A DNA stretch of 64,000 nucleotides. Source: Anniella stebbinsi. Taxonomy: Eukaryota > Chordata > Lepidosauria > Squamata > Anniellidae. The stretch is taken from positions 70,114,763 to 70,178,762 of the forward strand of contig JARDYH010000007.1 of the NCBI GenBank assembly GCA_029215795.1, read 5' to 3'. How positions within the stretch are numbered: the first letter of the stretch is position 1; each line of letters starts with the position of its first letter. Shown here in pieces: positions 1-64,000 of the stretch. The position numbers were made by a program, and so were the translations under genes. The notes under the pieces are model-generated. The model had not been told where the DNA came from. It saw nothing but the letters and a program-made list of their open reading frames with translations, and made no database searches.

Positions 1-328
1 GCACCCTCTCAGTCAACCCATTCAGGTGATTCTAGAAAGCCAACCCTGTGCAACAGCTTGGTACAGATCTCACGTATCTGCTGCACTTTCTTAGGCTGGG
101 CAACATTGCAGAGCAAGTCCACCTTTATGGGCTGGTTCCCACTCCAAGAATTTGCCTGTACCTGGGCCTCAGCTAGCAGAGATGGTTCAGATGGTGTCCC
201 TTTATTCCTGTTTTTTTTAAAAAAAGATATACTTTCCACTCTTCATCCAGAAAGGTGGCAGGCTTTATTAATGGCAATTTTTAGTGGCAACATCATGAAG
301 TTCCTAAAAATATGCTTCCTCATTCCAG
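1..328 (+). other. Intron sequence upstream of copy 1 membrane exon
   Basis: From about 240 to 328 this matches the sequence just before the membrane exons of the other copies (ggcaatttttagtggcaaca, then catgaagttcctaaaaata). It is therefore the end of the intron between IgV and membrane exons. The IgV exon and exon 1 of copy 1 lie outside the window. Bases 1-239 hold an antisense reading frame I do not recognise. Confidence 0.6.
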
Positions 329-436
329 TACCTCCTCCGTCGGAATCAGGAATATACATCACCTCTCTTTTGATCATTATTGGGTCCGTGGCTGTGATAC
401 TGGCATTGATTGGAACCCTGCTTTACTTCTTTCTCC
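329..436 (+). CDS. Copy 1 exon: stalk and transmembrane segment
   Basis: 108 nt, acceptor cattccag, donor CC|gtgagt, entering and leaving in phase 1. It encodes VPPPSESGIY, then about 25 hydrophobic residues (ITSLLIIIGSVAVILALIG) and LLYFFL. Confidence 0.82.
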
Positions 437-3220
437 GTGAGTAACACATTGCAAGCTCACACCCCCAGATTCCTGGGTTCTACTAGGAATGCCACGTAAT
501 AACTAGAGCAGGAAAATGATGAGGAACCAGAACTCCTGGTTTCTATCCCCAATTAAGGGAGAGGATGTGTCTGAAGGCTTCCTATTAGCTATTTCAAACT
601 GTAAACTGAAGTGTAGTGTGGGTTGAATGTTTATGTTTGACTCCCAGCCTTCTCCCTCGCTCAGGTGCCCGTTGTCAGAAGAAGAGGACTTCTACCCAGA
701 CCATAACCACACCTGCATTATATGAGAATCTTCCCCCGTCTGGACAGGTAAGGCCTTAGGTTGGCTATGGAAGTTGTTTCCACTGATGAATAATATTTAA
801 AACTGATTTTCAGCATGTATACCAAGCACGGTGCTTTTAAGAGCAACAAATGGGTGAACGGTCCCTGCCCCAGAGAACTTACAATCAGTGGCACAAGACG
901 AGGGCTAGGGATTAAAAACTGAGTGAAGAGAATGGGAAAAGAGTTTGCAGTTCAGTGGTAGAGAACATGCTTTGCATGCAGAACGTCCAAGGTTCAACCT
1001 TCAAGGGAGGGCTAGGAAGGGATCCTGCCTGAAACCCTGGAGAAGCATGGCCTGTCAGTATTGACACTACTGGGCTAGATGGACCAAGGGACTCAATCAG
1101 GATAAGGAAGCTGCCTATGTGGTTATGAGAGGAGCGAGCAGTGCATTTCAAACTTTTAAGGCAGGGTTTTGTAACCTCCGGCCAAATCCAGTCCCACCCC
1201 TTCCAGATTTCCTCCACGTCTACCCAATGATCAGAGACTAGAGCTGCAGAAAAGCAGCCCTCTGCAAAAGCTGAACTGGGCATGCACATTGCCTGCTTAA
1301 TTATTAAGTTATGGATTATGCTAAGTTGTTTGTAATGGCTATTAGTCACATACCACAAAATGTTTGACTGAGGAGACATGGTCTAGAATTGAGCTGCGAC
1401 TTGTATACTTGCTGGGGAAATGTTCAGATTGGGAGGAATTACATCTGGTCCTGCCCATTTTGCTTTGGCCCCACCCACTCTGTCCTTGGCACCGCCCCTT
1501 GAGCCTTCAACCCCGCCCTCTGCTGTGGAAGTGTTTTAATGCTGTGCTTTAATGTGGTGTTTTAATGTTTTTAATATTGTATTTTAATATTGGGAACTGC
1601 TGAGAGATTTTACTATACTTGGCAGGATAGAAAGGCCACAAATGAAATAAGTAACTAATGTAATAAATGAATAAATAACGCAGCCCCCGAGACACATCCC
1701 AAATTCCTATTTGGCCCCTAGCCAAAAATGATTTGCCTCCTCCATGTTACAGTTTACTTTCCACATCATTTTGTCATCTAAGGAACTCCAATGCCTGGCA
1801 AAGGATTCTGGAGCATCTTTCAGGTGCACATTCAGCTCTCTGGCCAGCTTGTTGAAGCTCACACTGTGAACACAGCATGTGCCCTGGAACATGCGATACT
1901 TGTAGCATTTCCCTGCAGTTGCATAAGATTTAGAGGCAGATCAATAGCTCTGGAGAGCTTGGGAAAATTCTCCCCCTGACTGATCTTGATAGAGCCTCAG
2001 TTGAATGTCTATAAACCCCTTCCACATTCAACATCCACCATTTATCTCCTTCCCCATGCTTATTTTCCCCCTTTCTTTTGTATGGGGTTGTGTATGTGTT
2101 TGGCTTTGTTTACCATCTAGCCGAGCTTTCCCCAACCCAGTGCCCTCCCAAAGTTTGGGACATCAATTCCCATCAGCCCCCCACCAGCATAATCAATGGT
2201 CAGGAATACTGGGAGTAAGTAGTCCAAAATATGGAAAGGGCAGCAATTTGAGGAAGGAAGATCAACAGCTGCTGCTGCTGCTGCTACTGGGTAATGGCCA
2301 ACAAATTACATTCAGTATCCTTGTTTCTATTTAAAAATTTGGTCTAGATCAAGCCTGGAAATGCCTCTGCTGACAGCAACATATACCAGGTAAGCAAAGG
2401 CCCATCATGCTTCCCCCTTCTCTCAGAAAGGGCGTCTGATCTGACTCAGAGGAAGCCAGGAATGAAAATCCTCCCAGTGTGTGTTCCAGGGACAACAGAG
2501 CTCCTGTATCTTTGAGTTCAGAGATGGGGAGATTTCAGCAGGTGCGGATTTTCTCCACACCCCTGTGGCACAAGCTGCACCTGCTGGAATTCCCTCCTCT
2601 ACACACCACTACAAAGGTACAAGAGCTCTGTCCTTTTTTATATCTGGGGCGCTTCCAGATGGAGGGCTCCTAGTGCTACCAATCAAAAGGCACTGCAGAG
2701 CTATTCCATCTTTTCCTCCTTATTGGGTTTTTTTTCCCCCTAGTTAGAACAAAATCAGAAGACGCAGTGGGAAAACACGGGAAGGATGCAGATGGAGGAT
2801 ACCTTGAATGAGGCAGGGCACGGTCATAATAAAAGCCTTTGTCTGGAAGCCCCCATGATGACTTTGTACCCCAGGCTGTGATGCCAACATTCCATTGAAA
2901 GATAACACTCTCACCAGGGGCGTCAGTAGAGGGGGCGGGGGGTGACAAGCGCCCCTCCCCAAGGAGCTCAGTACCCCACTCACCCCCACCCCCATCGCTG
3001 GACTCCTGTCATGACTTGAAGGAAAGGCACTTTGCACAGATACAAGCACATTCATATATTATAATCTCTCTAGCTCTTCTACAGTTCAGCTGCAGCTCTT
3101 GAGCCAACAAAGGTTACGCATTTTGCAGTTGGAGTTTCCACTTGACATACCTTCATTTTTTTTTCTCTTCAGTCCCTGCAGCCCGGAAGCCAAGCTGTAT
3201 ATGAGGAGCTGAAGAGGTAG
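329..3220 (+). CDS. Copy 1: CEACAM-like ITAM receptor, 3' part only
   Basis: This is the membrane and cytoplasmic end of a CEACAM-like receptor. Exons are 329-436, 665-747, 2348-2389 and 3173-3220 (stop TAG). All junctions are GT-AG, with phases 1, 0 and 0 between them. The membrane exon encodes a short stalk (PPPSESG) and one hydrophobic span ending YFFLR. The tail is about 57 residues, begins RARCQKKRTS, and carries YENL, YQSL and YEEL. YQSL-x7-YEEL fits the ITAM spacing that SRC kinases phosphorylate and SYK/ZAP70 bind, so an activating role is inferred. YENL lies 17 residues before YQSL, outside ITAM spacing. The ligand-binding exons lie left of the window. It is the only copy here with an intact tyrosine tail. 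CEACAM assignment rests on homology of these exons and the 3'UTR to copies 4-7. Confidence 0.8.
665..747 (+). CDS. Copy 1 exon: cytoplasmic, basic start and YENL
   Basis: 83 nt, acceptor ctcgctcag, donor CAG|gtaagg, phase 1 to 0. It encodes the basic stretch after the membrane (RCQKKR) and ends ALYENLPPSGQ. A decayed form survives behind copies 2 and 3 and, broken, in copy 4. Confidence 0.8.
948..1127 (+). repeat. tRNA-derived SINE
   Basis: tRNA-like head (cagtggtagagaacatgctt, then the B-box-like ggttcaacc) followed by the body ending gggctagatggaccaaggg. The same family occurs at 20220-20310 (fragment) and 30093-30290. It lies in an intron of copy 1. Confidence 0.75.
1130..2340. other. Intron of copy 1, no gene seen
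   Basis: Intronic sequence with T/A-rich repeat-like DNA around 1530-1680 (gttttaatgt units, ending in aataaatgaataaataac) and a fragment near 2145-2220 of a dispersed reptilian repeat (caattcccatcagcccccca). No coding exon was recognised. Confidence 0.4.
2348..2389 (+). CDS. Copy 1 exon: 14-codon cytoplasmic exon
   Basis: 42 nt, acceptor tttggtctag, donor CAG|gtaagc, phase 0 to 0. It encodes IKPGNASADSNIYQ. The final Y-Q joins S-L of the next exon, so the YQSL motif is built across the splice junction. No counterpart was found in copies 4-7. Confidence 0.72.
3173..3220 (+). CDS. Copy 1 terminal exon, YEEL and stop
   Basis: 48 coding nt after the acceptor tttctcttcag, in phase 0. It encodes SLQPGSQAVYEELKR and TAG. 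The homologous terminal exons are at 34982 (copy 4), 43332 (5), 50984 (6) and 62243 (7). Confidence 0.82.
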   Translation, partial: SLQPGSQAVYEELKR

Positions 3221-4830
3221 CAGGTGAACCCACCCAACTGCTGACTTTACTCCTCACTCTAGTCCAGGCCTTGAGTGGTGATGGGTCAATCTATCAAGCC
3301 GGATTTTCCTGAAGGGCTCATTTTTCCAGTGCTAAATTTGTTCTGTGCTGGTACCACAGTGGATTGCGTTGTTGTTGTTGTTTTGTTGTTCTTAATTTTA
3401 GCCACATGGAAAGTTCTAAAGATTTTAATAATCATTTTTCATACATACTTTGGAGGAGGCTTTTCCCCCCATTGAATAAAGCATTTTTGTGTGCATTTTT
3501 CAAATGCATTCCTTTTTTGAGCACATTCTTAAAATATGTGCAGTTTTGTCCGCACTGTTTCAAACGCAGACATTTGCATACACAATGTATGGATCTCAAT
3601 GGCAGCAAATTGTGTTCCAACTCATATACAGGCTTGGGCAGTGTAAATTTGGTGAGTTCACATTGAAAGGTGAACCAAACCGATTTCTCACCCATCCCAA
3701 TCTTGCGTTAGAGAACAGAAAAGAGATTCAAGGTTCAATCCCTTGGTTTGCCTGTGAAAATAACCTCAAGTAGGTGGTTGACCTGAGCGCGGAAAGTGTT
3801 TCGCCTGAATCCTCTGAGGCCTACTGACTGATATTTGGAACAGAGAGCACTGGACTAAGTAGACCTATGGTTGGATCCAGTACTATCAAGCAGCTTCATA
3901 CGTTCAAGCTGAGCCTGCAGAGAGGTAATGGAGCTCACAGCCTCAAAGGAAAGTACAGTGGGATTGGAATTCTCTTTCACCGATTTCATTTTAAAACTCC
4001 TGTCATCTGCGAGCTGCTGCTCATCTCTTCTGATCAGGAGCAATGGAGCATTAATAGAAGATCAGCTGATTCTTTGCTATGGGAACAACTGTCAACTCTG
4101 AACTAATGCCTAAATACTTTCTCAGTCTTGTAATGGGAAGTATATTGACTTCCTATCGCTAAGAATATTAAGACAGAATTTCTTCAGTCACTAATGCTTG
4201 TAAGCAACCGGGTGATGCAATTAAAAAGACATCAAGAATTTCACTGATTCAGTGGCTCAATTCGGACGACACGATAGTCAATGGTGGGTTGACTAACCCT
4301 AACCCTAGGGGATACTCCCCACACAACATGGTAATAAATAATCAACTGTGGTGTGGATGAGGATCAGCGCTGAGTTGACTATGGCAGCATTCAGATGACA
4401 CAATAGTCAATACAACTGACGATTGTTTCCCCCACACCAGTTGTTTATTGTGTTGTCCGAATTGAGCCAGTGTCTCTCTTCCTGTGGGGAAGCCCAGCTA
4501 ATACTACACGCACTACGTCAGAAGAACAATTGGGGCACAGAGCATCTCTTTCCAAAGTTGGAGACCTGCTATCTTGGCAAAAGGGCAAACCAGGGACACA
4601 TCTGTTTGGATGAGTAATGCAAACACGCCACACACAAAAATTACCATGTTTCCTCAGAGAAGTGAGGCCAAACCACCACCAGAGGGCAGCAGCCAATGCC
4701 AAAGTTCTTTGCAAAATACTTTGACATTAGCTGATTCTGGAAACTATTCAACAGAGAGGGGGGAAAGGTGTGTCTGCAATGGATTATTTTCCCTAAATGC
4801 ATTAAATCCACAGTAAGCCTCCATGTAGTT
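3221..4830 (+). other. Copy 1 3'UTR and downstream
   Basis: Two blocks (about 4050-4250 and 4470-4710) match the 3'UTRs of copies 4-7, for example gattctttgctatgggaaca and aggccaaaccaccaccagag. The 3260-4050 stretch is absent from the paralogues and looks inserted. No clear AATAAA was found; attaaa near 4800 is a weak candidate. Confidence 0.5.
4254..4468. mobile_element. Foldback MITE, Harbinger-like, in copy 1 3' region
   Basis: The ends are inverted repeats (GGCTCAATTCGGACRACAC and its complement) flanked by the 3-bp duplication AGT at 4251-4253 and 4469-4471. Terminal GG and a 3-bp duplication suggest PIF/Harbinger. It has no coding capacity. Confidence 0.7.
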
Positions 4831-5960
4831 TTAAAGAAACGGGTGGGTGTGGGGGCTTGAATGGATTGCATCAGGAACAAGCGGTCTCTCCCAGCAGCCG
4901 GCTCCAAGCCTCAATATAAAACCCAAACCTTGCATCCCAGGCTCCAAAGCGTTTTTAAAAATCATACAACCCCTGAATGTCTGCAGAGACAGAATTGTAC
5001 TCCCTCAATGCCCCCAAAGAGCCAGACTAAGGGTCCTTCCATTTCTGCCGGGCAGAAAGGGGGTCCGGTTGAAGTGCTCATCTGACAGGACCTGACTGGA
5101 GAGAGAAAGAGAAGGGGAAGGGTGGAGTGGAGTGGAATAGAAGAGCGAAGAAGCGAAAGAGCAGCTATTCAGCTGAAAGGGATCATAAGCTTGAGCGTCT
5201 GTCTCAGAGTTTTTTAAAAAAAAACATGGAGGCAAACCAGGTGGGGGATTAGGTACGATGGAGGTCTTAGAAGTCTCAGGTAGGATTCACTTGTGCATCA
5301 GCCATTCCGTATTCTTTATGCATTCTGGGCCTCTGCTGAGCCTCAAACTAGGGGATTATGAGCATTACACTTGAGAGCCTAGTGATCCCAACCCCTAAAT
5401 GTAAGTTAAACCCCAAGAGAGAGCCCACTCAAAGTCCCTAGAGAGACAGGTGTGGCTCCGTGACATGATTTGTGTTCCATCCATTAGTTATACCAGGACC
5501 AGATCAAAAGTGCCATCTGGGCCTGTAGCTGGGCGGGGGGGGGGGGGGGGGAGCAGGGGTCTGACACCCCCCCAAATTGTCTCTGCACACACACCTTTTT
5601 ATTTTTTACAAACAAAAGATTAAATTTATTGTGGAAACTTTAGAAAACCAACAAAAAACCCTTTGGTTTTTCTACTTAAAGGTACAAATGTTATTATATT
5701 AAGGCAGTACTGCAGTGGAATTTGCTCAGATGTTCCTAATGGTACATTCAGTTGAGGCTATACCTGGGATGAAGGAATATTTTGACTTGTGTGAATAGTT
5801 CGAGAGAGAGAGAAGGGGCATGTTGTTCAGATTTATAAAGTCTTTAAAATAATGGACAATGGACAATTGGATTCCGTTACATATTCAGACAAAGGAATAA
5901 TTCTTTCTGCACTCAAATTAATCAGTGTATCTTCCTCTTGTGAACATTTTGTCATCTAAA
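4830..5960. other. Intergenic, nothing recognised
   Basis: Spacer between copies 1 and 2 with a poly(G) run near 5535-5551. No exon or named repeat was identified. Confidence 0.4.
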
Positions 5961-5962
5961 AA

Positions 5963-6247
5963 TTGAAGCTATTGGATGTCTCAGTCAGATCAGTAGTCTT
6001 TCTTTTTCCCTTTCTTACTGAAACTATACTAAAACTACTGGGATATCTGAAACCTGTAATGTCACGGCTGCAGCGGAAGAATCTGGATATCAAGTTAGCA
6101 TCCAAAACTATTGGGAAGCAGTTGCAAGAATTGCAAAATGATATACTTTTGAAGCAGTCAGGAAAAGGTGTGAATGTGTTGACTGTGAAGCATCATCAAA
6201 CCATCTTCATAAACTCCCTTAAACTTCAGGAAACCGGAGTTTTATAA
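5963..6247 (+). pseudogene. Possible decayed transposase-like fragment
   Basis: A 94-codon frame contains LLGYLKPVMSRLQRKNLDI followed by a leucine-rich helix-like stretch. The style recalls the central region of hAT-derived proteins, but there is no catalytic motif and the match is weak. It could be chance. Confidence 0.22.
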
Positions 6248-6367
6248 ACTCAGAGCACTGATATAAGTAGAATTTCATGGTTGGAAATATATCAGGAAGA
6301 GAAGTTCAAGAGATGTGTGGGGATGTTTATCAAATTTGTAGTACTTGCTCTGTGCAAAAGAAATTCG

Positions 6368-6395
6368 CAGAGAGAGAGAGAGAGAGAGAGAGAGA
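6368..6395. repeat. (AG)n microsatellite
   Basis: About 14 uninterrupted AG units. Confidence 0.9.
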
Positions 6396-6443
6396 TGTCT
6401 TTCTCAACCTCTTGAATATGCCATCTTTGCACAAAGAGTCTCA

Positions 6444-6780
6444 GGTGCCTCTACACAAGAGGTTTAAAGCTCTTTCAAGTCTCATTAAAAATTTTACCTC
6501 TACATGAGCGGAGCGCAAATCGGAAGTTGAGACGCGTTATCTCTATCCGATTATGCGCATTATCAAATGCACATAAAATAGCAAGTTTTCCTTCTCCACA
6601 GCTGTTAAAGCGCATGTAAACAAGCGATTCTTCGCATTTTAGCCAATTTAAAGTGCCGGTTATACTGCCATTTATATGCTTCATGGTATGTTGTATATTA
6701 AATTAGGCGTAAACGCGATTGTGAGAAAATGCGCATAGTCAGAGAACCAGGCGTCAAACCAAATTCTTGTAGAGGGGGTC
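6444..6780. mobile_element. Harbinger-like MITE, family A
   Basis: The ends GGTGCCTCTAC… and …GTAGAGGGGGTC are inverted relative to each other and flanked by TCA at 6441-6443 and 6781-6783. The interior repeats GCGCAT/ATGCGC. Other copies: 14530-14690 (half), 17677-18027 and 21665-22019. Confidence 0.78.
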
Positions 6781-7064
6781 TCAGAAAAGTGGGCATTGTC
6801 CAGGGGAGGCATCCTGGAAAACTGCAACCCCTCAGCCAGTCTGGAAAGCAGCTGTGATAGGGAAGACATGAGTCCTTTTGGGGTCAGTAAAACCGTTTCC
6901 ATCATATGCTTCCGTCATCAGAAAAAATAAAACAATCTCGCTCTCAGTAGACAACACGCAGTGGAGGCTGGTGGCTTCGATATCAGTGGGCCACTGAATC
7001 TGCTCCGGGTTTCAGTCAGAACCAGCCAGAACTCTGAATGAGCTATCCAAGAGTGAGGCTAGAA

Positions 7065-7770
7065 GCTGCCAACCAGCTGCCCATGAGAAATCCACAAGAA
7101 GCCCATGAGTGCAACCGAACCCTCCCACCCATGTTCCCCAGCAACCGTTGAGCACAGGCATTCTGCCTCTGATACTGGAAATAGCGTCTAACCATCAGGA
7201 CTAGTAGCAATTAATAGCCTTCCCCTCCAGGAATTTGTCCGATTTCCTTGTCAAGCCATCCAAAGTCTTGCGGTAGCAAATTCCATAGTTTGAATCTGCG
7301 CTGTGTGAAGAAGGACTTCCTTTTATGGGTCCTGAATCTCCCACTATTCAGCTTCATGGGATGAGCCCTCTTGGTGTCTAGTATCGTGAAAGAGGGAGAG
7401 AAACGCCTCCCCCTTCTCCACACCGGGCATCATTTTGTACCAGGCATAATCTCTCGCCTCCCTTGTGACCTTCCCTCATCGGGGAGGCAGGGTCATTCCC
7501 TCCATCCTGCCCCGCTTTTCTCTCTCTGCACGTGTTTCTGCCCCTGTGTGGATGGATGGCTTTCAAGGCAGTTGACCAGCGACCCACAAGCAGGACACGG
7601 TGCCACAGCCCCCTCCCACCCATCTTCCCCAGCAACTGGTGCACACAGGCTTCCTGCCTCGGATCCTGGAGGTAGCACATCGCCATCAGGCCTAGCAGCC
7701 ATTGATATAGCCTTCTCCTCCAGGAATGTCTCCAGCCCCCTTTCAAAGCCGTCCATCCATCTCTCCCTCT
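7065..7770 (-). mobile_element. CR1-type LINE 3' fragments
   Basis: Two antisense pieces (about 7065-7440 and 7560-7770) match the LINE 3' region seen in sense orientation at 55300-55560: blocks reading ccagcaactggtgcacacag and gccatcaggcctagcagcca. They abut the CpG island of copy 2. Confidence 0.75.
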
Positions 7771-7839
7771 CTCATCCCCACTGGGGACTGGGACCCCCCC
7801 CCCCAGCTTCTTCCGCCTGCCGGTCCCTCGCCTGCCTTC

Positions 7840-8340
7840 CCCATCGCGGCCCCCTCCCAAGGGCTCTCCTCTCGCCGCCGAGCGCGGATTGCTGCTCTCT
7901 CTTCCAGCGGGCGTCTCCCGTCTCGTGGCTTGTCCGGGGAAGGACTCGCCTTCATCGGGCTGCGGCCGGCCACGCTCTTCCCGCAACCCCGTCACCGTCG
8001 CTGTCCCGTGGGAGGGGGGCACAGGAGCCAGGCGGGGAGAGCCGGCGGCCTGCTCGGAGGAAGCCCGGCCCACGAGGAGGGAGGAGGAGCCGCGCAGGGG
8101 CGGGGGCGATGGCTGTCAGTCCCAACCCGGCGCAGCTGAGGCTCCTAAGGGCGAGGAGTTACACCTGGGACCCAGGCGTCCGGCTGGAGCGAGCGCCCGA
8201 GACCGGTTGCGCCACGATGGGAGCTAGGCGGGAAGCGCAGCGACGGCGTCCGGCTTGCGGGGTGCCGGCATGGAGGAGCTCCTGGCAGGCAGCGCTCCTC
8301 GCAGGTGAGGGGGATCTGGGCCGCGACGTGGGCGGGAGTC
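7840..8340 (+). promoter_or_regulatory. CpG-island promoter and 5'UTR of copy 2
   Basis: GC- and CpG-rich sequence surrounding exon 1. Its segment gtcagtcccaacccggcgca recurs nearly unchanged at 19460 and 27850 upstream of the other exons of this type, so it is a duplicated promoter/5'UTR module. No TATA box is evident. Confidence 0.6.
8217..8304 (+). CDS. Copy 2 exon 1: signal peptide, CpG type
   Basis: 88 nt ending in phase 1 at GCAG|gtgagg. It starts at ATG in gccacgATGG and encodes an Arg-rich start followed by AWRSSWQAALLA. The frame matches exon 1 of copy 4, which is also 88 nt, and supports this ATG over the upstream one at 8109. Confidence 0.72.
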
Positions 8341-11300
8341 GGCAGCTCGCAAAAATAGTGCAACTAACCTGAAAGTGCCTGTTTGAAGGGGGGGGGGATT
8401 TGTCATGGCAAAGGTTTGTGGCACTTTTCTGTTTCAGGTGCTAAAACGTTGACTGTTATGAACCGTGATTGGGAGGAGCAATTCTTACTGTGCGGGGTGG
8501 GGGCTTAGTACGGGCGACTGCCCGGGTATCTGTTATTGGGGTGAAAGTATTCCAACACTGGGAGCAGGGGTGCTCCCAAAGAGTCCCTTTTCTTGCAGGC
8601 TGTATAGGGTGACCCTATGGAAAGGAGGACCAGGCTCCTTTATCTTTAAACAGTTGTGCAGAAAAGGGGATTTCAGCAGCTGTCATTGGTATGCATGCAG
8701 CACCTGGTGAAATCCTCTCTTCTTCACAATAGTTGAAGTTGCAGGTGCCCTGCCCGAGTGACCAGATGCAAAAGAGGGTAGGGCTCCTGCATCTTTAACT
8801 GTTGGGATGAAGAGGGGATTTCACCAAGTGCTGCATGCGTTCAAATGACATCTGCTGAAATTACCTTCTCTATACAACTGTTAAAGATACAGGAGCCCTG
8901 TCCTCCTTAGGTCACCCTAAGGCTGTAGCACTGGGGAAATCTCCTTTCCAAAGTAGGATTGGAGCAAAGCTAGTGACTTAGGAGGACTAGATTGAAAGGC
9001 AGCAAAAATGGCACCACTTACATACAGGAGACCTGATCAGTCAGATTGGGCAAGAGGTTTACAGCTTTCCTTTCTTTATCGTTATTCTCTGTGTAGCTCT
9101 TTGGGTGCAATCCTATGCATGTTTAGACAGGCCAACTCCCAGCATTCCCAAACCAGTTTGATATTTCCTCAACATTCGGTGGGAAAATGTAGCAACCACA
9201 GTTTCAAAATGAGCAAATACATCATATGGGCATGTAATAACAAGCATGAGATGATTGTCCCCCTTCCATGGGATCTCCCATGTGGCAATTCCTTCTGGAA
9301 AATGTTTGGGATTGGTTCATGCATGCATGTTCTTTATTTAATGGTTGGAATATCAGCAGCATCTTGCATGTATGTCTGGCTGTTAGACACAGCTCTTCCA
9401 TATTGAATCACATCATCTTAGGTTACAATCCTACGCACCTTTAGACAGGAAAAAAAAAAGTCCTACAACTCCCAGCATGCCCCAGCCAGCCATGCTGGCT
9501 GGGGCATGCTGGGAATTATATATTTTTTCTGCCTAAACATGCATAGGATTGTGCCTTAACTTTATCTAGTTTTTCTTTAATGATTTTACCTTTAAACATG
9601 AAACCATTACTTTTTAAATAGAAGAAAATAGGAAGGGGGGAAACCTGAAGGGGAGGGGCTGGGGGGCAGGAGGGGGAAGGATTTACTGTTTGTTTATTTT
9701 TCATTTTTTCAATTCAATCTGTTATATTGCTAAGAACAGCAGCAAGAAAGGGAATGTGCTAGCCACTGTTTCGATTATGCTTTTAATCATCTAAAGTGCA
9801 TTGTATATGGTGATTTGTTCATCATTGCGTTGTTACTTTTTAAGATTGTTTAAGCAATATATATATATATATATATATATATATTGCAGTACCACTTTGT
9901 GTTATCAGACTTGTGAGGTGTGTCAAGGACCACTATCCATGACCTGATTCTCAATTAGCTTCCCATACCATTACCAAGATGATCGATTCAGTTTTATCTC
10001 TGCAGAGAAATTCAATCACACAACAAGAATCAAATACAGCTAACAGCTCCTGAAACTCAGAGATTTTCTCTACATGAGCAATTTATTGTATGCTCATGAT
10101 TGTACACTCACAGAAGTTTGTGGGTCATTTACATGACGCCATCAATCTCCAGGAGGTCTCCCACACTTTTCTCTAATAATCTCACTTTTTTAAAAAAGCA
10201 GAAGTAATGCAGTATATAAATAATTGTACGATGTCCACAGCTGGGGACATATAATTCTACCACTAGATGGCAGTGTTTCATTGAACTTAATTGCACTGCA
10301 GAGAGGGGAAGTTTTAAATTCAAAATTATGTGATTGTCGTCTAAAGGAGTCTGTCATAAATGTGGTGCAGGGGGAGGGTCCTTAATATAGAGACATGCAG
10401 AGACAGGATAGAACATATCAGCAAATAAGAGCTGCTTCACTTGATTAACAGCATCCTGTTTGTGCCAATGCTGGTGGAAACAAGAAGGCTGGGAACAATT
10501 TGACTCTGATTGTCTCTCATAACGGTGTGAATTAGATAAGCAAGTAATAAATACAACTGCACAAGTAATAAATACAACTGCTTCTAGACTCCAGAGTGAA
10601 GCAAATGGTAATGAGTGTAAAACTTCTCCAACATTATTTAGTGGTAGGATACAGGACAACTGAAAGATTTCTCTGAAGTTCATCCTGATAAGAGATGAAA
10701 TATATAAGAATCTACAACTGCATTTAAATACACTCAATAACATGAAACATATTTCGAAAAACAACGCAGCCTTCTTTCACACCTTTTGGGGGAAGTGCCA
10801 GGGCCCAGGAATCAGTGAAATTTCTGGGACACACCATCATAGAGACATGCAGTGGGGAGGGACCGTAATCATTAAGTGGTAAAGTGTATACTTTGGATGT
10901 GGAAGGCCCCAGGTTTGATCCCGGCATCTCCAAGAAGGGCAAGAAAACTCCTGCTTGGAGAACTACTGCCAGTTAATGTCAAAAATACTAGGCTAGTTAG
11001 ACCCTAATATCAATTACCTGGTCAGGTACATAATGCTAACCTCCCTCCCTTGCAGAGAAGTAAGCAGCCACACATAATTTCAATTGATGATATCAAACCA
11101 GCACTAGTCCAGCTTTACTCTTCCATCTTTTCAACCCTCTGTTGAAAACTACACTACCAGGGTTTCCTCTCCTACTTGTATGGCCAATTCCAGAAGGTAG
11201 GGGGTTAATGTTCTGTGCCTTGGCAGCTGTGATGTGGGGTTCCACAGAACTCTATCCTATCTTCCATGCTGTAACATCTACATGAAATTGCTGGGGGAGG

Positions 11301-13080
11301 TTATCCAGAGCTGTGGGCTTAGGTGTCATCAATATGCATGAGGCAAGTATCGGTTCTGATTCAGTACCTGGGTGTAGTCATGGATTGGATGAGAGCCAAT
11401 AACTGTGACTCAGTCCAGACAAGATGGAGGTACTGAGTGTGGGTGGTTTGTCTGCCCGGCTAAGTGATGTTCAACCTGCTCTGGAGGGGGTTGCACTCCC
11501 CTAAAGGATCACATTTGTAGTTTGAGGGTGCTCTTGAGTAGGGTGACCATATGGAAAGGAATACAGGGCTCCTGTATCTTTAACAGTTGCAGAGCAAACT
11601 GAATTTCGGCAGGTGTCATTTTTATGTATGCAGCACTTGGTGAAATTCCCTTCTCTCAACAGTTGAAGGTACAGGAGCCCTGTTCTCTTGTGTATCTGGT
11701 CAAGAGGGCAGGGCTCCTGCACCTTTAACTGTTGTGATGAAGAGGGACTTTCACCAGGTGCTGCATGCATACAAGTGACACTTGCTGAAATTCCCTTTTC
11801 TATACAACTGTTAGAGATACAGGAGCCCGGTCCTCCTTTCCATATGGTCACCCGACTCTTGAGGGCAGCAAGATCATTAAAGTGGACTGACCAACATGCT
11901 GATATTATGCCAGTACTTTTCCATCTGCATGGACTCCCAGTCTATTTCCAGATCCTTTTCAAAGTGTTGGGATTTTTGCTCTGTGCCTTTGTAGCAATGC
12001 TATGGGGTTCTATGGGGCATTCTTCTATCTGCCATGCTGTTTAACATCTACCCCTAAGTACTGGGGGAGGTTATCCGGAGGTGTGTGCTGAAGTGTCACC
12101 AATATGACACATTTTCCAGCTGCACTGGCTGCCAGTCCACCTCCAGGCCGGCTTCAAAGTGCTAGTATTAACATTCAAATCCCCAAATGGCTTAGGGGCA
12201 GATAGCCTGATAGATTATCTCTTTCCATATCAATCACCTTCAGAAATCCTTTTCTGGGAGCCCCTTCCAAGGGAAGCAAGGTCAAGGTCGGTGGCTAGTC
12301 AGAAAAGGGCCTTTTAAGGTGCCATGGCACCTTGGTTGTGGAATGAACTTCCCAGAGAGGCTCCCCTCATGGTGCTCTTTGCAGCTCCTGGTGAAGGCAG
12401 GTTTTCACCAGACATTTTAGTCTTTCAGCTGTTGTTTTTAATCTCTTATTGTCTTCGAAATCTTTCCATTGCTGCTAAGCTTTATTTTGGTTTTGGTTTT
12501 TCTTTTATACTCTTTATTTAATTCATTTATTTGAAGCTTTTATATTTTTATCTTATGTTGCATTTTATGGTTTTTAAGTTGCTAAAATCTGCCAACAAGT
12601 CACAGATAATGTTAGCGGGAGCAGGGGGGCGGACATACTGCTCTTATTTTCAACAGATCTCTCAGAAAGCAAGCATGATTTTCCTATGCATAAAATCATT
12701 CACGTAGGTATGTTCATAGCTAAACAACTTAGAAATAACCTGGCCTATTGGTAAGGATCTAGGCAAGTGCAGTCAGTAACTTTTGGGCTCAAGTGACAGG
12801 AAGCCAGATTCCGGCTGGACATCAGGAAAAACATCCTGACTGTTAGAGCAATACGGCAATGGAACTGATTACCCAGGGAGGCCGTGGGCTCTCCCGCACT
12901 AGAGGCCTTCAAGAGGCAGCCGGACAGCCATCTGTCAGGGATGCTTTAAGGTGGATTCCTGTATTGAGCAGGGGATTGGACTAGATGGCCTTATAGGCCC
13001 CTTCCAGCTCTACTATTCTATGATTCATATACAGCACAACTGACAAGAACAGGGCTAAGCAACATTTTTGGGTCCACAGG

Positions 13081-13116
<36 letters not shown>

Positions 13117-16100
13117 TGCTCATGGGCACCACTCTTGGTAGCCCTGCCTTGGGGGTTGGGACACCTTCTCCTGCTCAAGAGTTCCTCCACCAGCACCCCA
13201 GTCATAGTCTCCTCCTCCCCACCCACCACTTCTGCCACTCCCACCTCATGGGCACATAACGAGGCCATGGAAATCCCCCAGTCTCTTGACTTCCTGCTGC
13301 TGGAAACCACAGTGGTTAGTAGGTGGCAGGTGGAAATTGTGGCAGTGGGGGGGGTGGAAGAAAATTGCAGGAGCAGCAGAAGGAAAACATGGCGGTGGCA
13401 GAGAAGGAAGTCCTGGCGGCAGCAGGATGGAAGGAAATTTTGGCAGTGGGGGGAGGAACTTGTGGCAGGGGGAGGAAATCGTAAGCAAGGGAATCCGGCC
13501 TGCACTCTTAGGGCTCTTGTAGGGCACCAGTCTGCCCGTGGGTGCCGCATTGCTGACCCATGCTCTAGAATGTGTTACTAAACTGATAAAGCACTAGAAT
13601 GAAAATCAAGACAGTTTTAGATGTTGACAAAAGAAGCCACATCAGAAGATCTCTGTGGGATCAGACCGAGGGGCCATCTAGCCCAACGCTCTGTTCACAC
13701 ATTGGCCAACCAGCTGTCGACCTGGGACCCACAAGCAGGACACGGTGCCACAGCACCCTCCCACCCATGTTCCCCAGCAACTGGTGCACATGGACGTACT
13801 GCCTCTGATACTGGAGGTAGCACATAGCCATCAGGACCAGTAGCCGTTGATAGCCTTCTATACCCAACCCCCTTTTAAAGCCATCCAAATGGGTGGCCAT
13901 CACCACATCCTGTGGTAGGGAATACCAAAGCTTTAACTATGCACTGTATGAAGGAATCCTTCCTTCTCTCTTTCCTGAATCTCCCATCAATCAGCTTCAT
14001 GGGATGGCTCCAGGTTCTAGTATTATGGGAGAGGGAGAAAAATTCCTCCCTATCCAAATTCTCCTCAGCATGCATAATGGCCACAGACATTGCCTAAAGA
14101 CAAAATGGAAGGATTTGAAATTATGAACTCTGTAATTTGATATAACTCATAGTTATTTTAGTTACTGCTAGAAGTAGGCATGGCAAGGCTTTTGTCTACA
14201 AACTTCTGTAGACGGTTTGTCTTGGAACTCTTAATCCAATATCAGAACTATGGCAGTTTTTGTTTTTTTTTGGGGGGGGGGGAAGTCATGGGAGAGGAGT
14301 ATATCCAGCACCAATAACTCCTCCAGAAGGAAGCCTGCGGCAATGCCTGCTGGGCTCAAATAGCCCTGAACATTATATTTCTCAGTTCCCAAGCTCCAAC
14401 CACAAAGACTGGAGTGATGCCCTTCCAGATAAGTTTAAGTAAATAGCCAGCAGGCTCTCCGTGGCCCTGAATCCACTGCAACAGATGTGTGCGGAGAGGG
14501 AAAGTCTGATGCTAGCGGACAACAATAAAGGCTGCCTCTACAAGAGAGGTTTAAAGCTCTTTCAAGGCGCTTTAAAAAATTTACCTCTACAAGAACGGAG
14601 CGCAAATCGGGCGTAGAGGCGCGTTATCTCTCCAATTATGCGCATTATCGAATGTGCGTTAAACAGCGAGTTTTATTTTGCTCCAGCGCACGGAGGGGAG
14701 GAGGGGGCGCACGGAGGGGAGGAGGGGGGCCCTTACCTTCCCGGCCCGTCCGCTCCTGTCCGGCGCCAGCGGCTACTACCAGCGGGCTCCGCGGCCTACT
14801 CCAGGGTGGCGCGCCGGGTGATGTCATCACCCGGCGTGCTACTCTAGAGCAGGCCGCGGAGCCCGCTGGTAGTAGCCGCCGGCGCCGGACGGGAGCGGAC
14901 GGGCCGGGAAGGTAAGCAGTGGCGGGGAAGGGGGCTTACCCCCCCCCGGAGCTGTCCGCTTCTATCCGCGGGCGCCTGCGGATGGAAGCGGATGGCCCCA
15001 GGGGGGGGAGGGAGCGCGGGGGAGGGGGCTTACCTGCCGGGGCCGTCCACAGCGGACGGCCCCGGGGGGGGGGAGGGAGTTAGGCCCCCCCTCACCCACC
15101 CGCCGCCATTTTTTCCTCATAGACTTGCATTGCAATGCAAGTCTATGGGGAAAAAAATGGCGGCCAATCCAAAAATTTCCGATTTTTGGATCGGGATCGT
15201 ACTCGATCCGGTCCGGGGGGCCTCCGATTTTGTCCGAACCGATCCGTGACAAAATTGGAGGTCCCGATCCGGGCCCGATCCGATCCGGGGGGTCCGTGCA
15301 CACCCCTACTATAAACTAGCTTTAAGTGCAATGTGTGTTCTAGGAGCTGGGTTAAGGGAATTTGCCGTAGGTGGGTTGGTTACTTTTTGGAAGTGAAAAA
15401 CTTGGAAGCTCCTCAACTCAGAAAGCAGCTGTAAGCCCAGTTGCCCTCTGGAGTTTAGGTGCAGAAGTCTTGACTGGGCCTGAAGCCCCTGTTTGAGTCA
15501 AGCTGCATAGATATTTATTTAATCCCTGGTCCCAATACAGATTAGTCCCAATACCGATCCCTGTGGGACCCCACTATTTGCTTCCCTCCATTGGGAAAAT
15601 TTACCATTTATTCCTGATCTCTGCTTTCTGGTCTTTAACCAGTTACCGACCCATAAGAGGACCTCTCCTCTTATTCCATGACTGCTAGGTTTGCTCAGGA
15701 GTCTTTGCAAAAAGCCTTTTGGAAGTTCAAGTAAACAAAGTCCACCAGATCACCCCTGTCTACATGTTTATTGACACTCTCAAAGAACTCTAAAAAGTTC
15801 ATGAGACAGGACTTACCTTTTTGGAAGCCGTGTTGATTCTTTTTCAGCAGGACTTATCCTTCTATTCACTTACTAATTTTGTCTCTAATCATACTTTCAG
15901 TTTATGCAAAACAGATGTTAAGCTAACCAGCCTGTAATTTCCCATATTCCCCCCTGGATCTCTTTTTAAAAATTGGTGTTACATTGGCCATCTTCCAGTC
16001 CTCTGATACAGAGGCTGATCTTACGGACATTTTGCATATTTTGGTTAGAAGATCAGCAATTTCATATTTGAGTTCTTTGAGAACTCTAGGATGGATGCCA

Positions 16101-18663
16101 TCTGGGCCTGGTGATTTATTTGCTTTCAATTGGTCAATACGGTTGAGAACTTCATCTTTTGTCACCTGTTTGCCTCAGTTCCTCAGACTCCCTTCCAGTT
16201 CAAGCACAGGCATCTGTCCTATATCTTCTGCAATGAATACTGATGTGAGGAATTCATTCAACTTCTCTGCCTGTCCTCCTTTAGGACTTCCTTAACTCCA
16301 TTGTCATCCAATGGACCAATTGCTTCCCTAGCTGGTTTCCTGCTTCTGCTATATTTAAAAAATTCTTTATTACTGGCCTTGATATTGTTGGTGATACACT
16401 CTTCAAAATGTATTTTGCATCTCTTATTGTCTGCTTGCTTTTGTGCTCCCTTGTATTTTCCTCACTTGGGCAAGATTTTTATTTTTGGAAGGAAAGCCCT
16501 CTTTTCTATAATAGCTTCCTTGACACTGCTAGTTAACCATGCTGGTGACCTTTTGAGTAATCTCCATGCACTTTGAAGGGATTTAACCCTCTTGACTCCC
16601 CCTTTCAACTCTCTTTTCACCCGTTCCCACATTTTAGAGAAGTTTCCTCTTTTGAAATCAAATGTGACTGTGTTGGACTTCCTGGGCAGTTTTCCCACTT
16701 AAACGTATATTTAATCTGATAGCACTGTGGTCACTGTTATATGAATTCCCATCGTGTGAGTTCCCTTCCTGGTGCTGCTTTGAATATTCGCGGAAAAAGG
16801 AACTCCAATGGTTCTGCACTCTGACAGAAAGCCAGGTTTAGCTGTGTTTATCAAGATACTGGGTTTTGATGGAATGTATTTATTTATATTCTATTTAATT
16901 CATTTATTTAGCCACTCCAAATGCCTTTTGAGGATTTCATCTTTATATAATGAAATCCATTTATTTATTGTTATTATTATTATTATTATTATTATTAACT
17001 TCACTATTGTCATCATGGTCTATAATCTCTGTTGACTGCACCCATTTTGGAAGCGTGAGACACCTGTATGAACAAATTATTGTCTACTGATGCAGTGCCT
17101 GAAAGCCCTATTGGAAAATTAATCACTACTGTTGATAACTGAGTTGTTATTGCCTAGTTAGGCCTTTTACTTGAAGTGAATCTTTCTCCTTCTCCATACC
17201 TCAGCCTCCATCCTCAGTTCTTGCCTCCAGCTGACTCGAGCCCAGAGTGGGAGCCCAAAAGAAATCCCTGTCACACTGAAACCACTCGTTCCAATAAAAG
17301 GACAGGATCTGACCCTGATTCCAGGAGGAGACATGCAAAATATTGTTAGCTGCAGCTGGTACCGAGGGAAGACGACTGCACTACAAAAGCGGATCTTTAT
17401 CTATTACCTTCCTCCAAATACTCTAGGGCAGATAAATGGATTTGCTCACACTGGGCGGGAGACAGGACGCCCGGACTGCTCCCTTCACATCAGGGATTTA
17501 ACATCAGCTGACTCTGGAACCTATACAGTGACAAAAGACGGAGGTGTGACAGCAATAGGACATGCAAACATAAATGTCTCAGGTATGATTCACCCATTCT
17601 TCAGCCACTCTTATCCCAATATCCCTCCTAGAACAAAGATTGAAAAATGATGAATACAAAAGGATAATTGCATCTAGGACCCCCTCTACAAGAATTCGGT
17701 TTGATTCCTGGTTCTCCAATTATGCGCATCTTCTCGCAATCACTGTTACAATAATGACTGTACACAGGAGGCAGTTAAGCGCATAACTGGTGGCCCGACT
17801 GGTTGTTTGAAACACGCTTTAAAGTGGATGAAATGCGGAGAATCGCTTGTTTACATGGTCAAAATGCGCTTTAACGGCTGCGGAAAACTCGCTATTTAAC
17901 GCGCATTCAATAATGCACATAATCGGAGAGGAAACGCACCTCTACCCCCAATTTGCGCTCCGCTCTTGTAGAGGTAAAAAATTTAATGAGACTTGAAAGG
18001 GCTTTAAACCTTTCGTATAGAGGCACCCTAGGTGTGTGTATTGGTTTGCCAAGTCAGTTCATGAAAAACACATGAATTTCTTTGTTATCCTGGAGCTGAG
18101 ACTCAATTGGCAAAACTGACTATTTTCCTAGGTTTTCAATGCATGTTCAGGTGCAAGGAAAACAACCAGAAAAGGGCTATTGCTTTTGTGTCTGGCTTGT
18201 GGTTTTCCTGTGGGCAGTTGGTTGGCTGCCATGAGAACAGAATGCTGGACTAGATGGACCCTTGGTCTGATCCAGCACTCCTCATCATCTTATTTACGTC
18301 TAGATCAGGCCTGGTGCATTCACCTGGACCACTCTGTGGCTTCATCGGTGATCAGCTGTTTGGGTTTACTGGCAGACATGGTTCAAACCATGACTTTTAT
18401 ATCTGTGTTGTCATTTTTTTAACAAAGAAAAAACAATACTCGCCTTCAGCCAGAAGGGTGGCAAACTAGATTAATGGCAGTCTTTATAGGCAGCATCATG
18501 AAGTTGCTAAAAAATATGTTTTCCTATTTCAGAATCTATTCCAGATCCTATTCCAGGTCCTACTTCACCAGGAACAACAAACACTTCTTTGATCCTCACT
18601 GCATCCTTGGCTATGATATTGCTGTTACCTGGAATGCTGCTATGCCTGGCTTTTTCTCTCTGA
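8217..18663 (+). CDS. Copy 2: CEACAM-like, GPI-anchor type
   Basis: Three exons (8217-8304, 17205-17582, 18533-18663) join in phase 1 into an open frame of 198 residues. Exon 1 gives MGARREAQRRRPACG…WQAALLA. Exon 2 completes the signal (ASILSSC…TRAQ, mature start probably Q) and one IgV-like domain with SCSWYRG, TGRET and DSGTYTV. The last exon gives a Pro/Thr stalk (PIPGPTSPGTTNTS), about 24 hydrophobic residues and TGA with no cytoplasmic residue. That is the layout of a GPI-attachment signal, as in mammalian CEA, so a GPI-linked surface adhesion or decoy protein is inferred. A tail-less membrane protein is the alternative. A poly(A) signal follows at 19135. Intron 1 is about 8.9 kb and full of repeats. 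Confidence 0.78.
8605..8919. mobile_element. hAT-type foldback MITE, family B
   Basis: Starts TAGGGTGACC and ends GGTCACCCTA, with long inverted arms and an 8-bp target duplication AGGCTGTA (8597-8604 and 8920-8927), diagnostic of hAT. Other copies: 11539-11855, 20855-21170, 41104-41959, 63165-63482. Confidence 0.85.
9421..9562. repeat. Foldback repeat with perfect palindrome
   Basis: At 9471-9514 two 20-base-scale arms of cccagcatgccccagccag face each other across a short loop. Outer arms (ttacaatcctacgcac and its approximate complement gcataggattgtgcc) extend the foldback. Confidence 0.7.
9857..9885. repeat. (AT)n microsatellite
   Basis: About 14 AT units. Confidence 0.9.
10000..11110 (+). 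repeat. Intron-1 block duplicated between copies 2 and 4
   Basis: Shares ordered similarity with 30860-31560 in intron 1 of copy 4, for example agctaacagctcctgaaact and aatatcaattacctggtcag. It contains a divergent tRNA-SINE near 10870-11000. This shows that intron 1 of copies 2 and 4 descends from one ancestor. Confidence 0.65.
11539..11855. mobile_element. hAT-type foldback MITE, family B
   Basis: Flanked by a perfect 8-bp duplication CTCTTGAG (11531-11538 and 11856-11863). Same termini and arms as the copy at 8605. Confidence 0.87.
11900..12610 (+). mobile_element. L2-type LINE 3' fragments
   Basis: Translations resembling the C-terminal end of L2-type reverse transcriptases are visible (QLHWLPVHLQ…FKVL near 12120, and LWNELP near 12335), followed by a T-rich 3' tail. 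Frames are broken. Confidence 0.6.
12770..13026 (+). mobile_element. CR1 LINE 3' end
   Basis: Contains the typical CR1 3' sequence (ctggacatcaggaaaaacat; ggattggactagatggcctt) and ends with the CR1 tail attctatgattc. Confidence 0.85.
13081..13116. repeat. (AT)n microsatellite
   Basis: About 17 AT units. Reading frames crossing it (IYIYIY) are artefacts. Confidence 0.9.
13117..13630. other. Intron 1 of copy 2, nothing recognised
   Basis: A purine-rich stretch (gtggcaggtggaaattgtgg and similar) forms several overlapping frames on both strands with low complexity. I see no gene. Confidence 0.4.
13636..14110 (-). mobile_element. CR1-type LINE 3' fragment
   Basis: Antisense copy of the LINE 3' region: ggatcagaccgaggggccat…, ccagcaactggtgcac…, ccatcaatcagcttcatggg. 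Confidence 0.82.
14530..14690. mobile_element. Harbinger-like MITE family A, left half
   Basis: Begins GGCTGCCTCTACAAG after aataaa. The internal half matches 21665-21820 closely, then gives way to a GC-rich hairpin at about 14690, so it is truncated or a chimaera. Confidence 0.7.
14732..14916. repeat. GC-rich long hairpin
   Basis: Two arms of about 92 bases (14732-14823 and 14825-14916) are inverted copies with roughly nine differences by eye. They meet at TGATGTCATCA. The sequence is very CpG-rich and sits between a family A half element and a family C element. Confidence 0.8.
14930..15307. mobile_element. hAT-type MITE family C, right part
   Basis: Shares with 47783-48284 the signature blocks atggcggccaatccaaaaat-type and tgcattgcaatgcaag inverted segments, and ends gtgcacacccct. 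The left terminus is not present. Confidence 0.6.
15510..16720 (-). mobile_element. CR1/L2-type LINE ORF2 fragment
   Basis: Antisense pieces of reverse transcriptase are readable: NKSPGPDGIHPRVLKEL and EDWKMANVTPIFKK (about 15960-16130), HGIRGEVLLWVGNWLKTRKQ and SGVPQGSVLG (about 15540-15690), and SPAWLTSSVKEAI (about 16500-16560). Frameshifts separate them, so it is inactive. It lies in intron 1 of copy 2. Confidence 0.85.
16970..16996. repeat. (ATT)n microsatellite
   Basis: Nine or so ATT units in intron 1 of copy 2, at a position that matches the related introns of copies 5 and 7. Confidence 0.85.
17205..17582 (+). CDS. Copy 2 exon 2: end of signal and IgV-like N domain
   Basis: 378 nt, acceptor catacctcag, donor TCAG|gtatga, phase 1 to 1, fully open. 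Motifs in order: LTRAQ (signal end), LTLIPGG (B strand without Cys), VSCSWYRG (C strand), IFIYYLPP, HTGRET, PDCSLHI (E strand), SADSGTYTV (F strand without Cys), NINVS. Confidence 0.88.
17677..18027. mobile_element. Harbinger-like MITE, family A
   Basis: Inverted relative to the other copies, flanked by CTA at 17674-17676 and 18028-18030. It is inserted in the intron between IgV and membrane exons of copy 2 and absent at the matching place in copy 3. Confidence 0.82.
18170..18300 (+). mobile_element. CR1-type LINE tail
   Basis: Contains ggctgccatgagaacagaat and ctggactagatggacccttg. The same insertion is present in copy 3 near 26500-26590, so it predates the duplication of copies 2 and 3. 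Confidence 0.75.
18533..18663 (+). CDS. Copy 2 last exon: GPI-type C-terminus
   Basis: 131 nt after the acceptor cctatttcag, in phase 1. It encodes ESIPDPIPGPTSPGTTNTS, then LILTASLAMILLLPG and MLLCLAFSL, then TGA. The bases after the stop (gtaagacattgg) align with the donor side of copy 1 (gtaacacattgc), but the donor GT is CT here. Confidence 0.8.
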
Positions 18664-19134
18664 GTAAGACATTGGAAGCTAATAGCCCCTGACTCTTGGG
18701 TTCTGCAATCAACTGCAGGGCACAAATGGTGACTGACTACTAGATAGAACAGGAAAAGGATGGGGAACCAGGACTCATGGTTTCTCATCCGGATGAAGGA
18801 AGGAGATTGTGTCTTAAGACTTCCACTTACCTGTTGAATTGGCTTTTGCTTCCATTTGCTTTTATTACCTAGAACAGGCCCTGAAGTTACCTCCTGCTTT
18901 GTTAATATAAAGACTGCCTCATTTCTTTCTGTGATCCATAGGCATAATGAGCCCATGTGCCCCACCAACACCTGCCTTTTAAGCATCTTGCTCGCAGAAG
19001 AGATCTGGGGATCTCAAAAGTTTGCACATTTATTTAATGTGGTATTTTGGCTGCCCTAAGGAAAGTATTACTGAAACATAGATTTTGGACGATTTCAAAC
19101 TGTAAAACTGATGCTACCTGATTTGTGCTATGGA

Positions 19135-19140
19135 AATAAA
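19135..19140 (+). terminator. Poly(A) signal of copy 2
   Basis: AATAAA followed by a GT-rich stretch (tggtgtgctttgaatgtt). The 3'UTR is then about 0.5 kb. An identical arrangement follows copy 3. Confidence 0.7.
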
Positions 19141-19213
19141 ACACCCGTTTAAAACAGAAGCATGGTGTGCTTTGAATGTTAATGCTAGAGCCCCAGTCTT
19201 CTTCCTCACTTAG

Positions 19214-19250
19214 GGACCCATCATCAGGACAGGACTTCTAGCCAGACGTT
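19214..19250 (+). pseudogene. Relic of the cytoplasmic exon behind copy 2
   Basis: The preceding polypyrimidine tract and AG (tcttcctcacttag) and the bases after it (cagga…ggacttcta-ccaga) align with the cytoplasmic exon of copy 1 at 665. An in-frame TAG is created in the middle. It lies beyond the poly(A) signal, so it is not expected in the mRNA. Confidence 0.65.
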
Positions 19251-19299
19251 GAGTTTCTATTCAGTGTTGATGCCATACAGGGTTTTGAGGAATCCCTGG

Positions 19300-19660
19300 T
19301 CTCTGGCCTGTATTCCGTCTCAACCAGGCAGCGCCGCCCTCTTTCTCCAGCCAGGCGCCGCCACTATCCCGCCGGGAGGTGGGGGAAGCCAGTGGCCTGC
19401 TTGGAGGAAGCCCGGCCCACGAGGAGGGAGGAGCGGGCCGAGGAAGGTGGCAGGGTCCGTCAGTCCCAGCCCGACACAGCGAAGGCTTCTTCGGGTGAGG
19501 AAGTACACCTCGGACCCTGGCATTCAGCTGAAGGGACCAGGTGAGCCGGCTGCGCCACAATGGGGACAGGGCAGCCGGCCGGCATGGAGGGGCTCTTGGC
19601 AGGCAGCACTCCTCGCAGGTGAGGGGATCGGGGCCGCGACGTGGGTGGGAGTCGGCAGCT
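19300..19660 (+). promoter_or_regulatory. CpG-island module between copies 2 and 3
   Basis: Paralogue of the CpG-rich exon 1 modules of copies 2 and 4, including the 5'UTR segment agtcccagcccgacacagcg and the intron start gtgaggggatcggggccgcg. Confidence 0.5.
19560..19618 (+). pseudogene. Frameshifted CpG-type exon 1
   Basis: Matches the 88-nt exon 1 of copies 2 and 4 but is 59 nt long. The 29-nt deletion puts the ATG out of frame with AWRGSWQAALLA. The donor GCAG|gtgagg survives. If spliced to copy 3's IgV exon it could not supply the signal peptide. Confidence 0.65.
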
Positions 19661-20413
19661 GGTGTATTTCTGTACAGCTTGGCTGATCGCCCTGAAATGC
19701 CTGTGTGGAGTGGCGGGCTAGGCATAAACAGGAGGCCACCTCGGGGAAACTTTGCCTTTTGGGGTGGGTTGCCATATTCTGAATCCACAAAACCGGGAAA
19801 ACAAAATTTTAAGGGGGGGGGCTAGAATGTTTTTTTATTATTTTGGGGGGGGGGGATGATTTAATTTTTTTTAAATTTCATTTCTAGTGCGATAGGCAGC
19901 ATCCAATTAACAGCATCCTGATGTGCAGCTGTTAATAGGCGAGCAGGTGTAGGACCTATTGGCTAGTGGTGGGCAGACTAATATTAATTTTAATACAGTA
20001 ATATGAATAAATTGTTTAATATTAAGCCATTGCTACTACTACTGCAGAAGTATAGGGAGAGGAATGCAAAAGGGACGAAGTAAAAGTATGCAGCAGATGG
20101 TCTTTGCAGAAGGGATGGAAGGGAGGATGTAGGAGTAGCTGGGAAAACTGACCCAAGGTGCCTTGCTGCCTGAGACAAGCAGCACCCAAGGCAAACGCTT
20201 TCAATAGGCTTGCCTACAACCCTGGAGAGGTGCTGCCAGTCAGTGTCACCAGTAATGGGCTAGATGGACCAAGCGCCTGACTCAGTATGTGTTCGCTTCC
20301 TATGTTATGCATTCTTACCAGGGAGCATATCCCATTGAACACAATGGGATTTACTTCTGCGTAGACCTATCTACAATTGCTCTGCATATCCGTTTCACCT
20401 AACCACCATCTCG

Positions 20414-20417
<4 letters not shown>

Positions 20418-20472
<55 letters not shown>

Positions 20473-20475
20473 ACC
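20418..20475. repeat. (CT)n(CA)n compound microsatellite
   Basis: About 15 CT units followed directly by about 13 CA units. Long frames on the minus strand across 20367-20853 arise from this and the adjacent purine-rich stretch. Confidence 0.9.
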
Positions 20476-20854
20476 CCTATGTCTGCTTTGGAGCGGGGTG
20501 GGGGTTGGTTGAGTTGGGCAATGAAGAAAAATGAAAGGAAAGAAGGAGGAGAAGCAAGAGGGATAAAGAGGAGGAGGAAGAAACCAAAAGGACAGGAAAA
20601 TGTAGGAGAAAAAGAGCGAGCAGGGAAACAAAGAAGTAAATAATCCGAGAGCAACCGGAAAGGAAGGGGGGTGAGGAAAGCCCCTGCTGAAAAAGCAGAC
20701 AGAGAGAAACAAAAAAAGTGAAAAGGAAGGCAGGCAAAACAAAGGTTGTCTACTGCACCAACATGTATCAGCCAGGTCGCCTTCTCTGCCAATTACCTTG
20801 GCCTCAGTCAGGCTCAGGGGAGTGTAAACTGAGCCTGTTGTCCCTCTCAGCAAC

Positions 20855-21170
20855 TAGGGTGACCAGACAAAATCCAGGTCAGGGCTCATGTAGCTTTAAC
20901 AGTTGTAGAGAAAAGGGAATTTCAGCCAGTGTCGTTTGTGTGCAATTAGTTCCTGGTGAAATTCCCTCTTCATCACAACAGTTAAAGTTGCAGGGGCCCT
21001 GCCTTCTTTTGTATATGGTCACTCTAGTCTAGTGCCTGCACCTTTAACTGTTGTGAGGAAGAGGGAATTTCACCAGGAACTAATTGCATACAAATGACAC
21101 TGGCTGAAATTCCCTTTTCTCTACAACTGTTAAAGTTACATGAGCCCTGACCTGGATTTTATCTGGTCAG
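20855..21170. mobile_element. hAT-type foldback MITE, family B
   Basis: Flanked by CTCAGCAA and CTCAGCAC (8 bp, one difference). It has inverted arms with aactttaacagttgtagaga-type sequence at both ends. Confidence 0.82.
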
Positions 21171-21664
21171 CCTACTCAGCACACACGTTCTGCCAAGGCG
21201 GGCTCTTCCCCGCGCTCTTCCCCCATCTCCGCTTTCCCTTGTTCCTTCTCTTACACCGGGCCACCCCCGGTTTCGCCCTGGTTGCGTTTACTGGCGGCGG
21301 CGGCGGCTGCTGCTGCCCAGCCACAGTCGCTTTTTGCCGTGCTTTTCAAGTCTCGCGGGAATCCGGGATTCCTGCACAGCCGGGCGGGACTCATTGAACT
21401 CAATGGGAAATCGGGACATTCCCGGTTTTCCGGGATGTATGGCAACGCCCGTAGCCAGCCTAAAACTTCTGTGGGAAGGGGGCTGCTCCAAAAATGTAGG
21501 GAGGGCAGTTCATCTGCTTTGCAGGCCTTTTAAAGATAGAAATGCAAACTGATTTGTAATTATTCTTTTGGGGGGGGCACCCCTGGCTACCGCCCGTTCG
21601 CCTCCCTTTGGTCCGCGTTGGAGTTTATTTCTCCCATCATCTCTGTTAACATACTGCAGAGAAA

Positions 21665-22019
21665 GGCTGCCTCTACAAGAGAGGTTTAAAGCTCTTTCAA
21701 GGCGCTTAAAAAAATTTACCTCTACAAGAACGGAGCGCAAATCGGGCGTAGAGGCGCGTTATCTCTCCGATTATGTGCATTATCGAATGCGCGTTAAATC
21801 GCGAGTTTTATTTTGCTCCGGCCGTTAAAGCGCATTTTGACTATGTGAACAAGCGCTTATGTGCATTAACTACTTGTAAAGCGCATTTTGGTCATCCGTT
21901 AATGCGCTTCGCCGCCTCTCGACGCCTCTCGTGCAGAGGGATTAGGTGTAAATGCGCTTCTGCGATTATGCGCATAATCGTCTAACCGGGCGCAAAAGCG
22001 AATCCTTGTAGAGGGGACC
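21665..22019. mobile_element. Harbinger-like MITE, family A
   Basis: Flanked by AAA (21662-21664 and 22020-22022). The paralogous spacer behind exon 1 of copy 4 near 28400 shows the empty site (gcagagaaagaggctc), which fixes both ends of the element. Confidence 0.88.
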
Positions 22020-23385
22020 AAAGAGGCTCCGGTTCCAGCGGTGGCCTAACGGGCTACAAGCATTAAGATCCCCAAACTTACTATAGCCTCTGCTTCGATG
22101 GCTTTTTTAGGCAAAACCACATTGCGTGGTAATGGTCCCAGAATAGGGGCCATTGACCATCCTTTGGTCTGTATCACTCTTGTAGATTGGAATATCTCAG
22201 TTCCCCTGATGAAAAAGAGAGAGAGAGAGACTAACTCACACTTTTTGCAAGCCTTTGAGCTCCATCAGACGAGCATTTTCGTTTTCTTGCATGCTCATTA
22301 CTGGATACCATGTATTTTTGCAGGTCTCTTTCCCAACGTCGTCTGCCCCCCCCCCCATGTGCCTCCCGCCCCTTCAAGCCTTCTTTGCGCCACAAAAAAA
22401 CACCCCAGTAAGTCCAATTTATTTTAAAAATGGAAGTTACCGCTATACCTCCTGCTGTGTCCAGGAAAAGGAGCGGGATCCAAACAGCTCACTGAATGGG
22501 CCAGGGGCACCTTGCTTACTTTCGCTTTCAAAAGAGGAAGGAGGGACAGACGATTAGGTGGAGAAGCGACAGTACGCAATCGCAATTTTCCCCTGTGTGA
22601 TGACACCCTTTGACTATCGACTGTGAGTCTAGCTTTCGGGGCAAGGGATTTTGTGGCCAGCCCTACCATTAGGCAAAGTGAAGTGACCAAATTATGCAGC
22701 TGATCTGGGAGGTCCCGAAAAGGCAGGAAATCTTTACTGCTTTTAATTATATATATATATATTTGCTGCAGGATTGCAGGGGTTGGGGGCAAAGGTTTGT
22801 GGCATTTGCTGTTTCAAATGCCAAAATAACTTGGCTGATATTGGCCAGGTTCACACAGCCGCAGAAGGAAAATAAACGACGGCGGCTTATTTCCCCTCCC
22901 CATGCATGCCAGTCCCAAGCCACCTAATTAGCAGAACTACCTTTGTCAGGCGCGAGTTGTTGTGAGTGGGTGGGTGGGGTAATTTACAAACCATTCTGAA
23001 AACCATGGCTTGTTCTATGGCTTCAGGGTGGTTTATAACACACACACACACCCCAGCCGCCCATCCTCACCAGATTTGGACATCATGACAGCCCCACACC
23101 CTGCGAGGGTGACTATGCTGATTTGGTGGCTTTCAGCCAGCATGCATGGGGAAGGAAAATAAGTCACCATGATCATGCAAACCCAGCTTCCAAGAGTGTC
23201 CACTGCTAATCCATCATTTGGGTATTGTGTACCTTGATTTGGTGAGGGCGGCGGAGGGGGGGGACATTTGATGCTCTGCCTGGCCGCAAAATGTCTTGGG
23301 ACAGCTTAATACCTGCCACTGCCAATGTGTCTGTTATTGGACTGAAAATATTCTAACGCTGGAAGCAGGAAGCACTCTGAAGGAA
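22020..23385. other. Spacer shared with the region after exon 1 of copy 4
   Basis: Parallels 28400-29760 (for example ggcaaaggtttgtggcattt and ctgttattggactgaaaata), with small insertions and deletions. No coding sequence seen. It ends near 23385, where the homology switches to the upstream region of copies 5-7. Confidence 0.6.
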
Positions 23386-23858
23386 AGTGAAGGACACATC
23401 CAAGAGGTTCTTGTCAGCTGGCCCCTGCTGGCCTTGGAAGGCACCCAACTATGCCTACCCTTAAAAGCTGCCCTGCTCATCTTGGCTTTCCTTGAGACAC
23501 CTCCTGCCACCTTAAAAAAAACCCTTCCAGGGACCCTTGGAGAATGTCAACATTTACCCATTGGCCTGTCCCAGGGAAATTTCTGTGTGTGACGTGTGTC
23601 CTCCCACCTCTCACCATGGCTCGGATTCCACTTTATGACATCTTCCCATCACCTGGGAGCTCAGTTCTAAGGGCGGAGTCAACAGAGATCCAACCAGGGG
23701 GAGAGTGGTGGGTGGTGAGAGAACAGACTCAGTTGGGCCTCCTCCAGGCACTTGTGACCGAGGAAAGAAGCCAAGCATCCTGCTGGACATAAAAATAATC
23801 CCACCTCAACCACCGTGAAACTGCCACCTACTACCTCTCATTGGGAAAGAGGAGCATC
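23385..23858 (+). promoter_or_regulatory. Upstream region of copy 3 exon 1
   Basis: Conserved with 36545-37033, 46240-46876 and 56620-56991 upstream of copies 5-7, e.g. cactttatgacatcttccca. It is AT/CA-rich rather than CpG-rich. A TATA-like acataaaaata lies about 70 bases before the ATG in this copy only. Confidence 0.5.
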
Positions 23859-23928
23859 ATGTGGGTCCTGCACAGGAATCGGGGCCTCCCTGGGTGTGGC
23901 AGTTTCTGGCAGGAGCTGCTCCTAGCAG
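23859..23928 (+). CDS. Copy 3 exon 1: signal peptide, MWVLHRN type
   Basis: 70 nt, ATG in gcatcATGtg, donor GCAG|gtgaga, phase 1. The hydrophobic core is weaker than in copy 5 because of GSFWQELLLA (Glu in place of Ala). Confidence 0.8.
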
Positions 23929-26915
23929 GTGAGACATTGTGGTCTTGTACAGAGGTGAGGGGCGGAGAAACATGGTGTCCTGTCACCACTGTTGATGTAC
24001 GATGCAGCTGTCGGTCTAGTCTGCTTCAGTATATGAAATTGATGAGTGTGTTTTGCTCTTTGCCCCAGGCTACAAAATGTCTTCCTCTGCAGCAGAGTTA
24101 AATCAAAGCACCAGAGCTTCCCAAAGGCATCTGGCTGGCCACTGTCATTTTGGAAGTGTGAGATACCTGTATGGACAAATTGTTTTCTGCTGATGCAGTG
24201 CCTGAAAGCCCTATTGGAAAATTAATCACTACTGTTGATAACTGAGTTGTTATTGCCTAGTTAGGCCTTTTACTTGAAGATCATCTTTCTCATCCATACC
24301 ACAGCCTCCATCCTCAGTTCTTGCCTCCAGCTGACTCGAGCCCAGAGTGGGAGCCCAAAAGGAATCCCTGTCACACTGAAATCACTTGTTCCAATAAAAG
24401 GACAGAATTGGACCCTGATTCCAGGAGGAGACATGAAAAAAATTGTTAGCTGCAGCTGGTACCGAGGGAAGACGACTGCACAACAAAAGCGGATTTTTAT
24501 CTATTACCTTCCTCCAAATACTCTAGGGCAAGTTAATGGAGCTGCCTACACTGGGCGGGAGACAGGGGCCATGAACTGCTCCCTTCACATCAGGAATTTA
24601 ACATCAGGTGACTCTGGAACCTATACAGTGATAAAAGACGGAGCTGTGATGGCAATAGGACATGCAAACATAACTGTCTCAGGTATGATTCACCCATTCT
24701 TCAGCCACTCTTATCCCAATATCCTGTCACCTCTGATGAGACCATGGATAGATGAATCTCCATTTCTAATGTTTTCCCTTCTTTAAGTTCATTTCATCCC
24801 ATTCATGTTCATATCAAAATGTGTACATACTCTTGTGTGCATTTACCCTAATATAGGCTTTTTGGCATACTTTCCCCCCCTCCACTCCCATTAGACATAT
24901 TTTTGCAAGCAATTTTCCTTAATATAAGGTGTTTTGCCATTATGTATTTCACAGTATGCACAAATTTGTATGGATTTTTGTTTGAGGGAACTACAAGTAT
25001 AATTGTGTTTAGGTTTGCCAAGTGCAGGGCTATGCGGGGGGGCAGTGGGGCCAGTTGGCCTGGGGCTCATGATTTTGAGGGGGCACTTCGACGAGGAGAT
25101 TCCCCCCCAGCTTACTCTACTGCTTCAGTAGGGTAAGCGGCCCGTCAAGAAACGAGGAGCCCGCCTTGCAGAAACAGCGCAGAAGCCATCCATCATGAAC
25201 ACCACGGTCAGACTACAGGCTCCAGAGGGCCATGCCGCATGTGGGGTGGGGATATATGTGCCTTGAGGTGTTGTAGAACAGGTTTAGTATGAAGGTGTTA
25301 TGTAAAACAGACATGTTGGTGGGCACGCCCCTTGGGGCAGCCATTTTGTCCTCCTGTTTTGAAATGCGGGTGGCACACACTTCCCATCTGACCTGGGCAT
25401 ATTACCAGTTCTGCACGGCCCTGGCCAAGTGGGGTTCATGAGAAACACATGAATTTCTCTACCATCCTGGAGCTGAGACTCAATTGGCGAAACTGACAAT
25501 TTTCCTAGGTTTTCAATGCATGTTCAGGTGCAACTAGGAATACTGTTTCATGTTAATGACACTGTAGGACAGAATCAGAAGCTGGTAGTGATTTTAGCTG
25601 AACTAATCTGCAGGGAAGAGATAGGATTTTGTAACTATAGTGTAAGGTGCACGCTTACTGGAGCTATTCCATCATTCTGCATTTTGGGATCCATTTGGCT
25701 GAAGCTGTCCCCAGATTCACTGGTGAAAAGAAGCTGATTCAACCATGCAGAGAATGAAAGTCATTACGGAGTCTGTATAAAATGATTCTTTCCTTTGTGG
25801 GAATAACACCCAGGGACAAAAAGGCCTCTTTTCTCCTAGCTGAACCCCCTCAATAGCCATAAAAGTGCAAACAAGTGCATAAATAAAGGGGCATGTAATA
25901 TGCGGTATTCATAGATATTTATGGTTGCCACAGGAGGGGCTGCTTTCCAGCATTCTGGTCTCGTACTGAAGGAAGGAGAGATCAATTCTTTCCCAGGTTT
26001 CATGTTTGTGACATGCTGGGCTATCTTGTCTTGTTACCATGACTAGACTTCTCCAAGAGTGTCTTCATAGCAGACTCAACCATGTCTCAACCCAAGATAG
26101 ACTGGAGGGCCATAACACTACTTGGACTTCTGTACAGTGATAAGGAGGTGTGATGAGGAGAAGTGAAACTGAAGGGGAGCATTTCTGCACCAGTAATTCT
26201 TATCAGCAGCTGTTCTGGCCCAACATATATCAGCCAATGGGTAGGGTGGATCCCTGCAATTTGTTATGTGCTGATGTGGTTCTGCAATCCTGCGAAGCTG
26301 CAGATAATGTGCTTAGCTTATGATCCAGCAAAGAGGGAGGGTTGTTGCTAATTAAGCTGTCTTCGGCATATAACAAACTCTGCTTAGATACGCCTTAACC
26401 CCTATTATTAATGCATTAGTTTCGCAATGTGTGAATTGGTCCATCTTTACCAGGGAACATGACAGGGAGGGAGCTATTATATTTCTCTCTTGCTTGTAGG
26501 TTTCTCTCGGGCAGCTGGTTGGCCACCGTGAGAACAGAATGCTAGACTAGATGGACCCATGGTTTAATCCAGCACACCACTCATTACCTTATTTACCTCT
26601 AGATCAGGTTTGGTGCATTACTAGCAGACATGGTTCAAACCATGACTTTTTATATCTGTGTTGTCATTTAAAAAAAAAAAAGACAAAATTTCTCCCCTTC
26701 AGCCAGAGAGGTGACAAGCTAGACTAATGGCGGTCTTTATAGGCAACATCATGAAGTTCCTAAAAGTATGTTTTCCTATTTCAGAACATATTCCAGGACC
26801 TACTCCAGATCCTACTTCACCAGGAACAACAAACACTTCTTTGATCCTTACTGCATCCTTGGCTATGATACTGCTGTTACCTGGAATGCTACTATGCCTG
26901 GCTTTTACTCTCTGA
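23859..26915 (+). CDS. Copy 3: CEACAM-like, GPI-anchor type
   Basis: Three exons (23859-23928, 24305-24682, 26785-26915) join in phase 1 into 192 residues. The signal starts MWVLHRNRGLPGCG. The IgV-like domain has SCSWYRG, YTGRET, MNCSLHI and DSGTYTV, with possible N-glycosylation at NWT, NCS, NLT and NIT. The last exon has a Pro/Thr stalk, a hydrophobic stretch and TGA, like copy 2, so GPI anchoring is inferred. Intron 1 is only 376 bp, much shorter than the roughly 1.1-1.5 kb of copies 5-7. A frameshifted CpG-type exon 1 lies upstream at 19560, but this exon is intact and closest, so it is taken as the start. Confidence 0.8.
24305..24682 (+). CDS. Copy 3 exon 2: end of signal and IgV-like N domain
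   Basis: 378 nt, acceptor ataccacag, donor TCAG|gtatga, phase 1 to 1, open. It is the closest relative of copy 2's exon, sharing TLIPGGDM, SCSWYRGKTTA and the KDG…MAIGHANI end. Confidence 0.88.
25024..25422. mobile_element. hAT-type non-autonomous element in copy 3 intron
   Basis: Ends gcagggctatgc and gcacggccct are inverted (a CAGGGC…TGC-type hAT terminus). Flanks tgccaagt and ggccaagt form a 7-of-8 target duplication. Copy 2 has the uninterrupted site near 18050 (gccaagtcagttcatg). Confidence 0.75.
25430..26784. other. Copy 3 intron, CR1 tail only
   Basis: Unique intron sequence with the CR1 tail (26500-26590) that copy 2 shares. No extra Ig exon is visible. Confidence 0.5.
26785..26915 (+). 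CDS. Copy 3 last exon: GPI-type C-terminus
   Basis: 131 nt, acceptor cctatttcag, phase 1. It encodes EHIPGPTPDPTSPGTTNTS, the hydrophobic run LILTASLAMILLLPG…LCLAFTL and TGA, then gtaagacattgg where copy 1 has its donor. Confidence 0.8.
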
Positions 26916-27332
26916 GTAAGACATTGGAAGCTAACAGCCCCTGACTCTTGGGTTCTGCGATCAACTACAGGGCACAAATGGTGACTGACTACTAGCTAGA
27001 TCAGGAAAAAGATAGGGAACCAGGACTCATGGTTTCTCATCCGGATGAAGGAAGGAGATTGTGTCTCCAGACTTCCAATTACCTGTCAAATTGACTTTTG
27101 TTTCCATTTGCGTTTATTACCTAGAACCGGCCCTGAAGTTACCTCCTGCGTTGTTAATATAAAGACTGCCTCATTTCTCTCTGTGATCCACAGGGGAAAA
27201 ATGAGCCCACGTGCCCCACCAACACCTGCCTTTTAAGCATCTTGCTCGCAGAAGAGATCTGGGGACCTCAGGAACATGAATTTTGGACGGCTTCAGACTG
27301 TAACACTAATGTTCCCTGATTTGTGCTATGGA

Positions 27333-27338
27333 AATAAA
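27333..27338 (+). terminator. Poly(A) signal of copy 3
   Basis: AATAAA followed by gcatggtgtgctttgcatg, as in copy 2. Confidence 0.7.
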
Positions 27339-27411
27339 ACACCCGTTGAAAACAGAAGCATGGTGTGCTTTGCATGTTAATGCTAGAGCCCCGGTCTTCT
27401 TCCTCACTTAG

Positions 27412-27448
27412 GGACCCATCATCAGGACAGGACTTCTAGCCAGAGATT
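27412..27448 (+). pseudogene. Relic of the cytoplasmic exon behind copy 3
   Basis: Near-identical to the relic behind copy 2. The acceptor-like tcctcacttag is followed by sequence aligning with copy 1 exon 665, with an internal TAG. Confidence 0.65.
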
Positions 27449-27499
27449 GAATTTCTTCTCAGAGCTGATGCCCAACAGGGTTTTGAGGAATCCCTGGTC

Positions 27500-28110
27500 T
27501 CTCCCTGGTCTCTGACCTGTTTTCCCCGTCTCTCCCCACGCCAAAGGGCTCTCTCCTGTCCGCCTGGCGTGGGCAAAGAGCTCTCTTCCGAAATCGCTGC
27601 CTCGCCGGGCCGGGCAAAGAGCTCTCTCGGGCTCTTCCAAAGGCTCCAACCAGGCAGCGCCGCCCTCTTGCTCCAGCCAAGCACCGCCACTATCCCGCCG
27701 GCTGTGCCGGGAAAGGGAGGGGAGCCGGCGGCCTGCTCGGAGGAAGCCCGACCCACGAGGAGGGAGGAGCCGGCCGAGGAGGGGGGCAGGGTTTAGAATA
27801 GAATAGAGTTTATTACGGTCGCAGGACCAGCAAAGGAGGGCAGGGTTTGTCAGTCCCAGCCCGGCGCAGCAGAGGCTCCTTCGGGCGCGGAGGCACACCT
27901 GGGGCCCAGGCGTCCGGCTGAAGGGAGCAGGCGATCCCGGCTGCGTCGCGATGGGGACAGAGCGGGCGGCGCAGCGGCCGTGTCCCGCTTGCGGGGGGCC
28001 GGCATGGAGGGGCTCCTGGCAGGCAGCGCTCCTCGCAGGTGAGAGGATCGGGGCCGCGACGTGGGCGGGAGTCGGCAGCTCGTGTATTTCTGTACCGCGT
28101 GGCTGATCGC
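27500..28110 (+). promoter_or_regulatory. CpG-island promoter and 5'UTR of copy 4
   Basis: CpG-dense stretch around exon 1, homologous to 7840-8340. A short A/T-rich insertion (agaatagaatagagtttatt) interrupts it near 27795. Confidence 0.6.
27951..28038 (+). CDS. Copy 4 exon 1: signal peptide, CpG type
   Basis: 88 nt, ATG in cgcgATGGGG, donor GCAG|gtgaga, phase 1. It ends AWRGSWQAALLA. Confidence 0.72.
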
Positions 28111-31100
28111 CCTGAAATGCCTGTGTGGAGTGGCGGGCTAGGCATAAACAAGGGGCCACCTCGGGGAAACTTTGCCCTTTGGGGTGGCCTTTGTGGGGGG
28201 GCTGGAGCTCCCCCAATCTCTCTCGCCCCTCCAGGCCCGTAGCCAGCCGGCTCATCTGCTTTGCAGGCCTTTTAAGGACAGAAATGCAAATTGTTTTGTA
28301 ATAATTTGGGGGGGGGGCGCCCCTGGCTACCGGCCCGTCCGCCTCCCTTTGGTCCGCGTTGGAGTTTATTTCTCCCATCATCTCTGTTAACATACTGCAG
28401 AGAAAGAGGCTCTGGTTCCTGCGGTGGCCTAACAGGCTACAAGCATTAAGATCCCCAAACTTACTGTAGGCCATTCCTTCACATGTCTGGCCTCTGTTGG
28501 CTCTTTTACGCGAGGGCACATTGTGATGCGACGTGGTAATGATCCCAGAATAACGGCCATTGACCAACTTTAGCAGATTGGACTCTCTCAGTTCCCCTGA
28601 TGAAACAAAGAAAGGAAGGAAGGGAAAGAGAAACTGACTCAGCCTTTTACAAGCCTTTGACTATCAACCCTGAGTCTAGCCAGGGGATTTTGGGGCAAGA
28701 GATTTCGAGGCCAGCCCTACCATTAGGCAGAGTGAAGTGACCAAATTGTGCAGCTGATCTGGGAGGACCTGAAAAGACAGCAAATCTTTAGTTTGTTTGT
28801 TTTTTTCATTTTAAATACGTATATATATTCTATTTTTATTGCTGCCGGGTGGGGAGTGGGGGGCAAAGGTTTGTGGCATTTTCTGTTTCAAATGCCAAAC
28901 CAAAAGGAGGAGAGCATCCAACTCAGGGCGAAAAAAGGAGAGAAGCAGGTCCTCAGAATGCTAAGAATGCTTTATTGTTCACGCCCAAAGCGTTTCGGCC
29001 TATGTTGTTTTTTAAGGCCATCTTCAGGGGGTTGAGAAGAGATGTCTGCAGAAATACTCCCTAACAAGATGATCATTGCCAGTAATTATCATAGGAGACT
29101 ATCATCCTGTGAGTATTTCTGCAGACATCTCTTATCAACCCCCTGAACAAGGCCTTAAAAAACAACATATGCCGAAGTGTTGGGCTAGGAAATAAAGTAT
29201 TCTTAGCATTCTGAGAACCTGCTTCTCTCCTTTTTTTTTTTTTGCCCTGTTTCAATTGCCAAAATAACTTGGCTGACATTGACCAGGTTCACACAGCTGC
29301 AGAAGGAAAAGAAACCATGGTGGCTTATTTCACCTCCCCATGCTTTCCCCAGCCACCTAATTAGCAGAACTACCTTCGCCAGGTGTGAGTTGTTGTGAAT
29401 GGGTGGCTGGGTGCTTTTAAGAATCATTCTGAAAACCATGGCTTGTTCTATGGCTTCAAGGTGGTTTGTAATCCACCCCAACCACCCATCCTCGCAGGAT
29501 TTGGACATCATGACAGCCCACGCCCAGCAAGGGTGATTATGCTGATTAGGTGGCTTGCAGCCAGCATGCATAGGAAAAGAAAATAAGTCACCATGATCAT
29601 GCAAATCCAGCTTCCACTGCAAACCCATCCTTTGGGTATTATGTACCTTGACTTGAGGACTTCTGTTGCTCTGCAAGGCCGCAAAATATCTTGCCACTGC
29701 CTGTGTGTCTGTTATTGGGCTGACAATATTCTAACACTGGAAGCAGAAGCTCTCCCAAAGAGTCCCCTTTTTTCAGGTTCTAGCACTGTGGGACGAGCCC
29801 CCTTTCCAAAGTAGGAATTGGGGCGAAGCTAGAGAGTAAGGAGAACTAGATTAAAAGGGGCAAAGGGAGCCCACTCCATAAAAAGAGACTGATGAGTCAA
29901 AATGGGCTAGACATTTACAGGTTAGTCTCATATGGATTGGCGAAAGGAAGTGGACACAGCACAAGTAGAACACCAGGACAATTTCTGATGGGATCAATTC
30001 AGAGGTTTTGCCAATTGTGTGCAGCTAACCTAGGGGATGCCCTGCCTCATTCCATCCGAGTCAAGGGGCACAACCCATTGCTTGGAGGCCTCATAGCCAT
30101 AGCTCATTGTGATAGAGCACAGGCTTGGCATGCAGAAGGTCACAGGTTTAATCCCCAGCTTCTCCAGGTAGGGCAAGAAAAGGAATCTCACCTGAAACCC
30201 TGTTGGGCCATTGCTGCCAACCAGTGTCGACAACACTGGGCTAGATGGATGAAGGGTCTGACTCAGTATAAGGCAGCTTCCTAGGTCCCTGTGACCTTCC
30301 TAGGCCTGAGGTGTTCCCACACACATGGGTCCTCAGCTTCCTGCCAAAAATTCCCTCCCCTAGCTGCGGTGAAATATGCATTGTAACATGTAAGATTGTT
30401 AAGAATTTATTGTATTTTATAGGAGTCATTAGTTTTACATACAGTATGAATATAATAATAATAATAATAATAATAATGTGTTTTATTTATGGAAATTCAG
30501 CAGAAAATAGGGAATGAACTCCAAATTTGATCTGATTCCCAAAGAAGAAAATATAATTGAGGAATTTGCAATTGTTGTCAAATCAATCAAATTAAAAAAA
30601 TTATTAGGCAACCTAAAATAGATTTTAGCTAATGCAATTGTTGTCAGGGAAGTATGTATATCCCCAGGCAGGGACACACTGGATGATGAAAAGAAAGGAG
30701 AGCCGCTAACTGATAAAAGCTATGATAAAAAGTCCATTAAAAAGAGATCACCCACAAATCAAAAATAGGGAAGAATATTCAGGAGAACACTCAGAGTGCA
30801 ATTTAAGGAAACAAGACACAATCAGATCCCCAGACCATTTCAATTTATCTTTGCAACGTTGGGGAGACAACCAGTCCCACAATCATACCCAATCACAGCT
30901 AACAGCTCCTGAAACTCAGCGGCACGATACAAAATATCAGAAAATAAGAGCTGTATCAGTTATACCACAACATCCTGTTTAGGGTGGTGTTGGTGCTAGC
31001 GGAAACAGACAGGCTAGGAACAATTTGGCTCAGGTTGTCTCTAACAACAGCATGGGTTTAGATAAGGAACAACTAAATACAGCTGCTTCAGGACTCCGGA

Positions 31101-34100
31101 GTGAAGCAAACGGTGACTTGTATAAAAGTTCTCCAGGATTATGTAGTGGCGGGATACAGGAAATGCAAAAGGATTTCCCTGACACTCATCCCTATATAGA
31201 TGATCTATATAAGGATCTACAACTCTGTTTAGATATGGTCAGTAAGGTGAAATATATCTTGAAGAACAATAGTTAATTTGTATATTTTGGAAAAAGTGTC
31301 AGTGCCCAAGAAAGAGTGACATTTCTGAGACACACAATAAGACATGCAATGAGGAGGCTCCATAGCTCAATGGTAGAATGTATACTCCTACCTGGCATCT
31401 CCAGGTAGGAAAGGGCTGCTGCACGTTAGTGTTGAAAATAGAAGGATAGCTAGACCCTAATATCAATTGTCTGGTCAGGTACATAATGCTAATCTTCCTC
31501 CCTTGCAGAGGAGTAAACAACCACACATAATTTCAATTGACGATATCAAATCAGCACCATCCAGTTTTACTCCTCCAAGCCAAGTCTGCATGTGAGCCTT
31601 GGGACTGAAAACACTGGTCACCAAACCCATCCAGATCTACACCTTGTGTCAAATCATTATGAATGGGGATGGGGAAGCAGGAAATAACGCTATGAAAGAG
31701 GTATATAGAATGTGTAATGTCCCTCCAACAATTATCAGCTCACTTCTATCCTGCTATAAAGCAGAAGTACTACAGATCTAATCACCTAAAACGGATATTG
31801 CAGAGTTGGAAAAGGTGCCGGACAGGATGAGCGATGTGACCAAGGGGCAGGAAGCAATTCCTCATTAGGAAAAGGTTATAAACACTGGAACTATTTAGTT
31901 TAGGTGGGTCTTCTCCTTAAAGTGAAGGTTTGTCTCTTATTCTCCACACTGCAGCCTCCATCCTCAGTTCTTGCTTCCTGTTGAATAGAGCCCAGAGTGG
32001 GAGCCCAAAGGAAGTCTCTGTCACTTGGGTACCACAGAATCCAAAAGCAGGGCAGAATGTGACCCTAACGTCTGGAGGAAACTTGGAAAACATTGTCAGC
32101 TGCAACTGGTACCGGGCAAGGACAACTGATTTGGCAAAGCGGATCTTTGTCTATTTCCTACCTCCAAATGCTCTAGGGCAGGTTAATGGAGCTGCCTACA
32201 CTGGGCGGGAGACAGGGGCCCCGGACTGCTCCCTTCACATCAGGAATTTAACAACCGCTGACTCTGGAAACTATACAGTGACAAAAGAAGGAGGTGCAAT
32301 TGAGATAGGACATGCAAACATAGAGGTCTCAGGTATGATTCATGCAATCTTCAGTCATTCTCACTTCAGTCATGAGCTGTCGCCTCTCTTGAGACTAGCG
32401 ATGGCTAAACCCATCCATTCTGGTGTCACTCCATTTTTCCGTTTTCCCATCCTTAAGTTCATATCATCCTGTATCCACATCAGTTTGCGATTTTTATTTT
32501 ATTTTTTAAAAAACACACAAATCTCTGCATGAAAATCTGTATGTATTTTTGTACGCGAGTCTTCAAACTGTCAGATCCTTTTCAGGGTGCGTCTTCCTGC
32601 CAGTTTGCACCTGTGTGTTTCATGGAGGAGGAGGGAAGGAAGACCAAATGGGATAAGATACGCAGAGGTCAGAGATAGCCTAGAGAGACAACTATGCCTC
32701 AACATGCTGCTTCTGGAATATTATCAATGGGGGATCGTATAAGGGAAGTGAAAATATAGGCAGGAGGAGAAAAGAGTCACAATCCTTGCCCCAAAGGGTA
32801 TGGCAAGATTACCCGTCTTTGTCCCTCCGCTGACCCTCCTGCTCACTTGCGTACCTGGTGGCAGAAGCAGAATCTGGGAAACTGAGAGCCATTTCAGGTT
32901 CCCACAGTAACGCAGAGCTATGCTACACTGCAGGACTTTGTGACACTGCTTGACCTCATTTGGTCTCATGCAGAAAGAGGTTGGTGTGAAGTGGAGACCC
33001 TTCTTTCCCAGTCTTCTCATTTCTGACGCAGTGGGCTATCTTGTCTTCATGGCAGGCTCAGCTTGCACAGAACACGAAACAGTGGGGTTGAGCAGCAAAG
33101 CGGGTTGGTTGCAAGATAAGCGCTCCTCAGCACTTGACCAACTGCACAGATCCTCCTTACAGCCTCTTATGCATATTATGAACACAGGCTACGCTGTGGC
33201 GTCATTGCAGAGGAGAACATATAAGAATATAAGAAGAGTCATGCTGGATCAGCTAAGGGGCCATCTAGTCCAGCAGTCTGTTCACACAATAGCCAACCAG
33301 CTGCCTATGGGAAATCCACAAGTAGGACATGAGTGCAACAGCACCTTCCCATCCATAGTCCCCAGCAACTGGTGTGCATAGGCATTCTGCCTCTGATGCT
33401 AGAGATAGATAGCCACCAGCACAAGTAGCCATTGATAGCCTTCTCCAAGAATTTGTCTAACCCCCTTTTTAAAGCCATCCAAATTGGTGGCCATTGCTTC
33501 ACCTCATGAAAATGAATTCCATAGTTTAACTGCGCTGTGTAAAGAAGTTCTTCCTTTTCTCTGTCCTGAATCTCCCACCGATCAGCTTCATGGGATTGAC
33601 TTCATTGGGTTCTACTATGATGAGGAAGGGAGAAAAATGTCTCCCTATCCAATTTCTCCTTGCTATGCATAATTTTGTACACCTCTATCATGTCTTGCCT
33701 TACTCGCCTTTTCTCCAAGTTAAACAATCACAGCTCTTGTACCATCACTCTTAGGGGAGATACTCCAGTCCCTTGATCATTTTAGTCACCCACAGCTATT
33801 TGGGGTTCCTTCCAGAATGGGTTCAGACCATGTCCTTTAAATCTATGTGATAGATAGATAGATATAGATATAGATATATACTTTCTCCCCTTCATTCAGA
33901 AGGATGTCAAGCTAAATTAATGGTGGTCTTCTTGGCAGCATCTTGAAGCTCCTAAACTTATGCTTTCCTATTCCAGCTCAGACGGAAACAGACAACAACA
34001 TTCTTTGGATTGTTATTGGGTGCTTGGCTGGGACACTGCTGTTGATTGGAGCCCTGCTTTACTTCTTTCTACGTGAGTAACAAATTGGAAGCTAACAGTC

Positions 34101-34606
34101 CTGGATTCCCTAGCTCTACCACCAGCTATAATGCAGGAATGGCAGCTAATAACTTGAGCTCAGGGCTGATGTCAATGGTGGTCATGATTTTATTTATTTA
34201 TTTATTGCATTTTTATACCATCCTATTTTCTATTTTAAGTGTTTTAATACCAGTCCTTATTATGTATTTTTAAATTATGTACTACTGGCCAATAGGCTGT
34301 AATAAAAAAAATTTTTTTTTACTACTATATTATTTCATCTCTTTCTCACTCGTGGCGGTTTTTCTAGATGGACATGACTGGCTTTGCCAAGTCATGCTGT
34401 CTTTTACAGATTCAGAAATTTCCTGACAATTGAGCATGTTTTAAGTATGACTGCTTTCTGGATGTTGTTGTGGATGTATTTTGGTAGGCCCAGTTTCTGA
34501 AGATTTTTTGTAGAATTGTTTGATGTGATGCCAGTGACTGAGGTATTATTATAATAATGTTAACATTAACTCCCATCTTCTTGCTTGCTCAGGTAACCGG
34601 AATTGA
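27951..34606 (+). CDS. Copy 4: CEACAM-like transmembrane, tail-less
   Basis: Exons 27951-28038, 31955-32332, 33977-34072 and 34593-34606 join in phase 1 into 191 residues. The signal starts MGTERAAQRPCPACG. The IgV-like domain has SCNWYRA, YTGRET, PDCSLHI and DSGNYTV. The membrane exon gives AQTETDNN, a hydrophobic span and LLYFFL. The cytoplasmic exon has an acceptor like copy 1's but reads RNRN then TGA, so the tail is four or five residues. The later terminal exon (34982) is still recognisable but could be used only with different splicing. A non-signalling surface receptor, or one needing a partner, is inferred. A splicing route I cannot see may exist. Confidence 0.72.
28900..29248. repeat. 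Foldback insertion with 16-bp flanking duplication
   Basis: Inverted arms read gagaagcaggtcctcagaat on the left and attctgagaacctgcttctc on the right. The insert is flanked by tgtttcaaatgccaaa (28884-28899) and tgtttcaattgccaaa. The right end has T13. The spacer upstream of copy 3 (22818) lacks the insert. Confidence 0.72.
30093..30290 (+). repeat. tRNA-derived SINE
   Basis: Head gatagagcacaggcttggca, B-box-like ggtttaatccc, body ending ctgactcagtataaggcagc. Confidence 0.82.
30450..30476. repeat. (AAT)n microsatellite
   Basis: About nine AAT units in intron 1 of copy 4. Confidence 0.88.
30860..31560 (+). repeat. Intron-1 block duplicated between copies 4 and 2
   Basis: Counterpart of 10000-11110. 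It contains an 83-codon frame at 31025-31276 that is broken in the copy 2 version and that I do not recognise, and a divergent SINE near 31356-31480. Confidence 0.6.
31955..32332 (+). CDS. Copy 4 exon 2: end of signal and IgV-like N domain
   Basis: 378 nt, acceptor cacactgcag, donor TCAG|gtatga, phase 1 to 1, open. Motifs: LLNRAQ, VTLTSGG, VSCNWYRARTTDLA, YTGRET, PDCSLHI, DSGNYTV, HANIEVS. Sequons NVT, NLT and NYT are present. Confidence 0.88.
32533..33214. other. Copy 4 intron, shared with copies 5 and 7
   Basis: Contains a block (aatattatcaatgggggatc; ccttgccccaaagggtatgg) repeated at 38750-39200 and 58880-59340. No exon was recognised. Confidence 0.5.
33215..33810 (-). mobile_element. CR1-type LINE 3' fragment
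   Basis: Antisense 3' region: gctggatcagctaaggggcc, ccagcaactggtgtgcatag, cccaccgatcagcttcatgg, followed by the inner segment cttgatcattttagtcaccc. Confidence 0.83.
33977..34072 (+). CDS. Copy 4 membrane exon
   Basis: 96 nt, acceptor cctattccag, donor CTAC|gtgagt, phase 1 to 1. Stalk AQTETDNN, then ILWIVIGCLAGTLLLIGAL and LYFFL. Confidence 0.82.
34593..34606 (+). CDS. Copy 4 cytoplasmic exon with early stop
   Basis: Acceptor ttgcttgctcag. The frame from the membrane exon gives R-N-R-N and TGA at 34604-34606. Downstream the block acttctacccag still matches copy 1, so this is a degraded version of exon 665. Confidence 0.6.
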
Positions 34607-34981
34607 AGGCTTCAGACTTCTACCCAGCCTGTTGAGTTGGCCTGGTGAAGGTATTGACCTAATATGGATTTTGGAGTTCTTCTCATTGGGGATGCCCCCC
34701 CAGGATTTTAAGGAACATGATTGACTATGACTAGGATAGAAAAAAGCCAGATGGCTGGGAAGCAGGGTTGCTCGAGGAAGTTTAGGGTGGTTCATCTTAC
34801 CTGATCTGAAAGCATTCCAAGACACCTCATACACCATGGTGTGACATCCAAATTCCTTACCAAGATACCTCCCACAATGAGTATAAATGATGGAAATGGA
34901 AACATTTGCATTCATTTGCTACTCTTCCAAAACTGCTTGATTTTACAGTTTCCACCTAACATATCTCCTTTTTCTCTTCAG

Positions 34982-35077
34982 ACTCTGCATCCTGGAAGCC
35001 AAACTGGATATGATGAGCGAGGAGGTTACCGGTTAAGCCACCCAGCTATTGACTCTTCTGCTGATTCCAAGCCTTGA
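34982..35077 (+). pseudogene. Copy 4 terminal exon, probably unused
   Basis: After the acceptor ttctcttcag the phase-0 frame reads TLHPGSQTGYDERGGYRL… and runs past the usual stop because of a small insertion, ending at 35077. The tyrosine motif is YDER rather than YEEL. It lies downstream of the TGA at 34604. Confidence 0.55.
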
Positions 35078-35333
35078 ATAGCTTTGAACCAAATTAACAT
35101 TGCTAAGAGACCAACTGCCAACTCTAATGCCAAATCTGAATCACTTCCAATGAGAAATTAGGCCAAACCACAACCAGAAGGCCATATAATCCCATACCTA
35201 GCTCACCTTATAACACACAGACTCTTTGGAATGCTCATTATAGAGCCTGTTTTAATAGAGTTTTGCTATGTGTAAAATTCAGACTTGCCACTAGCCATCT
35301 TGACGCACCAGGAAAGGGTGAGCTGTAAATCTA

Positions 35334-35339
35334 AATAAA
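35334..35339 (+). terminator. Poly(A) signal of copy 4
   Basis: AATAAA in aaatctaaataaagata. The same context ends copies 5, 6 and 7. Confidence 0.7.
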
Positions 35340-35347
35340 GATAATAC

Positions 35348-36600
35348 TGCCAAATCTATTGTTGTTTATTACTTGTAAAGCACCTGAAAGTACTAGATTT
35401 TGTGAAGAAATCAAAAAGAGACAGGCCATGACTGCCTGCTTCCATTTTCTGTCCATCCATTAGCTTATGTGTGTGCTTTGACCTAGAACCAGGATGCACT
35501 CTGAGGCATGTGAAGTCGAAACAGGAGAGTACCACGGAGCATGTGCAGAATGAGTTTCCTGAACTGCTGACACAACAGGAATGAAGGGGACCCCAGACAG
35601 CCTGGCCGATGGTGTCAGTTGATAGTCCAGTGCCTACAAAACTACACCTGCTGCCACCCAATCAATGATATGATATATGCCTCTAAGCTAGCTAGAGGAA
35701 CTTCTTAAAATCCTGTTCACGTGTTCCCACCGTTTCTGTAGAAATTGGTTCTGGTCTACAACAGCCCTGCGAGGTGGCCTTCTATGGAAAGTTGAGTTTT
35801 CCAGGGAAAAGATTACAGATCATTCTCCTGAGATGACGTGCAGACCCCAGTGGGGGGGGGGGGATTTGCCCATAGCTCCTGCTACTTGCCAGCCCTTGAT
35901 ATGGGGGACCAATAAGGCTATGTGCAATCAGAGAGCCAGTGTGTTGCATGATCAAATGGTCACAAACTTCGGCTGGGAAATCTGGATTAAAATCCCCAGG
36001 TAGCCATGAAGCTCACCAGTTGACCATGGGCTGGTTGCCATTGCTCCATCTCACAGTCATTGTGAAGATGACAATGGGATAATCCTGCATGCACCCAAGA
36101 GGAAGTAAGGATGGCTTGAGATAGTTTGCTGCCTGAAGAAGAGCCCAAAACGCAGCCATCTCCTGGGGCCAACACTTCATAAGGCCCTGCTGCTCTCTTC
36201 TGAGCATTTTCTAGTACCCAGCCAATGACTCCACTGTCTTACTGGCTGTGTCTTGACAGCAGAGCTTTGCTGTGGAGGGAGGAATCCAGCTGAGCTGACA
36301 GCGAATCCCTGAAGAGGGAGATGGAGATGGCCTGGAGGTTGAGAGTAGAGAGGATGAACCTTCAACACTGATCTTCTAGTTCTTCTACTGTTCAATGACA
36401 TTCAGGAACCCAGTCTTGGCTGTACATTTGGGGAACCTTTTGAATCTCATCTTCATTGCTGGCTTCAGATTCACCTTCTCACCACCACTGTTCTCAGAGC
36501 CAGAGCGAAAGGCAGGTGAACAAGCAGGGAACAAGGGAGAAGAGAAGGACACATCCAAGGGGTTCTTGTCACGGGGGACCTGCCAGAATGTGGCTCCTTG
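35348..36600 (-). other. Spacer with a conserved antisense frame
   Basis: Start of a tandem unit also seen at 45145, 55962 and 62943. Within it, 36385-36612 (minus) encodes a frame containing QVPRDKNPLDVSFSSPL and KPAMKMRFKR that is also open at 46069-46302. I do not recognise it; it may be a pseudogene fragment or chance. Confidence 0.35.
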
Positions 36601-37033
36601 GCAGATGCCCAAGTATGCCTACCCTTAAAACCTGCCCTGCTCATCTTAACTTTCCTTGAGACACCTCCTGCCACGTCAAAACACACAGTTCCAGAGACCC
36701 TGGGAGACTGTCAACATTTACCCATTGGCCTGTCCCAGGGAAATTTTGTGTGGGTGATGTCTGTCCTCCCACCTCTCACCATGGCTCGGATTCCACTTTA
36801 TGACATCTTTCCATCACCTGGGAGCTCAGTTCTAAAGGACGGAGTCAACAGAGATCTAACCAGGGGAAGTGTGGTGGTTGGTGAGAGAGTAGACTCAGTT
36901 GGGCCTTCCCCGGGTACTTGAGGCTGAGGAAAGAAGCCAAGCGTCCTGCTGGACACAAAAATAATCCCACCACCACCACAACCACCACCGTGAAACTGCC
37001 ACCTACTACCTCTCATTGGGAAAGAGGAGCGTC
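36600..37033 (+). promoter_or_regulatory. Upstream region of copy 5 exon 1
   Basis: Conserved with copies 3, 6 and 7. It has a CCA-rich run (36966-36990) about 50 bases before the ATG that differs in length among copies. No TATA box is convincing. Confidence 0.45.
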
Positions 37034-37103
37034 ATGTGGGTCCTGCACAGGAATTGGGGTCTCCCTGGGTGTGGCAGTTTCTGGCAGGCACTGCTCCTAG
37101 CAG
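37034..37103 (+). CDS. Copy 5 exon 1: signal peptide
   Basis: 70 nt, donor GCAG|gtgaga, phase 1. It ends WQALLLA. Confidence 0.82.
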
Positions 37104-40100
37104 GTGAGACATTGTGGTCTTGTACAAAGGTGAGGGACGGAGAAACATGGTGTCCTGTCACCACTGTTGATGTACGAAGAAGCTGTCGGTCTAGTCTGCT
37201 TCAGTATATTAAATTGGTGAGTGTGTTTTGCTCTTTGCCTCAGGTTACAAAATGTCTTTTGCCAACATGGTGTGATCTTCCTCTGCAGCAGAGTGAAATT
37301 GAAGCTCCAGGTTCAAAGGTAGTTTAGTATCCACAAGCCAGGGGAGTAGTAGCAGTGGGAGAGGTCTCCTGCTTTCCTGCCCTGCTTTCGGCTTCCCAAG
37401 GGCATCTGGCTGGCCACTGCCTCCTGGCTAGCCAAGTTGTCCCGAGGAACAGGCCTGTAGCATAACATGCATTCACAACTGGTTCAGTGGCAGGCGGAAA
37501 GAGGTCGCCTCTGGTAAACCACAGTCAAGTTCAGAAGAGCAGCGTTATGGCAACATAAAGACCTATCAGGACCTTGGACAGGTTCAAGAGAGCAGAGTCA
37601 CAGCAAGGTAAGAACGAACAGAGCAGAGTCACAACAAGGTAAGAAGGAACTACGCCCAAGTCCCTATCAAATTCAGGAGAGCAGCGTCAAAACAACATAA
37701 AGATCTATCAGGACCCTGGACAGCACAAACTGTGGGACAGTGTACGGACTGGACTCATTCTCACTGGAAGAGCTGTTGTCTCAGCAAGGGAATGTGAGCA
37801 CCTGAAGCTTTAAGCAGGGTGGCGGGCTCAGAATGTTCAGAAGCTCCACCTCCACCTCCACTGGACACTGTGTTTGTCATAGGTGTAGGGTTGGTTTCAT
37901 CCTTTTGTAAAGAAATGTATTCATTTATCATCTCTTTATTATCACTATTGCTTGTCTTCACTGTTGTCATCCTGATCAATAATCTCAGCATTTCAGTTAT
38001 ATCATCACTCTGTTGCCTTGCACTCTTTTTGGAAGATTGAGACACTTGTAGAAACATGTTATTTTGTACTGATGAAGCACCTCAAAGCCCTGTAAGGAAA
38101 TGAATGAATCAGTGTTGATAACCTGGTTGTTTTGCCTAGATGAGCCTTTTTCCTTGAAATGAAGTTTTGACTCTTGTTCTCCACCCTGCAGCCTCCATCC
38201 TCAATTGTTTCCTGCTGAATCGAGCCCAGCGTGTGAGGATAGAAGAAATCCCTGTCACATGGGAACCACTAAATCCAAAAGCAAGACAGAATGTGACCCT
38301 AATACCAGGAGGAAATTTGAAAAACATGGTCAGCTGCAACTGGTATCAAGGGAGGACAACTGATTTGGCAAAGTGGATCTTCATCTATTACCTGCCTCCC
38401 TACAATCTAGGGCAGATCACTGGAACTGACTACACTGGGTGGGAGACAGCAGGCGCGGACTGCTCCCTCCACATCACGAATCTTGCACCAGCTGATTTTG
38501 GAAACTATACGGTGACAAAAGAAGGAGCTGTGATTGCACTTGGATATGCAAGCATGGAGTTCTTAGGTATGATTCACACAATCTTCAGCCATTCTGACCT
38601 CTGTGTCTCATCTAGAGCTGTCATCTCTGCTGAGATTAGTGATGGATGAATCCATCTGGTTTGGTTTCACTCAGTTTCTCATTGCTCCACAAGGAGCAGC
38701 ACAGACACAGCAGAGATCAGAGATAGATTAAAGAGACAACACGCTGCTTCTGGAATATTATCAATGGTGGATCGTGTAAGGGAAGTGAAAATATAGGCAG
38801 GAGGAGAAAAGAGTAACAATCCTTGCCCCAAAGAGTTTGGCAAGATTACCCATCTTTGTCCCTTCGCTGACCCTCCTGCTCACTTGCTTGCCTGGACATA
38901 AGATTCTTTGATGGCAGAAGCAAAATCTGGGAAACTGAGAACCATTTCAGGTTCTGACAGTGCTGCAGGGCTATGCTACGTTGGCCACTCTAGGGCCAGA
39001 TCTACACCAAGAAGTTGAAAGAGGTTTGAAAGCAGTATATGGAATGTGTCCTGGGCCCCAACAATTATCAATACCATTCTAAACCATTATAAAGCAGTTA
39101 TGTAGATTCTGCTCAGGACTTTGTGACACTGTCTGCCATCATCTGGTCTCATGAAGAAGGGTTGGTGTGAAGTGGAGACCATTCTTTCCCAGGCTTCTCA
39201 TTTCTGACACAGTGGGCTATCTTGTCTCGTTATTCTAATGAAACTTGTCCAAGGGCTTGTCTATATGCCCTGTATACTCCATGGTGGCTGCGCAGTGGCC
39301 CTGCGTTGTTTATACCATGGAGCTGCCATCTCACAGCCACCATGGGCTTTCCCCCAGCTTCTAAAAAGTCACTAACTTACTGCAACTATTTCCTTTACTC
39401 TGAGGTCACCACCTTCTTTACTTGGTCTGTTGGTGGCGACATCGCTTCAGATTGAAGCTTGGAGCATTCCAAGGGTGGACTGAGGCCCAGGGTAGGTTGG
39501 GGGATTCACAGGAAGGCCAGCAGAGGACAGGGGGGTGGGCTTGATGAGCTGAATGGCCAGCAGTGCTGCATGGAAAGCCCATGCCCCCTCCGGCTGTGGA
39601 GATTTGTCACTCCTACCCTGCAGCTGTGATGCCATGGGGTTTTGAGGGAACGAGCTGCAAAATGATGCTGGCAAGACACTCCCCAAGCAGGCGCCGCATG
39701 CACAGAACACAAATCAGGGTCTTAAACAGCAAAGGGCATTGGTTGCAAGGTGAGCTTTTTCCAACTCTCGACAATCTCTTTACACCCCCTTATGCCTATT
39801 GTAAAAGCAGACCACTCTGTGGCTTCATTGCAGGGAAGAACATAAGAATATAAGAAGCACTATGCTGGATCTGACCAAGGTTCTTCCATTCATCCAGCAG
39901 TCTGTTTACACAGTGGCCAACATGCTGTCTGTGAGAAACCCACAAGCAGACGTTTGGATACGTGGAAGAACCTAAGAACATAGGAAGAGCTATGCTGGAT
40001 GAGCCCATTTAGTCCAGAGTTCTGTTCACACAATGGCCAACCAGCTGTCAGGAAGGAACCCACAAAGAGGACACGGGTGAAACAGCGCCCTCCCTCCACG

Positions 40101-41184
40101 TTCCCCAGCAACTGGTGTTTATAGGCTTCCTGCCTCTGATACTGGAGGTAGCCTATGGCCATTAGGACTAGTAACCATTGATTAGCCTTCGCCTTCAGGA
40201 ATTTGTCTAACCCCCTTTTAAAGCCATCCAAATTGGTGGCCTTCACTATGTCTTGTGGTAATGAATTCCACAGTTTAACTGTGTATTGTGTGAAGAAGAC
40301 CTTCCTTTCCTCTGTCCTGAATCTCCCACAAATCAACTTCATCGGATGTCTCCCGATTCTAGTATTATGACAAAGACGTCTCTCTGTCAACTTTCTCCAC
40401 ACGATGCATAATTTTGCACACCTCTGTCATGTCTCCCCTACTCGCCTTTTCTCCAGGCTAAGCAATCAGAGTTCTTTTGATTGTCACTCATACGGGACTT
40501 GCTCCAACCCCTTGATCATCTTAGTTGCCCTCTGCTATTTGAGGTTCTTCTCAGAAATGGTTCAGACTGTGTTCTTTTAAATATATATATATATATATAT
40601 ATATATACACTTTCTCCCCTTCATCTGAAAGTATGACAAGCTAGATTAATGGCAATCTTTATTGGTAGCATCATGAGGTTCCAAAAATATGCTTTCCTAT
40701 TCCAGGTCGGATGGCAACAGAAAACACCGTTCTTTGGCTCTTTCTTGGGTGCTTAGCTGTGACTGGAACCATGCTATATGTCTGGTTTTTCAGGCAAGGT
40801 AATAGTTTAAGTTATGTACAGCTCCCAACTGTGCATATACCAAGGTTTTTGCTCTCTGGGAGCAATACAGTAAGTTTTTGCAGACTATCTTTGGTGTCTG
40901 ACATTGTCTTCCTAATGCTCTGCTTAGAGTGGAATCTACAGTGATCCCACTTGTAGCATGTGCAAGGTTACATGTAATTAGCTGTTGGCCTCGCTTTAAT
41001 TAAATCTTAACCCTGAAACAGTCAGTTCCGCAAGGTCAGTGCAAAAGGGGCCATTGTGTGCAAGATCATTACTCCACAATTTCAACAGCCCAGCATTTAC
41101 AAGTAGGGTGACCAGATAAACTTCAGGTCAGGGCTCATGTAACTTTAACAGTTGTAGAGAAAAGGGAATTTCTGCCAGTATCAT

Positions 41185-41230
<46 letters not shown>

Positions 41231-43379
41231 CGATTTATTTCTTACCCGCCTCTCCGTCTAGATCGAGGCGGGGAACAACAACATGATAAAATACATAAAA
41301 CTAATTAAAACATGACAAATATTATTAAAACTGCATTAAAACACCCTAAAACATCCTAAAACCATTCTAAAAATTACACTGGATATGCCTGCCGGAAGGG
41401 AACAGTCTTTATAGCTTTCTTAAATTCTAAAAGACTGTTAAGTTGACGAGTCTCCTCCGGCAGGTCATTCCACAGTCTGGGAGCGGCAGAAGAGAAGGTC
41501 CTCTGGGTAACAGTTGTCAGCCTAGTCTTGGCCGACCGCAGTAAGTTCTTCCCAGAGGACCTAAGTGTGCGGGGCGGATTGTACGGGAGAAGGCGATCCC
41601 GCAGGTAACCTGGACCCAAACCATGTAGGGCTTTAAAGGTAATGACCAACACTTTATACTTCGCCCGGAAACTAATTGGCAGCCAGTGGAGCGATTTTAA
41701 AGCTGGCGTAACATGGTCACTCCTAGATTAGTTCATTTGTATGCAGTTAAAGGTGCAGGCACTATACCAGAGTGACCATATACAAAAGAAGGCAGGTCCC
41801 CCGCACCTTTAACAGTTGTGATGAAGAGGGAATTTCACCAGGAACTAACTGCATACAAATGACACTGGCTGAAATTCCCTTTTCTCTACAACTGTTAAAG
41901 TTACATTAGCCCTGACCATGTATGAGCCCTGCCATGACCAATTTTATCTGGTCAGCCTATTTATAAGCAGTGAGAAGTGAGCTGCTCTCAGGGGAAACAA
42001 GCAGCTAGGGGCCCTTGGTGAGCATACAGCAAGCCATCCTGGGACTTGTGCAGCCCCGATCACATGAGTGGGAGGGTGCGTGAGCGGCAGCAAGGCCACA
42101 AGCTCCTGCTGCTCCCAGACACTGGTAATGCATCTATCCCTAGCAACGCATGCTGGAAGTTGTAGGACCTTTCCTCACTTGACAATACAGCTGTGCACAA
42201 AATATTGGATTCCCCATAAAATGGCTGCCAATGCTTTGGAATTCTGAATCCAGCCCTAATATTTTGCTTCTGTGATGCTGTGTTACTTCTCTTTCCTGAT
42301 GCTGCATTATTTTGCTTCTCTGAAGTTTGGAATAGGAAGCTATAATGTAGCTTTTCTGCAATTGGATAAAACTGGGGTGGTGGGATGTTGTCAGGGAGCT
42401 TTCAGATCCTGCCCAGAATCATTCAGGGCTTTTGCTTCTTCGTGGAACGGTGGGCATAATGGGGGAGGGGAGCCATTATTCCCTGGCCATTTGCTGGAAA
42501 CCTCCCTCTCAGTTTGCATCTGAAACTGCTCTTCAACACACATGTTCACTTGAATCAATCAGTACAGGATTCTAGTTCACTTCAGATGTAGGTGTAAGGA
42601 AGAGCCTGTATGCAGTTTTAACTAAGTTTCTTTGCCCAAAACGATGCTTTCACTCCTGGAAAATTGGAGCACTTTTCTGTATCACAAGTATGAACCTTGA
42701 CCTACTTGCCTAGCCTGTTCTGGCCTGGCCTGAACATTCCTCTTTGTCTAGATAGCAGAGAATACACTGACCAGGAGTTAAAACCGCCACATAGCTCCCT
42801 GCTTTGTATATTGATAATCCTCTTTCCCAGTGAGTCCTTTGGGAGGAGGAAGGGTTTCTCTCATACATCACATGTACAGAAGTGACATCTAAAGCTCTAC
42901 AACATGGGCAGACAACTTGTGGCCCTCCAGATGTTAAGAATAAGAGCTGGAGTCCAACAACATCTGGATGGTGACACATTGCTCACTCCTGTTCTACATT
43001 TCTAATGCCACATTGTTCAGGATGGAGTACTAATACCCTGTCTGACTTCAAAAGTCAGGCAATACCACTTCTGGCTCATAACCAATAATAGCCAGCTTTA
43101 TGTGGATTCCCCATTAAATTATGTGGTGGGGTGATTGCATAATACATGCCTGATCTGGAAGCACCCCAGCACACCTCATACACCATGGTGTGATATCCAA
43201 AATCTATACAAAGAGAACACCCCCAACTAGTATAAATTATGCAAATTAAAACATTTCCATTGACTTGCTGCTCTTCTAAAACTGTTTGATTTTGGAGTTT
43301 CCACCTGACGTGTCTCCATTTTTCTCTTCAGACTCTGAATCCTGAAAGCCAAACTGTGTACGATGAGCCAAGGAGATAG
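37034..43379 (+). CDS. Copy 5: CEACAM-like transmembrane
   Basis: Recognised exons: 37034-37103, 38192-38566, 40706-40798 and 43332-43379. The signal begins MWVLHRNWGLPGCGSF. The IgV-like domain is intact, with SCNWYQG, DCSLHI and DFGNYTV, but the usual GRET reads GWET, losing the Arg that in mammalian CEACAM N domains pairs with the Asp of D-x-G-x-Y. The membrane exon gives GRMATENT, a hydrophobic span and WFFRQ. The terminal exon encodes TLNPESQTVYDEPRR. The membrane exon ends in phase 1 and the terminal exon begins in phase 0, so an adaptor exon like copy 1's is needed. I did not find it; direct splicing would stop after DSES. The function of the tail is therefore open. Confidence 0.72.
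37530..37735 (+). repeat. Degenerate minisatellite in intron 1 of copy 5
   Basis: Imperfect units built from ggttcaagagagcagagtca and cctatcaggaccttggacag. Counterparts lie at 47365-47600 (copy 6) and 57485-57600 plus 57920-58010 (copy 7), with different unit numbers. Confidence 0.65.
38192..38566 (+). CDS. Copy 5 exon 2: end of signal and IgV-like N domain
   Basis: 375 nt (one codon lost in the signal part), acceptor caccctgcag, donor TTAG|gtatga, phase 1 to 1, open. Motifs: LLNRAQ, VTLIPGG, VSCNWYQG, YTGWET, ADCSLHI, DFGNYTV. Confidence 0.87.
39845..40540 (-). mobile_element. CR1-type LINE 3' fragments
   Basis: Antisense 3' region, partly duplicated at its end (gtctgtttacacagtggcca then ttctgttcacacaatggcca). 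It continues through aatctcccacaaatcaactt to ttgatcatcttagttgccct. Confidence 0.83.
40581..40607. repeat. (AT)n microsatellite
   Basis: About 13 AT units, roughly 100 bases before the copy 5 membrane exon. It is shorter at the same place in copy 7. Confidence 0.85.
40706..40798 (+). CDS. Copy 5 membrane exon
   Basis: 93 nt, acceptor cctattccag, donor CAAG|gtaata, phase 1 to 1. It is four codons shorter than copies 6 and 7 within the hydrophobic span (GCLAVTGTMLYVW), which leaves a short transmembrane segment. Confidence 0.75.
41104..41959. mobile_element. hAT-type MITE family B with a nested LINE insert
   Basis: Flanked by TTTACAAG and TTTATAAG. Copy 7 has the empty site (gcatttacaagcagtgagg, about 60900). 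Roughly 41188-41730 inside it is an (AAT)n run plus an antisense L2-type tail. Confidence 0.82.
41188..41730 (-). mobile_element. L2-type LINE 3' end nested in MITE
   Basis: The minus strand reads ITFKALHGLGPGYLRDRL, PRLWNDLPEE and LLEFKKAIKT, typical of the C-terminal end of L2-type reverse transcriptases. It ends in an A-rich tail and (AAT)n. Confidence 0.8.
41960..43331. other. Copy 5 intron before the terminal exon
   Basis: Shared almost throughout with 60900-62242 in copy 7 (for example gcccagaatcattcagggct). I looked here for the missing phase 1-to-0 cytoplasmic exon and saw no convincing candidate. Confidence 0.5.
43332..43379 (+). CDS. Copy 5 terminal exon, YDEP
   Basis: 48 nt after tttctcttcag, phase 0: TLNPESQTVYDEPRR and TAG. 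Only the tyrosine of the ITAM half is kept. Confidence 0.7.
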   Translation, partial: TLNPESQTVYDEPRR

Positions 43380-43619
43380 CAGGTTAACCCAACCAACCAT
43401 TGACTCTTCCGCTAACTCCAGGCCTAGAATAGGTTTGAACCAACTTAACAGTAGACCAGATGATTCTTTGCTAAGTAGCAACAGCCAACTCTGAATCCAT
43501 TCCACAATCTTGGGATGTATATTAACTTCTGGTTGCTGAAAAAATACATAGTGATGAAGCATTGGTTTTTTAGATCTGCAATAATTTAACCAACTCATTG
43601 AATTACTGAATTAGTGAAG

Positions 43620-44765
43620 AGTCTTGCGGGATCTTTAAAGGCTAAGGAATTTTGCCACAGGGAATAAGTTTGTTCCCTTGAGGCCAAGGTTGCTGACCTG
43701 GAGAAACTAAGAGAGGCAGAGGGGTTGATAGATCAGGCCTTCAGGGACTTAACTGCAATGTCCCACTCCATCAGTGACAGCTCCTCTTCAGAATGTGGGT
43801 CTGGAGGAAGGAGGGCACCACTCCAAGGAAGAGGGAAATGATCCCTTAGAAGGGACCCATTCCTCAGAAGACGTACAAATATCCTCTTACATCAAGGATG
43901 TGCTTCTGGGGAGAGGGGGGCTTGTGGTGGTGGGAGATTCGATTATTAGGCACATAGGCAGCTGGGTTTGTGACAGGAATATAGACCGCATCGTGAATTG
44001 CCTGCCAGGTGCGTAGGTTGCAGATATCATGTCCCATCTAGATAACATAGTAGACAGTGCTGGGTTGGAGTCTGTTGCCGTAGTCCATATTGGTACCAAC
44101 GATGTGAGGAAATGTAGTTGTGAGGTCCTGGAAGCCACACTGAGGTTGCTAGGCAAGAGGTTGAAATCCAAGACCACCAAGGTGGCTCTCTCTAAAATGC
44201 TAACAGTTCCATGTTCAGGGCCAGCCAGAAAGGCACAGCTGAGAGTTCTCAATGTGTGGATGAGATGGTGGTGCAGAGTGGAGGGGTTCAGAATTGTTAG
44301 GCACTGGGGAACATTTTGGGACAAGCCAGGCCTGTACAAGAGGGACAGGCTGCATTTAAGCCTGTCTGGTGATAAACAGACTGCTAGTGATAAACATTTT
44401 AAAAAAAGTAGCAGAGCAACTTTACAACTAAATCCTAGGGGGAAACCAACAGGAGCTGGGAAGCATCTTGTTCGGGTTAAATCATCTGAAGGAGACAAAT
44501 ATGAAAATGTTTTTGATTGTCCCAATGTAGAAGGGGAACAAATAGCCATGAATACAGGATAGAACATGATAGCCAATCAAAGAGGCTAAAGTGCAACAGG
44601 GAAAAAGGGACACGCCAGAGACATCTGGGGAGGGACACCATGTACAGGTGTTTCTATGCAACTGCTAGAAGCCTCCAAACCATGACGGGAGAATTGGAAT
44701 GATTGGTTTCAAAGGGGAACCTGGACATAGTGGGCATTACAGAAACCTGGTGAACTGGAGAGAAC
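43620..44765 (+). mobile_element. CR1/L2-type LINE, ORF1 part, in copy 5 3'UTR
   Basis: ORF1 fragments carry an SGNH-esterase pattern: GDSIIRHI (block I, 43938), HIGTND (44085) and DRLHLS (44345). A short piece of endonuclease start (GITETW) follows, then the 3' UTR resumes at 44770. It is inserted at the same point as the longer LINE in copy 6, with a large internal or 3' deletion. Confidence 0.78.
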
Positions 44766-45120
44766 CAGTGGCTTTCTGGAAATGGCTTCACTAATCATTG
44801 TCTCTCATTCCGTGGGAGAGCCCAGCAAACGCTGCACTGAAGATGGCGAAAGAATGATGGGGAATGGACTTTCTGCAAAGTTGTAGACCTGCAATCTTGG
44901 CAAAGGGGCAACAGAGTGTCAGTTCAGTTCAGCTGCAAGCAACCCACAAAAATTACGGAGTTTCCAATGAGATATTAGGCCAAACCACCACCAGAGGGCC
45001 ATATAATCCCACAGACTCTTTGGGATACTCATTATACAGCCTGTTTTACGGAGTTTGGCTATGTGTACAATTTGCCGCTAGCCGTCTTGACACACGCTGA
45101 AACGGTAAGCTGCAAATCTA

Positions 45121-45126
45121 AATAAA
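45121..45126 (+). terminator. Poly(A) signal of copy 5
   Basis: AATAAA in the context shared with copies 4, 6 and 7. Confidence 0.65.
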
Positions 45127-45144
45127 TATTATACTGCCAATTCT

Positions 45145-46380
45145 ATTGTTTATTCCTCATAAAGCATCTAAAAGTACTAGGTTTTTTGAAGATATCAAAA
45201 CAAGATGGGCCATGACTGCCGGCTTCCATTTTCTGTCCATCCATTAGTTTATGTGGGGGCTTTGACCTAGAACCAGGATACATCTCTGGGGTGGAGACAA
45301 ATGATAGTCCAGTATCCACACAACTACACCTGCTGCCACCCAATCAATGATATGATATATGCCTCTAAGCTAGCTAGAGGAACTTCTTAAAATCCTGTTC
45401 ACATGTTCCCACCGTTTCTGTGGAAATTGGTTCTGGTCTACAACAGCCCTGCTAGGTAGCCTTCTATGGAAAGTTGGGGTTTCAGGGAAAAGATTAAACA
45501 TTCTTCTCCTGAGAGGAGGCGCACACCCCAGTGGAGGGAGTGGAATTTGCCCATGGCCCCTGCTGCTTGCCCACCCATGATATGAGGGACCAATATGCCT
45601 ATGTGCAATCAGAGCCAGTGTGTTGCATGATCAGATGGTCAGGGACTTGGGCTGGGGAGATCTGGATTAAAATCCCCAGGTAGCCATGAAGCCCACCAGT
45701 TCACCATGGGATGGTTGCCATTGCTCCGTCTAACAGAGGCATTGTGAAGATGAAAATGGGATAATCCTGCATTCGGCCATCATCAGTTGCCTAAGAAGAA
45801 GTAATGATGGCTTGAGATAGTTTGCTGCCTGAAGGAGATCCCAAACATCAGCCAACTGCTGGGGCCAACACTCAAAGAGGCCCTGCTGCTCTCTTCTGGG
45901 CATTTTCTAGGACTCAGCAATCGACTGCACTGTCTTACTGGCTGTGTCTTGGCAGCAGAGCTTTGCTGTGGAGGGAGGAATCCACCTGAGCTGACAGCGA
46001 ATCCCTGAAGAGAGAGATGGAGATGGCCTGGAGGTTGAGAGTGGAGAGGATGAACCTTCAACACCAATCTAGTTCTTCTGTTCAATGACATTCAGGAACC
46101 CAGTCTTGGCTGTACATTTGGCGCACCTTTTGAATCTCATCTTCATTGCTGGCTTCAGATCCACCTTCTCACCATCACTGTTCTCAGAGCCAGAGCGGGA
46201 GGCAGGTGAACAAGCAGGGGGCAAGGGAGAAGAGAAGGACACATCCAAGGGGTACTTGTCACGGGGGACCTGCCAGAATATGGCTACTTGGTAGGTACCC
46301 AACTATGCCTATCCTTAAAACCTGCCCTACTCATCTTGGCTTTCCTTGAGACACCTCCTGCCACCTCAAAACACGCACAC
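45145..46380 (-). other. Spacer upstream of copy 6, duplicate of 35348-36600
   Basis: Second version of the tandem-unit start, including the conserved antisense frame (46069-46302, with KPAMKMRFKR). Confidence 0.4.
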
Positions 46381-46545
46381 ATAATCATCATCATCATCGT
46401 CGTCATCATAATATTTATTTATTTCTAACTGGCCTCTTCCTCTGGATCAAGGCAGGGAACAACAATAGGTATAAACATGAAGACCATAAAATAGATAAAA
46501 CATTAAAAATAAATAAAACTAATACATTAAAAACAAATAAAACTT
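46380..46545 (-). mobile_element. LINE tail inserted in copy 6 upstream region
   Basis: An (ATC)n run plus ttatttctaactggcctctt and an A-rich stretch, similar to the L2 tail at 41230. Copies 5 and 7 read straight through (cacagttccagagaccctgg). Confidence 0.65.
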
Positions 46546-46876
46546 GGAGACTGTCAACATTTACCCATTGGCCTGTCTCAGGGAAATGTCTGTGGTTAAC
46601 GTGTTTCCTCCCACCTCTCACCATGACGCAGATTCCACTTTATGACATCTTCCCATCACCAGGGAGCTCAGTTCTAAAGGGTGGGGTCAACAGAGATCTA
46701 ACTAGGGGAAGGGTGGTGGTTGGTGAGAGAGCAGACTCAGTTGGGGCTCCTTCCGGGCACTTGTGGCAGAGGAAAGAAGCCAAATGTCCTGCTGGACACA
46801 AGAATAATCCCACCACCACCACCACCACCACTGTGAAACTGCCACCTACTACCTCTCATTGGGAAAGAGGAACATC
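46546..46876 (+). promoter_or_regulatory. Upstream region of copy 6 exon 1
   Basis: Conserved proximal segment with a (CCA)n run at 46809-46831 close to the ATG. It is disrupted distally by the LINE tail. Confidence 0.45.
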
Positions 46877-46946
46877 ATGTGGGTCCTGCACAGGAATTGG
46901 GGCCTCCCTGGGTGTGGTAGTTTCTGGCAGGCGCCGTTCCTAGCAG
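46877..46946 (+). CDS. Copy 6 exon 1: signal peptide
   Basis: 70 nt, donor GCAG|gtgaga, phase 1. Confidence 0.8.
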
Positions 46947-49900
46947 GTGAGACATTGTGGTCTTGTACAGATGTCCAGGGAAGAAACATGGTGTCCTGTC
47001 ACCACTTTTGATGTAAGATGCAGCTGTCAGTCTAGTCTGCTTCAGTATATGAAATTGGTGAATGTGTTTTGCTCTATGCCTCAGGCTACAAAATGTCTTT
47101 TGCCAACATGGTGAGATCTTCCTCTGCAGCAGAGTGAAATCGAAGCTCCAGGTTCAAAGGCAGTATGGTATCCACAAGCCAGGGGAGGAGCAGCAGTGGG
47201 AGAGGTCTCCTGCTTTTCTGCCCTGCTTTGAGCTTCCCAGAGGCATCTGGCTGGCCACTGCCTCCTGGCTAGCCAAGTTGTCCCGAGAAACAAGCCTGTA
47301 GCATGACATGCATTCACAAATGGTTCAATGGCAGCTGGAAAGGGGTCACCTCTGGTAAACCACAGTCAAGTTCAGTAGAACAGCATTATAGCAACATAAG
47401 GACCTATCAGGACCCTGGACAGGTTCAAGAGAGCAGAGTCACAGCAAGGTAAGAAAGAACTGTCAGGACCCTGGATAGGTTCAAGAGAGCAGAGTTACAG
47501 CAAGGTAAGAAGGAACTACCCAGAGCCACTATCAGATCCAGGAGAGCAGCATCATGGCAATATAAGGATCTATCACGACCCTGGGCAGCACGCAGAGTGG
47601 CCAGGGTACTGACTGGACTCATTCTCACTGGGAGAGCTGTTGTCCCAGCAAGGGAATGTGAGAACCTGAAGCTTTAAGAAGGGTGGTGGGCTCAGAATGT
47701 TCAGAAGCTCCACCTCCACTGGACATTGTTTTTGTCAAAGGTGTAGGGTTGGTTTCATCCTTTTGTAAGGAAATGCCTTTATTAGGGGTGTGCACTGGAT
47801 AGGGTCCGATCCATGATCTGGACCTGATCCAGCCTGGATCGGATAAAATTATCCGATCCCGACCCCCAGCACCTGGATCAGCCAATCCAATCTGATCCGA
47901 TCCAAAAAGGACCCAATCCAGATCAGATTGGATCGAAGGATCGGACCTCACACACACACACACTCACGCTCCTTACCTGCCGGGGCTCTCCACAGTGAAT
48001 GGCCCCGGCAGGTAAGGAGCACGAGGGGGGAGGGACATGGAGGAGGGAGTTAGGCCCCCACTCACCCACCCCCATGTTTTTGCCATAGGCTTGCATTGGG
48101 GGGAAGCTTTCTTTTCCCCAATGTAAGCCTATGGCAAAAACAGCGAAAATCGTTCGATTTTCGGATTGGAATCGGGTCCGAACCGAACCGGGAAGCCTCC
48201 AATCGCCGCCGATCCAATCCGAGGCCTCGGTTCCGGTTCTGATTCCAGTTCCAATCTGATCCAGGGGGGGCATGCACATCCCTAGTCTTTATGAATCAGT
48301 GTTGATAACCTGATTGTTTTTGCCTAGATGAGCCCTTTTCCTTGGAGTGAAGGTTTGTCTCTTATTCTCCACACTGCAGCCTCCATCCTCAGTTCTTGCT
48401 TCCTGCTGAATCAAGCCCAGCATGGGATGATAGAAGAAATCCCTGTCACATGGAAACCACTGAATCCAAAAGAAGGGGATAATGTGACCCTAACACCAGG
48501 AGGAAACTTGAAAAACGTGATCAGCTGCTGCTGGTATCGAGGGAGGACAACTGATTTGGCAAAGCGGATCTTCATCTATTTCCTGTCTCCCTTCACTCTA
48601 GGGCAGATCAATGGAGCTGCCTACACTGGGCGGGAGACAGTGCGCACATTCTGTGCCCTTCACATCTGGAAATTTACATCAGCTGATTTTGGAATCTATA
48701 CAGTGGTAAAAGATGGAGCAGAAATTAAAATAGGATATGCAAACCTAGAGGTCACAGGTATGATTCACACATTCTTCAGATATTCTGACCTCCACATCCC
48801 ACCTAGAGCTGTCACCTCTGCTGAGACTAGTGATGGACGAATCCATCAGGTTTGGTTTCGCTCAGTATCTCATTTCTCCACATGGAGCAGTAAAGACACA
48901 GCTGAGGTCAACTTCTTTGCTCGGTCTGTTGGTGGCGACATCGCTTCAGATTGAAGCTTGGAACATTCCGGGGGTGCACTGAGGCCCAGAGTAGGTTGGG
49001 GGATGCACAGGAAGGCCAGCAGAGGGCAGGGGGTGGGCTTGATGAGCTGAATGGCTGCCAGCAGTGCACAGAAAGTCCAAATCTCCTTCCGGCTGTGGAG
49101 ATTTGTCACTCCTGCCCTGCAGCTGTGATGCCACGGGGCTTTGAGGGAACAAGCTGCAAAATGATGCTGGCAAGACACACCCCAAGCAGGCTCCGCATGC
49201 ACAGAACACAAATCAGGGTCTTAAACAGCAAAGGGCATTGGTTACAAGGTAAGCTTTTTCCAACTCTCGAAAAACTCTTTACACCCTCTTATGCCTATTA
49301 TAAAAGCAGACCACTCTGTGGCTTCATTGTAGAGAAGAACATAAGAATATAAGAAGAACTATGCTGGATCTGACCAAGGGTCCATCTTGTCCAGTATCGC
49401 CAGTATCCAAGGCAGTAAGCCTATATACACCAGTTGCTGGGGAACATGGGAGGGAGAGTGCTGTTTCACCTGTGTCCTCTTTGTGAATTCCTTCTCAACA
49501 ACTGGTTGGCCGCTGTGTGAACAGAATGCTGGACTAGATGGACTGATTCGGCATAGCTCTTCTTATATTGTTAGGTTCTTCCATTCATCCAACAATCTGT
49601 TCACACAGTGGCCAACATGCTGCCTGTAAGAAACCCACAAGCAGGACATGAGTGCCACAGCACCCTCCCATCCATGTTCCCCAGTAACGGGTGTACATAG
49701 GCTTACTGCCTCTGATACTGGAGGTAGCATATGGCCATCGGGACTAGTAGCCATTGATTAGCCTTCTTCCCCAGGAATTTGTCTAACCCCTTTTAAAGCC
49801 ATCCAAATTGGTGGCCTTCACTACATCTTGGGCAGATCTACACGTAGTCTTCCATGCGCCCTCCATGCGCCCCAAGCCTCCCTCGGAGCACTGCACCCCA

Positions 49901-51031
49901 CCCAGTGTGGACAAAGCCTCAGAGGCTCTGCTCGTGCCCTCGCCGCAACCGCTGCCCTTTCATCCTGGCCAGTTCCGGGGAGGAATTGGGGAGGGTTGTA
50001 AACAAAAGCCAGCGATCGGGAGAGGGATGTTCCAATCGCTGGCTTTTGTTTGCAACCCTCCCCCTCCCTCCCTGGGACCGGCTGGGATGAAAGGGCGGCG
50101 GCTGTGATGAGGGCGCGAGCAGAGCCTCCGAGGCTTGGTCCACACTGGGCTGGGTGCAGCGCTCCGAGGGAGGCTTGGGGCGCAGGGAGGGTGCATGGTG
50201 GACTACGTGTAGTACTGCCCCTTGTGGTAATGAATTCCATACTTTATGTGTTCTGTGAAGAAGTCCTTCCTTTTCTTTGTCCTGAATCTCCACCAATCAG
50301 CTTCATGGGATGATTCCAGATTCTAATATTAGGACAGAGGGAGAAAAATATCTCTTTGTCAACTTTCTCCACAGGATGCATAATTTGTACACCTCTGTCA
50401 TGTCTTCCCTACTCGCCCCTGGATCATGTTAGTTGCCCTCTGCTATTTGAGTTTCCTCTCAGAATTGGTTCAGACTATGTTCTTTTAAATCTATGTGTTT
50501 ACATATATGACAAGCTAGATTAATGGCAATCTTTATGGGTAGCACAATGAGGTTCTTAAAAATTTGCTTCCTATTCCAGGTCGGATGGGAACAGAAAACA
50601 CCGTTCTTTGGATCTTTCTTGGGTGCTTAGCTGGGACACTGATATTGACTGGAGTCGTGCTTTATGCCCGGTATTTCAGGCAAGGTAATAGCTTAAGTTA
50701 TGTATGGCTCCCAACTGTGCATATTCAAATATTTTTGCTCCCTGGGAGCAATACAGTCTAAGTTTTTGTGGAATATCCTTGGTGTCCCACATTTCCTTCC
50801 TCATGCCCCACTTAGATTGGGATCTGCAGTGGTCCCACTTGAAGCACATGCTTGGTTACATGTAATCAACACCACTAACTAGTAAAAATTATGCAAATTA
50901 AAACGTTTGCATTAACTTGCTGTTCTTCTAAAGCTGTTTGATTTTGAAGTTTCCACCTGACGTGTCTCCATTTTTCTCTTCAGGCCCTGCATCGTGAAAG
51001 CCAAACGGTGTATGAGGAGGCAAGGGGATAG
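46877..51031 (+). CDS. Copy 6: CEACAM-like transmembrane
   Basis: Recognised exons: 46877-46946, 48380-48757, 50580-50684 and 50984-51031. The signal has WQAPFLA, with Pro and Phe in the core. The IgV-like domain is the most divergent of copies 5-7: SCCWYRG, FLSPFTLG, YTGRET, TFCALHI and DFGIYTV. The membrane exon gives GRMGTENT and a full-length hydrophobic span ending YARYFRQ. The terminal exon reads ALHRESQTVYEEARG, so the YEEL motif is lost. The phase mismatch is the same as in copy 5. Only 299 bases separate membrane and terminal exons, so an adaptor exon is almost certainly absent; direct splicing gives D/G-type read-through to TGA after three or four codons. Confidence 0.72.
47365..47600 (+). 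repeat. Degenerate minisatellite in intron 1 of copy 6
   Basis: Units around ttcaagagagcagagtcaca and aggaccctgga, paralogous to that of copy 5. Confidence 0.65.
47783..48284. mobile_element. hAT-type MITE, family C
   Basis: Begins TAGGGGTGTGCA and ends TGCACATCCCTA. Flanks GCCTTTAT (47775-47782) and GTCTTTAT (48285-48292) make a 7-of-8 duplication. Copy 7 shows the uninterrupted site near 58195 (atgtctttatttt). About 200 bases of intron next to it are missing relative to copies 5 and 7. Confidence 0.8.
48380..48757 (+). CDS. Copy 6 exon 2: end of signal and IgV-like N domain
   Basis: 378 nt, acceptor cacactgcag, donor ACAG|gtatga, phase 1 to 1, open. Signal end LLNQAQ, B strand VTLTPGG, C strand ISCCWYRG, E strand FCALHI. 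Confidence 0.87.
49338..49570 (+). mobile_element. CR1-type LINE 3' end, sense
   Basis: Starts with the cataagaatataagaagaac tail motif in antisense and includes a sense segment ctggactagatggactgatt. It is a back-to-back rearranged CR1. Confidence 0.6.
49575..50440 (-). mobile_element. CR1-type LINE 3' fragment interrupted by a MITE
   Basis: Antisense CR1 (ccatccatgttccccagtaa…; caatcagcttcatgggatga) split by the foldback element at 49830-50220. Confidence 0.82.
49830..50220. mobile_element. Harbinger-like foldback MITE nested in CR1
   Basis: Ends GGGCAG.TCTACACGTAGT and its complement, flanked by CTT on both sides. CR1 copies elsewhere show the empty site (catcttgtggtaatgaa). It has long GC-rich arms, centred near 50020 on aacaaaagccagcgatcg-type repeats. 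Confidence 0.85.
50580..50684 (+). CDS. Copy 6 membrane exon
   Basis: 105 nt, acceptor cctattccag, donor CAAG|gtaata, phase 1 to 1. It encodes GRMGTENTVLWIFLGCLAG, then TLILTGVVLYA and RYFRQ. Confidence 0.8.
50984..51031 (+). CDS. Copy 6 terminal exon, YEEA
   Basis: 48 nt after tttctcttcag: ALHRESQTVYEEARG and TAG. Confidence 0.68.
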   Translation, partial: ALHRESQTVYEEARG

Positions 51032-51299
51032 CAAGTTAACCCACCCGACTACTGATTCTTCCGCTAACTCCAGGCCTTAAATAGGTTTGACCCAATTTAA
51101 CAGTAGACCAGATAATTCTTTGCTAAATAGCAATAGCCAACTCTGAATCCGTTCCACAATCTTTGGAAGTATATTAACTTCTGGTTGCTGAAAAAATACA
51201 TGGTGACGTAGCATTTGTTTTTTTAGATCTGCAATATTTTTACCAACTCATTGATTCAATTTAAAAGATATTCAGAATTTCACTGAATTAGGAAAGAGT

Positions 51300-54200
51300 C
51301 TTGCGGGATCTTTAAAGGCTAAGGGCTTTTGCCTCAGGGAACATGTTTGCCTCAGGGAACAACTTTGTTCGCTTGAGGCCAAGGTTGCTGACCTGGAGAA
51401 GCTGAGAGAGGCAGAGGGGATGATAGATCAGACCGTCAGGGACCTAACTACAATGTCCCATTCCATCGGTAAACTTGTATACAATTAATACAATTATTGA
51501 ACATAAATTGGTGTAATTTTAACACATATGTATGTTACTCGCAATTTTAACATATATGTATGCTACACGCTATACAGTTGATGTAATACATATTAAACAA
51601 ACATTATTTCATTACAAAAATATACAACCCATATTATGCATACTAAATAAAATGTTTACAGATGGTAATTCTGGATTATGTATATTCTTTTTCTGATTAA
51701 TTCTTCATCAGTGTTATAGTTGTATACATCAAAGAATTCTGTTTCTCTACACGAGAATATTCAACTCTACCAAAGTAACATACATATGTCTTAAAATTAC
51801 ACCAATTTATGTTCAATAATTGTATTAATTGTAATACAAGTTTTGGATGATCTATAACAAATAAGATAAATATAGTTATTTGAATCGACATATTATAGGT
51901 CCTTTATCTTTACCTAACATTAGTGTGGGCCCCTCCCCTTTTTTGTCTTCCACTCCATCGGTAACAGCTCCTCTGCAGAATGTGGGTCTCAAGGAAGGAG
52001 GGCACCACACCAAGGAAGAGGGAAATGTTCCCTTAGAAGGGACCCATTCTTCAGAAGGTGTGCAAATATTCTCTCACACCGAGGATGTGCCTCCGGGGAG
52101 AGGGAGGCTTGTGGTAGTAGGAGATTCGATCATTAGGCACATAGACAGGTGGGTTTGTGACAGGAATATAGACCGCATGGTGTATTGCCTGCCAGGTGCA
52201 TAGGTTGCCAATCTCATGTGGCATCTAGATTGCTTAGTAGTAGACAGTGCTGGGTTGGAGTCCATTGACGTGGTCCACGTTGGTACCAGTGATGTGGGGA
52301 AATGTAGTTGTGAGGTCCTGGAAGCCAAATTGAGGTTGCTAGGTAGGAGGTTGAAATCCAGGACCACCAAGGTGGCTCTCTCTGGAATGTTACCAATTCC
52401 ATGCCCAGGGCCAGCCAGAAAGGCACAGCTGAGAAGTCTCAATGTGTAGATGAGACGGTGATGCAGAGTTGAGGGGTTCAGAATTGTTAGGCACTGGGGA
52501 ACACTTTGGGACAAGCCAGGCCTGTACAAGAGGGATGGGCTGCATTTAAGCCAAAATGGAACCAGACTGCTGGTGCTAAACATAAAAAGGTGGAGCAGCT
52601 TTTAAACTAAATCCTAGGGGGAAACCAACAGGAACTGGGAAGCATCCAGTTCAGGTTAAATCATCTGAAGGAGACAAATATGAAAATGTTTTTGATTGTC
52701 CTAATGTAGAAGGGGAGCAAATTGGCCATGAATACAGGATAGAACATGAAGGGAAACGCCAGAGACATCTGGGGAGGGACACCGTGTACAGGTGTTTCTA
52801 TGCAACTGCTAGAAGCCTCCAAACCATGACAGGAGAATTGGAATGATTGGTTTCAAAGGGGAACCTGGACATAGTGGGCATTACAGAAACCTGGTGGACT
52901 GGAGAGAACCAGTGGGATAAAGTCATCCCCAGATATAAACTCTACAGGAAGGACGGGGAAGGATGTACTGGGAGCTGCGTTGCTCTGTACATCAAAGAGG
53001 ACATTGTGTCAAGTAGACTAGAGCAAGTTAACAGGGCAGACTCTTCCACAGAAGTCCTGTGGGTGACAATACAGGACCCCAAAAATAATTTAGGGCTAGG
53101 AACATGCTATCGTCCCCCAGACCACATTGCTCAGGGTGACCTTGAGATGGAAATCGAAATCAGGGAGGCCTCCAAATGAGGAAGTGATGTAATAATGGGT
53201 GACTGCAGTTATCCTCACATTGACTGGATAAATGCAGATTCCAGTCATGACAAAGAGGTTAAATTTCTTGATGTTCTAAATGACTGAGCCCTAGAACAGT
53301 TGGTCATGGAACCGACCAGAGGGGAGGTGACCCTGGACTTAATCCTAAGTGGTGTTGCCCAGCGCCTAATACGAGATGTAAATATTGTTGAACCAATCAG
53401 TCACAGTGACTACAGTGTGATCAGATTCAATATATACTTAAGTGGGAAACTGCCCAGGAAGTCCAACACAGTCACATTTGACTTCAAAGGAGGAAACTTC
53501 TCTAAAATGAGGGAACTGGTGAAAAGAGAGTTGAAAAAGGGAATCAAGAGGGTTAAATCCCCTCAAAATGCATGGAGATTACTCAAAACCACAACAATAG
53601 AAGCTCAGCTAAAATATATCTCACAGGTTAGGGAAGGTAGCACCAAGTCCAAGAGGTCACCAGCATGGTTAACCAGCAGGGTCAAGGAAGCTATTGTAGA
53701 AAAGAGGGCTTCCTTCAGAAAATGGAACACTTCCCCAGTTGAGGAAAATACAAGGGGGCACAAGCTTGCACAAAGGCGCTCCAAACAAACAATAAGAGAT
53801 GCAAAAAAAGCATTTTGAAGAGCACATCACTAAGAATGTCAAGGCCAACAATAAAGAATTCTTTAAACGTATAAGAAACACGAGACCAGCTAGGGAAGCA
53901 GTTGGACTGTTGGATGACAACGGCATTAAGGGAGTAGTACAGGAGGACAAGGAGATTGCAGAGAAGCTGAATGAATTCTTTGCATCATTGTTCACTGCAG
54001 AAGAGATAGGACAGAATGCATGTGCCTGAACTGATATTTGCAGGAAGGGAGTCTGAGGAACTGAAGCAAATAGTAGTGACAAAAGGTGAAGTTCTCAACT
54101 TTATTGACAAATTGAAAGTAAATAAATCACCAGGCTCGGATGATATCCATCCTAGAGCTCTCAAAGAACTCAAATATGAAATTGCGGACCTTCTAACAAA

Positions 54201-55570
54201 AATATGCAACATGGCCCTAAGCTGAACCTCTGTACCAGAGGACTGGAAGATGGCCAATGTAACACCAATTTTTTAAAATGGATCCCAGGGGGTCCAAGAA
54301 AATACAGGCCAGTTACCATTCCAGGCAAATTGGTTGAAAGCATTACTAAAGACAAAGTTAGTAAGCACGACCTGCTTAGGAAGACTCAACATGGCTTATG
54401 CAAAGGCAAGTCCTGTCTCACTCACCTTCTAGAATTCTTTTTAAGTGTCAACAAACATGTATACAGGGGAGATCCGGTGGACAGTGTTTGCTTAGACTTC
54501 CAAAAAGCTATTGATAAAGTCCCACACCAAAGGCTCCTGAATAAACTTCGCAGTCATGGCATAAGAGGAGAGGTCATCTTATGGATCAGTAACTGGTTAC
54601 AGAACAGAAAGCAGAGAGTAGGAATAAATGGTAAATTTATTAACAGGTGTTAAAACACAAAAGGATTGTGAAGAGTTCCAAAAGCATCTCTCCAAGTTGG
54701 GAGATTGGACATCCAAATAGCAGATGCAGTTCAGTGTAAGGTGATACACATTGGGGCTATAACCTGATGGGATCTGAGGTGATGGTTTCCAAACAAGTAA
54801 TAGATCTTGGGATTGTGGTAGATAGCTAAATGAAAGTGTTAACCCAGTGTGCAGCTGCTGTAAAGAAGGACAACTCCATTTGAGGCATTATGAGAAAAGG
54901 AATTGAAAATAAAACTGCCAGTATCATACTGCCTTTATACCAATCTATGGTGCGACCACACCTAAAAAAGATATTACAGAGTGCAGAAAGGGGCAACTAA
55001 AAAGATCAAGGGGCTGGAGCATCAGCCTTATGATGGAAGGTTACAAAAGCTGGGGTTGTTTAGCCTGGAAAAGTGGAGGCTAAGGGGAGACATAATAGAG
55101 GTGTATGAAATTATACATGGTGTAGAGAATGAGGATAGGGAGGCATTTTTCTCTCTCAAAATACTAGAACCCAGTGGGGTCATCCTATGATGCTGATTTC
55201 TGGGAGATTCAGGACAAATTAAAGGAAGTACTTCTTTCCACAGCGCAAAATTGAATTATGGAATTTACTACCAGAAGATGTAGTGATGGCCACCAATTTG
55301 GATGGCTTTAAAAGGGGGTTAGATACATTTTTGGAGGAGAAAGCTATCAAAGGCTACTAACCCTGATGCTTATGTGCTACCTCCAGTATCTGAGGCAGTA
55401 AGCCTGTGTGCACCAATTGCTAGGGAGCATGGGTGGGAGGGGGCTTTTGTACTATGTCCTGCTTGGTTGGTCCCTACTCGACAGCTGGTTGGCCACTGTG
55501 TGAATGGAGTGCTGGACTAGATGGACCCTCAGTCTGATCCAGCATGGCACTTCTTCTGTTCTTCTGTTCT
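51300..55570 (+). mobile_element. CR1/L2-type LINE in copy 6 3'UTR
   Basis: Nearly end-to-end but dead. ORF1 esterase part has GDSIIRHIDRW (52118) and DSAGLESIDVVHVGTSD (here Ser replaces Asn of HIGTND). ORF2 endonuclease part reads IVGITETWWTGENQW (52870), YRPPD (53110), then PAWLTSRVKEAI (53660). Reverse transcriptase part reads NKSPGSDDIHPRALKEL (54120), KSCLTHLLEF (54400) and DKVPHQRLLNKLRSHGIRGE (54520). The 3' end resembles the CR1 pieces elsewhere and ends with ttcttctgttcttc. Frameshifts and stops break ORF2. Confidence 0.85.
51473..51949. repeat. AT-rich foldback insertion within the LINE
   Basis: Arms at 51473-51539 and 51773-51842 are inverted copies (ttgtatacaattaatacaat against attgtattaattgtaataca). 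The insert is flanked by a 15-base duplication, ccattccatcggtaa and ccactccatcggtaa. The same LINE in copy 5 (43755) is uninterrupted. Confidence 0.82.
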
Positions 55571-55939
55571 TCACTGGCTAACACCACTACCCCTCTGGAA
55601 ATGGCTTCACTAATCATTGTCTCTCATTCCGTGGGAGAGCCCAGCAAATGCTGCACTGAAGATGTCGAAAGAATGACGGGGAGTGGACTTTCTGCAAAGT
55701 TGTAGACCTGCAATCTCGGCAAAGGGGCAATAGAGTGTCAGTTCAGTTCAGCTGCAAGCAACCCACAAAAATTACGGAGTTTCCTATGAGAACTTTGGCC
55801 AAAGGACCATCAGAGGGCCATATAATCTCACAGACTCTTTGGGATACTCGTTATCCAGCCTGTTTTACAGAGTCTGGCTATCCATACAATTCACCACTAG
55901 CCATCTTGACACCCTAGGGAAAGGTGAGCTGTAAATCTA

Positions 55940-55945
55940 AATAAA
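55940..55945 (+). terminator. Poly(A) signal of copy 6
   Basis: AATAAA in the shared 3' context. The LINE separates it from the stop codon by about 4.9 kb, so an earlier site may be used. Confidence 0.5.
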
Positions 55946-55961
55946 GATAATACTACCAAAT

Positions 55962-56620
55962 CTATTGTTTATTACTCGTAAAGCATCTAAAAGTACTAGA
56001 TATTAAAAAAAAAAGACAGGCTATTACTGCCGGCTTCCATTTTCTGTCCATCCATCGGTTTATGTGGGGGCCATGACCTAGAACCAGGATACTCCTCTGG
56101 GGCATGCGAAGTAGAAAAAGCAGAGTACTATGAGGCATATGCAGAGTTAATTTCCTGAACTGCTGTTTTAGGTGAGCCAACCCCTAGCACAACAGGAATG
56201 AGTGGGACCCCAGACAGCCTGGTCAATGCTGACAGATGATAGTCCAGTACCCACACAGCTACACCTGCTGCCACCCAATCAATGATATGATATATGCCTC
56301 TAGATAGAGGAACATTGAACATCCTGTTCACATGTTCCCACTGTTTCTGTAGAAATTGCTTCTGGTCTACAACAGCCCTGCAAGGTGGCCTTCTATGGAA
56401 AGTTGGGGTTTCAGGGAAAAGATTAAACATCTTTCTCCTGAGAGGAGGCGCACACCCCAGTGGAGGGAGTGGAATTTGCCCATGGCCCCTGCTGCTTGCC
56501 TACCCATGATATGGGGGACCAATAAGCCTATGTGCAATCAGAGCCAGTGTGTTGCATGATCAGATGGTCAGGGACTTGGGCTGGGGAGATCTGGATTAAA
56601 ATCCCCAGGTAGCCATCTTG
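55962..56620. other. Spacer upstream of copy 7, shortened unit start
   Basis: Third version of the unit start. At about 56612 it jumps from aaaatccccaggtagccat to tcttgactttccttgagaca, skipping the roughly 600 bases that hold the antisense frame in the other two units. Confidence 0.55.
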
Positions 56621-56991
56621 ACTTTCCTTGAGACACCTCCTGCCACCTCAAAACACACAGTTCCAGAGACCCTGGGAGACTGTCAACATTTACCCATTGG
56701 CCTGTCCCAGGGAAATTTCTGAGGGTGACATGTGTCCTCCCACCTTTCACCCTGGCTCAGATTCCATTTTATGACATCTTCCCATCACCTGGGAGTTCAG
56801 TTCTAAAGGGCGGAGTCAACAGAGATGTAACCAGGGGAAGGGTGGTGGTTGGTGAGAGAACAGACTCAGTTGGGCCTCCTCCGGGCACTTGTGACCGAGG
56901 AAAGAAGCCAAATGTCCTGCTGGACACAAGAATAATCCCACCACCACCACCACCACCACCGTGAAACTGCCACCTATTAAAGAGGAGCATC
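56621..56991 (+). promoter_or_regulatory. Upstream region of copy 7 exon 1
   Basis: Matches copies 3, 5 and 6. It has a (CCA)n run at 56938-56960. The segment just before the ATG is shorter by about 15 bases (cacctattaaagaggagcat). Confidence 0.45.
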
Positions 56992-57061
56992 ATGTGGGTC
57001 CTGCACAGGAATTGGGGCCTCTCTGGGTGTGGCAGTTTCTGGCAAGCGCTGCTCCTAGCAG
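56992..57061 (+). CDS. Copy 7 exon 1: signal peptide
   Basis: 70 nt, donor GCAG|gtgaga, phase 1, ending WQALLLA. Confidence 0.82.
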
Positions 57062-60000
57062 GTGAGACATTGTGGTCTTGTACAGAGGTGAGGAACGGAG
57101 AAGCATGGTGTCCTGTCACCACTGTTGATGTACGATGCAGCTGTCGGTCTAGTCTGCTTCAGTATATGAAATTGGTGAGTGTGTTTTGCTCTTTGCCTCA
57201 AGCTACAAAATGTCTTTTGCCAACATGGTGAGATCTTCCTCTGCAGCAGAGTGAAATTGAAGTTCCAAGTTCAAAGGTAGTATGGTATCCACAAGCCAGG
57301 GGAGGAGGAGCAGTGGGAGAGGTCTCCTGCTTTCCTGCCCTGCTTTCAGCTTCCCAAGGGCATCAGGCTGGCCACTGCCTCCTGGCTAGCCAAGTTGTCC
57401 CGAGGAACAGGCCTATAGCACGACATGCATTCACAAATGGTTCAATGGCAGGTGGAAAGGGGTCGCCTCTGGTAAACCACAATCAGCTTCAGGTGAGTAG
57501 CATCTTGGCAACATAAGGACCTATCAGGGCCTTGGACAGGTTCAAGAGAGCAGAGTCACAGCAAGGTGAGGAACTATTAGGACTCTGGACAGGAGTAAGG
57601 AGTTTTTAAAGAAATAATAATAATAATTAAAAAAATTCTTTTTCAATTAGTGAAATCAAAAATAGTTTTTAAAAGCAAATTTATTAAAGTACCAGCTTTT
57701 AAATGGTACCATTGAATTTTTTGACCAAAAATACATTTTAAAAGACACCTCAAATACTTATCTACGGCCTTTAAGATAGGGCCCGCCATTTTGAAAGATG
57801 GCCACCCTATTGAATACTAATTGAATTTGGGGGGGGGGGTCCCTATCTTAAATTACTTATATAGGCCTAAATAAACATGAGCAAAATGGCACCTTCTTAT
57901 CACAAATTGCTGGATACCCAACTATAAGAAGGAACCACCCAGAGTCACTGTTAGATTCAGGAGAGCAGCGTCATGGCAACATAAGAATCTATCAGGACCC
58001 TGGACAGCAGCAGGCTGGCCAGGGTACTACTGACTGGACTCATTCTCACTGGGAGAGCTGTTGTCCCAGCAAGGGACTGTGAGCAACTGAAGCTTTAAGA
58101 AGGGTGGCGGGCTCAGACTGTTCAGAAGCTCCACCTCCACTGGACATTGTGTTTGTCAAAGTTGTAGGGTTGGTTTCATCCTTTTGTAATTAAATGTCTT
58201 TATTTTTCATCTCTTTGTTATCATTATTGATTATCTTCACTGTTGTTGTCATGATCAATAATCTTGGCACTGCAGTTATATCATCACTCTTTTGCCTTAC
58301 ACTCTATTTGGAAGGTTGAGACCCCTAAACAAACAAGTTATTTCATACTGATGCAGCACCTCAGAGCCCTGTAACGAAATGAATCAGTGTTGATAATCTG
58401 ATTGTTTCTGCCTAGATGAGCCCTTTTCCTTGAAGGGAAGGTTTGTCTCTTATTCTCCACACTGCAGCCTCCATCCTCAGTTCTTGCTTCCTGCTGAATC
58501 GAGCCCAGCATGGGATGATAGAAGAAATCCCTGTCACATGGAAACCACTGCATCCAAAAGAAGGGCAGAATGTGACCCTAACACCGGGAGGAAACTTGAC
58601 AAACACGGTCAGCTGCTGCTGGTATCGAGGGAGGACAACTGATTTGGCAAAGCGGATCTTCATCTATTACCTGCCTCCCTACACTTTAGGGCAGATCAAT
58701 GGAGCTGCTTACACTGGGCGGGAGACAGTGGGCGCGGACTGCTCCTTCCACATCAGGAATTTTACATCAGCTGATTTTGGAAACTATACGGTGGCAAAAG
58801 AAGGAGCTGTCACTGCACTTGGACATGCAAACGTAGACTCAGGTATGATTCACACATTCTTCAGCCATTCTGAACATGCTGCTTCTAGAATATTATCAAT
58901 GGTGGATCGTGTAAAGGAAGTGCAAATATAGGCAAATATAGGAGTCACAATCCTTGCCCCAAAGAGTTTGGCAAGATTACCCATCTTTGTCCCTTCACTC
59001 ACCCTCCTGCTCACTTGCTTTCCTGGACATAAGATTCTTTGATGGCAGAAGCAAAATCTGGGAAACTGAGAACCATTTCAGGTTCCAACAGTGCTGCAGG
59101 GCTATGCTACGTTGGCCACTCTAGGGCCAGATCTACACCAAGAAGTTGAAAGAGGTTTGAAAGCAGTATATGGGATGTGTCCTGGGCCCCAACAATTATC
59201 AATACCATTCTAAACCATTATAAAGCAGTTATGTAGATTCTGCCCAGGACTTTGTGACACTGTCTGCCATCATCTGGTCTCATGTAGAAGAGTTGGTGTG
59301 AAGTGGAGACCATTCTTTCCCAGGCTTCTCATTTCTGACACAGTGGGCTATCTTGTCTCGTTATTCTAATGAAACTTGTCCAAGGGCTTGTCTATATGCC
59401 CTGTATACTCCATGGTGGCTGCGCAGTGGCCCTGCGTTGTTTATACCATGGAGCTGCCATCTCACAGCCACCATGGGCTTTCCCCCAGCTTCTAAAAAGT
59501 CACTAACTTACTGCAACTATTTCCTTTACTCTGAGGTCACCACCTTCTTTACTCGGTCTGTTGATGGCGACATCGCTTCAGATTGAAGCTTGGAGCATTC
59601 CAAGGGTGGACTGAGGCCCAGGGTAGGTTGGGGGATGCACAGGAAGGCCAGCAGAGGACAGGGGGGTGGGCTTGATGAGCTGAATGGCCAGCAGTGCTGC
59701 ATGGAAAGCCCATGCCCCCTCCGGCTGTGGAGATTTGTCACTCCTACCCTGCAGCTGTGATGCCACGGGGTTTTGAGGGAACGAGCTGCAAAATGATGCT
59801 GGCAAGACACTCCCCAAGCAGGCGCCGCATGCACAGAACACAAATCAGGGTCTTAAACAGCAAAGGGCATTGGTTGCAAGGTGAGCTTTTTCCAACTCTC
59901 GACAATCTCTTTACACCCCCTTATGCCTATTGTAAAAGCAGACCACTCTGTGGCTTCATTGCAGGGAAGAACATAAGAATATAAGAAGCACTATGCTGGA

Positions 60001-62290
60001 TCTGACCAAGGTTCTTCCATTCATCCAGCAGTCTGTTCACACAGTGCTGCATGGACAGCTCATGCCCCCTCCCGCCATGGATATTTGCCACTCCTGCCCT
60101 GCAGCTGTGATGCCACGGGGTTTTGAGGGAAAGAGACGCCCAGTGATTCCATCAAGACATCCCCCAAGCAGGCTTAGCTTGCATAGAGCACAACTTTCTC
60201 CACACTATGCATAATTTTGTACACCTCTGTCATGTCTCTCCTTACTTGCTTTTTCTCCAAGCTAAAAAATCACAGTTCTATAGATTGTCACTCATACTGG
60301 AGTTGCTCCAGCCCCTTGATCACCTTAATTGCCCTCAGCTATTTGAGTTCCCTCTCAGAATTGGTTCAGACTATGTTCCTTTAAATCTATGTTTTTAAAT
60401 ATATATATACTTTCTCCCCTTCATCCGAAAGTATGGCAGGCTAGATTAATGGCAATCTTTATTGCCAGCATCCTTAAGTTCCTAAAAATCTGCTTTCCTG
60501 TTTCAGCTCAGATGGCAACAGACATCACCTTTATTTGGCTCTTTCTTGGGTCCATGGCTGGGACACTGGTATTGATTGGAATCCTGCTTTACATCCGGTT
60601 CTCCAGGCAAGGTAATAGCTTAAGCTATGTACAGCTCCCAACTGTGCATATACAACATTTTTGCGCCCTGAAAGCAATACAGTCTAAGTTTTTGCAGACT
60701 ATCCTTGCTGTCCCACACTGTCTACCTAATGACCTGCTTAGAATGGAATCTACAGTGGTCCCACCTGAAGCATGTTACATGTCATTAGCAACTGGCATTA
60801 CTTTAATTAAATCTTAACCCTGTAAACAGCTATTTCCGCAAGATCAGTGTAAAAGGGGCCATTGTGTGCAAGATCATTTCTCTGCACTGTCAACAGCCCA
60901 GCATTTACAAGCAGTGAGGAGAAGCGAGCTGCTCTCAGGGGAAACAAGCGGCTATGGGACCCTTGGTGACCCCATTGTGAGCCATCCTGGGACTTGCGCA
61001 GCCCCGATCACATGAGTGAGCGGGTGGGCGAGCGGCAGCTAGGCCACAAGCTCCTGCTTCTCCCAGACACTGGTAATGCATCCATCCCTGGCAATGCATC
61101 CTGGAAGTTGTAGGACCTTTCCTCACTTGACACTAGGGCTATGCACAAAATGTTGGATTCTACATAAAATGGCCACCAGTGCTTTGGAATTCTGAATCTG
61201 AAGCTTTCACAGCCCTATTATTTAGCTTCTCTGATGCTGCATTATTTTGCTTCTCTGAAGTTTGGAATAGATATGGGTAAGAAGCTTTAACATAGAGACT
61301 ATTTTCTGCTATTGGATGAAACTGAGGTGGTGGGGTGTTGTCATCGGGAGCTTTCAGATCCTGCCCAGAATCATTCAGGGCTTTTGCTTCTTCGTGAAAC
61401 AGTGGGCATAATGGGGGAGGGGAGCCATTATTCCCTGGCAATTTGCTGGAAACCTCCCTCTCAGTTTGCATCTGAAACTGCTCTTCAACACACATGTTCA
61501 CTAGAATCAATCAGTACAGGATTCTAGTTCACTTCAGATGTAGGTGTAAGGAAGAGCCTGTATGCAGTTTTAACTAAGTTTCTTGCCCAAATGATGCTTT
61601 CACCCCTGGAAAATTGGAGCACTTTTCTGTATCCCAAGTATGGACCTTGACCTAATTGCCTGGCCTGGCCTGGCCAGAACACTGACCAGGAGCTAAAGCC
61701 ACCACCTAGCTCCCTGCTTTGTGTTTCGACGATTCTCTTTCCCAGTGAGCCCTTTGGGGGTGGGGAGGGTGTCTCATACAACCAAATGTGCAGAAGTGAC
61801 ATCTAAAGCTCTACAACATGGGCAGACGACTTGTGACCCTCCAGATGTTGTTAAGAATAGGAACTGCGGGCCTACAACATCTGGAGGGAGACACGTTGCT
61901 CACTCCTGCTCTACATTTATAATATAAAACACATTCAGGATGGAGTCCTAATACCCTGTCTGAATTTAACAATTCAGCCAATACCGCAGAAGGTTAATAG
62001 TCAATAATAGCCAGCTTCACGTGGATTCCCCATTAAATTATGTGAACTGGACAGGGTGATTGCATAATAAAAACCTTTCCCAGGACACTTCATACACCAT
62101 GGTGCGACATCCAAAGTCTATACAAAGAGAACACCCCAGCTAGTATGTTATGTAAATTAAAACATTTCCATTAACTTGCTGCTCTTCTAAAACTGTTTGA
62201 TTTTGGAGTTTCCACCTGACGGGTCTCCATTTTTCTCTTCAGACTCTGAATCCTGAAAGCCAAACTGTGTACGATGAGCCAAGGAGATAG
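56992..62290 (+). CDS. Copy 7: CEACAM-like transmembrane
   Basis: Recognised exons: 56992-57061, 58468-58842, 60507-60611 and 62243-62290. The signal begins MWVLHRNWGLSGCGSF. The IgV-like domain is intact: SCCWYRG, IFIYYLPPYTLG, YTGRET, ADCSFHI, DFGNYTV. It has an extra Cys beside the C-strand Cys, as in copy 6. The membrane exon gives AQMATDIT, a full hydrophobic span and YIRFSRQ. The terminal exon encodes TLNPESQTVYDEPRR, identical to copy 5. As in copies 5 and 6 the adaptor cytoplasmic exon was not found. The intron between the IgV and membrane exons is nearly identical to that of copy 5. Confidence 0.74.
57485..58010 (+). repeat. Minisatellite of copy 7 split by AT-rich DNA
   Basis: Minisatellite units at 57485-57600 and 57920-58010 are separated by about 320 bases of AT-rich sequence with a poly(G) run (57830). 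Copies 5 and 6 lack that stretch. I could not identify it. Confidence 0.55.
58468..58842 (+). CDS. Copy 7 exon 2: end of signal and IgV-like N domain
   Basis: 375 nt, acceptor cacactgcag, donor TCAG|gtatga, phase 1 to 1, open. The G-strand end is one codon shorter (HANVDS). Confidence 0.88.
58890..60030 (+). repeat. Intron block near-identical to 38780-39910
   Basis: By eye only a few differences per hundred bases separate this from copy 5's intron, including matching short frames at 59353-59586 and 39222-39455. It is too similar to be explained by the divergence seen in the neighbouring IgV exons. Confidence 0.78.
59964..60360 (-). mobile_element. CR1-type LINE fragment, rearranged
   Basis: Tail motif cataagaatataagaag, then a jump to a repeated copy of the local sequence (ctgcatggacagctcatgcc), then the CR1 inner part (tgcataattttgtacacctc). 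Confidence 0.65.
60507..60611 (+). CDS. Copy 7 membrane exon
   Basis: 105 nt, acceptor ctgtttcag, donor CAAG|gtaata, phase 1 to 1. It encodes AQMATDIT, FIWLFLGSMAGTLVLIGILL and YIRFSRQ. Confidence 0.82.
60612..62242. other. Copy 7 intron before terminal exon
   Basis: Shared with copy 5's intron minus its hAT insertion. The first 45 bases could extend the frame as NSLSYVQLPTVHIQ if not spliced. No adaptor exon seen. Confidence 0.5.
62243..62290 (+). CDS. Copy 7 terminal exon, YDEP
   Basis: 48 nt after tttctcttcag: TLNPESQTVYDEPRR and TAG. Confidence 0.7.
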   Translation, partial: TLNPESQTVYDEPRR

Positions 62291-62924
62291 CAGATTAACC
62301 CAACCGACCACTGACTCTTCCGCTAACTCCAGGCCTTGAATAGGTTTGAACCAATTTAACAGTAGACCAGATTATTCTTTGCTAAGTAGCAACAGCCAAC
62401 TCTGAATCCGTTCCTAAATCTTTTCTTGGACGTAATAGGAAGTGTATAACTTCCAGTTGCTGAAAAAATACATGTCGAGGAAACTTTTTTAAAAAAACAA
62501 AAATGTTTTTAAGCAACTTGCTGATTCAATCTAAAAGACATCAAGAATTTTACTGATAGAATCTTTAAAGGCCGCAACTGGCTAGCCGTGCTGCCCCTCT
62601 GGAAATTGCTTCACTAATTATTGTCTCTCATTCCAGGGGAGAGCCCAGCAAATGCTGCACTGTTAAAACAACGATTGGGGGTCTTTCTGCAAAGTTGGAG
62701 ACCTGCAATCTTAGCAAAGGGGCAACAGAGTGTCAGTTCAGTTCAGGGACAAGCAACTCACAAAAATTAAGAACTTTTCCTATGAGAAATTAGGCCAAAC
62801 CACCACCAGAGGGCCATGTAATCCCACAGAATCATTGGGATACTCATTATACAGCCTGTTTGGTGGAGTTTGGCTATGTGTACAATTCAGACCAGATCTC
62901 AAGAAAGGGTGAGGTGTAAATCTA

Positions 62925-62930
62925 AATAAA
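62925..62930 (+). terminator. Poly(A) signal of copy 7
   Basis: AATAAA about 635 bases after the stop. The 3'UTR is free of the LINE carried by copies 5 and 6. Confidence 0.7.
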
Positions 62931-63084
62931 GATAATACTGTCAAATCTATTGTTGTTTCTTACTCATAAAGCATCTAAAATTACTCAGTTTTGTAAAGGT
63001 ATCAAAAAAGGAGACACAGACCATGACTGCTGGCTTCCATTTTCTGTCCATCCATTAGTTTATGTGTAGGCTTTGACCATGTAG

Positions 63085-63650
63085 GGAGTCAATCCCAATT
63101 ATGGAATGATCTCGCCCATGAGGTCTGCCTGTTACATTGTTATCTTTTCGGTGCCAGGTTAAAATAGGCTGACCAGATAAAATCCAGGTCAGGGCTCATG
63201 TAACTTTAACAGTTGTAGAGAAAAGGGAATTTCAGCCAGTGTCATTTGTATGCAACTAGTTCCTGGTGAAATTCCCTCTTCATCACAACAGTTAAAGTTG
63301 CAGGCACTATACTAGAGTTCCTATACAAAAGAAGGCAGGGGCCCTGCAACTTTAACAGTTGTGATGAAGAGGGAATTTCACCAGGAACTAATTGCATACA
63401 AATGACACTGGCTGAAATTCCCTTTTCTCTACAACTGTTAAAGTTACATGAGCCCTGACCTGGATTTTATCTGGTCACCCTAAACGGTTAAGACCTTCTT
63501 CTTCTATCAGGCATTTATGATGAGGCCCTGGATTTTTCTTCTTGTGGATTGTTTAAACTTGTTTGTATGTAAATGGTTTTTATAATGTCTTTTTAAGGTT
63601 TAATCTTTGTAAATCACCCAGAGAACAGGATGGTCTAGAAATGTAATAAA
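63085..63650 (+). mobile_element. L2-type LINE 3' end split by a MITE
   Basis: ggaatgatctcgcccatgag and tcggtgccaggttaa on the left and ggttaagaccttcttcttct, then tgtaaatcacccagagaaca on the right form one LINE tail interrupted at 63165-63482. Confidence 0.78.
63165..63482. mobile_element. hAT-type foldback MITE, family B, nested
   Basis: Starts taggctgacc, ends ggtcaccctaa. It is bracketed by ggttaaaa and ggttaaga. The arms of about 130 bases (aactttaacagttgtagaga…) are well preserved. Confidence 0.83.
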
Positions 63651-64000
63651 GGGGGGAAAATGAAACTAATCACCCAGTGCCAAAGATTGGATAGAGCTAG
63701 GTGAAGGACTGGATCTTTGGCCCTACCCATGTATTTTGGAGTTAATCCCCAAACACACATGCAATTAAAATTTAAATACTCACAGACATAGCTGCTTTCT
63801 AAGCAGTAATATAATTGTTGACCCTTAGTCAGACAATCTAAACAGATATGATTATATTGTAGGGCTTGGCTGTACTCCAGCCTTCCAAAACCTAGTGCCT
63901 TCCAGATGTGTAGGATTACAATGCCAAGCATTCCCCAACCAGCATGGCTAACACATCAGAAGGGCACCATCTTGGGGAAGGCTGGAGCATCTAAAGTTCC
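63651..64000. other. Right margin, nothing recognised
   Basis: No exon was found. A dispersed repeat fragment ends it (caagcattccccaaccagca). Confidence 0.4.

Follow-up and report, generated by a model that had tools for sequence, protein, structure and literature searches.

In the lizard Anniella stebbinsi we find two CEACAM genes whose membrane exon has lost its splice donor and ends in a new stop codon. On balance we favour the reading that copies 2 and 3, as we call these genes, arose by tandem duplication and descend from an ITAM-type transmembrane ancestor, and that, the donor having been lost, their products are now likely GPI-anchored and do not signal. The window, that is, the whole stretch of DNA analysed, comprises 64,000 nt of contig JARDYH010000007.1 (70,114,763-70,178,762). 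Copies 1-7 are numbered along its + strand, on which all features given below with window positions lie.

The membrane exon and its lost donor

The ancestral state can be seen in copy 1, an intact ITAM-type relative that begins upstream of the window. Its transmembrane exon (329..436) has an intact donor, CC/GTGAGT (junction CTCC/GTGAGTAACACATTG), and three cytoplasmic exons follow: the first (665..747) carries a YENL motif, the second (2348..2389) ends in NIYQ, and with the third (3173..3220) the joined tail forms an ITAM, YQSL-x7-YEEL. Reptile ITAM-CEACAMs are recognised by a tail of three exons that carries YxxL-x6-12-YxxL and, 17-21 residues before it, an additional Tyr motif; copy 1 shows all of these, with a spacer of x7 and the extra Tyr motif 21 residues upstream. 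In copies 2 and 3 tail exon one is a fossil, exon three is absent and exon two was not found.

The remodelled membrane exons of copy 2 (18533..18663, TGA at 18661-18663) and copy 3 (26785..26915, TGA at 26913-26915) translate as ESIPDPIPGPTSPGTTNTSLILTASLAMILLLPGMLLCLAFSL and EHIPGPTPDPTSPGTTNTSLILTASLAMILLLPGMLLCLAFTL, each followed by the stop. Both end in CTCT/CTGAGTAAG, the full junction reading CTCTCTGAGTAAGACATTG. Where the paralogs have GTGAGT, copy 2 has CTGAGT (18660..18665); in the alignment with copy 1 the G at position +1 of the donor is a C in both copies, and the preceding base has changed too. Four extra bases are found slightly upstream of the lost donor (their exact placement is approximate), and this insertion shifts the frame so that the TGA comes directly behind the hydrophobic segment and, as in GPI-anchored CEACAMs, no charged tail follows. 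All paralogous membrane exons that align here (c1, c4, g34, g57, g69 and g80; 6/6) have kept the GT. Thus, both the change from GT to CT and the small length change that a preliminary description of this DNA had proposed are confirmed.

The same description held that intermediate steps were visible and that the mutations could be ordered by alignment. We were not able to follow it in this: every change is present in both copies, so that no intermediates are seen, their order cannot be read from copies 2 and 3, and a single event, duplicated afterwards, is indicated. Copies 2 and 3 are 92-93% identical in the two exons as well as in the 3' flank, and 82% identical in the intron immediately before the membrane exon.

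At the 5' end of the copy 2 exon, the ancestral acceptor (tattccag) is repeated in two additional 12-base units (18533..18556), which are now potentially stalk-coding and result in three acceptors, all in frame. A Pro/Thr stalk ahead of the hydrophobic end, as described previously, is indeed present in the remodelled exon, and its Pro-rich sequence is former intron.

Upstream, copy 2 has an intact leader exon of 88 nt in phase 1 (8217..8304, assigned to this copy by its position) and an open N (IgV) exon (17205..17582). The N exon of copy 3 (24305..24682) is open as well. Its old-type leader (19560..19618) is broken, being out of phase and 59 nt long as compared with 88 nt in copies 2 and 4, and an in-phase leader exon of the type found in copies 5-7 (23859..23928) is presumably used instead.

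The lost tail and the origin of the exon

Behind an AATAAA poly(A) signal (19135..19140 in copy 2, 27333..27338 in copy 3), both copies retain a fossil of the first cytoplasmic exon (19214..19282 and 27412..27480, the 3' limits being approximate). Its donor is lost in both, with GT now GG (CAGGTAAGG to CAGGGTTTT in copy 2). Aligned with exon 665-747 of copy 1, the fossils reach local scores of 31 (19214) and 29 (27412); the shuffle maxima are 24 and 22, and 0/500 shuffles reach either score, which bears out the earlier claim of a decayed cytoplasmic exon. Alignments with the other two ITAM-tail genes are weaker (scores reached by 42/500 and 6/500 shuffles for copy 2, and by 2/500 and 18/500 for copy 3). 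The third tail exon is absent behind copies 2 and 3 in a search that does find it for copy 4 (E 1e-13) and copy 5 (5e-12); the second was not found there either, in what is a weak test. Since the third exon carries the end of the ITAM, no ITAM is possible from copies 2 and 3, and the proposed loss of the ITAM is supported. A mobile insert as the source of the poly(A) signal (18836-19151, a segment with no counterpart in copy 1) is not supported, because the intron of copy 4 is about equally long, which makes a deletion in copy 1 likelier.

Searched together with 27 bases of its flank, the membrane exon of copy 2 matches g57, g80, c4, g69 and c1 (E 2e-10 to 1.4e-6) and g34 (E 0.03), and among the matches listed there is none to CEACAM1 up to E 1. 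The flanking intron and the first tail exon of copies 2 and 3 match copy 1. Judged by these alignments, the membrane exon of copies 2 and 3 is akin to the ITAM-type exons and not to that of this genome's CEACAM1, and its proposed kinship is supported. In a tree of 12 membrane exons, c2 and c3 join the c1/g69/g80 group with a weak support of 0.58-0.66, and a 27-base piece of the CEACAM1 membrane exon matches g57 (E 2e-5), so that the separation of the two exon types is incomplete. The membrane exons of genes with the N exon at index 14795 or on the minus strand were not located. Among working paralogs, divergence in the exon (0.15-0.22) is below that in the flanking intron (0.29-0.33; four pairs); between c2/c3 and five paralogs it is 0.31-0.36 in the exon and 0.25-0.33 in the flanking intron, a pattern that fits either rebuilding or relaxed constraint on the branch of c2 and c3.

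A first ITAM tail exon lies close behind c1, g69 and g80, and possibly ~9.6 kb further on in g34; behind c4 it is decayed, and for g57 none was found in the cluster search. For copies 5-7 it was not found, in a weak search that overlooked the decayed exons of copies 3 and 4 as well. Copy 4 has kept the donor of its transmembrane exon (33977..34072), and once joined to the exon that begins at 34593 it yields four tail residues, RNRN, before a stop, hence no ITAM. The transmembrane exons of copies 5 (40706..40798), 6 (50580-50684) and 7 (60507-60611) use a different donor, CAAG/GTAATA. Copies 4-7 seem to be without an ITAM too, by routes other than that of copies 2 and 3.

The fate of the new C-terminus

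To what extent does the new end resemble a GPI signal? In a home-made omega-site rule check, copies 2 and 3 score 0.9 at TT[N]TS (tail 26) and 0.48 at SP[G]TT (tail 29); the highest site, TA[S]LA (1.0), falls inside the hydrophobic stretch. Seven transmembrane sequences score 0 (c1, c4-c7, of which c5-c7 were entered with inferred tails, Varanus P0001 and Zootoca P0005), and 6/7 GPI proteins used as controls score at least 0.6, uPAR, itself a GPI protein, only 0.06. Of 121 proteins filtered, 12 have hydrophobic last 16 residues and at most one charge, and three of them are charge-free; P0010 and P0015 have one identical end.

On the Hessa scale, the end of copies 2 and 3 (-1.38) is more hydrophobic than four human GPI signals (+0.41 to +7.28), and a polar spacer behind NTS is almost absent. 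A single-pass transmembrane protein without a cytoplasmic tail is therefore conceivable, and the value is near that of the CEACAM1 membrane segment of the same genome (-1.66), if less hydrophobic than c1 (-3.86), c4 (-2.88) and c7 (-1.84). Terrapin genes with mutated membrane-exon donors are read as transmembrane (PMC13278318), and for horse CEACAMs whose membrane exon contains a stop, GPI linkage was predicted to be absent (PMC5856374). Still, we regard this as rather unlikely here, as the hydrophobic stretch is followed by no charged stop-transfer residue, compared with RNRN in copy 4 and RSHH in Varanus P0001, small residues occupy plausible omega sites, and a Pro-Gly pair lies in the hydrophobic core. 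Of the proposed switch from an ITAM receptor to a GPI anchor, then, the loss of the donor, the TGA, the fossil exon and the loss of the ITAM stand; the GPI signal itself is predicted, agreeing with the rules at a high hydrophobicity.

Potentially, copies 2 and 3 could also be unexpressed or decaying pseudogenes, with frames open by chance since a recent duplication. Retention of the frame is not significant for the absence of stops (P 0.28), the absence of indels (P 0.14) or a hydrophobic core free of stops and of strongly polar residues (P 0.01-0.25, according to the ancestor and the number of changes assumed); the N exon dN/dS between c2 and c3 is 1.09, copy 3 has a broken old leader, and some N exons of the cluster are broken too. 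On the other hand, each copy has an open and in-phase series of leader, N exon, acceptor and membrane exon, the replacement leader of copy 3 is in phase too, and, in small numbers, c2 and c3 differ by three silent and one replacement change in the hydrophobic part and by six, nearly all replacements, in the stalk, all of which makes decay improbable. Very improbable in our view is a differently ended or secreted protein, made by use of the TGA/GTAAGA site as a donor or by skipping of the membrane exon, as in horse CEACAM41, where this exon is reported to be left out of all transcripts (PMC5856374). Although GTAAGA lies directly behind the stop, the third tail exon is missing, and splicing there would leave the protein unchanged because the TGA is upstream; GTAAGA also occurs in g57 and g34 and is probably ancestral, so we rejected it as a rescuing cryptic donor.

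Returning to GPI anchoring, copies 2 and 3 would derive from one lizard CEACAM gene, ancestrally a transmembrane receptor with an ITAM tail. The donor change and the insertion creating the TGA arose in their common ancestor, the first tail exon has lost its own donor and decayed, the third is missing, and the repeated acceptor has turned intron into a possible Pro-rich stalk. The predicted product consists of a leader, one IgV domain and the stalk, and it ends in a charge-free hydrophobic segment, which the GPI transamidase would most likely swap for an anchor near GTTNTS. Such a protein may bind the ligand of its N domain but send no signal, possibly serving in adhesion or as a decoy.

Comparison with other CEACAMs and the gene cluster

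In primates, as described in PMC2832619, a slight change in length together with a stop inside the exon converted a membrane exon into a GPI signal. GPI-anchored CEACAM5-8 are thus like copies 2 and 3 in that the membrane exon of a transmembrane CEACAM was remodelled; theirs is described as stemming from an ITIM-type exon, whereas copies 2 and 3 have an ITAM-type exon that has lost its own splice donor. For pig CEACAM60, PMC13212111 reports release by PI-PLC, a membrane-exon stop and a degenerate donor of the first tail exon, the latter two as in our copies. There, a single T-to-A change made the stop, the exon is of ITIM type and explicitly not of ITAM type, and an N plus an A domain are present, whereas copies 2 and 3 have a single N domain and combine loss of the donor with an insertion of 4 bases. 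The CEACAM1-derived genes of terrapins (Actinemys, Chrysemys) share the one N domain, the mutated membrane-exon donor and a tail lost by read-through, but their N exons are 96.2-99.2% like CEACAM1 (PMC13278318); copies 2 and 3 differ by the ITAM-type exon, the charge-free end and lower N exon identities (given below). Xenopus Ceacams, too, are non-mammalian, with a single IgV domain and a predicted GPI anchor; they are conserved (dN/dS 0.18 and 0.2; PMC5112662), whereas copies 2 and 3 are recent and fast-changing. GPI-anchored CEACAMs are also predicted in zebrafish.

Since the primate and pig forms are described as having started from an ITIM-type exon, the suggestion of an independent parallel in the lizard is reasonable, although convergence as such is already a known theme. 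Our literature search found no GPI-anchored CEACAM for reptiles. Copies 2 and 3 may, we tentatively suggest, be the first reported from a reptile and the first from an ITAM-type exon, with a single exon remodelled at both ends and a repeat-made stalk of variable length. Should GPI anchoring be confirmed, CEACAMs would have given up signalling and gained a lipid anchor in primates (more than once), in pigs and in a lizard, from inhibitory and activating gene types alike, which would point to selection in favour of a surface form that does not signal. As the remodelled exon stands beside intact paralogs, the required sequence changes are easily tested singly.

The N domain is of the CEACAM-type IgV: it matches Pfam V-set (E 9.8e-10), 30/30 matched PDB sequences are CEACAM, CEA or biliary glycoprotein, and the best database matches come from reptiles, the majority of the top ones bearing a CEACAM name. 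N exon identity to this genome's CEACAM1 is 81.1% for copy 2 and 79.5% for copy 3; for the copy 1 gene, which has four N exons, it is 92.5-93.3%. A decoy matched to CEACAM1 would call for a near-identical N domain, and at 79.5-81.1% we rejected this role.

We see 18 CEACAM-type N exons within the 264 kb examined, to which all cluster counts refer; 17 of them entered the N exon tree, a frame-broken one (index 66475) being omitted. Another broken N exon lies at index 53791. Both the density of N exons and the nearby parts of CEACAM1 place copies 2 and 3 in the CEACAM cluster. These parts, an N exon and an ITIM/ITSM exon (VQYSTL, TIYSEI), lie ~43 kb and ~86 kb, respectively, downstream of the last exon of copy 3, and we take them to belong to one gene, CEACAM1.

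Loss of the splice donor and of the cytoplasmic tail

Copy 1 has a membrane exon (329-436) followed by an ITAM tail of the reptile type, encoded in three exons (665-747, 2348-2389 and 3173-3220) that, when joined, give LYFFLRARCQKKRTSTQTITTPALYENLPPSGQIKPGNASADSNIYQSLQPGSQAVYEELKR. This tail contains YQSL-x7-YEEL and an additional Tyr 21 residues upstream, a spacing that lies inside the 17-21 residues described for reptile ITAM-CEACAMs (PMC13278318).

The membrane exons of copies 2 and 3 (18533-18663 and 26785-26915) end differently. Where copy 1 reads CTCC followed by GTGAGTAAC, both read CTCT followed by CTGAGTAAG, and there are four additional bases ahead of the lost donor site, so that a TGA comes directly after the hydrophobic stretch. 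Alignment with copy 1 thus bears out the preliminary description, which had claimed that loss of the donor and a change in length bring a TGA into frame. Since every other membrane exon that can be aligned at this point, six in all (copies 1 and 4, and the paralogous exons g34, g57, g69 and g80 of the cluster), keeps the donor GT, the change is derived in copies 2 and 3. Copies 5-7 (40706-43379, 50580-51031 and 60507-62290) share a different donor (CAAG, then GTAATA), and so does CEACAM1, presumably a single gene, to which the N, membrane and ITIM/ITSM exons farther downstream in the cluster are assigned; its donor is its own.

A decayed cytoplasmic exon had also been claimed behind each poly(A) signal, and this holds: 3' of the AATAAA at 19135 and 27333 the first tail exon is still discernible (from 19214 and 27412), and none of 500 shuffles matches its score against the copy 1 exon. 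For copy 2, the score against g69 is reached by 42 of 500 shuffles and that against g80 by 6; the corresponding counts for copy 3 are 2 and 18. The donor of the fossil exon is GG, not GT, and in copy 3 Phe stands at the likely counterpart of Tyr. The third tail exon was detected behind copy 4 (E 1e-13) and copy 5 (E 5e-12); it was not found behind copies 2 and 3, and therefore no ITAM is possible in them. The second tail exon (42 bases) gave no above-chance match in the four stretches behind copies 2-5, which is a weak test.

At the acceptor side, the exons of copies 2 and 3 start behind cctatttcag with AATCTATTCCAG ATCCTATTCCAG GTCCTACTTCA. The last CAG of the repeated acceptors aligns with the acceptor of the paralogs, and two 12-base acceptor repeats are now able to code for the IPDPIP portion of the stalk. 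As all three acceptors preserve the frame, stalk length may vary by 0, 4 or 8 residues with the C-terminal end unaffected.

Candidate GPI anchoring and the state of copies 2 and 3

Two features speak for a GPI anchor in copies 2 and 3, namely that no charged residue follows the hydrophobic stretch and that GTT/NTS offers small residues followed by another 26-29. A check by simple rules accepted both copies and none of seven transmembrane sequences (copy 1, copies 4-7, with the tails of 5-7 inferred via exon joining, and the database proteins P0001 from Varanus and P0005 from Zootoca). Among seven GPI control proteins, six scored at least 0.6 and the seventh, uPAR, scored 0.06. In copies 2 and 3 the best-scoring site falls within the hydrophobic stretch, an unlikely position. 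Against GPI stands the hydrophobicity of the end, -1.38 on the Hessa scale, where the CEACAM1 membrane segment has -1.66, the transmembrane copies 7, 4 and 1 have -1.84, -2.88 and -3.86, and four GPI signals range from +0.41 to +7.28. Marginal hydrophobicity is reportedly required of GPI signals, to judge by the title of a 2012 paper. In horse CEACAMs, stops in the membrane exon are predicted not to yield GPI anchors (PMC5856374).

Leader, N exon and membrane exon are in phase in both copies. The old-type leader of copy 3 (19560-19618) lacks 29 bases and is out of phase. Its place is taken by a leader of the type seen in copies 5-7 (23859-23928), which lies together with its flanks 376 bases 5' of the N exon, as though recombination had brought it in. 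The N exons of copies 2 and 3 differ by 7 silent and 23 replacement changes, and the dN/dS of 1.09 fits neutrality or diversification. Open-frame tests on the two copies were not significant (P 0.28 for the lack of stops; P 0.14 for the lack of indels; hydrophobic core P 0.01-0.25). In four pairs of working membrane exons the exon differs less than the flanking intron; between copies 2/3 and five paralogs the exon difference is at least as large as in the flanking intron, which fits rebuilding or relaxed constraint.

Ancestry of the membrane exon and GPI forms elsewhere

Searched with the membrane exon of copy 2, five paralogous exons match with E between 2e-10 and 1.4e-6 and a sixth weakly (0.03); against that of CEACAM1 there is no match up to E 1. 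A short piece of the CEACAM1 exon matches g57 (E 2e-5). In the exon tree, copies 2 and 3 (branch 0.27) are placed near copy 1, g69 and g80 with weak support (0.58-0.66), and CEACAM1 is distant. The first ITAM tail exon lies close behind copy 1, g69 and g80, possibly farther off for g34, and is decayed in copy 4; for g57 none was found. The pig GPI exon is described as derived from the ITIM type, not the ITAM type (PMC13212111), and a mammal survey traces the primate GPI exons to ITIM-associated exons (PMC2832619). The lizard case, with its kinship to ITAM-type exons, would therefore take the other route.

Searches of the available literature for GPI CEACAMs of reptiles, lizards, squamates and geckos listed no paper describing one. 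In its accessible text, a 2026 reptile survey names GPI twice, for primates and in the abbreviations (PMC13278318), and a 2014 study, in the excerpt available, has the anchor in primates only (PMC4079198). The GPI CEACAMs of frog are given as predictions (PMC5112662), as are those of zebrafish (as cited in PMC13212111). Three gecko CEACAM-like proteins from public databases, P0010 and P0015 (Paroedura picta) and P0039 (Gekko kuhli), have charge-free hydrophobic ends (ITVWALAGVVLVGILI; GVVAGIAVGAAAGALLIGILF), with Hessa-scale hydrophobicities of +1.56 and -0.77 for two candidate ends. These are possibly additional GPI forms or mere annotation ends, and hint at more reptile cases.

The other copies and the cluster

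The window holds seven CEACAM copies, copy 1 being partial, and 18 N exons were counted in 264 kb (the window and 100 kb on each side). The closest database proteins are lizard CEACAMs, among them those of Varanus komodoensis; an Elgaria multicarinata protein covers 73% of copy 2 at 71% identity. Copy 4 (33977-34640) keeps the donor, but reading into its first tail exon yields RNRN before a stop, so that its ITAM was lost by nonsense. In copies 5-7 the phase of the donor would probably throw the third tail exon out of frame, and a search behind them, again a weak test, did not turn up a first one. Given these tail states, copy 1 is the only copy in the window seen to keep its ITAM.

Four near-identical tandem N exons lie just upstream of the window (contig JARDYH010000007.1, about 70104450-70113250), 5' of the membrane exon and ITAM tail of copy 1, and are presumably part of its gene. 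Their identity to the CEACAM1 N exon is 92.5-93.3%, which makes the copy 1 gene the CEACAM1-matched receptor here; copies 2 and 3, with N exons 81.1% and 79.5% identical to that of CEACAM1, do not fit this role.

The window also contains a family of palindromic elements (8603-8942, 11536-11872, 20852-21191, 41744-41956 and 63162-63499), with about 140 bases per arm and arms 95 and 98% complementary in two listed pairs, which is probably a mobile element.
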